From assembly GCA_036925085.1 (NCBI GenBank), contig JAUPFP010000047.1, positions 186,001-250,000 of the forward strand: 64,000 bases of DNA, read 5' to 3'. Position numbers and translations under genes: made by a program. How positions within the stretch are numbered: position 1 is the stretch's first letter; each line of letters starts with the position of its first letter. The DNA comes from Brachycybe producta (Eukaryota > Arthropoda > Diplopoda > Playtdesmida > Andrognathidae). The notes beneath the pieces were generated by a model. It was not told the DNA's origin, did not search any database, and was given only the letters and a program-made list of their open reading frames with translations. Of this stretch, positions 1 to 64,000 are shown piece after piece.

Positions 1-269
1 GATTAGTATATTTTTATTTGGATATATATACTCTAGCAATATAGATATTAACAAAATTTATTAATTAAAGTATTCATTTTTATTTATCATAGTATCAAGT
101 CAAACATAAAATAGATTTTATTTCAGAAGTATAAATATATTTTATCCTATTGCATAACATAAATAAATTACGATTTTTTTGTTTTAACTATTTAAAGATA
201 CAATTTCTAATGAGACTACATATTAAATATTTATAAATCGATGGTCTTGTTTTTTTGTAAAGAAATATT

Positions 270-1722
270 TTATAGTATAATCCACTTTCTAAAACGTCTT
301 CCTGTGGGTTGACCAGGGCGAGAAGGAATAATTGATTGAGTACCAGCAGATGGCCTGAAATAAATAGATTTCAATTATTATACTATGGATTTCATATTTA
401 TAAATAAAATAATTATGCTGATACTTACAACATCAATTCTTTTGGATGGAACTTCCAGGGTCTGTAGTTTGAATTACCAGATTCATGATAATAGCTAAAT
501 TAAAAATTGATTACTCATATTAAAAATTATTAATGATAAAACATATGATAAAATTATTTATTTAAATTGGCTTACTTACGCATTAACTAAATACCATGGA
601 TCTTTATTAGCTCTGAAAAATATTTCAATATAATTTTAGCTTGAATTGGCTTGAATTAACTATTAAAATGTTTATTGATTACTATTAAGTATTTAAATTA
701 ATGTAAATGGAAATAAAACCATTAAATTTATTTAACATAATCAAGAGAAGAAAGTGTTTATGGTGTTTATAATGAAGTTTGAAGATAATTTAAAATTTTT
801 TAAATTGTACTATTTACCCTGCTGCGTCTTGACCACCAGCTGTATCATGCGCTGGGCCACTGTAAATGTTAAAATTTTTGCAATTATGGCAACCATTATT
901 TTAAGTTATTATTATAGCTCAAGTCCTCAACTATAAATTATCTTTAAATAGTTGCTTAATAATTATAAAATCAGCAATTTTTAAAATGTATTAATTATTA
1001 TAAACAAATATTTATTCCACATTCTTACCCAGCACGACGGTCCCAAAACCTAAAAAAAACATTCTTTGTTAATTTATTTAAAATATGCAGACAGTGTCGG
1101 AGGTAACTAATTAGCATTAATTACCCTCTTTGTTTTCTCAAATTACTGCTTTCATTACCATCTGCAGTCTTTTGGTTCTTCTTAAAAAAATAAAAATGTA
1201 AAAGTTAACAAAAAAAAAGCACGGTCAACGTTTTTTTTTTTTCTTAAATTAATTCTGAATTTTAGAAATTACATTCAATTTGTTATAATTGGGGTCACTT
1301 AAAACATGTTGAGATTGTCCACCAATGTCATCGCTTTGAGCTAACTGAGCATCACTGTAAAACATAATATACATTAATTTGTTAATTTTATTTTAGGCAG
1401 TATTTTAATGTAACATAAATTAATATACTTACTTCAGATTTTCTTGTCTTGCAAATCTTAATCCTAATTCAGGAAACATATCTGAGTTTTTGTTGGTATA
1501 CTTCATAGAATTTCTATGTAAATTGGTTGAAATTCGGTCTGAGGCTCGACTTATTTTTGGACCAATGAAATCAATGTTATGCATGTTATTATAGTTCATA
1601 TCATTTCCTCCACTGGAGAATTCCTTATCGAATGGCAATGCTTCTGCATTATTTAATGAATTGCATAAAACATCTGTTTGAGCCAAAAATAAAACTATGA
1701 ATCCCAGTAGAATTGCCATCAT
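270..1722 (-). CDS. secreted cysteine-free protein, 8 exons, unknown family
   Basis: I assembled eight exons on the minus strand: 1722-1433, 1354-1273, 1180-1125, 1049-1029, 859-818, 612-580, 494-429 and 354-270. All have GT...AG borders, and the sum is 675 nt (224 residues plus TAA). All introns are phase 2 except intron 2, which is phase 0. The N-terminus (MMAILLGFIVLFLAQ) is a clear signal peptide ending near residue 20. The mature part has no cysteine, is rich in Asn, Gly, Ser and Gln, and ends in a basic tail (RPGQPTGRRFRKW). The exons are very small (21-85 nt after the first), as in extended secreted proteins. The phase-2 intron after exon 1 matches the neighbouring Cys-framework genes, which suggests shared origin or exon exchange. 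I recognise no domain; function unknown. The consistent phase makes the model fairly safe, but the start could be either of the first two Met codons. Confidence 0.72.
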
Positions 1723-4159
1723 TAAATAATTTTCGTTGTTAATAGAACCTATTTAAAAAAAAGCTATTAATTGAATATCAGAAAATTATAACCATAAATA
1801 TATTATTGAAAACAACTCAAACAATGAATATGTTAAATATGATGACAAAAATTACTTACCACCTTACAAAATTGCAGTTATTTTTTAAACCAAAAGTTTG
1901 GTCAATTATTAATCGTTTATGAAAACAAACTAAGAAGTGAAGTCTGATGTTATAACGTAAATGTAATTATAGAAATAATAATATGGAAAATGTAATTCTA
2001 GTGTTTCATGAAATTTTCTAAATTAAATTTTAAACATATTTTAATTGGTTAATTCAAGTTTGATATTTATTTCAGAAAGAGCTTAAATATCATCTTCACA
2101 TTTGTTACCTAGCTTATTTAGTTCGCTATATTATTTAAGTATGCATTTCCTTGAGGAATGCTACTTGACGGAAATGCTTAATGTTTCAAACAATCATATT
2201 GCATTCAAGTGAAGAATAAACTGATATAATTAATAACTCACACATAATTAATTATTTAGTTATATTAATATAAGCCTAAAGTCTAGCTTACACTATCTAA
2301 TAATTTAAATGCGTTTAGATTTGTTATACTTGTATTTTAAGAACATAGAAGCAAACACCGAATTCTATCTGTTTAGTTAATAATACTGTATCTCTTATAT
2401 TTTACAGTTTAAGTACATTTTGAATCTGAATATACGTATATTAAGTAATAAAAGTAAATTTTATTTTTTAGTATTGGTAAAAGTTTAATTAGACTCTTAA
2501 GAAAGAGTGGGGCAATAAAAGACATAGGTCAAAAGGGAACTCTGGGTGTTACATTATTTTATTTTAATGCTGATTTAGCTTTTACCTTTTATTTGTGTAT
2601 ACCAATATGGTATCTCATTTGAACACATTTTAAACTGTGTATGTATTTATTTTAAAACAACTTATTGCAACAAATGTAATGATATTACTCAGAAAGCGAA
2701 ATTTAACAGATCTTTAAAGTGTGGTAAAATAATTTTGAGTAACCATCAGTATTTTAAATTGCCATTGAATTTGAATGCAACAATAAACACAACATTTTTC
2801 TGCAAACTATATAAAAAAATTTAAAATGTGACATGTGGTCACAAAAAGGAGAACATATTTTTAACATATCTAGCCAGATACACATTATTTAAAATGATGA
2901 TAGCGTTAATCTTTTTACAAAAGGTTGCTAGTAATCAAGCAACTTTGTTCCTCATTATAGCGAAAATCATAAAATTGAGATAATTGATGTATTATTCCAT
3001 AACTTTCATATTGTGTTGTACACTAGTCAACTGCAGTCATAAAAATGATATAATTAAATTTTACAAGCAGGCAGAAGCCTCCCGAAATTGTGTGACCCCC
3101 AGAAGCATATCTAAACTGGAAGGTTCCCGAGAACCTCTTGAAAGGGGTACTTAATCAATTTTTTTTGTAAATTCAAAAAAAGTTGTTAATTTTTGTGGAT
3201 CGCTTCGCTGTCGCTAGAAAAAAAATATTTTGGGGGTGGAGAGTGAAGTGCTGACGCGGTGTATGCCCACTTAGGATTTTGTAACCAGTACGTGCCTGAT
3301 TTGTCCTATAGTAATGCTTCGTAATTTGCCTATGTGCCTTATGAGTTTGATTTAACAATGAATCATAGAATACGATAGATTATAACAGGTGAACATTTCA
3401 AAATACCCTCTAGTATGTGAGAGAATCATCTAACATAATATGTGATTTAGTAAACTTCTTGGTTCACTTATAGAACAAAGTACCCCATCATATGTGGCTT
3501 ATAACTTCTCATTCTTTTGAAACATAAGCATTTCCCAAACACTTTTATTTATTTAATTCCAGTATTAGCTTTGTGTGAAAAAAAAAAACAAATTGAAAAA
3601 GTGTCAAAATTATTACTCCCAGTAGAAAAGCTCAAAATTTATTGTCAAGTTTTTAAAATCAAATTTAAAAATAAAGTAATGGCTGGAAGAACGCTGTAAC
3701 TGACAAAAAAGTAAAATTCGTTTTTCAATGGAAAATGGTTGTACCTGACTTGTTTTTTGTGCTAAACTCATAGATGTCACCTTCTGCCACTTAGACTAAA
3801 AACAGGTGTAAAATAAGATTACTTCACAGCAGCTAATGTGGAACAACAATTGTTTATGGCATTTTCAAAAAAATTTAAAATGGTCAGTTACGCGACTGTT
3901 CCAGCCAAGACTTCAATTATAATTATGAAATAGACAAAATGCAATACATAATGAAATAAACTCCAAACAATTATAGCATATACATTTTATACATTTTATT
4001 ATATGTAATGTATCTAGATATAACAACTTTTCTTTCTAAATAAGATCTCTAGCATGTTTAACATTTAATAGTTATACAAAGAAAATATTAGCAATATAAC
4101 TGCTGATAAAATGATTTTTAAAATAGTTAATCTAGAGTTACAAATAACAATCAGTCATT
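1723..4159. other. intergenic, no gene seen
   Basis: This AT-rich stretch lies between two minus-strand genes. It contains only short ORFs without splice or signal-peptide support. A patch at about 3065-3340 is more GC-rich than its surroundings and may be an old repeat; I see no terminal repeats. Confidence 0.5.
3995..4000 (-). terminator. probable polyadenylation signal
   Basis: An AATAAA on the minus strand lies about 160 nt beyond the stop codon of the polyproline gene at 4160-5204. Confidence 0.4.
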
Positions 4160-5204
4160 CTATGCTTTGGTTTTTTCACAACAAAGATTAGTTAATTCAC
4201 AGCATTCTGGAATGTCAGTATTTTCAAAATAACATCTCAAGATGCAATGTACCAGTGACAGTGGACTATTGTTCCTCTTCTTCCTATTTGAAAATAAAGT
4301 TTATTTTAATACAGATTAACTGTTTAACTTTTTTTTTAAAAAAAAGTTATTTTCTTTTAAGACGCATGAAAATAAAGTTTATATCAATGGTAATCTACTA
4401 CTACCTGAGCCGTTGATAAGTAGATTCATCCTGCGAACATCTTGGGCAAGGAGGGCAATTTGCGGAAGAGCAAGAATTGGTAGTACCTTCTAGATCGGAA
4501 TTTATATTTTGCGACTCCTCTTCTTCTATTCCTTCTTCTGGTTCCCTAATTTGATTAATGGGCCTTTCGCCCAAATGCCTAGATAGAAAATTTTGTTCAT
4601 CCAAATGTGGATTTGCCATATGTGGACTGCTTTCTGAACAACCAGAACATGACTGGCAACCAAATGGCATTAATGGTAACATAGGAAACATTGGAAGAAA
4701 TTGTGGACATGGCCGCTGTGGTTGCGGTTCCGGTGGCATTCGTCGAGCAGCAAGAGTATTTGGCCTTCTAGTTGTAGTGGTGGTTGTGGTTGTTGTTGGT
4801 CTTGGTCTGTTACACATGGGAAAACATGGCATCATTGGAAGACAAGGTTGACCACATGGAGGTGGTGGTGGTGGTGGCGGTGGTGGTGGTGGAGGAGGTG
4901 GAAGGCGTCGAGATTGTACCATAGGACGTGGCGGAGGAGGTGGTTCTTGGCATAAACCCGATAACTCGCAACAACCTGGAGATCTTCTATTTTTTCTACA
5001 TTTCTTGGTTAAGAAATCGTTGTCTTTATCAGACATTTTATTGGTTCTAAATTCCAGCTTCATTGGAATTTCTTTTTCAACTTCATTGTACTCGTAATTT
5101 TCATCATTCATGTCATTACTAAATTGATTGAAATTTTCATAATTTGGCTGTGCTAATGCAGAAGCAATCATCAATGTGGTGATGTAAACTGGCCAACAAA
5201 ACAT
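4160..5204 (-). CDS. secreted polyproline/polythreonine protein with C-terminal Cys-framework module
   Basis: There are two exons, 5204-4405 and 4283-4160, joined in phase 2 (donor GTAGTA, acceptor after a T/A-rich tract). They give 924 nt, 307 residues. I chose the Met at 5204, not the upstream in-frame Met at 5249, because it opens a clean signal peptide (MFCWPVYITTLMIASALA, then Gln-Pro). The mature order is: acidic Asn-rich segment; a half module C-x8-CC-x5-C; a run of about 15 prolines; Cys/Met/Pro-rich stretch; nine threonines; another Pro/Met/Cys region; acidic segment; Cys-Pro repeats. Exon 2 then carries C-x3-C-x9-CC-x5-CC near the C-terminus, the framework of the neighbouring small peptides. 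Low-complexity Pro and Thr blocks suggest an extracellular, possibly O-glycosylated or matrix/cuticle-like product. Family unknown; function not inferred further. Confidence 0.72.
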
Positions 5205-5856
5205 TGTGATTTGATTGACTATTAATTGTTTTGAATAAAATATATACAAATTAAAATGTCACATAAGCGTATGATTTAGATTAGAAACTTAAAATGGACA
5301 ACAGTTTCAGTTTGTTGCTATTTTGTTGTGGTTTTATATCACTTCCAAACTAAATCCTAAGAAAGCAATTAGTGCTTGTCACAATGTGACATGAAAGATT
5401 GTTAAACTATATTATAAAAATATGCTGATATTAAATCACCACATTCTCAATTTCATTGAAATTTTCTCTAATCAATGAAATTGTGAGCTGTTACTATTAA
5501 TCTACTTAATAACAGTATTATTATCTGAAATAAAATTAGTGATATTTAATATGTGCATTACATTTTATAACGTTTGCATGATGAAAATAATAATAAAAAT
5601 GAAAATAAAAACACTTAGTTAATAAACACTTAGGTGTTAATTATTTATCAATTAATGATATTTATTTGAAAACTATATTCTAACAATGTTTGTTCATAAA
5701 TTCAAAACATCTACCAACAGTCAGACATTTTGTGGATTTTATATATATATATATTGTAAAATCTACCTTACAGAAACATATATGTATTTGAGTTAAATTA
5801 TTTGCATAACCTATTTGTACTAATATTGTATTTCCCATCTGAAAAATAGTAACATT

Positions 5857-6559
5857 ATGATTGTCATATATTTTTTTGTGGCTGTACTTTTTAATTTTAC
5901 CATAGTAGAAAGAAGTGGTCAAAAAAAAAATCTTTGTGAATGTAAATTTACAAACACATTCAATGAAACTTGCTGTGACTTTTTTGGATTGTGTTGCAAA
6001 GTTTACTTGTATGTAATTAATATTAATTTTATAAATTCATTGTGTGATGAGGAAACAAAATGCTTTGCATATTTTGCAACACTTTTTCTTCCTTACATTT
6101 TTTTTTCAGAAATGACTCACAGAATGTTATAAAGGAATCCAAACCTAGATCTTGGAATAAATATAATTATGTTGTATAGACAAATATTTACTATTTTTTT
6201 GTTATATTTGATTTATTTTATTGTTCTTTCTTTTTGTATATTGTAATCAAATTACAATACCTACAAAGACATTACAAGACTTCCTCAAGAACAACATAAC
6301 TGGACCAGCACAAGCATCCAAACAAGGGCCCACAACTCAATCCGAAGTCAGGCATGAAAATACAACCCAAATTGTCAACATTCAACAGATCAATAAAATT
6401 GAAATTAAAGATCAAATATTTAAAGAAACGCTCATATCAAATAAAACATATAAACCTCAAGTGTTTAAAATTCGTTACACAGAACCTCCACTTGCTAAAA
6501 ATTCTTCAAATTACAGTTTATTTCCACAAATAAATTATAATGCAACAATATACCGTTAA
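5857..6559 (+). CDS. small secreted Cys-framework protein with Asn/Thr-rich tail
   Basis: This is the only plus-strand member of the cluster, divergent from the polyproline gene and convergent with the next. Exon 1 (5857-6008) encodes a signal peptide (MIVIYFFVAVLFNF...) and the framework C-x-C-x9-CC-x5-CC, ending in phase 2 at a GTATGT donor. Exon 2 starts at 6110 after a long T tract. It can end at 6170 (weak donor GTTGTA) and join exon 3 at 6269-6559 in phase 0, giving 504 nt and 167 residues. If the weak splice is not used, the protein stops at TAG 6177-6179. The exon 3 tail has several N-x-S/T sites, fitting a secreted product. Exon 1 and its join to exon 2 are well supported; the second intron is uncertain. 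Function unknown. Confidence 0.6.
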
Positions 6560-6793
6560 ATATACAGTATTTTAAAATAATGTATTAATAATGTATAGCA
6601 ATACATATTTTGCTCGTAGTTATTGTTTTTTGTTAAAAAATATTTAAAACATTTCAAATTTATTTTCAAAACAACTTTTATTCACATAGATTTTGTCTTT
6701 ACACCTATGGAATAAATTTGTAATTGTCTTTTACCTATGTTTCTAATATTTTCACATTGGTATTCGTTTTTTACGTGAATCCACAGTCGCATT

Positions 6794-7366
6794 TTAGGAA
6801 TCCTTGTCGTCCTCATCTGTATTAGTTTCTTTTTCTTTATTCTGCATAATAAATTTAAATTAAATTACAAATTTTTTCCACAAGTGGATATAGTAGTCAT
6901 TGGCAAGCATGCAATTATCTATTAATTATAAATTACTAACTTTGCCATGATCATTTTTTTCCTTTCCTTCCGTAAGTAATATTGGACGATCTACCAATCT
7001 TGTTGGCCTGTAAACAATTAAAACAATAATTAGCATATCTTTTGCAATTATAGGATTTTCATTAATTATGTGTCTTCTATTTAAAAAAAGTAGTTCAACT
7101 TACTCTGGACAGCAAAAACCAAATAGAGAGCAACAGATTGAATTTTCCGCACCATACATTCGGCATTTGCACCATGGCCAAAATGTATTCAATAAAAACC
7201 TGATGTTGTTTAGGTGGTAATTTGGTTTTAACCAGTTTGGTACATTTAGAAGAATATTGTCTTTAAATTGTTCTTGAGCATAACAATAATAATGACCATG
7301 TAGAAGAACTATTGTGACAATCGTAATTGAGATTGAAGTAAACGTTTTTGTCATAAGATTATTCAT
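6794..7366 (-). CDS. small secreted Cys-framework peptide (paralog A)
   Basis: Three exons: 7366-7104, 7007-6941 and 6841-6794. Introns are phase 2 (GTAAGT) and phase 0 (GTTAGT); total 378 nt, 125 residues. The N-terminus has a hydrophobic signal (SISITIVTIVLLHGHYYCYA) followed by a linker with W-L-K-P. The module C-x-C-x9-CC-x5-CC then sits at the end of exon 1 and ends CCPE. Exons 2 and 3 encode a short charged, Asp/Glu/Lys-rich tail without cysteine. The segment W-C-(K/R)-C-R-M-Y-G-(A/T)-E-N is shared almost exactly with the adjacent gene at 7885-8303, so the two are a recent tandem pair. An AATAAA on the minus strand lies at 6682-6677. Six cysteines predict three disulfides, as in toxin-, defence- or signalling-type peptides; which of these it is cannot be read from the sequence. 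Confidence 0.75.
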
Positions 7367-7884
7367 TGTTTCAGAAGTACTCCTATTGTTTGTAAATGTA
7401 TGTAAATGAAACTAGTATGTTGCTAAAACTTCAAACTTTTGTTATAAGTTTCTTTTTAATAGAGTGCATTAGACTGTGTTGCTACAAATTTGGTCTAATT
7501 TCATTTTTGCAAAACATTTTGGAATTTTCATCAACATAGGCCTACATAAATATATTTAAGAAGATATTTAATACTAACTGTTAACAATGATTTTAGTATT
7601 GTATTATATCTAATTATCATTAATGCATGCTTGAATCAAATTCAATTTGTAAATTAGCATAAATAAAAACATGATCAGTGATTACTTTAATTACAAATAA
7701 CACAGTTATGTTGGTTATTTAATAAGAGATGCAAGACAAGTGAATTTAATTAATATTTATTATATCTACTACATTTTAAAATTGCTTTCATTTTAAGCAC
7801 AAAAGTAATGCAATTACAAAAGGAATAATAAATTTTAAAAAAAATTAAAATTCCGATTTGTTTATACATTATTATAATGGATTT

Positions 7885-8303
7885 TTAAAACAGATCTACA
7901 GATTTTAACATGGTGCCTGCATCATTTGAAGAACGTCTACGTGCTTGTGGATTTATTGCTACTTGACCTGGAATAATATTTGAAGTAATTTGTTTTCTGC
8001 GAGAGAATGTTAAACAAAATTAATTAAACTAGCCATTGCAAATATAAATACTGTACATGTACTATCTTACTTTGGGCAACAGTAGTGCAATAAAAAACAG
8101 CATCCTGTATTTTCAGTTCCATACATGCGACATCTGCACCATGGTAACATGTTGAACATGGTAGCATTTATGCCAGTAATCCAAAACTCGGGAGTTAGCC
8201 AATCTGGCAAATCAGCCAAAATATTGAAACCATCAATTTGAATATTTAGAATGGATAAAATAACCATGAATTTGACAAAATAGATGAATTTTTGAGTAGC
8301 CAT
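7885..8303 (-). CDS. small secreted Cys-framework peptide (paralog B)
   Basis: Two exons, 8303-8071 and 7996-7885, joined in phase 2 (GTAAGA donor), give 345 nt and 114 residues. The Met at 8303 was chosen because it starts a better signal peptide (MATQKFIYFVKFMVILSILN) than the in-frame Met 16 codons upstream. The mature part runs through a D-L-P-D-W-L-T-P segment comparable with N-V-P-N-W-L-K-P in the neighbour. It then has C-x-C-x9-CC-x5-CC ending CCPK at the exon end. Exon 2 is a cysteine-free tail with a dibasic/tribasic run (ARRRSS), a possible processing site. It is the tandem duplicate of 6794-7366. A minus-strand AATAAA lies at 7761-7756. Function unknown. Confidence 0.75.
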
Positions 8304-8698
8304 CTTTTTCCCTAGTACAATATTCATAAATGGTAAAGAAAAACAAAACAAATGTAAGCCATAATTTTTGAAGTTCTGTAATCTGATTTGAAACTTAAAT
8401 CTTAATTGTTACCTGAATGAATATTTCCTTTTTTTATTTTAAACTTAATTTAAAATGTTCCTCTAAATAATTAAAAAAAATCACTAACTAATAATTTAAG
8501 TGCAAATTCAAATCGTAAGTGAAGAACAACTGCTAAGCAATTATTGATGCTGATATAAAAGTTAAGATTACCATTTGACTTTGTGTCAAACTTCATCCAT
8601 AGTGTCAAAATACACTAAATGGCAATTGTAGCCCCCAATTACTAATAATACACTCGTACAATGTTTACCTGGTGAAAACTGATCATTTGCAATGGTTA

Positions 8699-8896
8699 AT
8701 AATGTTAACAATTAATAGTTCTTTTTTATTTATTTTATGTACGGTGCATTACGAGCCATATTTTGTGAAACTTAAGTTAAATTATTTCAGCAAATGCTGT
8801 TGCACAGATGCAATCGATTCGTCAAAGCGCTTCAGAAAACTACACAACAGATTAAGCCAACAACAATTTTTTTTAGAAAAGCAAATAAATTTCTAA
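8699..8896 (+). other. weak ORF with hydrophobic start and CCC
   Basis: An ATG at 8699 opens a short frame beginning MLTINSSFLFILCTVHYEP, signal-like, with three adjacent cysteines midway and a Gln/Lys-rich end. It lies between cluster members but lacks the CC-x5-CC framework, and I find no convincing introns. It may be a decayed or unrelated peptide gene, or chance. Confidence 0.2.
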
Positions 8897-9296
8897 TTTT
8901 TCTCGTAACATGCTATAATGTAAAAAAAAGTCTGAACTCCTAAGCTATAAAAAAATATCGCAAAATTTGTCTTGTCAAATGGAACCGCAACAAAAAAATA
9001 CGTACAGGCTTGTGATTATGTTAACTTGAAGGTTGATTATGGAAATTTTAGTTTGCTATTTTACATTTTATTACTATTTTTAGGATTTGTGAACACTATT
9101 TATTTAACAAATTACAAATGCGAAATGTCACCAAATCAATTTATTTCTTAAATCAACAAAACAACTTTAAATATATCACAAGCATACAACAAATCAACTA
9201 AAAATGTACAATATTACATATACGTATCATCTTGAATAGTTTTAGAGAAATTCCAATTCATTATTAAAATGAGCTTTAGTTACATTTTTATTACAT

Positions 9297-9733
9297 TTAA
9301 TCATCCATGCCTAACCAACTTTCCAAGTCTTTTCCTATTCCTCCTTCGTAAGGCTTATTGACATGTTTATGTCCATAAAATTCTCCAACACTGAAATAAT
9401 AAAAGTTTCTAAATACTGTAATTATAACATCAAAGTAAAATAACGTAAACTCTTAGTAAAACATATATGACATGTTGGTCATTTAAATTGTGTTACAATG
9501 AACATCATCATTATTTTTTTTACAAACATTTACTTCAATGAATGTGATTATAAGAAATGGTCCATTGTACATTTTGTAATTTCTTACCCGCAACAATTTC
9601 CAGTGAGTTTACAGCAAATGTTAATGCGAAAACCTATTATTTCACACAGCACGCAAAAAGAGTTGGTTTGTTCAATAGACCCAAGAAGAATCATAAGAAT
9701 TAGAGCAGATGTATAAATTGCTTCTGAAACCAT
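9297..9733 (-). CDS. small secreted Cys-framework peptide
   Basis: Two exons, 9733-9588 and 9390-9297, joined in phase 2 (GTAAGA donor), give 240 nt and 79 residues. The first 25 residues are a signal peptide (MVSEAIYTSALILMILLGS...). The framework C-x2-C-x9-CC-x5-CC follows at residues 27-48 and ends one codon before the splice, exactly as in the other members. The exon 2 tail is Gly/His/Lys-rich and ends acidic (LGMDD). Only the cysteines and spacing are conserved with the neighbours; the loops differ almost completely. That pattern is typical of fast-evolving secreted peptides such as toxins, antimicrobials and recognition ligands, without proving any of these. Confidence 0.72.
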
Positions 9734-10281
9734 TTTGATGTTCTTTATGTAAATGAAGTAATCTTTTTCAGAATTTTTTAAAAAATAAATCTACAAAAAA
9801 TAAAGCAAATAATAAGTATAGTATCAGCATAATCAAAAATCATATTAAACAAAATTTACTTAAGTATAGTGCAGTAATAGAATATGACAAAGTTTGCGAA
9901 TCTTCATATATTTTCTATTTGAGATGTAAAATTCATTGAGTGGGTCTCAATCATTAAAAAAAATTAAAGATTATCTCATGAATAAAAGTTATGAAATGTT
10001 GCATATAGATTGAGTTGACTATGAAATACTGAGGAATTTTGTTGTTGTGTCAATTTAATTGATATCTTAGCCATTAAATTCACAGCACAATGGTACTACC
10101 TTTATGCATCATGTAACAAATATTATCAAAGGTCATGTTCAATTTATAAAGATCCTAAAATATGCTCAATAAAAGACGCTCGCTCTACTGTACATAATAT
10201 TTTATGAACAATACATTATAAACTTAATAATATTGCTGCAAACATTACAATAAACATTTGTTTAGGTATAATTATGGTGAC
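9734..10281. other. intergenic, no gene seen
   Basis: AT-rich spacer upstream of the 9297-9733 gene. It would hold that gene's promoter, but I see no clear TATA box or initiator. Confidence 0.4.
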
Positions 10282-10509
10282 AGCTCCAAAGCCACTTGCC
10301 CTAAAACACATCCTCTAAAAACCATTTGCCCTAAAGACACTTCCTCTAAAGCCATTTGTCCTAAGGACACATCCTCTAAAGCCATTTGTCCTAAAGATTC
10401 ATCCTCTAAAGCCATTTGTCCTAAAAATTCATCTTCTAAAGCCATTTGTCTTAAAGATTCATCCTCTAAAGCCATTTGTCCTAAAGATTCATCTTCTAAA
10501 GCCATTTGC
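10282..10509 (+). repeat. 30-bp minisatellite, about 7.5 units
   Basis: Tandem 30-bp units (consensus begins ATTTGTCCTAAAGATTCATC and ends CTAAAGCC) repeat with a few substitutions and no length change. As 30 is a multiple of three, both strands stay open. The plus strand reads ten-residue repeats of the type CPKDSSSKAI within a frame 10258-10563; the minus strand reads MALEDESLGQ repeats. There is no signal peptide or proper start (the plus frame opens with TTG), so I treat it as non-coding unless it is an exon of an unseen gene. Confidence 0.8.
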
Positions 10510-10968
10510 GATAAATGTTATTTTTTTAATTCTAAGCTAAATCGGTGGTTGCTTTTTTTCTAGCAACAACTTATAAAATACATGTAGCCATTTATGAATC
10601 AGTTATGATACATTACACGTGATGCTTTTTGCAGTTTATTCTATTTCAATCATTCGTACCAATCGTCTGCTGCTTCTACTACATACCGTTTTAGCAGTTT
10701 TTCTGCTGAAATAACCAAAGTAATTTTTGTCATTCATCTACATTAGTTGAACTACACTTGACCTCATAAATAATTCAAATTTTTCAAATACATTGAAAGA
10801 ACATATATAATGCTTATAAAAATATGATCCATCATTTTGCTTGTGTTTTGATCAAAAACAGAAATTTCAATAGGCATTGTTACAAGGAAGAATTGTTCTT
10901 TAAATTTAAAAAAAAAACTAGATTAACAATAATATAATTAATATTAATACTGTTTATTTTATTTTAAG

Positions 10969-11921
10969 TTAAAGCATAGGTACAGCATGAAGAGTATAAG
11001 TTGGAATTGATTGTCTGGATTGATCTTTCGTCAATGGAACCACATACGTTGATTCAACTTTTGGTTTATCATTTGCCACTTTGAGATATCGTTTTGAGAT
11101 TTGGCTTGTTGCATTTGTAACAGTGGAGCTCCTATCAATAGCCAATTCTGCTGGATTAGTGACGTCCAATTCACTGACATGGCCTCGCTCTGGTTGATAA
11201 ACCATATACCACTTTCCATCAGAACTATGCGATGGGACTTGCAATGATCTAGAACTGATGAGTTGAGATGAATCCTGCAAAAAAAAAGAACAGACGCATT
11301 TTAAATTATTTAAAATATTAAATCAAAAGACAAATGTGTCTATACTGGTTACTAACTATATATTGAGCAGGTGGTGGTACTTCAAAAAGAGGATCTGTCG
11401 AAGGAAACACATCTGGAGTCATTGGAATAGGTTTCGCAATTGGAATCATAATCATCCCAGACGACCTTTGAGTAGTTCTCGCAGGTTCTTCCCAAAGTTG
11501 CTCAGAGGGGCGAAGATAATAACCGAGCTGAAATGGATAATCAGGCCAACACCGTACAAAGTATCATGATAGCATGTTTATTTCATGAGCTGCTGCAACC
11601 ACAATTTCACTTAATTCTTTAATTCTGTTTATTTTTTTGTTGATTAATTTAGATGACGTTATAATATATTCAAAAAGCACTCTGTATTAACATAGAGTAA
11701 ATTTTTTTAACAAAACTTTAGTTTAAAGTTGTGTATTTTGTAATATAAAAATATAAAATAAAATTATCATTTAATACTTACTTTTTGCAGCATTTTTGAT
11801 GTCGAAAACAACAATATTTGCTAAGAAGTGAATTTCTATTCAAACAGCGACAAAGGAGTTGTGGTTGAGTGCATTGCAATGACATCAACAGAATAACAAC
11901 AAAAATTGTCCAATTTTGCAT
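10969..11921 (-). CDS. secreted Cys-framework protein with long tail; frame conflict at intron 1
   Basis: Exon 1 (11921-11782) encodes a signal peptide (MQNWTIFVVILLMSLQC) and the framework C-x-C-x10-CC-x5-CC, ending in phase 2 at GTAAGT like its paralogs. Exon 2 (11527-11357, 171 nt) and exon 3 (11274-10969, stop TAA) are clearly coding in phase 0, Pro- and Ser/Thr-rich, without cysteine. The phase-2 donor does not fit the phase-0 acceptor. A direct join would stop after about 25 codons. Three explanations are possible: a 25-nt micro-exon at 11624-11600 that restores the frame but has weak splice signals; one base missing from the AAAAA run before the donor; or a real frame break. Exons 2 and 3 might also belong to a different transcript. 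Without the conflict the protein would be about 205 residues. Exon 1 is firmly a family member; the rest is provisional. Confidence 0.6.
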
Positions 11922-12914
11922 CCTAATGTATTTTTGATAGACTTAAATTTGTTTGATATGAATTCTACAAAGTGAAATTATTAATGACTCATTTTTGAGA
12001 AGAAACAATTTATATAAGAGGTGGCAATCTTTTTATATTTCTAACTCTCTCGAGGTAAATGTCCGTGAAAACAATTTGTCTTATGTTTTTTTAAAGATTC
12101 ATACAAGTAACCAAAAACACGTTTATACATTTCATTAAACTGTATTTTTTGTTTAAATAAAAAAGGTCATTGTGTGGTTAATATCAAGAAATATTTCTTC
12201 TTCTTTTTTTTTTTTTGCAACTTCATTTTCTAAAAAACTTTTTCTGATCAGTTATGAATTTTATTTTTGTAAAAAATAAGGAAGAAGGGATAAGTTAATT
12301 ATTTATTCTAAAAAAAAGTTTGATAAGGTAATTGTTTACTTAAATAGTTGAGCTATTAAACCTATTATATTGACCTAAAGTTCTACTAAAAGATGTTTTG
12401 TTACAATAATAAAAAAATACATTGATAAAATTTATAGATTGCAAATGAACTGGTTTTAGTAGACTGATTAGAAAGCTAAAATTAACATTTTTTTAATTTT
12501 GAATCCGTGTTTGTAAACATTTTAAGCATCAACTCACAATATAGGGAAAGCGTTTGATGTTTTGACCCAAAAAAAGTTGTATTTATATATTTTTTATTTA
12601 AAATTGTAATTGAAGAAAATATGACTTTAACAATGAACATTTATATTAAATAAAAAATTAACAAAAAAATAAGTTATCAATTCATAACCTTTCATAAAAT
12701 AGTGTGGACCGTGTGTTAATTAAAAATGATCATGTTTTCGTTTTTATGTTAAAGGTGGATTTACACTGGAGGTAATACGTAATGTTATCAACTTTCAATT
12801 ATTTACTGCATTAATAAAATTAAGACTTTGTCAGTCCGTCTGGAACACTGGAAGAAATTTCATAGTTCACTGCCACTTTCTGTTATTTCATTATTTCTTG
12901 TTTTCAACTTTTTG
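11922..12914. other. intergenic, no gene seen
   Basis: AT-rich DNA upstream of the last peptide gene and up to the retrotransposon. A sequence at 12749-12768 (TTAAAGGTGGATTTACACTG) resembles the ends of the TTAA-type MITEs seen later, but I found no partner end. Confidence 0.35.
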
Positions 12915-12918
12915 TTAC
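12915..12918. repeat. target-site duplication, left (TTAC)
   Basis: TTAC directly precedes the 5' LTR; the same four bases follow the 3' LTR at 22509-22512. Confidence 0.85.
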
Positions 12919-13057
12919 TGTAACACCCTGTAAATCGTGATCCCGCCAAAACCATAGCCTGGGGGGTAAACAACTCTCAACCGTCCCTCCCTCCTCTCTG
13001 ACTCACCTTTCTGACTCATGCCCAAGTGGCGGATTGATACATAAAGGACCATGGTCA

Positions 13058-13098
13058 CTTGGACCTGGTTACACCTCGCAGGTGTACACAGGTCCAAG
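13058..13098 (+). promoter_or_regulatory. 19-bp inverted repeat abutting the LTR TATA box
   Basis: The left arm 13058-13076 and right arm 13080-13098 pair at 17 of 19 positions around a CGC loop and end one base before TATAAAAG. The arms are themselves flanked by the direct repeat ATAAAGGACCATG / ATAAAAGGACCATG. It may be a dimeric factor-binding site or a structured transcript start. The same structure is in the 3' LTR. Confidence 0.7.
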
Positions 13099-13099
13099 G

Positions 13100-13107
13100 T
13101 ATAAAAG
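13100..13107 (+). promoter_or_regulatory. LTR TATA box
   Basis: TATAAAAG lies about 180 bp into the 5' LTR, upstream of the polyadenylation signal, as expected for a U3 promoter. Confidence 0.75.
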
Positions 13108-13238
13108 GACCATGTTCCTCTTTGTTCCTCAGTTCTTTCCTTTGCCTGTTTTTGCGATACATTCCAAATCATGGGCCTGAGGATTTCCAGTTAGTATTTT
13201 ACTATTCACCCTTGTATCTGTACTTCTTACAAGGAATG

Positions 13239-13244
13239 AATAAA
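13239..13244 (+). terminator. LTR polyadenylation signal
   Basis: AATAAA lies about 135 bp downstream of the TATA box; it would act in the 3' LTR copy. Confidence 0.65.
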
Positions 13245-13608
13245 AGTGTTGTAATAAGAAGTAGCGTTGTCTCTATGTCTTTATGCTAATAACTTCTCTT
13301 CAGAGGCCGGAGGTTTCATAGGGCAGGAGCTATACGATTCTCAGCAGCTACAACATCTTCTCTAGTCGGAATACCGATGGAGAAGATGTATATCAGCATC
13401 AACCGGAAGAGAGAGAGATGGCCGCCACTCTCCTGCATCGATTTCACCCCCATGCAGAAGAGTGACTACAATCTATCTCCATCCAGCTCTCTCTACAGCT
13501 CGGATCTTCTCTGTGCAGGTGTCATACTGCTCAGAGAAGAAACGAAAAGTAGAAAATGTCATCTAAAGGTTGGTAATAAAATATTGGTTGATGTCAAAAG
13601 CTCACATT

Positions 13609-13626
13609 TGGTGGAGGTGCGGGGTA
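13609..13626 (+). other. putative tRNA primer-binding site
   Basis: TGGTGGAGGTGCGGGGTA begins two bases after the 5' LTR. It opens with TGG, the complement of a tRNA CCA end, and its complement can be read as an acceptor plus T-stem. I do not identify the tRNA. Confidence 0.65.
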
Positions 13627-13724
13627 TAGCTCCATCTGCCTTCTCCGACCTGTAAACAGAAGCCGTCCTTTGTCCTAAGTCTCGTGATTGTGCCTCACGA
13701 GGCTTCGTCCGTCCTTTCTATGTT

Positions 13725-14065
13725 GGAGCCACGTATGGAGACCCTCGATAGCGTCAAAGTCAACCGCGTGGCGCCTGTCTGTAAAACCGCGTATGGAGAC
13801 CCTCGATCACGTCAAAGTCAACCGCGCGGCGTCCTTTGTGTTGGAACCACGTGTGGAGACCCTCGATAGCGTCAAAGTCGACCACGTGGCGCCTTTGTAA
13901 AACCGCGTATGGAGGCCCTCGATCACGTCAAAGCCAACCGCGCGGCGTCCTTTGTGTTGGAACCACGTATGGAGGCCCTCGATAGCGTCAAAGCCAACCG
14001 CGTGGCGCCTTTTTATGTTGGGATCATGTATGGAGGCCCTCGATCACGTCAAAGCCAACCGCATG
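13725..14065 (+). repeat. tandem repeat in retroelement leader, six units of about 60 bp
   Basis: Each unit contains a TATGGAGRCCCTCGAT core then either AGCGTCAAAG or CACGTCAAAG, and CAACCGCGTGGCGCC or a variant. The two types alternate, giving a higher-order period of about 120 bp. The reading frame shifts between units, so it is probably an RNA or DNA element and not protein-coding. Several CACGTG or near-CACGTG sites lie in it. Confidence 0.85.
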
Positions 14066-16054
14066 GTACCGTTTTTGTGGAATCGCGAAAGAGACTTGTG
14101 GCTACACACACCACGTGTCGACCGCGCGATTCTGTGTCCTGTCCTTAGAGACACGTGGGAACGAACTCTTGTCTGCTGACCGCTTAGCACTCGGAAACGT
14201 GGACAACCGTTTGGACACACGTGTTTCCGTCCGTGTTTTTGTATTTCATGTTTCCATTACAATCACCCACTGTCACCTTCACTCTTCTTTAATTTTCAAA
14301 GTGAAACCCACCCCACGTGGGCAACACTTTAAACAAATTCTTCTTACTCTCCGAGAGGAGTTTGCAGTCTCATTATGAGACGAGCAAACAAATCTCATCT
14401 ACTAATCTATCCACCTATTAATAGGCTTTTAAAGGACGTGTGTGTCTTTTAAAATGTCCTATTATCTTCACTCTTCATCTTTAATTTTCAAGCAAGATTC
14501 TCCCTAGCTCTATTTCATTGTTAGGGGGCTTACAAGCTTAAAACACACTTTTTCTAGCCACGTGGGACTTTCTTGTCCCCCCTTTTCTTTGTTCTTTGTT
14601 TTTACACTGGTGTTTCCCTTGGGACCCTCTATGTCCCAAGTCATGTTCTTCAATTTCTTCGTCATCATCACCTCAATGCATCATCACATGAACTTTCTCC
14701 ATTGGACAACACTGAAGCCCGGCCGCCATCTTGGATCGACCGGACACTCTTCAAAAAGCGCCAACGGAGCGGTTTTTCGCTCCATGTGACTCATTGTTGT
14801 ACCTTCTCTCATCTTTTTGTGTTCTCTTCTCTTCTCTTCTCTTCCAGAGGGTTGCACTCACGCGCCCCCTGGCGGAGTTCCTCTTGTTAGAGAAAACTTC
14901 TCTTTTTCTTTGAATTTTCTCTCTTTTTGTGTCTTTCTCCTGGCCACCATAAAAACGTGCCCCGGAGGAACTTTTCAATCATCAATTTTTGGACATTGCA
15001 ATAAACTGAACCGGAAGTGGCCACCTCAGCGCCACCTACGGACTTCTTCATTCTACTCAACATAGTCCCTCACTGGGCACTGACTCTGTCTTTTTCATCC
15101 AGAGCCATCCAGCAGTGAGGACTCAAAATTTCTTCAGCCTGAACATTTCTTCTGGTTCACCAAGCATTTAGCTTGTTGAACACACTTCAATTTCTACACT
15201 GTTTTACTGTTTTAATAAAACTAAATTAAAACTTTTGATGTGCGGGCACCGCACCTAAGTTTTAAACTTTCCAAGTAAAACAGCTTTCTTCTCATGCTTT
15301 CAGGAGAGTTCAGCCATCTTGAACTTCTCCTTTGTTTGTGCATTTAAAAAGTTCAGCCATCTTGAACTTTTTGGTTCTTTGTGTGTTCTTTACACACACA
15401 CTCTTGATTCTAGTTTCCAAGTAAAACTAAAAGTGCGGGCACCGCGCTCTAGCTTTACTCTTCGTATTGCTTTCCTCTTCTTCAGGCAACTGCAATACAC
15501 TTCCATTTCTAATTCACTTTCCGCAGTGCAATCTTGATTGGGTGGTGTACCACGCTCGAGGTTGTATTGTACATCTGCTGTTTCTTTATTGAGGTTTTTG
15601 GAATTCTCGTAACCTCCACGTGGTCGCCAAATACCACGTGTCGAGAGAGATCCTTCCAAAATCTGACGCTCAATAAAGAACTCACGACGCTACACCAGTT
15701 GGGAACCAAAACTCGTCACACGCCCAACTGAGAACACGATCAATACGATACAACCATCACCACACTAACGGAGTGAACGGCCACTTCGTTATACACGTCA
15801 CAAGCTTAGGTAATCTATCGTTACTCAGTGTATAAGAGTACGATAGTGTCGGTTGCCGACAAGCACCAAATTGCCAACGCGCAGTGACATCACCGACCTA
15901 CAACTTCACGAACTGAACGAGTCCCATCATACTGGAACCCGAAAGTATAGCTCAGAGTGTACTCGAGAACCCTCGGAGCTGCACACAACGACTTGGACTT
16001 CGCCGGACTCGTTCGTCACCGCACATTCACATTACACAAGCCACTTCATTAATC
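14066..16054 (+). other. retroelement 5' leader
   Basis: This 2-kb leader precedes the gag start. It contains many CACGTG sites, a perfect YY1-type GCCGCCATCTTGG at 14722-14734, and two copies each of the hairpins AGTTCAGCCATCTTGAACT (about 15308 and 15351) and GCGGGCACCGC (about 15243 and 15436). A TGCAATAAACTGAACCGGAA module at about 14997 recurs after gag near 18123. The many short upstream ATGs would hinder scanning, so spliced or internal initiation is possible. Confidence 0.6.
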
Positions 16055-17806
16055 ATGGCTACCTCACACGACAATACGGGGTCCCTGTCTGATCACCAGG
16101 GTTCGCACGAAGATCTGTTGGAAGTACCCGTGACTACTGATGTGACACCACCGCCGCGGCCGACTGGGGCCGAGTTTGACCACCTGTCACAACAAGTGGC
16201 TGCACTCTCGACTCGTATGTCTCAGTTCATAGACGACCGATTCACGCCGAATCGACCGACTACACCCCGGCGGACAACACGCACACACCGACTTCGCGAC
16301 GATGACTCGGACGCCTCTTCAGCCCCCTATGTTGGCTACAGAGAGCGTCACGATCGTTACGAAAGACATTACACACCGCACACACGTCATCTACCGCGTA
16401 ACCCTGACTGGCAACAACAAGGGCAGTCAGATGATCCGCGTCACAGAGATGAGCGTGCGGAAATACCGATCACGACACGTGCTGATTCTCCTCACTCGCT
16501 TGTCCGGGTTGCACGTAGCGGTCGCCGCTCGACACCCCCGGAACAACAGCCTAGCCAAGGAGCGACACAAGGCACTTCAGTTTACGCGCCACGTTTTCCA
16601 CCGCAAGGGGTAGGTCTGATGCCGGCTGGAATGTCAAACGTCCAGGATGGCATCTATCGACCAACCCCCAGAGAACCCTCCGTGGAAGAATTCAATAAGA
16701 AATACAGTGGTCGCCACCCAGCCGACTCAATCCAAAAATTCAACGGATTGACAGGTTTCCGTCCCTTCCTGGAAGAATTCGAGGAAGTGGCACACCTGTA
16801 CGGTTGGAAAGACCACCACAAGGAGGAATACATCACGGGGTGTTTCACTGGGGCCGCCCGCACGTGGCTGAGTAAACTGAGGTATGAGCTTCAGGACATT
16901 CCTTGGCCAGCACTGAGAGTACAGATGGTAGATACGTTCGGGAAGCCGAACGAACTGGCCATCTTGGAGAAGAAGTATACAGAGATGCTCCAGAAGGAAG
17001 GTGAGAGTACACAAGCTTTCATCTGGGAGTTTATGATACTCGGCGACCGAGTTTACCCGCAACTTGACGATCAGCTGCGTATAAGCCAGTTGCGCCGCGC
17101 TCTACATCCCACCATACAGAACGCCGCGCACCACGCATCTACGACGTCGTTCAAGGACTTCGCAAATGCCGTCCTCAATATGGAGGTGGTCTTGCTGTCC
17201 TTGGATAAATGGCCGACGGAACCAAAACCCGCAGCTGATTCACAGTCGGGTAAAGGAGCATCGAAGACCGACCAGGAGCCGGCGGCAACCGCCAGCCCTA
17301 AAGACAAAACACACCGGTCTAGGCATGATAAAAAGCCTAGTCAGACTGCTGCCACCAATTCAAACCGACACTCTGCAGCGGACACCCAACCGGAGACCAC
17401 TCGCACGTTCGACAAGAGTAAGTCGACGTGTTATAATTGTGGCAAATTGGGGCATTTCGTCCGTGAGTGTCGGCAACCAAAGAAGAAGGTTGCAATCAAG
17501 CAGTTTGGTGAGCCGGTTACCGACTATGACATCAAAGGAGAGGTGCCTGAAACGGATATCATCACCGAAGACGGCATTGAGTTTGCACTGATACGAGTGG
17601 CGGGACAAATCCGCCGGATTCCTCTTCCAGCAGCAGACTCAGCCGCCGGAGCACCTCCTCCTGACACATCCGACAATGACAGCTCTGACCACTCTGAGGA
17701 CATACCAATCAAAGTGCTCGACCGAGCTCCTGCACACAAATGGACCTCGGGCGAGCCGATCAAGTGGCCACCCACGCTGTCAAGAAACCAAACGCGACGA
17801 AAATAA
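16055..17806 (+). CDS. gag: retrotransposon Gag polyprotein with CCHC zinc knuckle
   Basis: The 583-residue frame starts at ATG in a good context (ATCATGG). Residues 1-220 are hydrophilic, Arg/Thr/Pro-rich and probably disordered. Residues about 230-375 match the retrotransposon gag (capsid) pattern: FLEEFEEVAHLYGW, then FTGAARTWLSKL and a helical region ending near LNMEVVLLS. A Lys/Ser/Thr-rich linker leads to a nucleocapsid knuckle C-x2-C-x4-H-x4-C with Cys459, Cys462, His467 and Cys472. After the knuckle there are about 110 acidic/Pro-rich residues and a stop. No D-S/T-G protease motif follows, and no frameshift into pol is visible. The protein should coat and package the element RNA into particles; polymerase must come from elsewhere. 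The frame is intact, fitting a recently active element. Confidence 0.92.
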   Translation: MATSHDNTGSLSDHQGSHEDLLEVPVTTDVTPPPRPTGAEFDHLSQQVAALSTRMSQFIDDRFTPNRPTTPRRTTRTHRLRDDDSDASSAPYVGYRERHDRYERHYTPHTRHLPRNPDWQQQGQSDDPRHRDERAEIPITTRADSPHSLVRVARSGRRSTPPEQQPSQGATQGTSVYAPRFPPQGVGLMPAGMSNVQDGIYRPTPREPSVEEFNKKYSGRHPADSIQKFNGLTGFRPFLEEFEEVAHLYGWKDHHKEEYITGCFTGAARTWLSKLRYELQDIPWPALRVQMVDTFGKPNELAILEKKYTEMLQKEGESTQAFIWEFMILGDRVYPQLDDQLRISQLRRALHPTIQNAAHHASTTSFKDFANAVLNMEVVLLSLDKWPTEPKPAADSQSGKGASKTDQEPAATASPKDKTHRSRHDKKPSQTAATNSNRHSAADTQPETTRTFDKSKSTCYNCGKLGHFVRECRQPKKKVAIKQFGEPVTDYDIKGEVPETDIITEDGIEFALIRVAGQIRRIPLPAADSAAGAPPPDTSDNDSSDHSEDIPIKVLDRAPAHKWTSGEPIKWPPTLSRNQTRRK

Positions 17807-19240
17807 AACAATAATTCACCAGTGTTTATTTCATGACTATGGAAATAAACACCAGCAACCATCAAATATCAACAATAGAAGAGCGGGAGGAATTTGAGAA
17901 TTGTTGTGTTGAGAAACAACTGAGGACAGTTGTCAAGAGGTGGGGGAGGGGATAAAAGGAACCCCCCAACGAATAAACAACCCCACAGCATCAACAACCC
18001 CTCTAAACACTCTCAAATAACTCCCAAAACTCTACAAAATTCACACAACTTTAATTTTTGAAACACTTCTAAACTTTTCAACATGGCCGCCAATATTTAC
18101 ATATTGGCAACCATTTCAAACATGCAATAAACTACACCGGAACCACGTGGCCTTCACAAACAACTGTCAACCACGTGGTACACCTGGGAAAAACGCCGAA
18201 GGCTAGTCAAGGACGTTCAGAAGAAAAATCAAGAGCCATAAAAGGGTCAGCAAAAGAAAAACACCGTGCTCCCCTTTATTATGGACGAACGTCATTGACC
18301 ATGCTGTTGACAGTAGAAGGATAGAAACTTCAAAGAGACAATTGCTCTGGGGGCCAGACCAATGCACTGGGACTTCAAAGAAAAAAACAAACAACAAAAA
18401 CTGCTGGCCATAAACAAATAAAAAAGGAAGAAAATCAGTTTTGAAGATTTTGTGAGAGCGGACACCTTCAATTAAAAAATAAAATTGAAGAACCTGTCAC
18501 CCTCTCAATTAAGATCGAATTGTGGGACACCAACTCCTGCCCCACTCCCCCCTAAAAATAATAACAAACAGCAAGGTACATTAGTAACCTTGCTGACCTA
18601 TTCTTTCCAAAAAAGGCATTAAGGAAAAGAAGGGGAGAAAGTTAATGGGCAACTTCACACCTCGGTGTGAAATAAAATAACGGCCCTTCCCCCTCGAGAT
18701 TCCTTAGTCCTTTTGTTTATCTAAAAATAATAAACAGGACCGACTCTGATAAGAATTAGATCAACACCTCTCACATCTAATATCGGTGGGACAACCCCCA
18801 CCCCCAATAAATAAAGTCGTAAAGAAACCAATTAGAGTAAGGTGTCTTATTCTAAAAGGGGCCGGCCCTTCTAACTTTTAAAATTAAATAAGAAAGTGAC
18901 CAAACTTGGTCAATTACCACTCGATTTGCTCTCTTCAAAGAAGCACTCGTTTTTGTTCATCTCTTTATGCTCGATCTTCTTCAATCATCAAATCTTCAAT
19001 CTACTTCTGTGCCAAGTTCCAAATTTTAATTTCGAACTTCTTCAGTTTTGTTGTCAATCCAAAGCTTGAGTACCACCTTCAAGCCTTTGAACTCACGTGC
19101 AGTGCATCAGGCCTTCAGAACTCTTTGGACCTCTTGAAATAATAACAGAGTGATCGGGGACCGATTTCTGTTATTATTTGGAAGTAACCACCAGCAGCGG
19201 GACTTTTGAAAAAGTAAGAACTTTCTAACTCTTAAGAAAT
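17807..19240 (+). other. hairpin-rich spacer between gag and ORF2
   Basis: No long ORF and no pol remnant is seen. Perfect short stem-loops recur: 17916-17933 (7 bp), 18466-18490 (8 bp), 18569-18595 (9 bp), 18654-18671 (8 bp), 18897-18912 (7 bp) and the large one at 19137-19179. A GGGCCGGCCC palindrome is at 18859-18868. Two CCACGTGG palindromes lie at 18143-18150 and 18171-18178. AATAAA-like signals at about 17842, 17971 and 18125 could end a gag-only transcript. The pyrimidine-rich run before CTTCTTCAG at about 19046 is a possible splice acceptor for an ORF2 message. Confidence 0.6.
19137..19179 (+). promoter_or_regulatory. strong stem-loop 61 nt before ORF2
   Basis: AAATAATAACAGA at 19137-19149 pairs perfectly with TCTGTTATTATTT at 19167-19179. 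Inside it ATCGG (19153-19157) pairs with CCGAT (19161-19165) around GGA. The two-part stem directly upstream of the ORF2 ATG suggests a translation or packaging element; its role is inferred only from position. Confidence 0.65.
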
Positions 19241-21418
19241 ATGCCAGGTAGAGGCTCATGGAGAGGAGGCAGAATGATGTCTGCCTCTTCTAGTGAAGAT
19301 GAGACGGAGAGTGGAACGGCGGGGACCGCTGAACCCCTCTCTCAATCTACCTGCCAGCTACAAAGGGCGGGCGCCGCCAGTGCGCCAATAACAAGAAGAG
19401 AGTCGCCAAACACAATAGATAGGCGCCGCACCTCCTCCGAACCGGAGAATTTTCACCGGCGTGGGGAGAAGCGCCTAAAAGCAAGCTTCAAGCGACCTGC
19501 CAATGTCGGGCGCGAAGGGAAGCCTGCTGCTCCAAGCAGCATCGTCTCCTTCGACGTCACGACATCAAAACACTACTGGGAGGAGCGGGAAGACCGCATC
19601 GATATCAACCTCATGGCATGGGGGGTTAACCAGGCGTTCCGCGATAGCATCGCGCCTGGTCAACCCATTCCGGGTGGAGCTGAAGCAAGAGGGAAGCGTG
19701 GGGGAGGTGGATCTGTGCCCTCCCCCCTCGAAGACCTCCACTTGGAGATGCAGAGGGAGGCTGCCCTTCGCCAGGCAGCCAGAGATAAAAAGGAAGGGGA
19801 GGACAATCTGGCGTACCTCCGTGCGGTTTGCGCCCGCCTTGTCGAGCTGGGCTTACCGTGTACGGCGCACCTCCCGAAGGAGGAGCTCCTGCGAATCGAG
19901 GCCCGACTCCAAGAAGCCGCCCGAGTTACGTCATCGGCCACGTCATCACCTCCATCCTCAAACTCGCCAGCAACCCTGACAACTGGCCTCTCCACATCTC
20001 CTTCTCCACCCATAACGCCACCAGAGCCTTTCCAACACTGCTCACCGGTGCCGTCAATCACTCCGCCGCCTCCTCCTCATACACCATTATCGTCACCACC
20101 AACCTCCCGATGTGCCACGCCTCCACGCAGCGAGGCCGCCACACCAACTCCGACTCCAAAGCTACCTTCCATAGTGGTGGTTCCCCAACCTGTTCGTGTT
20201 CAGGTTCCCACTGGGGCTCGCCCCAAGGAGCCTCAACAGTCCTACAGGGGCCACCACTCTCCTCGAGACTCTCTTCAACGGCCACAACCACGTCGCTCTT
20301 CGCCACGTGGTTCCCATCTTTCGCCCCGACGCCGACCCGACGGAAGAAGTCAGCAGGAACAACGTGGTTCCTCTGGACGCGGCCCTCCGCCGCGTAATAA
20401 CTTCGACCCAAGGGTCAGGCAAGACCTACAGGATCACCGAGTCCAACTGGACCGCGACCATCGCTATGAAACTCGGGGCCCTCCTACTTGGGTCCCGCGT
20501 CGCTCTCCTCCTCCGCCACCTCCGGGCCGCCCTTCTGGACAACCTACGCCTACACCTTTGATGCCGCCACCTTCCGCAGAGCGTGCCGCGTTCTTGAAAA
20601 AACAGAAGGCCATCACAAACCTTCTGCAAGACGTCATGCGACAGGGAGGTGACCCCATGGAAGCACTGGGCCGTGCACCAGGAAGTGCCAAGCCACTGGA
20701 GGCGCTGAGCAGGAAGTCGGCATCGAAGCGACTACGTCAGCGGGCCCGCGATATGGCCCGGTCCGCCTTGCGCCATGCCAGGCCTATCACGGGCGCATCA
20801 GTTTCTTTGGAACCTGCGGCTCCAACACCAGCCCGACCAGCCGCACCGCCCACTGTACCCCATGCCGGGGCTACTCTGGGGCGGTTACCGCTGGATCATC
20901 CGTTCCGTGCAGCCACCTCCGGCGAGAGGTTGCTCAACAATCGGTGGGTCACTTGGCAGCGCGAAGTGCGCTCTGCCAACACCCTTTACATAGGACACTT
21001 CTCTTTGGAGGAAGGGTTTCCCCGTCTGGACCTCCCTCCCCGGGAGCGATATGTCGTGGGACTCTCCCGCCTAACAAGTGTCCTCATCACCATCGTCTTC
21101 CCAAGAAGACGGATTGTTGAAACCACCAGTTTCGCCGGAGATGCCATCGATGAAGCCACGGAAGCCCTTTTGGGAGCTTTCGTCAACTCCGTCTTTAGAC
21201 TGCCAGCTGGACAGACGTTCCGTACCAGCCGTCACTACATTCCGGAACCGGATCCTCGTTACCGAATCGCCGTCTTATGGGACGCCGCTTGGGCTACACT
21301 GTACAACAAGCGGTCCTCCCGCAAGATTATCGGGGACCGGGACATCTTCAATATCTTCCACCGGGATCTACCTGACGACCAGGGACAATGGCTGTCTGCC
21401 GCATCCAGCTACCGATGA
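19241..21418 (+). CDS. retroelement second ORF, unknown protein (725 aa)
   Basis: The ATG at 19241 opens an intact 725-codon frame, much more GC-rich than the host. Residues 1-90 are Ser/Arg/Gly-rich. Residues about 100-240 hold a Glu/Leu/Arg helical segment (LHLEMQREAALRQAARDKKE). Residues about 240-470 are a Pro/Ser/Thr/Arg low-complexity region with polyproline. Residues about 475-540 are basic (KRLRQRARDMARSALRHARP). The last 180 residues look folded (WVTWQREVRSANTLYIGHF, then RYVVGLSRLTSVLITIVFP, and DPRYRIAVLWDAAWATLY). There is no reverse transcriptase, integrase, protease or transmembrane segment, so it is neither pol nor a typical env. A nucleic-acid-binding accessory protein, or a gene captured from host or helper, is possible. 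Overlapping ORFs in other frames (for example 19828-20397) are by-products of high GC. Intactness implies selection or recency. Confidence 0.8.
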   Translation: MPGRGSWRGGRMMSASSSEDETESGTAGTAEPLSQSTCQLQRAGAASAPITRRESPNTIDRRRTSSEPENFHRRGEKRLKASFKRPANVGREGKPAAPSSIVSFDVTTSKHYWEEREDRIDINLMAWGVNQAFRDSIAPGQPIPGGAEARGKRGGGGSVPSPLEDLHLEMQREAALRQAARDKKEGEDNLAYLRAVCARLVELGLPCTAHLPKEELLRIEARLQEAARVTSSATSSPPSSNSPATLTTGLSTSPSPPITPPEPFQHCSPVPSITPPPPPHTPLSSPPTSRCATPPRSEAATPTPTPKLPSIVVVPQPVRVQVPTGARPKEPQQSYRGHHSPRDSLQRPQPRRSSPRGSHLSPRRRPDGRSQQEQRGSSGRGPPPRNNFDPRVRQDLQDHRVQLDRDHRYETRGPPTWVPRRSPPPPPPGRPSGQPTPTPLMPPPSAERAAFLKKQKAITNLLQDVMRQGGDPMEALGRAPGSAKPLEALSRKSASKRLRQRARDMARSALRHARPITGASVSLEPAAPTPARPAAPPTVPHAGATLGRLPLDHPFRAATSGERLLNNRWVTWQREVRSANTLYIGHFSLEEGFPRLDLPPRERYVVGLSRLTSVLITIVFPRRRIVETTSFAGDAIDEATEALLGAFVNSVFRLPAGQTFRTSRHYIPEPDPRYRIAVLWDAAWATLYNKRSSRKIIGDRDIFNIFHRDLPDDQGQWLSAASSYR

Positions 21419-21820
21419 GGCCAGGTCCGGCGGGATTACCCCCCCGTACGGTTCATGGACCCAGGATCCTCCCCACCCTCCGCAGCAGGGATAGCTGCGC
21501 GCCACATGTACTCATGTGGTTGCCACCCATCCGGGTGGCATTATCGAAAAATTTATAAAAAATAAAATACGTTGCAACTGTTCTTTTCTTTTTAGATTTC
21601 AATAGCGGCTCGCCACTCAGCGAGCATTAATTATCTTTGTTTTATGTTTTCAGCCTTTTCCAATTTTTAAGGGCGCTGACACTTCGGTGCCAGTGCCTTT
21701 CCATAACCACCTCTGTACACGGTAAGTCCTCAGCCACCCATGTCTCCCCGCTGCGTAACTTGAAAACCTTCCACCCTTGGCTGGAGTACGAGGACGTACT
21801 CCAAGCAAAGTTGGAGGGTA
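21419..21820 (+). other. retroelement 3' untranslated region
   Basis: About 400 bp without a convincing ORF. Short hairpin-capable repeats such as CCACATGTACTCATGTGG occur near 21502. The last bases before the 3' LTR (GTTGGAGGGTA) are the only purine-rich run, so the polypurine primer is short and interrupted. Confidence 0.5.
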
Positions 21821-22508
21821 TGTAACACCCTGTAAATCGTGATCCCGCCAAAACCATAGCCTGGGGGGTAAACAACTCTCAACCGTCCCTCCCTCCTCTC
21901 TGACTCACCTTTCTGACTCATGCCCAAGTGGCGGATTGATACATAAAGGACCATGGTCACTTGGACCTGGTTACACCTCGCAGGTGTACACAGGTCCAAG
22001 GTATAAAAGGACCATGTTCCTCTTTGTTCCTCAGTTCTTTCCTTTGCCTGTTTTTGCGATACATTCCAAATCATGGGCCTGAGGATTTCCAGTTAGTATT
22101 TTACTATTCACCCTTGTATCTGTACTTCTTACAAGGAATGAATAAAAGTGTTGTAATAAGAAGTAGCGTTGTCTCTATGTCTTTATGCTAATAACTTCTC
22201 TTCAGAGGCCGGAGGTTTCATAGGGCAGGAGCTATACGATTCTCAGCAGCTACAACATCTTCTCTAGTCGGAATACCGATGGAGAAGATGTATATCAGCA
22301 TCAACCGGAAGAGAGAGAGATGGCCGCCACTCTCCTGCATCGATTTCACCCCCATGCAGAAGAGTGACTACAATCTATCTCCATCCAGCTCTCTCTACAG
22401 CTCGGATCTTCTCTGTGCAGGTGTCATACTGCTCAGAGAAGAAACGAAAAGTAGAAAATGTCATCTAAAGGTTGGTAATAAAATATTGGTTGATGTCAAA
22501 AGCTCACA
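21821..22508 (+). repeat. 3' LTR, 688 bp
   Basis: Same length and, by eye, same sequence as 12919-13606, including TATA box, inverted repeat and AATAAA. It is followed by TTAC. Confidence 0.95.
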
Positions 22509-22512
22509 TTAC
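22509..22512. repeat. target-site duplication, right (TTAC)
   Basis: Matches 12915-12918 on the other side of the element. Confidence 0.85.
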
Positions 22513-24520
22513 TGACAAATATAAAATTGTGACATTGCACAAAAATAAATGTGCAACGTAACAACTAAGCTTATGCTTAAAAATATTAAAATATTTCTAA
22601 AAAAAAACAATTTTAAATGTTCAAAACAAAAATAATATAAGCTTACAGAAGACATTTTCAAAAACAGCTGGTTGCTCTAATGCTCATTGCGTGAAAAGAG
22701 ACATGCGTTCTTCTAAGTAAATGGTTCCCAAGCTTTTTTTGCTCGCGGCACATTTTTTTGCCTGGAAAAATCGCGACACACCTAGCAAATCTTATGGCAC
22801 CCTAATGTGCCGTGGGATGCCCTTTGGTAACCATTGGTTTAGAGTAGCGGGGGTTTTTAACCTTTTTCCGATTACAGACCTCCAATAGATTGCCCAATAT
22901 GTCACCATAACCCAGTCGCCACTGTCGAAATCATCATCAACACCTGTCCTATTACCTAACAGTATATAACTTCAAAATATCACTTGACGGAAATAAATTT
23001 GTGATATCATCAGTGATCACATCAGTGTATTCTAATGCAACAATATAATAAATTGAATATTTAAAAAGTACAATAAACATATTTTTAGAAAAAAAAATTG
23101 CAAAATAATGCAATTTTTTTAGTTATTAAATTTAATAAATAAAAATAATTATGTTCAGATAAGTAATTGGAAATAAAGTCACCAATATCATAAAAAATGC
23201 TTTTAATATTGAAAAAAAGGTCACATTTGTTGTGGTTTTTATTTGGTTGTTGTTAGTAACTAATAAAATATTTATTTCTTGCTATCTATCATATTTCACA
23301 ATGAAAGCACCGGATGCAGTGAATAATAGGAAAAATGCACCTTTAACTAATAAATGATTATACTTTTGTCACTTTTTTAAAAAGTAACTTTCCAATAATA
23401 TTGGTTAAATAAGTTATGCATATAAAAATCAAGATATTCAAGGATAAAAATAATTTGCAGGTATCAAGAAAATGCATAAACATTTAACATTGTAATCTAC
23501 TCGAATTCATCTTTTCCTCGTGCAACTTGCAGATCTTATTTATCAAATTATTTCCCAGAAGGTAAGAAATAAATCTTCCAAATTGTTCGTAAGTAAACCC
23601 TCTATTTTAATACTTTGTAGAAGACTTTATATATTTTGACATTAATGATACCATTATTAATTTGTAAACGTTTTTAATACTTTCTCTGCAAAAGTAATTT
23701 GCATACTTGTTTTGTGTGGGTGGCTTTTCAAACGGAGTTACAAAAAGTAAATAGACCACACCTGTCCTTGAAATGCACCTACAATCATTATAAATACAAG
23801 TTTATAAAATTAGACCTGTTTATAAAATGCGTAGGAGCAGAAATTACGAATTTATTACCAAATGAATTTGAAAAGAGAAAATACAAAAATAAAACTACGA
23901 AGTGAGTAAAGGTTAGTTAAAATTTCAAAAATCTGTTTAAAAATAATACTAATTATTTCAAATTTTTTTCAATTGTTAGCTGTTGCGAAAAAAATTTTTT
24001 TGTATAGAAAAACTTTCATGAGTTGCCCTAATTGTAAAATAAAACATAAAGATATATAAAAAAAATTAGTTATGTCACTAACTACTGCGATTTTATATAA
24101 TAAAACAGCCAGGTTTGAGACAAGTTTGAGATATAATTAATGTTGTAACAAATCATTTTTTCTATAATTGAGGAACAAGATTGCAATCATTATGTTTAAA
24201 AACAAGGAAGTTAAAGCAAACTTGCGCATTAATTTATTCAAGTTGAGATAACTACAAAAATCCGACAACTTAAAAGTGAGTTGTAGATATTTTAGTATGC
24301 TGACATCTTTCAGATTAGATTTTTGAGAAATTGTGGACCTACTGTAACTACAATGAAAATGACAATGACCACATTGATTTTTTTCTTTCCAATGTTAAAT
24401 TAATAAAAGCATTACCTACTTTTATTAATTTAACATCTGAAAAAAACAATCATTGTCTTTATTGTCATGATGTAATTTAATAACAAAATGAAATCTGTTA
24501 TTTTGAATGTAAAAATATAT
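22513..24520. other. intergenic, no gene seen
   Basis: AT-rich DNA with only chance-length ORFs, apart from the repeat remnant at 22721-22842. Confidence 0.45.
22721..22842. mobile_element. short terminal-inverted-repeat remnant, hAT-MITE-like
   Basis: The start reads AAATGGTTCCCAAGCTTTTT and the end TTTGGTAACCATTGGTTTA; they form an imperfect inverted repeat around GCTCGCGGCACA and GCGACACACC. This wording (GGTTCCCAA plus GCGGCACA) recurs in many animal hAT-derived short elements. Target duplications are not clear. Confidence 0.4.
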
Positions 24521-26165
24521 TGTAACGAACCACCTTGTTGTGGATAAAATATACCAAAAAGCGGTTGGCTAAGCCACTTATTTTATCCTGGTTCGGGAGG
24601 AAGGGAACAAATTAATCCCGTTTCCTATTCCTCACAAGTTCTTTCTTGTTGAACTTTTACAGTAAAATGGATTTTTTAGCTGTCTGCTACCCCTCGGGCT
24701 TTCGCCCGTTAAAAGCTAGTTGATCGTACTGTCCCTTGAAGTTGCATCTAGAAGTGTTGATCCGGGTTTTCACCCGGATTGGTAATTCGAGATGAAGATG
24801 ATTTTAGAACTTTCGTTCTCTCCATTAAGTATAAAAAATAAGACTTGGCAATTTTAAAGCATAACATTTGTTTATTTACAGTTCTATTCGTTGAGGTCTA
24901 TCCCAAATCGGGCATAGATTCTCTATTTATAGAATGCTCTCAGTGAATGCTTTATTCACACAAAAATACATGGCCTTTTATACCCAAAAAGAGGATACTG
25001 AGAACATTTTCTCATTTTTTTCTCATTGGGCATAATCGAAATCAAAAACCAAACTGGCCAATCAATTTGATTGACCAGTGGTCAACAAAATATAGAAAGA
25101 TGATTCATTCTATTAAAAAGACAATTTTCCAAGAAAAATACAACCCCATTGACTTAATGCTACTGCTTATCAGTATGATCTTTTTGTATTAAGGGGTGGG
25201 ACTGGGAGAGAAAGAGACCCAAGACCCAAGAGGTGACCCAAGACAGGATATTGGCGTTGTCAGCTGAGAGAACTAGGTCAATCCTCTGTACATCAGTACA
25301 GAGGGTTGACAAAGTTCCAGGCCAATCTAAAACAAAAACAAACGATCCACAAAAAACTAAGTGAGCCAGGAGCGCTCCTGGACTGATCGTTTCAATATTT
25401 ATTTAGTAACCAGAAGAAACTATGGCACAGATGTTCAGACTTGGGTGGCCCGAATTCTGAGTGAATTCGTGGAACCCAGTCGGACCGTGAGAATTTTAAA
25501 TAGAGTCCCAAAAATACCTTTCCTTTTTAGGTAATATCCCCAGCCCAGGGCAATGATTGGCCCAGTTGGTCAATCATTGAGCCCTGAGGTGACAGTCGCC
25601 CCTCTCAAGAGACCGAACGAGAGTGCATTGTGGCCTGTGTGAGGACAGTTAGATTTGTGGAGATCTTGAAGACAGTTCAAGTTCTGACTTAAGAAGAGAT
25701 CCTTTTCTATAAAGTGAGTTTTAAATAATGTAAACCAGTGTAGAGAGAATAATGTATAATATATAACAGTAAAGATTATTTTATTTTACCTAAACTTGTG
25801 TTAGTGTTATATCTACACTAGGAGTTCCTAATCCCAACAAATCCAGGGACTACCGACAGGGGTGCTCGGACACTGTCTGAGTCCCTCTGCTTGGATCCTC
25901 CAAGAAACTAAAAAGGACAATAGCAGTGCCACCGGTATCGTCACGCCCCATACTGAAGATTCCCGAGAGTGTGAAGTCTTTTTTTGTGGACTTACGAGAG
26001 TGATTGAATCGGTCGTACAATAGATGTTGCTAGCGGTAAAATCGGCAACCCCGGCTGGCCCGCCGACAACAGAGTCAGCACCAGCACAAACACCAAGCAC
26101 CAGCACCAGCAAAAAAGTTGAAACGGGGGCACCAAAAGGCCAGCCTCGTCACATAGAGAAGATCA
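24521..26165 (+). mobile_element. LTR-retroelement fragment or solo LTR with leader
   Basis: The segment opens TGTAACGAACC after ATAT and has a TATA box (TATAAAAAA at about 24830). It is clearly more GC-rich than its flanks. From about 25840 the sequence turns GC-rich and repetitive (CAGCACCAGCAC), like a gag leader. An ATAT follows a CA at 26164-26165, which would be a 4-bp duplication, but the length is large for a solo LTR. No second LTR is seen. A series of perfect hairpins lies in 24540-25400. Confidence 0.4.
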
Positions 26166-27090
26166 ATATGCTTGGGTGTCACAAAATCAGCATATACACT
26201 TAATTTACGTTTAATTACTAATTAATTAATGATTTCATTGAAACACGCTTTTTCAACTGTAAAACATGTAAAAAGAAGTCGGGTTCATATTCAGTTTCAT
26301 TCAGCTTATTACTGATACGGTCAGTTTGTGGACAATGTAAGAAAAGCACCCTAAGTGACTCTGTGTGACAACTAATCGTTTTGAACCTTTGTATGATTTT
26401 TTAGCTGCTGGCTATAAGAGCCTAGACATTGCAGTGTTTCACGTTTCATGAGGCATGGTTAATTTTGCTGTTCCAAAGTTGCTCAAATGGCTCTAGCAAC
26501 CAAACAGCAATTCTAAACATTATGGATTTACCTTAATATTAATATTAATAAATGTAGAACATATTAAGGAATACTCCCAAATTCCCAATTTTTCTTAAAG
26601 TTGAAAAATGATTTTAAAGAGCCAAAGTTTAGCTAGCGAAAGATAGTTTTTTAAGGTCAATGGTTTTAGCATGAGTCAGGCAAATTAGCATAATTAAAAA
26701 ATGTAAAAAATAAAAACCGACTTAAATATTGCAACAAAAAAACGATGTTACTACCTGGCGACAACATTCAAGAAGATATTGCAACTTTAATTACCGTTAA
26801 AATTCAATTGAAAGTGCACGTACATTATTATGTTTGTATCTGCAATTACATTTGTATCTGCAACTACTAAAAATACATAATAAAAATATCTGAGGAATAG
26901 AAATTCACACAAAACATTGCAGCTATATTTTCTGAATAATAAGTAAACACAACCAAATTGGTTGCTAAAATTGTTTTATATGTTTCTACTTACAACAAAT
27001 TACTAAATGTAAATTGATACATAACTAGGACAAATTGAAAGCAGATTTAAATAATAAAAAAATGTAGAATAAAAATTAAATATGTACAAT
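26166..27090. other. intergenic, no gene seen
   Basis: AT-rich DNA; I see no splice-supported exon or terminal repeats. Confidence 0.4.
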
Positions 27091-27367
27091 TAAAGGTGTG
27101 TCTACATTAGTAAAAATTTACTTTGTACGTTACATTCGGCAAAATTTTATATGAGTGCTAACAAATGTAGACGTGTGCGCTGCATACGAACGCACGATTT
27201 TCGCCACATTCAATGCACGTGAACTGTTTTGTTGTTGGTGGTTAATCAAGAGATTTGTGTCGCAAAATATTTAGGTGGCAAAACGTTTGAATTTGTGGCA
27301 AAAATAGTTGTGTCGAATTCTACATTCTCACACATACGTATATTTTTACTAATGTGGACCCACCTTA
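27091..27367. mobile_element. MITE with inverted repeats of about 26 bp
   Basis: The start TAAAGGTGTGTCTACATTAG and the complement of the end TAAGGTGGGTCCACATTAG match closely and continue into TAAAAAT. The inside (277 bp) has no coding potential. The left side reads TTAA at the boundary while the right reads TTAG, so it may be a TTAA-inserting element with one mutated site. Confidence 0.65.
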
Positions 27368-28135
27368 GAAAAAATACGAACTTTCCAATTGCTGATTTTG
27401 TAAACTGATTTTTTAAATGCAGGAACAACGTCATCATATTTTAATATTAATTTTTTTATTATATTTATTTACAGGTAAATCAGATGTCAAGAATGTTACA
27501 TAGAAACCTCCCATTAAATGACATTAATAATTTTTTTTAAAATAAGTATTTAAATTTTAAGGTCTTTGACATATTAAAGAAGAATAAAAAAATCACAATT
27601 TTCTTGATTAATCTTTAAACAATGTGAAATTGATATTTTTTAAAACAGTTTAATTTCAATATATTTCAATAATTAACCTATTTACGAGCATTTCCTAAAT
27701 TATATAAGCTGTCCATCTATTTTGTCATTCAATTTTAGGTGTACTTATCATTTACGAGTATTTTTTTTATTAAAATAAATTAGGCATACCTTTGTATTAA
27801 GGAAATTTGATTGACATGTTAAAAGCAAAAAACTACCACAAACTATAATTATGGCAGGTCAAGTTGCAAATGCAAATTGCGTTATCATAAACTAAGACAC
27901 TGGCAATGAATTAACTATAAATTTAAACTAACTACATAAATTTTCTTTGAACAAAAAATTGTTATTTGTTTTTTTCTTCTTAAATACATTATATAATCGT
28001 GTATAGTTACCCCACTGTAAATTAAAGCTTGTGATGTCAGAGGGGTTTCCAAAAAAAAATTGTGTATGTCATTTTTAATCCGATATATTAGAAAAGGGAT
28101 GACAGCAAAGGATTACAACAGTTTAAACAGAATTG

Positions 28136-28263
28136 TTTATTTTGAAAGATATCAACATGAAAATACCCTTAAGGGATTGAGCTACCCTTTTATTTTCTAA
28201 AATAATTTCAAGTTTTCTCTTAATTTCGAAAATCATTTGTTCATTATTCATAAAGCATCTTAA
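28136..28263. mobile_element. half copy of the palindromic TTAA MITE family
   Basis: It contains only the right arm of the family (TTTGAAAGATATCAACATG, then GATTGAGCTACCCTT, ending GCATCTTAA). See the fuller copies at 35648, 37239, 41144 and 42135. Confidence 0.55.
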
Positions 28264-28593
28264 CTGACATACTATTTTAAGATATTATAGGAGCCTATTT
28301 ATTTAAAATACACTAAGCAGCACCGGTTTAGAGAATGCTAGTAAAATAGTCGTGCAATTTGCACAAACTAAAAATGATAACCATAGTTGTATACTGAGCT
28401 GTAAGCAAAATCTATATTATATCATAAGGTATGCAAGAGTTATATGCATGGCATATGTTATTTCATTATTTGTGTTGTGTAGGACGAGTTTTTTTTTGTT
28501 TTTTTTGGGACTTTTAAATAATTTTTTTCAGGTGGAAACCTTTAGTTTGGTACATATATTTTGTGGAAGTTTGGATTTGTATGGAGTTGGGCA

Positions 28594-28873
28594 GTACCGT
28601 CTTAAAAATGATTGTGGCCATGGGCTAAAGTGAAAAATGGGGCCTCACATGCCCACCCACAAATGTTACATTTAAACATCAATACAGCATGTTTTCTTCA
28701 GTCCTTTTTTATCAAACCAAAACCCTTTTATTATGTCCTCAAGACAGTGTTGCCCAATGTTTCTCATATTTTCTTTTTACGAAGTAACACATACTTAAAC
28801 AGTAGCCACCTACTTTATGGCCGACACCACCTGGGCTACATCCCTATAAGCCCGTGCCTTAAGATGGCACTAG
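28594..28873. mobile_element. MITE, AGTRCCRTCTTAA termini
   Basis: AGTACCGTCTTAA at the left faces TTAAGATGGCACT at the right, about 280 bp apart, with no coding between them. I do not assign a superfamily. Confidence 0.45.
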
Positions 28874-29283
28874 AGGCGGGGAATTTTTTACGTTATTTAT
28901 GATTTTTGTGACTTTCCAGAACTTTTCTCTAGTGTTTTCAGGTAGATCAGTTGGGAACCTTTAATTTCGTATGAGTGCTAGTTCAAAGTTTATTTTTGTT
29001 TAGGCGCAATTGAAATCCCCCAACGAATATTAATAGACTTGATTCGATTATTTTGCTATGACTTAAAAAATTAATTATAAAAACAAATATAAAAAACCAC
29101 TTTCATATCAATTTCATCCATAAAAATTTATTAATATTTGCACCACTTTTCCATAAACTAAAGTGTAGAATGAGATTTTTTTATTTCCAAAAAAAATATG
29201 CACATTGTTTTAATTGAATGTTATTGAAACAAAGAATTTTCGTTTCAGATTACAAGGAAATATTTCCGCATGATTGAACTGAA

Positions 29284-32200
29284 ATGGTTTCTATTGTGAA
29301 TATATCAGTCACCTACTTGGTGACCGCGTTTTTCATTTGCTTTAGTCATCGATGTGTCATCGGTAGGTGAATGTTCTTGCTTTTTTCATTTACGTTGTAA
29401 TTGGTTGTGAAAGTTCTCACCAATTATTTAACTGATAAGTTAGTTGATAAAAAAGCTAAAAAAAATAACAATTTCTTATTTATTTATTTTGACATATTTT
29501 TTTTTTTTGCTTTCAAGCTCATATAGTAAAATTCTTCTTGATCTCCAATGACATGAATGTGTCAGTTGTTTAAGCACGGTTACAATGTGGACATAGTATT
29601 AGAATTTTGATTATTTGAGTTTATATTAAACATAAACATAAATTTAATTTTGAAAAACTAGAATAGTAAAGGCCTTGCTAGATGAACAGAACTCTGAAAA
29701 AAACTTCTGAAAGTTACTATTACTCTTATGTAATTCAGCGCCATCTAGCTACAAATTGTGACTTTTTTCTCTTGTTTTCCGTTATGCATTTTTAGAGTTC
29801 TATTTCAATTTTCTGAAATAATGTTTGCAATATTATTTCAGAGTTTTTGTATTTTAAATTCTGAAATGATAGTTTTTAGATAATACTTTGACCTTGATTC
29901 AGTTATCCATCATACCATTGGCAGCCTATTATTCAATTTGTTAAGTCGAATTTATGCTTTTAGATGTTTTTTCAGAGATCTTTTTATGGAGCTCTAGAAA
30001 GGCATTAAAAGAACGGACTTAACAGTTTTTCATAATATGTTATGTATGTAAATGATTAATTTATGGTGAGAAGAAAAATAAGAAACTTCGACCAATTTAA
30101 AGTGTTGTAATATGCCTGGACCCCGTCCATGCGGTTCTTTGCTTTGACTGTCTCTTTGTTGGGTGGCTGGTCTCAGACCAGCGGTTGAGTTCGGATTGTG
30201 CGACGCTCCACATGCTCCTCGCTCGGGCTTTGTGACCAGCCGGGTGATTCAGGTCTACTGGTTGATCTAGATGCACTGCCCTTGGTCGGGCCTCCGCTTC
30301 TAGTTGGAGTCGGACTTCCTGGCATTGTTGATTCTGGTTGTTTTTGTGGTTTCCGTGTAGATGGGACTCCCGAGTTCCCACAATTTAAAGAAACAGCGAT
30401 GACTACACCTTCCAGAGGTGTCCATAAAGAAAAAGACTTTTCTTTGGCGATTAACTAGTTTATTTTATACGATAATGCGATACATTATAAAGCGATATAA
30501 AATGATAAAATCTTCTACTTGGAAAATATTCTAAGTCCAGAGGCTGCTTTGGCTTAGGGTATTTTCATACACAATTCTCTCTCCTGAGGAGGGAAACATT
30601 CTGTCCCCGCATATACTCTGCCTACTGTCCTCTCGAGGATACGTCGCGTGCTTGTTTTGTTACTTTGGCCCTTTGGAGGGGCCACTTGTGAACAGGGGTT
30701 GCCCACAGGTCGATCTGACCAATGGCGATCTCTGGTCCCAAAATATTTCCTTTTTTGGAACACATTTCTCTGAAATATGTAAATGATTTTGTAGAAATTA
30801 TCTGGGCTTGTCCAGTGTCACTGGACATGAGAAAAAGTAATCTTCTCTTTAGTGCGGTCGAAAAAGCGTCGACCGATCTCGGCCAGTTGGGACCCAGCAG
30901 AGTGCGTTGGCAACCCGGGCCCACTTTCGGCCACTGTGGGCAAAACTGGGCAATCGTGGTCAAAACTGGTAAAAAAGTTACGCCTCCGGGGCATAAACCC
31001 CGGGAGCATCTATGACTTCTTTAATTGCGTCCATATGTGCCGGCAAAGAACTCTTTTGCTTTACGGCACCTGTCTTAGGGCCATCCTGGCACCATGGGGG
31101 CCAAACTCAAAGAGGCATGGTAAGTGATATCCTCACACATGTGTGTGCCGACACATGTGCAAGGGGTGCAAATAACTTTGTCATGTGTTTAATAATCTAT
31201 AATTAATAACCTTTCAATTTATTTTTAAGCTTATGAAATAACCTAAGTTGATCTCTATATGGATGGGTGAGAGCTCAAGTAGACCATCATATTTTTTTTT
31301 TCATTTCATCGGTTTGATGCAGTACTAATATAAAAGTGACTACTTTTCGGACCAAGTCTATAATTCATTATTTGGCCACTAGTTGCAAGCTTGGAGTTAA
31401 AATGCTTCATAGAATTAATTATGGATTAATAACTAAGCTTTGTTTCTGAAAATATGATATGATGGAGTTGATCTATTTGTTTTTGCTATATGTGCATTTG
31501 TGCATCAAGAACTTCTAGGCCAACCCTGCGTATCTCACTATGACATAGCCTAAATGTGTACATTTGAATGTTTAAAGCATTGCTTATTCCTTTTTCTTTT
31601 TTTCTAGGAAGACATGTGTTCAAATTCTACAGTTGTTGCGATTATAACAATGCGAATCTTGTAAAGATTTTACAATTGCTAAGTGATGTCGAACAAAAAG
31701 ACATGGCAGCATGTATGGCTTTCTGTACACTTCAAGGGACCACATTGCTGATGATGACACCCAACAACAAATGCTATTGTACAGATCTTGACACCACAAG
31801 CCAAATGATAAACAATCGAATCGAAGTCAAAACACCCGAAGACTGCGACTTAAAAAAGTTTGCTATTGTTATGATGAGAGGTAAGTAGTGTAAACCTAGC
31901 CACTACTACCATCTACATATTTTAACAGAACTCGAGATTTAGGCACCTTCACATTAATTTACATTGCTGGTAATTTATTCCTAAAGTTATTAGAAAATAT
32001 AATTCACTTAGGAAAAAAAATGCATTGTTTAACAAGATTCGTTATTTTTTTTCGGGCAACGCATTTTGCCATCTACCCAAGAGCACATTAAAAAACGCCT
32101 CAGGAGAGCTCAACTTGCCGCAGAAGTCCCAAAAAGCTTGGAAAAGCACAAGGATTCAAGAATTTTTAAAATTCAAAAAAATGACTCAAAAGCCTATTTT

Positions 32201-35200
32201 TCACTGAAGTGTTTTTGGATTTATATTTCATTTCATTTTTTTTTAGAGGATGTTGATTTCATTGGAAACTATCAAGCTGATGTTCGTTCATCAGTTTCTG
32301 TCTTACAAGGCATTTCAGTTATTGGCGATTTTGTATCTCGCGATTTTTGCTACGCATATTGCACAATAAATGGCTACAACATTGTTGGAATTTACCGTGG
32401 CAACGAATGCCAGTGTGCAACAAGCGTTTCTACCCATCTTATTCCTGTTAACATACTACTGCCTTTAGGAAAAGTAACCTGGAGTAGATGTTCTGGTAAC
32501 GCACTTCAGACATGTGGAGCATTGAATATTATACAAGTATTTCAAAGAGGTATGAATGTTTAACATGTTGCCTCATTACTCGAAACCGATCACTCGCACT
32601 AAATAATAAAAGAAATCAACAAATGTCTGATGAGCGATGAGAAACAATATTAGTAAAACTACCCCTTGCAAATTTAAATTAACTTTTAGCTCGTTGGAAA
32701 GATCTTTTCAAACTGAGTGTGAAATATGCAAATTGTTTTAAGCACAGACACTAAACAAGCGTGAAAAAACGATTGTAAAATTTAAAATTTACATGAAGAT
32801 GTATGGCATTTAAAAAGTTTTTTTGTGACTATGTTAACATAATTGAAATCAAGTGATGGAGGTTGCATTCCTAGACCTCCTGCAACACACATAACATAAC
32901 CCCAAACTAACCTAGGTTAACCTATCCCAATCACATCACTTATAGGCGCAAAAAAAACTTTCTAAATTATCATAGACCTCTATGTAAATTCAAACTTCCC
33001 CCGCCCCGAAAAAAAAAGAATAGTTCATTTTATGAGTTAATTATTTTTATTAATACATTTTTCAAACAGCTTTTTGCTTTGGATTAGAACTCTAATATTA
33101 GAAGAAAAAAATTAATGTTAGAAAATTTGTTTTTTTTTTTGAAAATATTCATCGACTATGAATATTTTCATTTTTTTGACATTTATTTTACTTTTTTGAA
33201 TTTATGGTCTTTTCTGGTCCTCAGACGTCTGTTGGGCCGTCCTAAGTTCGTTTCAGTGCTTTTCAGGGCATTTAAAATATTTTCATTTTTTTGACATTTT
33301 TTACTTTTTTTAATTTATGGGCTTTTCTGGTCCTCACACGTCTGTCGAGCCCACGCAAGTTCGTTGCAATGCTTTTTAGAAGATTTTTTGACATTTTTTG
33401 ACTTTTTTTAGAAGGTTTTAGCTGATTTTAGTTTATTAAATATGCATATTATAAATCCATCTGAACTGCATCAATAATTTTTAAGAAAATCTGAAAACAA
33501 AAAAAGTTTTTCGAAAAAATAAAACCGGCGCCAAAACGACTGGCGCAGGCGGTATTTGCCGCCTTGCCGCCTAGGCCAGTACGTCCCTGTTTGCAAGCGT
33601 TTTTTTAACGCGTTGCTTATTTAAACTTGAGGGGTCCGTATACTAGAATTATACAGAATTATTTTGAACAGAAGTTTCTTGTTTTTTTACTAAATGTGTG
33701 ATTTTTTTCCATCATCCAATATCTAGATTTCTACATTGGTTGTTATAACGATGACAACAAATCGGGTGCTCTTGAATTTAAAGACAAAACCGTCTCTAAA
33801 ATAAATCAGACGGTTCGAGCATGTTTGACTGCTTGTGTTTCGCAAGGGAATTTGGTGGCTGGTGTTCAGTCAGGGTCCGAATGTTATTGCGGCAACAACT
33901 ATACATCATTAGTTTTGACTAACCAAAATGCGGACTGTGACATGCCTTGTACTGGAAACAAGACTGATAAATGTGGCGGTTTATGGAAGACTAATATCTA
34001 CAGTAGTTGTAAGTATCAAACACTTTCTCTATTGTATTTTTTGTACCTTTCTCTTTGCAGGTGGTAGTGAAAGTTTAGTCTAAAAAGAGAACAGGACTGG
34101 AAGACATCATAACTATAACTGTGTTTATAGTTGACAATTTGCGACAACATTCTTCTCGAAGTTGTGGAACCTTGTACTCGAGAATAATGTCAAAACATTA
34201 TTTTGGAATAGCCTTCATCAATTGTTATTCAATAAAATGTAAATTTTAGGAGAAAAAAAAGCTTCAAAATACTTTTATTTTGGAATGTTTTGTCAACCAC
34301 TATGAAGTTCTTAAGGTGGCTGAATAGATATTTACTTTCCTTTGATTTACCCAGATGGCACGACTGTGATACGCTATGCTCCATTTACATTTTTTGTTAA
34401 AAACAACAAGAGAACTTTTTTAAACAACATTACCAAACAATTCAAATTGTTTTAAAAAGTAGAATAGTAAATGATTATGTTAAACGTTTTTTCCCTGGCA
34501 ATATCTTAAAAAATAAATATTTTATAGCAGTTTGAAAATACTTTTTTTGGTTTTTCCATTGACATTTCATGAAAAACTCTTTTCGTCTTTTTCAAACTGT
34601 CATAAAAAGTTTATTTTTAAAGATATAATCAAGAAAAAAAAATTTGGCATTATCACAAACTATTCCAGTATCTAAAAGAATGATTTTTTAAATGTTTCTT
34701 CTGAAAAGCGTTTGCATGAAAAGTATACATTTTCTGAAAAATACGGGTGGCGGAAAAGACCCATTATACGTACAGTGTATCCACTGCAAATGCACTATCC
34801 TGGGGGACAAAACAAAATAAATATCTATTCAGCCACCTTAAGTTCACTTAAGTTTCAGTTAAGTACGATGTAAAATATCTAACTTATTCTTAATAAGTGA
34901 CTTTCAACTTGAAAACATCATCAGAACTTCATTTAATCTACCTTTGATTAATTGAAAGTGATTTATTTATAAACTAGAAAAGTAACTCTTATTACATCAA
35001 AGTATCTTCATGTTAATACTGCTAAAAATAATTTTTTATGGCAGTTTGAAGATGTCAAGTTTTATTTTAGGACGTTATAAGAGAACTTTTTCAATTATCA
35101 CCAAGAACTTGAAACTGCCATAAAGTTTTTTTTCTTCTCTAAATATGTCAATATGAAATTTTTAAGTAATTGTTTTTCAGTTTTGAAAAGTTTGATTTCT

Positions 35201-36199
35201 GTATATATAATCTGTTTCTGTTATGTTTTCAGATCTGTATTTGGGTTGTTTCAATCAAAACAACAAAAACAAACAACTGAATGTGTCTGTGACCGTTCCA
35301 AAAGGCTTGAACATGAGTCAGTCAAAGTGCATATTGCATTGTTTAAAACAAGGATACCATTTGGCTGGTATCACCAATGGTAACATCTGTTTTTGCGACG
35401 ATAACATCGGAAATGTTTACGATATTGCCTGGCAAACAAATTGCAGTTGTACATCTACAAAGTGTGTTTCAGAGGGAAAAGTCAAAAATAAAACTGGTGT
35501 AAAAACAACAATTGAAATTTATGCTTTAGGTAAGTTGTAGGTCTGTACTTTTAATGCTTTTTTTTTTCTTATTTCACTTTTCAATTTTTCTCGTCAAAAA
35601 TTCTCATATATAGTCATTACATAGTAAGCTCCCCTTAATTGTGACTATTTAAGGCGAATCACTTTAGCTGGGGTAAACACCTCTCGAACTCTTGTTTATT
35701 CCGTCTTCCAGGTGCAAAATGAAACGATTTTTGTTTTTAGAAACTAGAAGGTTATCTAAATCACATTAAGGATATTTTCATGTTGATATCTCTCAAAATA
35801 AGCTTTTCATGTGAGTTTTAAAATGACCCAAGTTTATTTTGAAAGATGTTAACATGAAAGTGAAAGTACACTTAAGTTATTGAGCTACCCTTCCAGTTTC
35901 TAAAGCACTTTCTAGTTTCTGTTAATTTTGCTCCTTGAGAGACAGAATAATCAGAGTTTGAAAATCATCTGTTACTAAACCATCAAAAATTAGTTGGAAT
36001 AAGTTCAAGAAAACATAATATTTTTTAAAAACAATTATTGGCCTAATCAGCTTCTTTTTATAATTATTATTATTTGTATTTTATTTATTGGTTTAATTCT
36101 CTTATATACTATTAGCATTAATTCTTTCCCCCCATTGTCATAGCGGCAGATAGTTCTCTGTATCACGGTTTCGGGACACACCTCGGAGGTTCTTTCTAG
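29284..36199 (+). CDS. secreted protein with four tandem WSC domains
   Basis: Exons: 29284-29362 (signal peptide, MVSIVNISVTYLVTAFFICF), 31608-31880, 32247-32549, 33727-34008, 35233-35529 and a candidate terminal exon 36144-36199. Total 1290 nt, 429 residues. Every intron is phase 1 and each internal exon (91, 101, 94 and 99 codons) holds one cysteine-rich WSC domain, a classic shuffled module. Domains 3 and 4 are clearest (G-C-Y/F-N...C...C...AG(V/I)..G..C(Y/F)C); domain 3 has ECYCGNN and C-D-M-P-C-T-G-N...C-G-G. WSC domains bind carbohydrate in fungal wall sensors and occur in Kremen and polycystin in animals. No membrane segment follows, so the product is probably extracellular and glycan-binding. 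An alternative short end at 34061-34083 gives 319 residues, with AATAAA at about 34231. The first exon and the 3' end are inferred from splice phase. Confidence 0.8.
30106..31150 (-). mobile_element. minus-strand LTR-retroelement fragment inside WSC intron 1
   Basis: This is a GC-rich island in AT-rich intron DNA. On the minus strand it runs from LTR-like sequence through a possible primer site (TGGGAACTCGGGAG at about 30380) to a short Pro/Ser/Arg-rich ORF starting MPGSPTPTRSGGP at about 30326, like a gag N-terminus, which stops early. No second LTR is seen. Boundaries are approximate. Confidence 0.4.
32090..32200. repeat. dispersed repeat, copy 1 (copy 2 at about 57130-57235)
   Basis: The segment AAAAGCTTGGAAAAGCACAA and about 25 bases after it are nearly identical to the sequence at 57171-57215, and the flanks are alignable. 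It lies just upstream of the second WSC exon. Confidence 0.65.
34311..34841. mobile_element. 531-bp MITE with TTAA ends
   Basis: TTAAGGTGGCTGAATAGATA at the left is repeated inverted at the right (TATCTATTCAGCCACCTTAA), matching over about 24 bases. TTAA at both borders fits piggyBac-type insertion. The interior has a long imperfect palindrome (about 34505-34640) and no ORF. It sits between the two alternative 3' ends of the WSC gene. Confidence 0.75.
35648..35990. mobile_element. palindromic TTAA MITE family, copy in WSC gene
   Basis: The left arm (AAACTAGAAGGTTATC, then TTTTCATGTTGATATC) and right arm (TTTGAAAGATGTTAACATG, then GAGCTACCCTTCCAG) are inverted copies. It starts with TTTAAGG and ends near CCATC. 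Confidence 0.65.
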
Positions 36200-36389
36200 A
36201 AAGGTTGGGTATTAACGTCCATTTTCGTCTGTCTAGTAGCAGACGGTTACATGAAATTATATTCGTGCAACACAAAATTTCAGTGTATAAGACGTTTAGC
36301 CTTATTTTTAATGAAAAGCTTAAAATTAAGTTTAAAAATTTGTTTACTAATAATAACATTGCTAGAAATGTCAATAATATTCGACGAAG

Positions 36390-36396
36390 CAATAAA
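36390..36396 (+). terminator. possible polyadenylation signal of the long WSC transcript
   Basis: AATAAA lies about 190 nt after the candidate stop at 36197-36199; another lies at about 36606. Confidence 0.3.
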
Positions 36397-37238
36397 TATC
36401 AATGCATTTCAATGAAACAGCTGATCCTTTCTACAAACGAAAATGGCGGAATTATAGTTACGTAATGCTTAACCTTTTTAATGGTAACCTTGCATCGACC
36501 AATGGCACCAACTCTCTATCCCCTCTACATCGTAGTTGTTGCATTGAATGAATGGTGGATTTGTATACATGATATATAATTTATAATATGTAACTTTTTA
36601 TAATCTAATAAACTCGAATTTTTATAATTTAATAAACTCGAATTTTAGCACAGTTTTTTCTTTTTATGTTTATTTTTCTAACATTTATGGAATTCTTTTC
36701 AACGAACGTTATGAGTTTCATTAACATATCATGTCTCCTATATAAAAATTTACATTTCCCTATGATGAAACACATCATTGGTAGGTAAAGAGCCCTACAT
36801 CAAAGAGGGGGATATTATACTTTTTGCCTACATCATGGACCAGAAAAAGTGTGGTAAGGACAACGATAATTAATTCGTCATTGTAGCGTCTTCGTTTGTG
36901 TCTGTTTTTAAAACATTATCTAATTGCTTCTTCAAGTATAAGCGGTACTTTTTCGTGTGTCATTTTTATTGTTTTAATAAGAAATCGAATTGAAGAACTT
37001 CTAAAATGACAGCTAAGATATAATTTGGCGCCATTGAAGGTAAGTTGAGAGCCCCTTTTCGCTCAAAGCGCTACCTACGATTTTTACATCATTTTGCTAT
37101 AATTAACAAACGGCGCTTTATCTAAAGAAGTTGTTTTTGTCTATCAATTCTCTTTTCAATGAGAAATTCACTTGAAACGAACCATTTTTACACCTTTGTG
37201 GCGGTGTATCGCCGCAAAATGGTCCGTGTGAAGCTGGC

Positions 37239-37560
37239 TTTAAGGTGGTAATCTATGTCATTAGGAGCAAAAATTAAAAGGACTCTTGACTGTTTTAGAA
37301 ACTAGAAGGGTAACTCAATCACTTCAAAGTTAATTTCATGTAGATATTTATGGCAGTTTGAAAATGGGTCACCCAACTTTAAGCAGACGATATTTTTTAA
37401 ATAAAAAGTTTATAAAAAGTTTATTTTGAAAGTTATCAACAAGAAAATGCTATTGAGTGATTCGGCTACCATTCTAGTTTCTAACACACTTTCAATTTTT
37501 TTTTATTTCAAAACTGTTGAATAACCAGGGTTCGAAAATCAGGTGCTTATCAAACATCAT
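37239..37560. mobile_element. palindromic TTAA MITE family copy
   Basis: TTAAGGTGGTAATC opens the element. Arms AAACTAGAAGGGTAACTCAATC and its inverted counterpart follow. It shows the segment CCCAACTTTAAGCAGACGAT, which the copy at 41144 carries interrupted by another insertion. Confidence 0.7.
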
Positions 37561-38429
37561 TGTTACGACTTTTTCTGCGTATTTTTAATAGACAAAGGTA
37601 TTTTAAATGATAAAATTGATTTTATCCATTGAATAACTTTTTTTAATTGAGTTCGACTGCAAAATGTAGTCGGCTTGTTGCCAACTTGCCAAAACCGACC
37701 ACTCGAGTCGACTGCGTCGGTTGAAAAGTGGTCCTAGTGTTGTTGAGTGGTTGGTTTTAGTGAGAAGCCATGTGAAAAGGCTCTTGGTCTATAGTGAAGG
37801 CATATTGATAGTGAGGTGATTGGCCCTTTGCATAGGTTACAGAAGTTTAACATAGAATTAAAATTGTGAGGGCTTGGAACGTCGACAAATATGGCGGGAA
37901 AGTTGTAACAATGACGATTTCACATATAGACCTAACAGTGTAGTGGTCTTCTAGTCAAGTTTCTATTGGAAGAAAAAAAAATTACAGAAAAGGAGTGACA
38001 TAAGGAGAATTAGGAGATTGGTGGATTTTTGTAATAAATGACAATAATTCCATTCCAAAAGTTATTCCTTCGAAACCATTTGACGTCATTTTATACATCA
38101 CTAATCAATGTACAGTACGCCGTGAGCCGCGTATTCTTGACCAGACCTATTGTGAAATAGAACTTGTTTCCTACTATAGATAAGGACTGAGCACACCTAC
38201 TATCATAACAGCTCATTGTCATAATAAACTGATTACCAAATTTGCATGCCAAAATTAGTTGATATGACAAAATAAGTAGGCTTATCGTCTATTAGTGCAG
38301 TCTGTACTGTTTCATGTAGAAAGCCCAAGTTCATTAAAGAAACTTGGCACTTGAAATCCAACTTTAACCCTCAGAGAAGGGTTTTTCAACATAAATCTGT
38401 TCTTGATTACTCAGTGAGACTTACTACAC

Positions 38430-38525
38430 GGCACTACTTATTCCGATAAAAGTGTCGATGTGTGTACAAGGTATTACGAGGATATAGACCTATATCGACA
38501 CTTTTATTGGGATATAAGTAGTGCC
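38430..38525. repeat. 96-bp foldback element
   Basis: GGCACTACTTAT...TAAAAGTGTCGAT on the left is inverted on the right (ATCGACACTTTTA...ATAAGTAGTGCC), leaving a spacer of about 30 bp. Probably a tiny MITE. Confidence 0.65.
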
Positions 38526-38869
38526 GTTGTCCCCATTCAAAGAGGTCAACTTGAAGTTCAAGTGTTTAGGTCCAATTTTAAGAAGGACACTTTTTCTAAA
38601 CATTTGCAACTGAACTTCTAAAGAGTTAAAATTGAAGTTCAAGTAGTAATTTTAATTCTTAAATTCGACTCAATGAGTTTTGTTAGATTTCAACTAATTG
38701 TACTTGTTAGCGGCTTAATGAAATTTATCAATCGACTCATAATAAACCCGTAATTTATAAGCTTTTTATATTTGTAAAGTTTTCATAAGCCCAAAAAAAA
38801 AATAGTTCGTTTTATCCACACCTAAAATTTATATTCATAAAAACTCGAGCAGGTGTATTTTATATTTTA

Positions 38870-38955
38870 AAGAGGGGAGGAGGGGTGGGGGGGACTTAGG
38901 TAAAAAAAAAGGAGGAGGAGGGGGAACGTAGGGAGGGAGGGAGGGAGGGAGTTAT
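38870..38955. repeat. purine-rich low-complexity tract
   Basis: A run of GGA/GGGA repeats, followed by poly-T near 38983. It lies about 300 bp upstream of the TATA-like sequence of the PR/SET-like gene. Confidence 0.8.
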
Positions 38956-39218
38956 TAATTTGGCCACTATATTCTGCTCTTTTTTTTTTTTTTTTTGGTT
39001 TATCTTATAAAATGTGCCTTTGGCGACAAGAATGATTGCTATTGCTGCTGTTGTTGTTGTTATATTTTCTTCATCAGACCAAATCCAACTCTATAAATCG
39101 CATCCTCTCATTACATTTACATCAGGTAGAAAAGGTCTGTTCCTTATAGCCTCTCAGTCTCTCTCTCTATCTCCAGACAGAGAGAGAGTATAGTGACACC
39201 CTTAACACTCCTCCTCCT

Positions 39219-39226
39219 TCTTATAT
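39219..39226 (+). promoter_or_regulatory. possible TATA box of the PR/SET-like gene
   Basis: TATATAAG lies in a CT-rich region about 765 bp upstream of the ATG at 39988. If used, the 5' UTR would be about 740 nt of simple-sequence-rich DNA (ATC, TG and GAGA runs). No other evidence. Confidence 0.3.
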
Positions 39227-39987
39227 AAGGAGAATGATGGGAAACCCCCCCACACACACATCCCCTCCCCTATCCTCCTCTTTGATCCACTCCCTCCCTT
39301 TCTCCCCTTAAAGATGATGGCGACCAACACTACCAACACCAACACCACCACAACCAAAAAATCACCTGAACCCCGCCCACGTCCATTCGGCCTTCCAAAT
39401 CGCGTCCATCGGCGGCGTGTGTTCTTTTTTTTTTTGGTGGCAACCTGTTTTTCTCAAATATGACTGACTGACTTGCAACAACAATAACAAAACAATACGA
39501 GCAACAGACAGGACAAACACCGGCTTCCATAGTGTTATATTCAATTTTAAGTTGTTTTTGTGTGTGTCCAGTATACCGACAATATCATCATCATCACCAT
39601 CATTATCATTAGACGGTTGTCAGGTTCAAAAAGTAGATCACCTTTTTCTTACATCTCAACTGATAAAGATAGGAGAGAGAGAGAGGGCCCGTGCCCCCCT
39701 TCCCCCTACTCCCACTTGAACATCATCATCTGGGACACTTCAAGACAATTTTGTTTTCGCGTGATTGTCAAGTTGCACGTGTTTGTTTTTATTTCATCAT
39801 CAATGGATGAAATAGAAGATTAATTTTAAAACTATAAACTGAATTTTATACGAAGTGGACAGTGGTCATCGTCGTATGTGTGTGTGTGTGTGTGTATGGA
39901 CAGTGCGTCTCTGTTCTTCTGTATAAAAAAAAGTACTGAATTTAGCAATTACTTGTATAAAATATTTATATATACAAAAAAAAAACA

Positions 39988-40191
39988 ATGGAAACTTGTG
40001 TTTTGATTCCACCCGAGTTCAGTTTGGTTTTAACAACGAGTTCTGACCGTCATCCTTCGAACCGTTTCTACGAAATGGGGGTTCGCGTCTGGACCAACGA
40101 AAGAATTCCACGTGGTACCAAATTCTATCCTTTTCAAGGGACCATAAGACTGGATAAACTTGAAGTTTACAGTTACCTCGATGATACGGAC
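39988..40191 (+). CDS. PR/SET-like (PRDM-type) protein, first coding exon only
   Basis: The ATG at 39988 follows an A-rich run. The exon encodes 68 residues and ends in phase 0 at a consensus donor (GAC|GTAAGT). The sequence ...M-G-V-R-V-W-T-N-E-R-I-P-R-G-T-K-F-Y-P-F-Q-G-T... has the layout of the start of a PR/SET domain in PRDM factors (a glycine-V/I-W/F strand, then I-P-x-G-T-x-F-x-P-x-x-G). PRDM proteins are zinc-finger chromatin regulators, usually with the PR domain near the N-terminus, as here. I cannot assign the subfamily, and no zinc fingers or remaining PR exons are recognisable to the window end, so the intron would exceed 23 kb. Codon use and the long clear frame stand out from the surrounding low-complexity DNA. 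Alternative: another SET-related protein. Confidence 0.6.
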
Positions 40192-41143
40192 GTAAGTTGC
40201 CATCATTTCTTTTTATCTCGTGTTTTTTTTTTATTGTGATTGATGGTATTAGAGCAGTGGTAATATGTATCCGGCACTGGTAACATACAGCATAACTTAA
40301 GGGCTGATCAGAGTGATCACATTGACAATATTTAAAGCAAGATTCACTGCAATGCGGTCCTTGAATTAATTGCAATTGCAATTGTCAATGTGATAACACA
40401 ATTGCAAGACTAAAAAGTGGTTTCTTGGATTTCTTGCAACACAGTCTTACAGAAAACGCTGATCTTCGTTTTTGTTGTTGTTGTTGTTGTTGCAAGAAAC
40501 TGTGCAAGATTCACAGCAATATTTGACTTAACTGTATTTCTTGCAGGTGGATTCTTGCGAGAAAAATTGCTAGCGAGATCACCGCTTTATATGCTTATTA
40601 CATAGAAATATTTGCTGCAGCAATTATTCATATTGATTATGTAAAAAGACCCAATTGATTTGTATGTGATTCACTTGTTGCATTTAAAAAGGGCCTCAAA
40701 TAAGAGGAAATCAAAGACGGATATTGGACATAAAGCTGAAAGCGTAGATCTATCTATATATAGTAAAAAAAAAATCAATTCAATTATATTATTGGTTTGA
40801 GAATGTAATTAATTACTTCTGAAACCCCCTCCCCCCCCCCCCAAAAAAAAGGTAAGAAACATAAAAATGCAAAGGGAATGGTTTCAAAAGTATTTTACCA
40901 GATTGGAATTTGTGATGATCTCATTATTCGTGGTTCATTCGTGCATGAAATTTAGACATTTTTTGTTCAAAATGCAAAGGAACATTTTTGAAGCTGTAAG
41001 CCACAAAAAGGTGTGTTTTTAATGTTTTTTGTTTCATTTTTTTTTTAAAACTGACATTGGAATTTGACGTTGACATACTGGATAATATTTAATACAATGT
41101 ATAATTTCACAAATTATAAAAGCCTGAAACTTAAATAGTTTGC
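40192..41143. other. probable intron of the PR/SET-like gene, no exon seen
   Basis: AT-rich DNA with short simple repeats (GTT run at about 40475, poly-C at about 40830). Confidence 0.4.
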
Positions 41144-41690
41144 TTTAAGGTGGTTTTAAAATGTATATAATTGCCTCTCGAACTTTTAGGTGCAAAATGA
41201 AAAGAAACTTGAATGTATTTTTTAGAAACTAGAAGGGTAGATCAATCACGTAAGGATATTTTTATATTGATATCTTTCAAAATAAGCTTTTTTATGTTTG
41301 TTTTTGAAAATGACCCAACTTTAAAGCTTGTAGCACACTATACATCGGATCGGAACGGAACGATCCGGAATATTTTGATAACAAGCATTTCCTCCCCCCC
41401 CCTTGCACACTAGTTTGGATCGGATCGGATCGGAAACGCCATGTTGACGGAGGTTCCATTGAAATGCTTGTTATCAAAATATTCCGATTTGTTCTGTTCC
41501 GATCCGATAGATCTATAGTGTGCTACTAGCTTAAACCAACGAGGACGCTTAGCAGACGATATTTTTTTTTAAATTTTTTTCTTATAAAAAGATTTATTTT
41601 GAAATATTTTCACTATGAAAATACCCTTCTAGTTTATAAAACACTTTTTAGTTTCTCTTAATTTTACTTCTGAAAGACAAGAGTAACAAC
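41144..41690. mobile_element. palindromic TTAA MITE split by a nested insertion
   Basis: The left half (TTAAGGTGG, then AAACTAGAAGGGTAGATCAATC) and right half (CAGACGATATTTTTT, TTTGAAATATTTTCACTATG, ACCCTTCTAGTTT) are separated by the element at 41321-41535. Confidence 0.7.
41321..41535. mobile_element. nested foldback MITE, TTAA target, inverted arms of about 85 bp
   Basis: GCTTGTAGCACACTATA...ATCGGATCGGAACGGAAC...AATATTTTGATAACAAGCATT on the left is inverted on the right. Arms are about 85 bp with about 45 bp between them, and TTAA lies at both borders. CGGATCGGATCGGAT short repeats lie in the arm and loop. Confidence 0.8.
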
Positions 41691-42134
41691 AGCAACAAAA
41701 CAGCAACCGTTTAACACACAAAAACAAACAAGATCAAACTCGAAAAATCGGATAATGCCAGATCTATTTTCAGTCCGGTCCCTAAGAAATATATCATAAA
41801 AATTATTTTCTTTAAATACGAAATTCGTTCATTACCAGCAAACATTTCGGTCTCTTACATTTCACGTTAAACGGTTTCCACTGTATAATAATAGTGTGCC
41901 ATATTTGTGGCAATATCGAAAATGGGCCCTTTTGCGTCTGTTTTGGGTTCACTATTGATTTAACATTGTTTAGCAGTGTACAAATCTAATGTTTCACTGC
42001 ATATTAGATTTGTTATGAAAGCAAATTCTGAAAATATCTTCTTCTATATATTTCTCTATATTTTTCCCTTATGATATTTTTATTCAAATTAGAATCTCGT
42101 TTTTAATAGTTCATTGAAACAATTTCAGGCATTT

Positions 42135-42427
42135 TTAAGGTGTACCTCTTGGAACTGATGATTATTCTGTCTTTCACGTGCAAAATGAAGAGAAACGTTT
42201 TTTGTTTTGTTTTAGAAACTATAGAAGGGTAGCTAAATCACATTAAGCCTATTTTCATATTGACATTTTTCAAAATAAGCTTTTATGTGAGTTTGAAAAT
42301 GACCCAACTTTTATTTTGAAAGAAATCAACATGAAAATATACTGAAGTTATTGAGTTACCCTTCTAGTTTCTAAAACATTTTTTAGTTTCTCTTATTTGA
42401 AAATCAGTTGTTCATAAACCATCTTAA
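42135..42427. mobile_element. palindromic TTAA MITE family, intact copy
   Basis: 293 bp from TTAAGGTGTACC to ACCATCTTAA, with TTAA at both ends. The inner palindrome has arms AGAAGGGTAGCTAAATC / GAGTTACCCTTCT. This is the best-delimited copy of the family. Confidence 0.75.
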
Positions 42428-44894
42428 TTAAGTTAAAAACAAGATAATTTAGTAAAATCACTGTAGTCAATACAAGGTATACAGTCTAATGGTAAAAAAA
42501 TATATTAAAACAACATCAAAATCTAAATGATGCCCATTTTGAGTATTATAGATCTAGTTATACGTATATTTAGTGCTATTTATGTAAAATTTTGTTGCAA
42601 ACGCAACAAAATTTCATTCAGAAAAACAATTTTTTTAAATTTGGTTTTAAAAATAATGAATAGATCTAATCAATATTTTTGTAAAAATTAATTTTATATT
42701 ATTTACAATATAGGCCTACTGTTACAAAAACTTCATTTAAGTTTGAAATATGAAAATTATTTAAATAGTTATAGTTTCTCAAATAGTTGTTATCTGTAAA
42801 CATTGGACATTTTACATGTTTGCTTTAGCCCTGTATAGCTTTTCATGTTGCGAGCCATAGCTACAGGTAAATAAATACCTCTATTCATTGGTTAATGGGC
42901 AATTATTGATTTTTGGACCGAGTTAACTTCTATTTTTGGGACCAGATTCTTTCCTATATGCTGAGATTTCATGAAGCGACCATCGAAATCTGTATTTTCA
43001 TGCAAATTAGTGAACTCATGTTGCGACTTAACTAAAATTGCAACTAAAACTTACTCCGTGTTAAAAACCCGATTTAAATCACTGTATAGCTTAAAGTCTG
43101 ATTTTTTAAAAAAGAAAATTACGATTTTTAGCAACACAGGGATTGATTACAGACAGGTAGTACGACTGTCATAACAGTAAATTGTCCCCTGTTGCTTATA
43201 TATTAGTAAATGTCACAAACACATATTACAAAGTATTATACTGTATATATAACAAATATACAATTATAATGGACTGTCGCCATTGAATAATGAACGTCAT
43301 AATAAGAATAAACATCATAAGATTGTTATAGCAATCTGGGGCCTCGTTACAGTAAAATATCATAAATTATGATAGAAATTATGAAATTATGATATAAATT
43401 GTGATCGCCTTATGGTGTCACTTTTTGTGCGCTATTATTTTATGACTGTCATATTATGTTGCACGCCAGTTAATGACAGTATAATGGCAACAACAACTGT
43501 TGTACTAATATTTTACTATTTGCTTTTGAGCGATCGAGATATGACAATTTACTGTCATATGACAATCTTATTTTTTCTGTAATGAGGTCTGAGTTTATTA
43601 CATACAAATAAAACTGATTATAATTACTGGCTATTAAACATTGTCACGCTTGCAGTAACTTTCTTATTATAGCTAGCAGAAAAAAAATTGAACAAAGCCA
43701 ATGGTCTAATAGCTAAAATACCAAGTCGAATTTAACTTATGTACCAAAGGCCCATACATGTAAGTCAGTATAATGCAGTCATTGAAGAAACTAAAAAAAA
43801 ATCTTTCATAAAAAACTGTTTCTAATGAATATATTGATACCCCTGGGCCGTGCATATTATTACTTGTCACTTGTCTGTCTGTTTTCTTTCTGAATTGTTG
43901 TTTGGATTTATATGTAAGCATAGATTGATATGCTTCTGTTCTCAAGGAACCATTCATTGATTCATTTTCTGAAGAAGTTCATGCTAGTATATATGTCATA
44001 ATGAGCTTAGCTATCAGAAAATATCAGCCATTTACTCTACTACTAGCCTCCAACCTGCAAGAAAATATGTTGGGTGCGGAGTGCCAATGTGTCAAAGGCG
44101 CGCGCAGCAAGGAGCAATTGGGATGAACGCTGAGGGTAGCAATAGGCCAAATAACTGATATTTCTGAATAGCTAGATTTTCTTCCACCTATATAGGCCTA
44201 CAATATTATTAGTATATATTACCAACAATAGGTAGAGTAAGGGATTCTCACCACTGTAACAAACACTGGAATGCATAAAATGCACACAAACATTATATAA
44301 TTTAAACTTATTATTTATTTTAAAATATTGGCCTCATTGTATTTTTTTTATTTACTTTGTAAGAAAATTGCCTCCACCATTACCACCATCACCACATGTA
44401 TTCCATTATTCAACACGGGTCGTTAATTAGAAGAATTAAAATTCAAGTTGTGCAGGTTCATGGTGGACGGAAGGAGGAGGAGAAAGAGAAGGAGGAAGCC
44501 TGCAGGTGGCGCTTGTGTTCGCCTTTTTTTTTAAAAAAATGTGGCTGTTGATAATAATAATAATAATAAATAATAATATTCAGCTTTTCATTTTGTTTTA
44601 CATGGCAGTGACATGACAGTTTTAACACTTGTTAGCATTGGTTCCATGTGTTCACTTGTCACGGAAAAAAAATCACTCATTGTTTATAGCAGCAACTAAT
44701 GAAATATTCATTTATTTCAAATTTTAAAACATTTAGACAGTTTCTTTTTTTTTTACAAATATAAATTCAAGTTAAAATTTTCATAAATTCGGCCTTTGTC
44801 ATAAAGGGGAATCCCTCTCTTAGTTCTATATATAACGAGAAAAACTCGGAAATGTTGTATATTTGACTTGATAAAGTAGGTCGTTACTTTTATA
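42428..44894. other. probable intron DNA, no exon seen
   Basis: AT-rich with palindromic ATGACAGTCATAT-type motifs around 43400-43570 and an AAT run at about 44548. No coding support. Confidence 0.4.
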
Positions 44895-45060
44895 CGAATT
44901 TTAATTTGAAAAATTACTCTAAAGGCAGCCAAGAAGACCTGTTTCACAGGAACAAATGTCCAATTACAGCATGCGAAATGCATTGCCGAAACCCAAAGAT
45001 AGAAACCCAATAACACTTCCGATGTGGTCTGGTGCAGCTGAAATAATGCATTGTCAGAAA
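44895..45060. repeat. dispersed repeat, copy 1 (copy 2 at about 47150-47290)
   Basis: AATTTGAAAAATTACTCT and flanking AAGAAGACCTG / CCCAATA segments recur at 47150-47290 with moderate divergence. The short minus-strand ORFs there are products of the repeat, not genes. Confidence 0.5.
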
Positions 45061-47149
45061 ATAAGCCCATATAATAAGCCTACTAAAAGTTTACCAGTGG
45101 GTATCATACACTGTAGCCCTGAAATAACTCCTTAACGGGCACTCATATCTTGCCCACATCAAGGTCGAATTCTGTAATGATACTATTTTGTACCATTCAA
45201 GTGTCCCATAGAAAGTGACTGAAAATGCTCAAAATATAAACTTGCTTTAGATCTAATTCTACTCTACCTACCTACCCTACTATCTCCTCTAGATGTAGGC
45301 TGTCTAATGATACAAATATTAAATCTGCCATTTTGAACTTAAAGTTACTTGCTTTTCTATACATCTGAGAGACATAAAAAAAATAGCAAGACATGCAATT
45401 TCTTGTGCAGTGTCCGACATATGGATGACCATATTCACAGCCAAAAACAAATTTGAGTTTAATGAGAAAGAAATACTCAAATTTTACCTTTTTCTAAAAA
45501 ACCTAATGAAATTGCAATTGCAGAAACACGTGTGTAAAGTTCAAGGGACATCCACATAAAACTAGGTATATCTAACTACCTCATGAGTGGGAAGCTACCA
45601 TATTGGACGAATTGTCATTGTGTAGTTAGAAATGGTACTTAGTTAAAGTTGTATGCCATTAAAATGCTCAATTTTCAAAAATTAAAAAGTCCGTTTCGAC
45701 TGAACTTCCTCAAAAAGTTTTCCTCAAAAACTTTGACTTGAAGACTTAGTTTGTTTTTACTTTTGATTTCATTGCGAACACTATTTTATACTTATTACCA
45801 ATTGTTTGATGGAACTTTATTAATTGCCACAAACTATGGCTAATATATAATTACCTAGTTTAAATGATTTCTTCGAAAGAAAGGAAGAAAGTCAGGCAGG
45901 ATTGCTGTATTTGTTTCCTATTTAAAGACACTTTCTTGTCACCCTGTACAGGATACTTATGGAGATTATTTGTAAATTAAATTGTCTTGACATAATCTTT
46001 TACTAATTGAATGTTTGCTTCGAAATAATCGAAACAAAAGTAAATATAGTAATTAAAGTTTTAGAATGGTTATGCAATTATCGCTCGTTTTGAAAATGTA
46101 ACCAACGCATGAGAATATCAGGTGATGATGATGATGTCTTTGTTGATTGTTTCATCTCAGACATCAATTTTACACCCTCGTAATTGCGATACATTGTAAA
46201 GACAGTGTGAAATTTCTTAATTCATAATATCATAGCAAGGACTAATATGCGTCCATGCATATTTATTAATTTTGTAAGGCTAAAGTGAGTCTCTCTCTCT
46301 TTCTTCTTATAGGTCCACAATTGATGAGATGCAATTCTAATCTAATCTTAATTAAAAATGTGTGTGTGACTTAATTAAAAGTGCAATTTTATTCCATCGT
46401 TGTTTTTTCTTTTCTAAATGTTCTGGTCACGGTTCAACATCTACAATATATATGCCTATTACATTAGACATCTTTTCTATCCTCCTTTTTCTTTGTTAAA
46501 TTTGTTGTGGTGTTTTTTTTTTAAATATAATGAATGTTTTATGACGTCATGTTGTTGTTGACTTTCATTTTTCTGCCACGTATTTCACCTGTTTTTTTTA
46601 TTTAACATCTCTATATACAAGTGTCAACTTTTAAGTGAAAAATTCAAGCGAGTAATTGTTCCATATCATAAGTGAGTTACAGGAAATTGCTCTCATAATG
46701 TTTTTCACGTTAACTCCACCCCTATCGTCACCCCCTCCCACCTCTCTTTCCTCCCCTTAAATATAACTTATCTCCACCCCATCAATTTTCATCACGTTTC
46801 TTTCATACAGACTCTTGTGAATTTAGATCTATTATATTTTGTAGAAGTGTGTGTGTGTGTGTGTGTCAGTTATCGTGATAATCCTCTCCTATTTTTTTCC
46901 TCTGAATATCTGCTCTTGAAAACTCTTAATTTGGCATCAGTCTCAGCACGTGCTTACGTCTATTGTGAAGAATATTAAAGGGTTTGCAGGGGGGGGGGAA
47001 GGGTCTAATTCGAACAACTATTGACTATTGGTATAGGTTTATAAATCTGTGTTAACGCCAAAGTGGAAAATCACAATGCACACAATTTCTAAACAATGTG
47101 CCTTACCAGCAATTTGGCGTTCAGAAAGCGTTTTTCTAGCGTTTTTATG
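45061..47149. other. probable intron DNA, no exon seen
   Basis: Simple TG runs near 46850 and scattered palindromes; no splice-supported coding segment. Confidence 0.35.
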
Positions 47150-47290
47150 CATATGAATTTGAAAAATTACTCTGCATGCTGCAAAGAAGAAGGAGGCCTG
47201 AAGGTTCAAGAAGGGGCATTCTGCAAATGCATAGGCAAAAACCTGAAAATAACAAACCCAATACAATAATTTTTCCAAATGTGCCCTGAT
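47150..47290. repeat. dispersed repeat, copy 2 (copy 1 at about 44895-45060)
   Basis: Alignable with copy 1 in the same orientation; family undefined. Confidence 0.5.
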
Positions 47291-47700
47291 GGCAGCTTTT
47301 TAGATACATGCCATTCAAAATCTACGGTTATATTTGTAAATTCTAACAGTCTGTAGTACTAATGGCGCTCATAAAATACCATATAACCTTCTTATAGTAG
47401 CTATAAATTATATAATGTTACGTTGATAACTAATTCAACTAAGCAGTTGCTAATTAATATTGCATTATGTTAGGAAATAATTAGAATTTAGGAATGTGGC
47501 CTATGTTTTCAGTAACAATACTTTTTTTGACGCACAGGGTACAATATTATTATTTTTAATGTAAATTAACTGGTTACTTTAGGCTGTCATATAGCTTTTT
47601 TGTATACGGAATTGGTAGGTCCCCAAATGTTTTGCTGCTTTGGTAGCGACATAGTTTTATTATTTAGAAACATTCTTAGTACTTGACTGTATGACGTGAA

Positions 47701-48106
47701 GCTGGTAGCAAATGAAGTAGCAGTTTCCTGAAACCATTGATTGCATTGGCTGAATGTGATGTTCACACAGTTGCGTGCAGCATATGAGCACTATAGTTGT
47801 CAGCAACCACTTTCAGGCAGCAAATGCTGCATCGCTTGAATCGATCTTTAATTAATCCAGGCAGCCAATAGAGGCAAAACAAACAAATTTGCCTATGGGC
47901 GGCAGATCAAAAAAAGATGAGCATTACATACAATTAAAAAGATTCCTTGGCCATGTGCCATATAGAAATGGAACTAGTAAACTGATGCTTGAAAATGTGC
48001 TCATAGTGCATTGCTGAATCAAAATCGCTGCCTCCTTGAATGTGACGTCAAATGGCGTTTCACATTCAACTGCTGCTTTCAATTGCTGTCTCATTTGCTA
48101 CCGGCC
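47701..48106. mobile_element. MITE with GCTGGTAGCAAATGA termini
   Basis: The left end GCTGGTAGCAAATGAAGTAGCAG is inverted at the right (CTGTCTCATTTGCTACCGGC). GAATGTGATG and CACATTCAA elements lie further in. About 406 bp, non-coding. A diverged relative lies at 49850-50215. Confidence 0.65.
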
Positions 48107-48724
48107 TAACTCTTTTTCTCCAACAGTCTAAAACTATAATTCCAAGAATCCCTATCCTTCCATCTGTAGAAATGAAACGCCAAAATAATAATTTTATGTG
48201 GTGACATATGTTTGATTCAACTGATTGCTTTTTGTTTGGAATTATAATTTTAAGACTTTAAAAATAATTAAAAAGTGTATTAATTAATGTTTTGTATGTT
48301 GTATTAAATTATTAAGAAATTTATTGAATAACAATTTTACATTACAAAACATTTATAGAAAAATCAAATATTTATTCTGAATCAGAAAATTTGAAATATT
48401 CGAATGTGTTAAAACTTATTTTATTATGCAAATTCGCATTTATCCAACAAGACCAGCATTATAATTGTGTAAGATAAGAAGAGTCTTTACACTTTTAGTC
48501 TCTTCATGTAAGGACCTAGGTCTAGGTCAAGCTGAAATGAACAAATGAACGAATCAATTTATTATAGGCTTCTTGGTTCCCTATGCAATTCATTCATTCA
48601 TCCATCACTGAGCATTCATCGAAAGTTTGAAACTTCTTAATGCCTACTGTAAGGTTTTCTAATCACTAGGCCTATAATTCACTAAAGAGGCCTATACACT
48701 GAACATAGTGGTTTCCTTTCAATA

Positions 48725-49334
48725 GATGCTTTGTGAACTGTAACACGAAATGTGAGAAAATACGAAATACATTAAAAATACGATATATTTAAAATTATTT
48801 CGTATTTTCAGTCTAATTTTGCAAGTGTCGTTACGATATTTTTTCTTTTTTTCGTGACGAAAGATTTCGTATATTTCGTTACCACGAAAAAGTCGCGCAT
48901 GCGTGTTTGTTGACATTTTGTTCAAAAAAGCAGCCATATTTTTCCCACTTCAAACGAATGATGAAATATTTTGAAGAAATTAGTGCATGTAATCTCCAGA
49001 AAAGTATTAAATTTACTCAACAAAAAGCAGCAGATGTTAGGTTAAAGGTAGGTTATAATATTTAATTGTTTATTGTTACTTTTTATTTACCTGTATTTGC
49101 TGTTATTACCATTTCCATCCCTTGTTGTCGCCGTCGTGATTTCTGGTTTTAGCAATGCACATAGGTACTTTTTGTTTCAGGTTTTAATTGTAGCCAAAAA
49201 TGTGATTTTTCGTGTTTTATTTTAAGTTTTTTCGTTTTGGCAGATCGCAAACCATTAACGAAATTTAAATACGAAATAAATAAAAAAAACGAAATTAATT
49301 TAAAATATACGACGACGAAAAATCGCAAAGCATC
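48725..49334 (+). mobile_element. 610-bp TA-flanked element carrying a promoter-like site and a candidate exon
   Basis: GATGCTTTGTGA at the left faces TCGCAAAGCATC at the right, with TA on both sides, as in Tc1/mariner-type insertions. The inside has repeated TACGAAAT/ATTTCGTA words, a GCGCATGCGT site (about 48895) and a 30-codon frame at 48958-49047 (MMKYFEEISACNLQK...) that ends exactly at a consensus donor AAG|GTAGGT. This exon may be the element's own, part of a host gene, or chance. Confidence 0.5.
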
Positions 49335-49849
49335 TAATATTCTAAATAACCACTAAATAAATTAGAATGCAGTGTTGCACTTCTTAAACATTGTTTTCAA
49401 AAATATGGAACGCAGCTTGTTATTTCATTCTGTTTTGGGGTTCATTGAAATGTGTCGCACACGTCGCACAGACTTCTAAATACCACAACAAATAACATTA
49501 TGAAGTTCTGACAAAAAAGAATGACCACACAATAAGACTGGAGAAGTTTACTAAAGTGGAAAAAGTTTCAGAATGATTGAATTTATTAGCATTTTCCAAT
49601 TATACACAGTACAAGAAAAGCTCCTAAACTAATATAAAAATAATTATCAGATTCATGCTATTTGCATGCTTGCAGATGTCAGGATATTGTGCTATCCGGT
49701 AGGTTAGATTGTGAATTTCTCAAAGAATTAAATAGATTATAACATGCGAGAAAGATTGAGCTGATTACAAAAATTAATAACGTGACCAGTGTACGAGCTC
49801 ATATTATATGGGCTAGATAACTGCGGTTCACACATAATAATATGCTAAG

Positions 49850-50215
49850 GTAGGTAGCAAATAAGGCAGCAGTTTCCTCAAATGACTCAGGACTTGCAAT
49901 GGCTGAAATGCTAGAAAACAGGCACTTTTACTTGGGTTGGACTAGATATTGATTTAGGCAGCAAACTGCAATGAAGCTACAAAACAATTTGCACATGTGT
50001 AGATCGCATATAATTAATTCAGATGGTTTCTTTTCCTTATGTCAAAGAAATGAAACTTACACTTGGAAACATTGCAAAGAAATTAAACTTGTACATGTAC
50101 TTGGAAACATTGCTGCTTCATTTGATCCATAGTTCAATAAGCTAAATGCTGAATAAAAGTCGCTGGCTGGTTGAATGTGACATCAAAATGGCTGTTCACA
50201 TTTCTGTTTATTTTA
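49850..50215. mobile_element. diverged copy of the GGTAGCAAAT MITE
   Basis: It starts GGTAGGTAGCAAATAAGGCAG and shares CAGTTTCCT, GCAATGGCTGAA and GAATGTGACATCAAAATGGC with 47701-48106. The right end is degraded. Confidence 0.5.
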
Positions 50216-52987
50216 CACCTGAAAAACAAAATAATCTAGAGTTAGAGATGCATTTACACTTTAGAACCGCCTTAAGACACAAATATACGGTAGGCCTATA
50301 GGGTATGAAAAAAATATCGAGCATGTTTTGCAGCTGCTCTGTATTTTTTTTTGTTATAAATATAGTAGTAAGTTTATTTTTATGTTTTTTATTGCTAGTC
50401 ATGAATTACAGTTGTAGAAATGAAAAGTTTTTGATGATATGTATAAGCCTGTTCATCTGATCATCCTAAACAACTGCCTACTAACTCTCCCTTTTTTTCT
50501 TTCTTCTCCTACCTATAGCCTTTTAAAAGTAAAAGTTTTCAAATTTAATGAGGCTAGTGTACGCAATTTAGATAAAAAGATATCCTTGCAGAAATGCATA
50601 AGGTCTTTAATGGTGATTTTTTTTCTCTGTATTTTTCTATACGTGTGTTCCATATTTCTTTCTGTGTTATTATTATTATTAATTTATTATACTTTCTCTC
50701 CCTTTCTTTAGCTTTTATAATGGAATGCAGAAATGACAGTTTTTTTGAACCCCTTTATGCACTTTAGGGGTTTGAGTTTTTGTAACAACGTTGTTACCCC
50801 TCGCTTTTCTCCTTAAATTATTTTTAATTATTATAAAAAAAAGCGAACAGGTCTGAAATTATACTCGTATATACAATATAGGGACTGTAGAAAAAATCTT
50901 TTGTTCCTTAGGGTTGCATTCACCCACTAATTTCGTGCTTTTTTATTCTTTTCCAACTTTGATATTTCTTTTTGTTATAAAAACTTAGGAAGAACTTTTC
51001 TCTAGCTTAATAGTCTTAATTTTTTATGAACTTTTTTTTTGTAATTTTAGGATCAACTCAATCAATTTTAAGATTGTTAGTGATCATTTCATCTCACCTG
51101 GCCAGAAATTCCAATTTTAATCCTTCAAAAGGGGGGGGGGGGGGTAAACTTGAACAAGCCAAATATAACAATGATTAGATTCTGCAAATTATATCAGCTG
51201 TATGTAATGTTCATATGTTGCGTAAATTACTATATTGAGTGTGGATTTTTTTTATGAAATGTACTGAGGGTTGAATCAGTTTTATTAGGGTGCATTTGAG
51301 AACCTACCTACTTCAGTGTGTTCTTATGGCCAGGAAGCGTTTGCGTATGTTGGGCTCTTCGTTTGAAACTGACTATATAGTCACTTCCTCAAGGATTGGA
51401 AGATGATGATTACGATGAGCAGCAGACAATTGCTAATTTGCTAACAGTAATTTTAGTTGAACACTTGCATGATACATATACAGGCATTCTATAAGTGCTG
51501 CTATTTAGATTTTAGGCGCCTGTTTGGGAATATACAGTTTCAGGCATTGTTATTGTAAAAGTTTAGTATCAATCCTGCTATTGTTTTCCATGATCATTTT
51601 CGTTTTGGGCAACTTTACCACATGTGAGAGAAACACTTAAGTAATGCGAGCTCGTACGCGAGAAGCTTTGTATTTCTGGAGGGTATATTAAAGCAAACGT
51701 AGGACCATTGTCATCTGGCCAACTCACTTTATTCTTACAAGAGTTATTTTTGGACTTTTAAGTAACAAAAATTGGGGATCTCGCAGAATAGACAGAAAAT
51801 TACAGGGTGCTTGATCTGAAAGTTCCACATTTCACGTCATGTACATGCGATGCACCCTGTAGATTCTACTGTTTTCCGTTTATTGAAATGGGCCCGTGGG
51901 GGATCGTATGTTCTTCAATTTCAACAGATTGAAGATATAAGTTTCTTTGTGCTGTACATTCGATGTTAACTGGAGGCAACTTCAAAATGCAATATTTAGG
52001 TCTCATTTTCTCTATTATAAGTTTTATACATTAAACATGTATTAAATATGCTACAGGGCTAAAATTGGAAGGCCTACGCCTTTAAAAATTACAGGTTTAA
52101 TGGTGTATTTCAGGACCTGTGTTTTTGTGTGTGTGTTATATACGAGTAAGGCCTAACCCATCTATAAAAGAAAATTACTTGTCTTTTTTTTTCTTCTTCT
52201 TTAATCCTCTGAAGGGGGTTAATATGCATATATACTGTAGGTAATTTTCGTTACGATCGAGTGGCACTTTTTAAGGAGCAGGTTATATATTCTTAAATGC
52301 ATGATGATATGATGCCTTTTTTTTCTTACGTCTTTTACCCCTAATACACATCCTAAGTCAAGACTTGCGTACAACAAGTATATGCCTATAGCTACTATAT
52401 TTATATGACATACAAGTTGTAAGTAACTAATTTCAAGTAGCATTTTCTCATCCACTTAAATAATTAATTCACCTCCTGTAGGCTATATCTAGCTGAGTTT
52501 GAAATTTCAAAGCGACATTTCTATAATGTCGGTATATACATTATGTATGGAGGAAACACATATAGATACAGTAGGGATATATTTTATACGCCTATATTTA
52601 TTATAAGTTAAAACTATTCGAAAATCTCAATTCTATACACACACACTTATTGGTACGTTGGATCTAGCTTTAAATGTCTGCTTATAATTTATAGTAATAA
52701 CAGTGAAACAGACTACAAAAAGATAGGTACTGGTACACTTTTTTTTACAAAGAAAAAAAAATTAAATAAATGTACGTTTAGATGATGTTATTTAGTAATG
52801 GCGTCCAACAAATTGTTCAATAACATGCTGAAAGATGGTAACCAAGAAACTGTTGACATATTGGCAACAAAATGTACAAAACACAACATTCCCATAGTAT
52901 TTACAACAACCACTATTGAACCACCATTGCTAAGACGGTTTGCTAACGTGTTAACATATTAAACTATAGAATCTTGGTGTCTACAAT
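50216..52987. other. probable intron DNA, no exon seen
   Basis: Includes a run of 14 G at 51131-51144. No splice-supported coding segment. Confidence 0.35.
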
Positions 52988-53135
52988 CAGAGCCGGATTA
53001 AGGTATACACATGTCCCTGGGTAAAAAAGATATGCCCTCGATAAATGGTTAGGGCTTACAGACTTATGGTGCTTTTCTATTATAGAATATGCCCCTGGCA
53101 TTTGCCCACTCCGCCCAAGCCTTAATTCGACCCAG
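52988..53135. mobile_element. 148-bp MITE with perfect 8-bp target duplication
   Basis: TCTACAAT precedes (52980-52987) and follows (53136-53143). The termini CAGAGCCGGATTAAGG and CCTTAATTCGACCCAG are imperfect inverted repeats. The 8-bp duplication fits a hAT-like element. Confidence 0.75.
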
Positions 53136-53143
53136 TCTACAAT

Positions 53144-56100
53144 AATGGTTAATGAAGCAGATTATATGTGTAAGTTTGTAAGAAATTGAAAAAAATTTGT
53201 AACATGCCAGCACAGTAAACTGTATTATATTCACTTTCCACCTTGATAGATCTATACTTTGTAATGAGGAAACTAGCCATGGGTTAGTTACATTTGCCCC
53301 GAATCATGAGTAAGTGTATCCTAGAGTTAGTAAAAAAAAACATGTTGCTCTTCTATAACAGCATTAAAAAAACAACAAATAATGCCCTTGTATTTTAAGT
53401 ACAGTTGGTTAATGAGTTATTGCACCAGTGTACAAAACTTGATAACAATCAAAGACATATTCAGTGAGCAGTGCCGCATTGAAGTTCTACTGGTTGCAAT
53501 TTTAAGGTTCCACTTACCCCAGTGGAACTTATACCCAATTATTATTGAATCGCGTTTTAATCTCAGCATAAATCTAATTAATTGCCTTGGGAAGTTATAA
53601 ACAAAGTGAATGCTCAAAAATATAACTTTTAATTTCTTGGTGGATATGGTTTGTTCCTTGGTCTCTTGTTCTTATCTCACTTCTTGAAATCTTAATTTAC
53701 GTGGAATCTTTTCAGATAATTGTTTACAATGCGACACCCGATGAGATTCAAAAATCTAGTTGCAATGTCGTAATTAGTGTCTCGACTCCCACCATAATTC
53801 TGAGATGTGGTGCTACTTACTGTTAGTTACTTCTGTGAAAACATTAGTGTAAAGCAGGTTGAGAAAAAATGAGGGGCTTAAAAATAAAACCATGATGGTG
53901 GACACTCGTAGATTCATAAATGTGTTTTCAGACATAACTGCATACTTTTCAGTCAAACTCCATTTAGGAAGATAAAGTAAATTGCTTCATGATTAGGCCT
54001 AGAACATCAACTGCTCTGGGCTACTTTTAAATAAGCTGCCAAATATACTGTAGATCTAATACGTTTGACCAGTGGCCCTGTGGCCACTCTCCCATGCTTT
54101 CAAAATAGTTTGTCAGGTTATGAAATAAGTGGGAGGTAAGTCATGTACATCTAATAGCTTGGCTCAAATACACGTGTGCTTATAAATTTCTTTTAGCTCC
54201 TGGTGTGCATATTATGTAAATTAATAGGACCTAAGGGGTTTCTTACCAGAGGTAAAAACGAAAAGTCTTAACAAATTTATTTGATTTTTTTTTTAATTTT
54301 AATTTTCACATTTATTATTAGAATATTATTTTAATATAAGGTTGGGTCCTTATTTTTAGACATTAACAGTGTTCAGGTGTTGAAATTACAAAGGACCTAA
54401 AAGGTTAAATCGAAAATTTTGCTGAATGTATGTGTTTACTTTAAGCCATAATTTGAAATTTAAATTTAGTTCATGCCCAATAAAACTGTTCAGAACGTTA
54501 AATGTTATTGATCCGAATATACGAGGAGGAGTGATGATGCTAATTGGATGTAGGCATATAGTCTATATATTTCAAATTTATTCAAGGGAATTCCACTTGG
54601 ATGAGTTTTTATTAAGCTTACGTTAGTGAAACTCACTTTTAAAAGTCTGTATCAATTTATCAATGGGTAAGTTTTTAAGTTGATGTTTTGAATTTATGAA
54701 TATTAAACAGGAATAATAAATTACGGTTTATATAAGGCTTCATTGACAGTCAAGTGAAATTTTAATTGAATATGGATGGAGACTCATGGAGTAACATGAT
54801 ACAATATTAATGATTGAGAGGGGATTGACGCTTGATATAATGAAGGAGGAGGCGGCTCAGGAGGAGGAGGAGGAGAAGGGGAGAAAAAAAAATTTTTTAA
54901 AAAAAAAACAATGCAAGACTTGAAGATTTTACAAATAAAAAAATGTCAAGATAAGGAATTATTGTTTTATTTCTTAAATAACAGTCGAGGTAACTGCAGA
55001 TGAGTCTGGGAAGGATGTTCAACCAAGTGCATTATTAGGGTGGGCCCCATTAGTGACGTCAATAAAATTGTGTACATTTAGAATTCTTTTATTAGTCAAA
55101 ATGTCTCGGATCAACTTTCCCAACTTCTTTCTCAGACCAATAATCTCCAAATCCGGAGTCCTCCCCATACAAAATCAATTAAGAGTCAAAGAAATTGTAT
55201 TAAAAATTTACAAATCAGTAACAGCTGCATTGTATTTAAGTGTAATAATGTATTTTAATGTCATCATATCTTTTTTTTTGGGTGCGTTTGGAAGCACCTG
55301 GCTTTCTTACATGTAAAGAAGTACCGTATTAAAATTTAGCTTCTGACAGCATCACTAGTTACAGAGCGGAAATGTAGATATAGCCAATCGCGATGCAGTA
55401 TAAAATTCTGTCCACTTTGGTTATCTGGCACTGGTCATCAAAATACGTTAACGGCAGGCATATTCTGGAATAATGACGTCAAAATGACTTTGCAGTCAGT
55501 GTCGTGTACCAAAACTGCAATGCTTCCCGTAACATTAATTTCACGTCACTGTTCAATATTGCAGTACTTGCTGGCTGTTAACGTGTATTTAACCTAATTA
55601 GGCCATTATATCAGCTATCGTTTGCTGCTTTGGAGAGTCTACGGTTGCATTTATGGATGAGAACGTTTGTTGCATGGTTAAAAGAATTGTAGAGACTGCC
55701 AGCTTACGGAATACATGCAGCTACGCAAATACATGAAACACTTATGATGCTTTACCCAAAATGCATCTTAAAATTAATTAATTTGTCTATTATTATTAAT
55801 AGCAACTGTCTTCTGCTTTTCGTAATCATTTTACTTTAAGACAATTATTACAACCTTTAAAGGCCCAAGATCTATAAACGTAATTATGTGTCAGTTGCTT
55901 AATTTAAAAAAAAAAATAATTATATAAAATGCTGTAATTATTAGTCGCACTAAATATAATTATTTTAGAGTATTGAAGAATTTCTGCATGGATTATTATA
56001 TTGTGCCACTTTTTTAGCCACCCTGTATGTTGTGATATATTATTCACTTGTGAAGATTTTCTTTTATTTGTTTTAGATCAAATCTAAAGTCCTATTTACA

Positions 56101-57129
56101 ATAAATCTTTAGATTTTAATTAAAATGCAAAGTGGTAATTACTTTTTTATATTTTTTCTTATCCCCATTTCTATTTAGAACTCCTGTAGAAGAAGAAAAA
56201 AACATAATTATGTGAATAATGATTTATGCAATTTTTTTTTTTTGTTACTTGGAAGACTTAACAAAAAAAAATTGAACCTATCATGCAGTAGCTTATTTTC
56301 TAAGTAAAACGAACTCACGATTTGTATTTTGAAAGGTGCTGCTGCTGCTGCTATGCTACTACTACTTACTATCTATCTACTCATGTGAAGTTGAATTGTT
56401 ATTTAGATATACCGTGGTGTTTATGAACTTGGCTTTTTTTTTTGGTTTCATGTAGTGTTTATTTGGTGTTGATATTTTCGTTGAAATTTGGCCTTGTATG
56501 GTGGCCCTGTCTATGGGCGCCCACCTCCTTCATCTCTTATGAAGTAACTCCCTCCATATGTCTTACTGTATAACTACCCCATTGCTTCCTGACTTTTTTT
56601 ATATACACCATATAACAACAACAAAAAACAAACAAATTCCTAAACGTGGTTATGTTCTTCTACCATCTTTGGTTAAATCTAAGTTAAGTGGCATTTCACA
56701 CGCCCTTTTCATTTCGTGTCTTCGAGTACAAGTAATCGACCTACACGCAGATCTTTATGCTGCTTTTTTTTTTAGAAATTCTCTATTTGATTAGGAACTA
56801 ATATAAAAATGAACGAAATAATAATTTTATAATTTACATTTCGATCTGAAATCGTATAATTTTCTTTGTAATGGTCATCTATTTTAGTAGGTTATAGTTG
56901 CACTTACTGAATGGGAAAACACTTTACATACATGTAGATTCAGTTAATGAGTATAATTTTCACTCTTCAGTGTATTTGTTGCCATCCTCGTATAGAATGA
57001 GCCCTTCGGTAAATTCACTAATCAATTTGTAAGACTGACAATTCGGTAGTAGATCCGCCCAATACATATCGACACATAGACAACTTATAAAATGCCAATA
57101 TTTTGTATTGCCTTAAGGCTAAAAGGTCT
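53144..57129. other. probable intron DNA, no exon seen
   Basis: AT-rich with a GGA tract at about 54845-54885 and a GCT run at about 56337. I see no coding segment with splice support. Confidence 0.35.
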
Positions 57130-57235
57130 AAAAATGCCTCAGCAACACTCAACTGGTCCCAGAATTCCCCAAAAGCTTGGAAAAGCACAAGGATTCAAGA
57201 ATTTTTTAAAATTCGAAAAAATGGTTCAAAAACCA
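57130..57235. repeat. dispersed repeat, copy 2 (copy 1 at about 32090-32200)
   Basis: Same orientation as copy 1; the family is undefined. Confidence 0.65.
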
Positions 57236-59433
57236 AGGCTATATATAGACTTGGCTTTTTTCAAAAAAAAACGACCAAAAGTCGAAAAAATATTTAAATG
57301 CTCTAAAAAGCACGTGCAACATATGGCCCACGGGCCGCATCCAGTCACGCCTTATTTTTATATCGCCCGTGAGGACTTCTCTAAATTTCACTGAATGTGG
57401 CATGCCAGCATATTTCCAGAAGCTACCCCATTTCAGCAATAGAAAAAATACACTAATCACAGTGACCCTCTGCTGAGAATGACTGATTTTTATTACTCAT
57501 ATGAGGCATATCTAATCTTGTCTTAAGCTTACCTTAATTTTGCTTGTAAAGCGAACTTTAAAAAATCATATTTGTTACAAAAAACATCATATGGTATGGC
57601 CCGCAGATAGATCTATATTTTTAAAATTCGCTATCTGGCCGACAGCCTTAATGAAGTTGCACATGCCTGCCTTAAGCTCTAGTAAATTTACAGATTTTAC
57701 TAAGAAATTGGTGGTTTTCAATATATTTACATATTATCTTCTTTGATAATTAATTATAAATAATAATGATTTTTGAGTGAGATAATTAAATTTATTTTAA
57801 CTTTTACGATTTTTAAACTACATTAAAACTACCGAGAATGTATATTGTGAATTTGTAAGTAAATTAGAATAGAGGCTGGTTTTGAAGTTTTTTCTCCAGC
57901 TAGGTTTTTTTTGTTCAGAACACTTTCGATTGCTTGAACTGACCTCTAGCTGTTTGGGGTTACAGCTCATGTCACGCAATATTCACATGAGGAACAAACA
58001 ACCTGTGGATTAGTTTGAACCACCTGGTTTTACGCATTCAACGACTATTGAGAGGAGACTGTGGTAGCTTCTTATCAAATGTTTTATTTTGAGTCGTTAG
58101 AGAATCTTCTTAATAAGATTTTGAAGGCATACTTAGACGTACTGTTACTTAGTTTTATACATGTAAAAAAAGCTGCATATATACCTGTGTCAAAGCTTAA
58201 GCTAAACCATAATAAGACTATAAAAAAGAACCATAGATCTGCGCTATATTTTCAAACTTTAATGAGAGAATCATTGTCAATTTTTAACTCCCTAGTCTTA
58301 AGTTTTTTTATACTTGTGTGTGGAAGAAATTCCTTGCGGCAAATGTCTTCTAAGTTCTGCGAGGATATAATTGAGTCGTATACCTCATATCATATCCTTT
58401 GACAAATAATAAATTTCGAAAAGAAGAAAAAAGTTATGAATGAGGGGAGGGGGTTAAAATAACATTGATGTATGCAGTAGACTGGTGTATGACACCATGT
58501 AGGGAATAAACCAATTAGTGGGTCGTCTGCATCGTGTGTGCGTACATGTGCCTATGTGTATGTGTGTGTACATTTTAGATGCGTTTGTGCGTGTGTATTG
58601 GTGGAACAGCTGCATACACGGACGAACGAACGGCTGGCCAATGGCCATCAGCCCTTCGTCATGTGTTCATTTTGTGGCGGTGTTTATTTGTAGTTGACTT
58701 GCAATTTTTGTGTGTGTGTGATCTTGGGATGTCGTTTAATTAGTTATACCATATCATGGGACATGCCATTGGCACTTGTTTCAATGCCCCTACGAGACTC
58801 ACCTGTTTTTATTTTTCACGATTTTCATGTTCATCTTTTGTTTGAAGCGTTACCTGTACCCTTCTTTCTATGTAGCCTGCGGACTTTTAAGAATGTCGAA
58901 CATTTCCACTATATTCAGTCAATCAATACCTGCAATACTACCAGTAATGTGTTCGATACTAATAAATGGCATATTAATGTTTCACATGTGTAAGAAATCA
59001 CTGTTATATTTGACTGGCCATATTGAAACTTTTGCAAAGTTAGCAACTTGATAGTAATGTCTGTATTCTTAATGACTATTTAGTCAAATGTAAAGCTAAA
59101 CTGAATAACTTTTACTTGAATTTTTTTTATCAAAAGTTAAGAGTTGAGAAATCCTTATTCATTGAGAATACAACTCTAAATTATTGCCATTAATAACGAT
59201 GAGGTACAATGGGCAAGATTATTTGTATAATAGGAGTTGGGAGATTTCAAATGCGCCTATACAAAAGTGAAAAGTGCCGGAAAATGGCAAAATTCACAAA
59301 AAACCCGCTTCTATGCGTATTCATTAAAAAACGAACATACCTTATTAAAGAAAAAAATAATGAAGCACTGGCTGGGGTTAGCCTTCCATTATATAGGTGA
59401 ACCATTATGGCGTCTAATTTTATGTCTATAAAC
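57236..59433. other. probable intron DNA, no exon seen
   Basis: The sequence TGGCCCACGGGCCGCATCCAGTC near 57322 resembles ends of animal hAT-derived repeats. The TG-rich run at 58550-58600 is simple sequence. No gene. Confidence 0.35.
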
Positions 59434-59550
59434 CAGTGGCGTAGCTAGGTTTGGTTTCGCGCCCCCTTTGTAACCCCAAAATGTTCCTTCCAAACCTTCT
59501 GCGCCCCCTCGCATTCATGGAGGGGCTGCAGGTTCCCAGCTACACCCCTG
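59434..59550. mobile_element. 117-bp hAT-type MITE
   Basis: CAGTGGCGTAGCTAGG at the left faces CCCAGCTACACCCCTG at the right. Flanking octamers CTATAAAC and CTTTCAAC agree at 6 of 8 bases, a decayed 8-bp duplication. CAGTGGCGTAGC is a common hAT terminus. Confidence 0.75.
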
Positions 59551-60214
59551 CTTTCAACGTGCATTAGCTCTATATGTATGGTAGCAAGGAATAGGCCCCC
59601 TACTGTATTCTCCAGTGGTATTTGCATATACACGTACATGTATTTTAATACATGTAGCAATGTGTAGTACTTTTTGCTTAAGAGGGTTACAGAAGCGTCA
59701 CGGACGTTTTCTTTTGACAGACGACATTGATTGCAGTGTCTGACATCAGAGGCGCCACTTGTATTGAATTAGCATAGACATAATGCTAATTTAAATTTCA
59801 AACATACAGTTAGGTTTGGTAGCCATTATCTGGAGACATATAAATTTTTAAAATGTGATTAAAACTGTAATAAATATTAGATTGTTTAATGGAACAGATT
59901 AATGATTTTTCAGACTTTAAATCTCCCTTTAAATATTTTTAATTAAGTATTTAAAAAGGTGTTTTTTTTTCCCTATGCAAATCTCATAGAAGAAAAAAAG
60001 CTACATATTTGGTATCCATTATCTTATTTTTGCAAAGGAGATAATAGTAAAATAAAAAAATGTGGTGGTAGATTTATTTGTTTTCTATAAGAACAATCAA
60101 ATTTTATTACCTAATTGCTTACGTTTATTTTTATATTGAAGTAAAACTCAATCAATAAGAATCTGATTCAGTCAAGGCCTGGTTAGAGAGTACATATTTG
60201 AATTTCGTTTGAAT

Positions 60215-60354
60215 AGAAATGAGCGCGCATGCGCAGAAGCGGTTTAACGCCGTTTGAGAAAGTTGAAAACGACGCCATTTTTCCACCGCTTCGATCGAAA
60301 ACGACGTCGTTTTAAAAAGAATAACCAACCCTACATGGAAGATTTCCGATTAAG
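60215..60354 (+). promoter_or_regulatory. NRF1-like site followed by a candidate first exon
   Basis: GAGCGCGCATGCGCAGAAGC at about 60219 contains the palindromic NRF1-type core. About 110 bp later ATGGAAGATTTCCGATTAAG (60335-60354) ends at the donor GTAAGA, encoding only M-E-D-F-R-L. The CpG-rich patch is unlike its AT-rich flanks. It could be a promoter with a tiny first coding exon, or transposon-derived. No downstream exon is identified. Confidence 0.3.
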
Positions 60355-61990
60355 GTAAGAATTTTAAGTGCAAAGAACAATAAAATTTAAAAAAATCTAC
60401 CTTTAGTAGCGATTTTTCAGTCAAAAATGACCACACAAATCGCCGTATATAAGGTGAATGATTTCGTTTACGTTTTTGTTTTATAGTGTCTTCCCTAACT
60501 AAAATTGTTATTTTATTACGAAATTTCGCTAAATCTTTTATTTTTATATTTATTTTTTTCAAAATTTAAAAAAATTTGCTAGAAAAAAGCAAATAAAATA
60601 CGTTGGTGACTTAAATCACGCTAACGGACATCCAAGATGGCGGAAAAAATTTGTCCGTTGTAGCCTCTAATACATAGCAAAAAAATTACCATATGTCCTA
60701 TATACATAATAACCAACGATGCGAGCACCATCTATGAATATGTTTAGGAATTAATCTACTTTGTAACCCTCTTAATAGTCCGTTTTCCTTTCGTGCAACT
60801 TGCACGACGAGTTTACTAGTGTTATTAATTGTACAGATTTACTACCAAATTGGTGGTTTCCCACTAATTCGTAAGTAAATCTGTAGAATGCTGGATTTTT
60901 CACTTAGGTGGTCAATACGAATCAAGATTTTTAATTCGAATTTATCAAACCAGATTTGAAATAATAAATATTATAGAGAATGACCACGATGGAGACATTG
61001 TTCGTACAGTAAACAAAATGGCTGAGGCACATTTATTTTGAAATGTCGTGATTGGTTCAAATGAAATAGACCTAACTTTAATGCCTTTTTCATCCTTTTG
61101 GTCATTTTCCCTCGTTGTTACTTTCTCCAAACCATAAAATCTATTGTACAGAATATACATTATACTCACAAGGCACTTTGCAATTGGTTGACAATATTGT
61201 GAGAAAAAAAATATGGCGGAAATGAGGTTTAATACGCCTATAGATGTTCGTATGAATAGCAAGTGATAAGCCTATTGGAGGTTTATTTTCACAATGAAGA
61301 GTTAAATCTGTCAAGGGTTCTTATTCATGTTGTGTGTGCATGCTGAGACTATACAATGCATAAAGCTTTTTTCTCTCATCAGTCATTGATCTGTTGTGCT
61401 GTTTAACCTTGCGTTTCAAGTGATTATACTCAATGACAATGTAGCTTTCTTTTTATACATAGACATATGTTTTTTTAATAAAAAAAAGCAATTGAAGTTG
61501 TAATGCACATTCTGAATAGACGATTATTCTGCTGTATATTGCATTGCTCTTTTTTATTCCCAATGCATTAAACAAAATACAATGTTTTGCTGACATAAAA
61601 AGAACATTAGAATACAAGCTGTGACCAATGTGAATAGATTTAAAGCCCATGATTTTGGCTTTTCTCTTATGGGACCAAATTAAGTACAAAAAGCTTTATT
61701 TTGTTTACACAGTCCTTGTATTTTTTTTTTGAAAAGAACATTCAACAAAAATGGCCAACGAAAATAAATGAAAGTAGGCCTACGAGTCGCATGATTGAGA
61801 TAATTACAATTTGGAAATCCCAGTATAATATATGTTTTTTTCCATTTAATGTGAAACTCTCTAGGTATGAATTGTATCGTTTAACTTATTAATATATTTT
61901 GTGTTAATGGATTTATAACAGCATGTGTTTCCATGATTGTGAATTTGTGAGACGTTTCCCCCAAGTCATTCAAGCATGTGTTTCACATAT

Positions 61991-62285
61991 ACTGTAGGTA
62001 TGAAGTTGTTTCCGCCCACCTATAATATCGATCACATTCTAGATCGATATACAAGGCTTATATTGTCATCTTCTTACAATAATTTAGGGACAGAATTGGT
62101 GGCAACCCCAGTGTACCCTCTTTTGATGCTTATGCGCCCATTAAACATCCTTCACAATAGAAATTCAACACTGTACATATAGGAAGCCTTGTATTGATTT
62201 CTTAGTTAGTTGATATCAGCTTTGTATATCGATCTAAAATGTGATTGATATTATTAGTTAGAGAAACGACTTTACACCTATGTAT
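61991..62285. mobile_element. foldback repeat, inverted arms of about 75 bp
   Basis: ATATCGATCACATTCTAGATCGATATACAA in the left arm (about 62025-62055) appears inverted at about 62223-62252 with few changes, and the match extends outward on both sides. The roughly 150-bp centre is not coding. Confidence 0.65.
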
Positions 62286-64000
62286 CAGAATGATTTTCAT
62301 TAAAATTTCAATGGTGGCACTGATTAAGCGCCAAATTGTACAAGCCCTTTGCCATTTTTTTGGGAATGCGACCTTACATTGCCCTATAGTATGCAAAACC
62401 GATTTTCATTTACATTTGAGAGCAAAAAAAATGGGACCTAGGTTTACATATCACATTTCTGTCTTAATGTTTCCTAAAGGAGGCGGTAAATGTCTAGAAG
62501 TTCTAAGAAGATTTTTGAACGACTTATGGCAAAGTGTCATTCTACAACATTGTCACATTGATGTCTATGTCAGACTTTTCTCTCAAGCTTCGGATGATTC
62601 GCTCAAGTGTCAAACAAGCTATTCACCTGATATGATAAAGGGATGAGTGTATGAAGTGGGGCTTATTGTTAAAGTCTTATGCAAATTCAGTTTTATCTTT
62701 CCCATAGAGAAACATTGACTTCTCTCTCAATTGTTGGACATAAAAGTGAACGAGTAATCAACTGTGGGCACTTTTGTCAGTCATCTGAACAGAATCGCTT
62801 TATACTTGTTTGACAGTAAAAAAATATTGTGATAGTCGATACTCAAGATAGTTGCAACTTGCAAGAAATGTCTGACGTACGAATGTCCAGGCACTAAGTG
62901 TCGGGATGTAAACCTAGTATTTTGACTAAAATTTGCTTGTACAGCATGGGCAGGGTAGTTCATTCTGTTGAAATGGTTCAACATAGGACTGTTATGTTTG
63001 TTTGTGGCAAATATAACATTAATGAGAGCTTGACAAAAATGCTTTTGGAGCTTGCATGGTTGAGACAGGACCATGCACTTGCACGGAGGAAAAGTTTTAG
63101 TTTTAAAGGTTTTTAAACGGATGATGGAAGGCTCTTGTGCTAAACCAACTTCAAGTAAAAGATGCAGGGCATACTATTTGGGTAGGGTTTACCACTGTAA
63201 CAAAATTAGAGAGATTTTCGTAAGGACCGATTCATATTTATCACTGACTGGTCATTTGTTCCTAGGATGGCAAGATTTACATAGGATTTTATTCATGAAA
63301 ATAAACTTGTACTATGGGGCTCTTCATTTTCTGACAATGCATTATTATTTCAGCTGCACCAGAACACTTCGCAATTCTTACTCGGTTTGTTATACCTTTG
63401 GGTTTTGACACTGAATCTCTTATGCTGCAGTTAGACTTTTGTCCCTCTGCCACAGGCTTTCTTAGCTGCTTTCAGAGAAATTTTTCAATTTCAAATTGTG
63501 CTATGTTTAAACATCCTTTATTTAAAAATAGACTTTTAAATTAAGAACTTAATTTAAAACAAAAATATAAATCTCGTATCTAATATTTGCTACTCCATAG
63601 AATCTGTACAACAAGTTTTATATTCCGAAAGTTACAAACATTTTACTTTTTATTGTTTTTGTTTTATGTAATAAACTAACAATTACATAGGTTGTTAATT
63701 TTCTTTAGTGACATTTGCAATCCAATAACGTCCATAGTTAGTGTTGTATAATGTTAGTTGATCACAAGTAGGTCGAAACGTGAACAAGTCAAAAATCATT
63801 GAGAAGTTCTATATATATAGAGATATAATATAACACAAGTGAAGAGAGAATCCATTGTTAAGATGTTGACGATGATATGAAATAAGATTGAAGAGGGCAA
63901 CGAGAAAATGCACTGTTTGTTTTGACCTTCTATACTTAGAATTTGGAATATACGAAGGCATATATTTATCAAAGAAAACCAACAGATTTTTACTTAGGTT
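62286..64000. other. no gene recognised to window end
   Basis: Open frames of up to 133 codons (62245-62646) have no domain, signal peptide or splice support and read like chance. Confidence 0.35.

Follow-up and report, generated by a model that had tools for sequence, protein, structure and literature searches.

The millipede Brachycybe producta carries a run of closely spaced genes predicted to encode secreted peptides with six cysteines in an almost fixed spacing, which raises the question of what kind of peptides these are and what they do. We analyzed a 64-kb window (contig JAUPFP010000047.1, here C47, positions 186,001-250,000) together with the upstream part of the contig.

Extent and gene structure of the cluster

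A pattern search located all six modules that the initial annotation had reported in the window, each in a consistent predicted gene model (Table 1). A slightly looser pattern gave no further match in the 64-kb window and none in 100 block-shuffled windows; in C47:1-250,000 it gave nine matches, all inside 147,132-197,852. The cluster continues for 39 kb upstream of the window and comprises 11 loci across 51 kb (C47:146,639-197,921), namely nine six-cysteine modules, one four-cysteine variant and one pseudogene. The cysteine order, a first spacing of x(1-3) and the x5 spacing are common to all nine six-cysteine modules; the second loop has nine residues in eight of them and 10 only in F.

Searches of the 295-Mb genome with seven protein queries from six genes revealed no modules outside the cluster, and neither the six-cysteine nor the C-C-CC pattern was present in any frame at the eight loci with weak matches off C47 (C143, two in C3, C120, C50, two in C8, C21). 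A penaeidin-1-like query also had no match in the genome, a search of this kind being uninformative. In a protein database, the A2 query gave 453 candidates and the conserved part of gene A gave nine, none at E <= 1; since these candidates share only sampled 5-residue words, relatives may escape such searches. As a separate observation, the mitochondrial gene order, atp8 aside, reads cox1-cox2-K-D, then atp6-cox3-G-nad3-A-R-N-S1-E-nad6-cob-S2 (names beyond cox1 and the tRNAs were read from translations), with no exact match to Strigamia-like centipede or polydesmid gene orders. Together with a bHLH match, this order spoke against a mollusc or another marine invertebrate as the host.

Table 1. 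Features in the window (window coordinates)
Feature	Position	Strand	Description
Duplicated-block region	47..9458	.	blastn blocks, 72-83% identity, from C47:172,430-180,056
Module	4178-4246	-	pattern search
Module	5935-5997	+	pattern search
Module	7109-7171	-	pattern search
Module	8076-8138	-	pattern search
Module	9590-9655	-	pattern search
Module	11787-11852	-	pattern search
Gene A exon 1	4405..5204	-	signal-like start, an acidic spacer, a four-Cys module (degenerate) and C-x3-C motifs in a Pro-rich/Thr-rich region
Gene A degenerate four-Cys module	4950-5000	-	C-x8-CC-x5-C, within exon 1
Gene A exon 2	4160..4274	-	C-terminal module C-x3-C-x9-CC-x5-CC, then EKTKA and stop
Gene B exon 1	5857..6008	+	signal-like start, module C-x1-C-x9-CC-x5-CC; phase-2 donor 11 nt past module
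Gene B exon 2	6110..6179	+	cysteine-free tail; longer open frame 6221-6559 is a possible alternative exon
Gene C exon 1	7104..7366	-	signal-like start, linker, module C-x1-C-x9-CC-x5-CC
Gene C exon 2	6941..7007	-	cysteine-free tail
Gene C exon 3	6794..6841	-	acidic tail, then stop
Gene D exon 1	8071..8303	-	paralogous to C; signal-like start, then linker and module C-x1-C-x9-CC-x5-CC
Gene D exon 2	7885..7996	-	basic tail without cysteine
Gene E exon 1	9588..9733	-	signal-like start, module C-x2-C-x9-CC-x5-CC
Gene E exon 2	9297..9390	-	tail starts (G)VGEFY
Gene F exon 1	11782..11921	-	signal-like start; the module, C-x1-C-x10-CC-x5-CC, has a net charge of +5
Gene F candidate exon 2	11452..11527	-	uncertain; longer open frame here in another phase

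Models of nine genes, A to F in the window and 147k, 169k and 171k upstream, were built by hand on the GT-AG rule, and their splice sites, like secretion of the products, are predicted. The first intron is of phase 2 in all nine predicted genes, the frames continue to a stop, and introns measure 72-301 nt. The initial annotation had described five genes in which the module ends exon 1 and is followed by a phase-2 intron and a cysteine-free tail, and the predicted models of B, C, D, E and F agree with this. In these five and the three upstream genes, one of which has a four-cysteine module, exon 1 closes with the module, 2-11 nt separating it from the donor; none of the eight variable tails contains cysteine.

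Outside the cysteines, the modules of C and D share seven of 15 positions and the other 27 of the 28 module pairs at most four. Module charge ranges from -3 to +5. With the signal cut by eye, the net charge of the mature chain is positive in D (+2), 147k (+3), B (+4) and F (+9) and negative in the remaining five (C and E, -2; 171k and 169k, -3; A, -5). In the 500 nt upstream of 11 starts there was no kappa-B site, which is uninformative because only 0.015 were expected, and there were five GATA sites against 9.4 expected, that is, fewer and no enrichment.

Gene A, duplication and selection

The claim that the module follows the signal peptide in six genes does not extend to gene A, in which the six-cysteine module is C-terminal, in the last exon, after a signal-like start and a proline-rich part; 46 Pro and 16 Arg occur in the 191 residues between its two modules. 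A better-looking alternative acceptor would move the start of exon 2 of this gene to 4283.

Part of the cluster is a segmental duplication. The duplicated blocks hold parts of genes D and A, intergenic DNA and part of gene G, a neighbor with a signal and without the module that was duplicated along with the cluster; the modules of B, C and E lie in no block. The duplicate of A, here A' (C47:176,157-176,948), keeps all six cysteines of the exon 2 module, and a pseudogene copy of D is found at about C47:178,778-179,030. Birth and death of copies is seen in the duplication, the pseudogene and the four-cysteine forms.

Gene A is under purifying selection, with dN/dS between A and A' of 0.26 in the module exon (17 changes), 0.32 in exon 1 and 0.06 in the proline-rich core. 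Fast-evolving loops had been claimed for the family; A and A' are the only pair on which this can be tested, and given the module-exon value no positive selection is seen there.

Comparison with penaeidins

The initial annotation knew the spacing from no named family. It does resemble one: the cysteine-rich domain of penaeidins, C-x(1-3)-C-x10-CC-x5-CC, has by sequence comparison nearly the same spacing, with a difference of one residue in loop 2. Penaeidin-3a (PDB 1ueo) contains C-x10-CC-x5-CC, and PMC11678341 gives C-x1-C-x10-CC-x5-CC for penaeidin-1 and C-x2-C-x10-CC-x5-CC for MjPen-II, so that a variable first spacing is common to penaeidins and the millipede modules.

When E was searched against PDB sequences, three matches came up, the third being penaeidin-3a (E = 1.4), in register by the cysteines except the first. 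A PDB profile search with A1 had no match, and PDB searches with the modules of D and A had no penaeidin among their matches. The Pfam Penaeidin family (PF05927) matched protein E over the module with 15.0 bits (E = 0.044), below its 25-bit cutoff, and matched none of the other eight proteins; a penaeidin-3a fragment scored 37.7 bits. Three other members had Pfam matches with similar E values, to unrelated families, and when the millipede proteins were cut to the length of the module no match was obtained. The initial annotation had considered that a profile match might place all modules in a known family; the outcome was this one sub-cutoff contact among nine proteins.

Similarity to penaeidins outside the cysteines appears marginal. 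For eight modules the combined p was 0.21, with 0.83 for loop 2 and 0.0035 for the x5 loop, where the likeness exceeds that expected from composition; the module of A alone gave 0.039, and four penaeidins, each compared with the remaining three, gave 0 to 0.007. The hhalign score of 18.1 was reached by 26 of 300 column-shuffled profiles and fell to 12.3 when the x5 spacing was broken.

Penaeidins are textbook immune peptides of shrimps, and two reviews describe them as exclusive to penaeid shrimps (PMC11678341, PMC9409781). A near-identical framework in a millipede tandem family would mean either that they arose as early as an ancestor shared by myriapods and crustaceans or that there was striking convergence on one disulfide scaffold. 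Common descent is possible. A fuller version, which we regard as doubtful, is that the six-cysteine domain predates the myriapod/crustacean split, that millipedes expanded it as an exon-1 cassette with many tails, and that gene A keeps the shrimp-like order of proline-rich and cysteine-rich parts. The predicted cassette design of module, phase-2 intron and exchanged tails, together with the duplicates and the pseudogene, makes the question of origin testable.

Possible roles and known systems

Because the six-cysteine core has nearly the spacing of the antibiotic penaeidins, a host-defence role suggests itself. Our best explanation, put forward tentatively, is that this millipede family comprises predicted secreted peptides with a near-penaeidin framework, which would fold into a disulfide-stapled helix and likely act as antimicrobials. 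If the disulfides are as in penaeidins, they would join cysteines 1-3, 2-5 and 4-6; the module would bind microbial or chitinous surfaces, with specificity depending on the tails. AlphaFold models were weak (pLDDT 59.7 and 68.5); the better one has helices at 8-18 and 23-29, and Foldseek matched it to no chain. The birth and death of copies in the cluster would fit a defence role, and proteins of a millipede defensive gland have been assigned antimicrobial properties in PMC7523956. The modules are short enough for synthesis.

The best rival, possible although we think it unlikely, is that the products are structural material secreted by glands, as silk, glue, cuticle cement or egg coating. The module would then be a cap, locked by disulfides, through which disordered tails are cross-linked or ordered. 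Spinnerets or silk are reported from several millipede orders (PMC3827447), and the proline-rich run in A, the dN/dS values of its core and of exon 1, the Gly/Ser/Tyr-rich tail of 147k (15 G, 10 S and 8 Y of 63) and the co-duplication of gene G would fit. However, low-complexity parts are clear by eye in only two of the nine modelled genes, the others having short unrelated tails, and the framework is close to a known antimicrobial domain. We give still less weight to a framework independent of penaeidins, used as a generic stable scaffold for pheromonal, reproductive or hormonal signals. Signalling and reproductive proteins commonly include fast-diverging small secreted proteins in clusters, the non-cysteine residues have no significant overall match to penaeidins, and two duplicated multi-helix membrane-protein genes (C47:150,185-151,299 and 161,550-162,701) lie between module genes. 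Yet the three membrane-protein pieces scanned had no Pfam match at E <= 0.1, so that a receptor identity is hypothetical, and no processing site is shared: of the nine genes, D and 147k alone have dibasic residues closely behind the module. Chance open frames or mis-joined exons seem extremely improbable: the models were derived from sequence and the second exons of F and B are uncertain, but shuffling never yielded the module, the phases are consistent across nine gene models, and codons are conserved between A and A'.

Among the venom, antimicrobial and recognition roles first proposed, an antimicrobial-like one is best supported, by the near-penaeidin framework, and venom is disfavored. In conotoxin superfamilies, signal regions are more conserved than the module, which is not so in the millipede family. 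Small, predicted secreted, cysteine-rich, tandem and divergent peptides could be venom or defensive toxins in cone-snail or centipede style; conotoxin framework XI does start with C-C-CC-CC (PMC4278219), so that its first six cysteines have the order already pointed out in the initial annotation, and centipede SCUTX2/SLPTX27 contains CC-CC (PMC4379518, PMC9266919). We set this reading aside as very unlikely because the host is a millipede, because no centipede family tabulated in PMC4379518 has the six-cysteine C-C-CC-CC order, and because of the signal regions. In PMC7523956 the gland of millipedes is set apart from the centipedes' venomous forcipules, and no Pfam toxin family was matched.

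Framework XI conotoxins (I1 superfamily) come from cone snails and have eight cysteines, C-C-CC-CC-C-C, whereas the millipede modules have six, with cysteine-free tails in all eight genes that have the module in exon 1, and no match to a Pfam toxin family. A six-cysteine conotoxin framework, XVIII, also exists. SCUTX2/SLPTX27 and the plant lybatides, the latter folding as a disulfide-stapled helix (PMC5507927), resemble the millipede modules in cysteine pattern, having CC...CC near the C-terminus; they have eight cysteines with extra N-terminal ones. Penaeidins (PF05927; PDB 1ueo, 1xv3) differ in host, in the loop 2 length of eight of the nine six-cysteine modules, and from B, C, D, E, F, 147k, 169k and 171k in that these have the module in exon 1, no proline-rich domain before it, and unrelated tails. 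They are cationic, whereas five of the nine mature millipede chains are not, A included, and adaptive evolution is reported for them in PMC11678341, in contrast to the purifying selection on gene A. They are like the millipede family in their six cysteines, C-x(1-3)-C-x(9 or 10)-CC-x5-CC, their signal peptide, predicted in the millipede, and their multigene organization, and gene A, although acidic overall, shares with them a proline-rich domain before a C-terminal six-cysteine module.

Extent and gene architecture of the cluster

The initial annotation placed six secreted-peptide genes (A-F) in the window, each with a C-x(1-3)-C-x(9-10)-CC-x5-CC module, and all six modules were recovered with that position and spacing; none occurred in 100 block-shuffled windows. 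Across positions 1-250,000 of contig JAUPFP010000047.1 (C47), we found nine six-cysteine modules, eight of them on the minus strand. We also searched the whole genome (295 Mb, 442 contigs) with seven pieces of six genes, namely C, E, F, two pieces of A, and 147k and 171k, which are cluster genes upstream of the window; B, D and the upstream gene 169k had no query of their own. These searches returned only C47 members and weak matches. One match close to 171k was the four-cysteine gene 169k, and the module was in none of the eight loci matched outside C47.

Nine genes were spliced by hand from GT-AG sites, all with complete frames, and signal peptides were assigned by eye. The first intron is in phase 2 in 9/9 models. 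In eight (B, C, D, E, F, 147k, 169k and 171k), exon 1 consists of a signal-like hydrophobic start and the module, the predicted donor lies 2-11 nt past the last module cysteine, and the predicted tail is cysteine-free; the earlier description of a module ending exon 1, followed by a phase-2 intron and such a tail, holds for predicted B, C, D, E and F. Alternatives exist for the second exons of F and B. Gene A is unlike the other eight, in that its exon 1 carries a Pro-rich region and a degenerate four-cysteine module, with the true module placed in the final exon. The claimed wide differences in module residues were confirmed: non-cysteine identity is 7/15 between C and D and at most four positions in the other 27 pairs. 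The segments before and behind the module are also poorly conserved.

Coordinates of the cluster and of other features (window, C47:186,001-250,000)
Feature	Location	Description
Six-cysteine modules	C47:147,132-197,852	all nine
169k	C47:169,343-169,690	four-cysteine variant, C-x3-C-x9-CC, phase-2 donor immediately after
Duplicated blocks	C47:172,430-180,056; window 47-9,458	
Gene G	window 1429-1722, continuing to about 300; duplicate C47:172,430-174,407	signal-like start, no cysteine module
L019, L020	C47:150,185-151,299; 161,550-162,701	membrane-protein genes
Tandem repeat	window 10284-10508; C47:79,956-80,949; 101,764-103,234; 154,127-160,926	30-bp CTCTAAAGCCATTTGTCCTAAAGATTCATC
GC-rich stretch	window 16055-17806; 19241-21418	gag-like frame (Retrotrans_gag, zinc knuckle); second long frame, no Pfam match
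WSC frames	window 31568-35540	WSC domain in three reading frames, 2/3 above Pfam cutoff
L017	C47:136,631-137,080	bHLH gene (HEN/NHLH-like), 49 kb upstream of window
COX1-like copies	C1:12,697,416-12,698,753 (L024); C17:4,027,703-4,029,047	on nuclear-sized contigs

Duplicate copies and neighbouring loci

Gene A and its upstream duplicate A' are under purifying selection, with dN/dS values of 0.32 for exon 1 and 0.26 for the module exon (from 10 nonsynonymous and 7 synonymous changes). The value is 0.06 for the Pro-rich core; because dS is also low there, gene conversion is possible. In A', a stop lies upstream of the position matching the donor of A, and therefore the module exon may be cut off. 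D', the duplicate of D, is a pseudogene. Judged by eye, the neighbouring gene G is split into a number of very small exons, most of whose splice sites are retained in both copies; dN/dS across 93 codons of its exon 1 is 0.77.

Two near-duplicate genes for multi-helix membrane proteins, arthropod chemoreceptor-like by eye, lie among the module genes; three pieces scanned against Pfam gave no match. The conserved bHLH protein matched 89/126 residues (71%) of a Chamberlinius hualienensis millipede protein over its whole length, the best named match (top match, 78%). The COX1-like copies are probably mitochondrial DNA inserted into the nuclear genome, or else joins made during assembly. On the mitochondrial contig, where most gene names were assigned from translations, cox1 adjoins cox2 with no tRNA-Leu between, and the order S1-E-nad6-cob-S2 occurs; polydesmid millipedes share E-nad6-cob-S2, according to the available portions of PMC8948135 and PMC5240118, but differ in the remaining order. 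Together, the mitochondrial order and the bHLH match point to a millipede as the most probable host.

Resemblance to penaeidins and proposed function

Scanned against Pfam, the nine spliced proteins yielded a single telling match, Penaeidin on protein E (E = 0.044, under the cutoff), and six exon frames scanned in the same way gave none. A PDB search with protein E returned three matches, the last of them penaeidin-3a, from the antimicrobial peptides of penaeid shrimps (E = 1.4), with the alignment falling on the module. Searches with two parts of A, limited to candidates sharing sampled 5-residue words, found no relatives of the module proteins in the protein database, although millipede proteins are present there. 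The PDB sequences of penaeidin-3a and penaeidin-4d share C-x10-CC-x5-CC, which for penaeidin-4d covers the cysteines from the second onward. In penaeidin-3a, three residues separate the first two cysteines, the first lying just ahead of the aligned stretch. Penaeidin-1 and MjPen-II also have C-x10-CC-x5-CC, and in these the first and second cysteines are one or two residues apart (PMC11678341).

With cysteines fixed, eight modules compared with penaeidins gave a combined p of 0.21, similarity being confined to the x5 loop (p = 0.0035); when each of four penaeidins was compared with the remaining three, p ranged from 0 to 0.007. Profile comparison gave a probability of 62% (E = 7e-5) over 17 columns, including both CC pairs. 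Hand-set alignments scored 18.1, a value reached by 26/300 column-shuffled profiles, and the score fell to 12.3 when the x5 spacing was broken. The match is therefore carried by the cysteine framework, together with the x5 loop and the order of domains in gene A.

We tentatively propose a penaeidin-like host-defence family, at somewhat short of an even chance. The predicted signal would export the peptide, the module would fold as a disulfide-stapled helix binding microbial or chitinous surfaces, and the tail may tune target or localisation. A weak structural model of A's module predicts two short helices. Peptide defence is plausible given a report on the millipede defensive gland, which does not name the present peptides in the sections available (PMC7523956). 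However, the immune reading is weakened because the mature chains of 5/9 proteins are not cationic (A, -5); the absence of kappa-B sites carries no information. The main rival, a structural secretion, would fit the Pro-rich run of A and the Gly/Ser/Tyr-rich tail of 147k, and we consider it rather unlikely.

Reviews attribute to penaeidins a central helix, an affinity for chitin and the disulfides 1-3, 2-5 and 4-6 (PMC10608444), and describe them as restricted to penaeid shrimps (PMC11678341, PMC9409781). The 15 top-ranked of 1,536 papers matched on penaeidin and myriapod words made no mention of penaeidin, a ranking and hence not proof of absence. It is doubtful, if conceivable, that the six-cysteine domain predates the myriapod/crustacean split and was expanded by millipedes as an exon-1 cassette. 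On sequence grounds we call the putative family penaeidin-type, not penaeidin; in gene A, a Pro-rich arm would precede the module, as it does in penaeidins.
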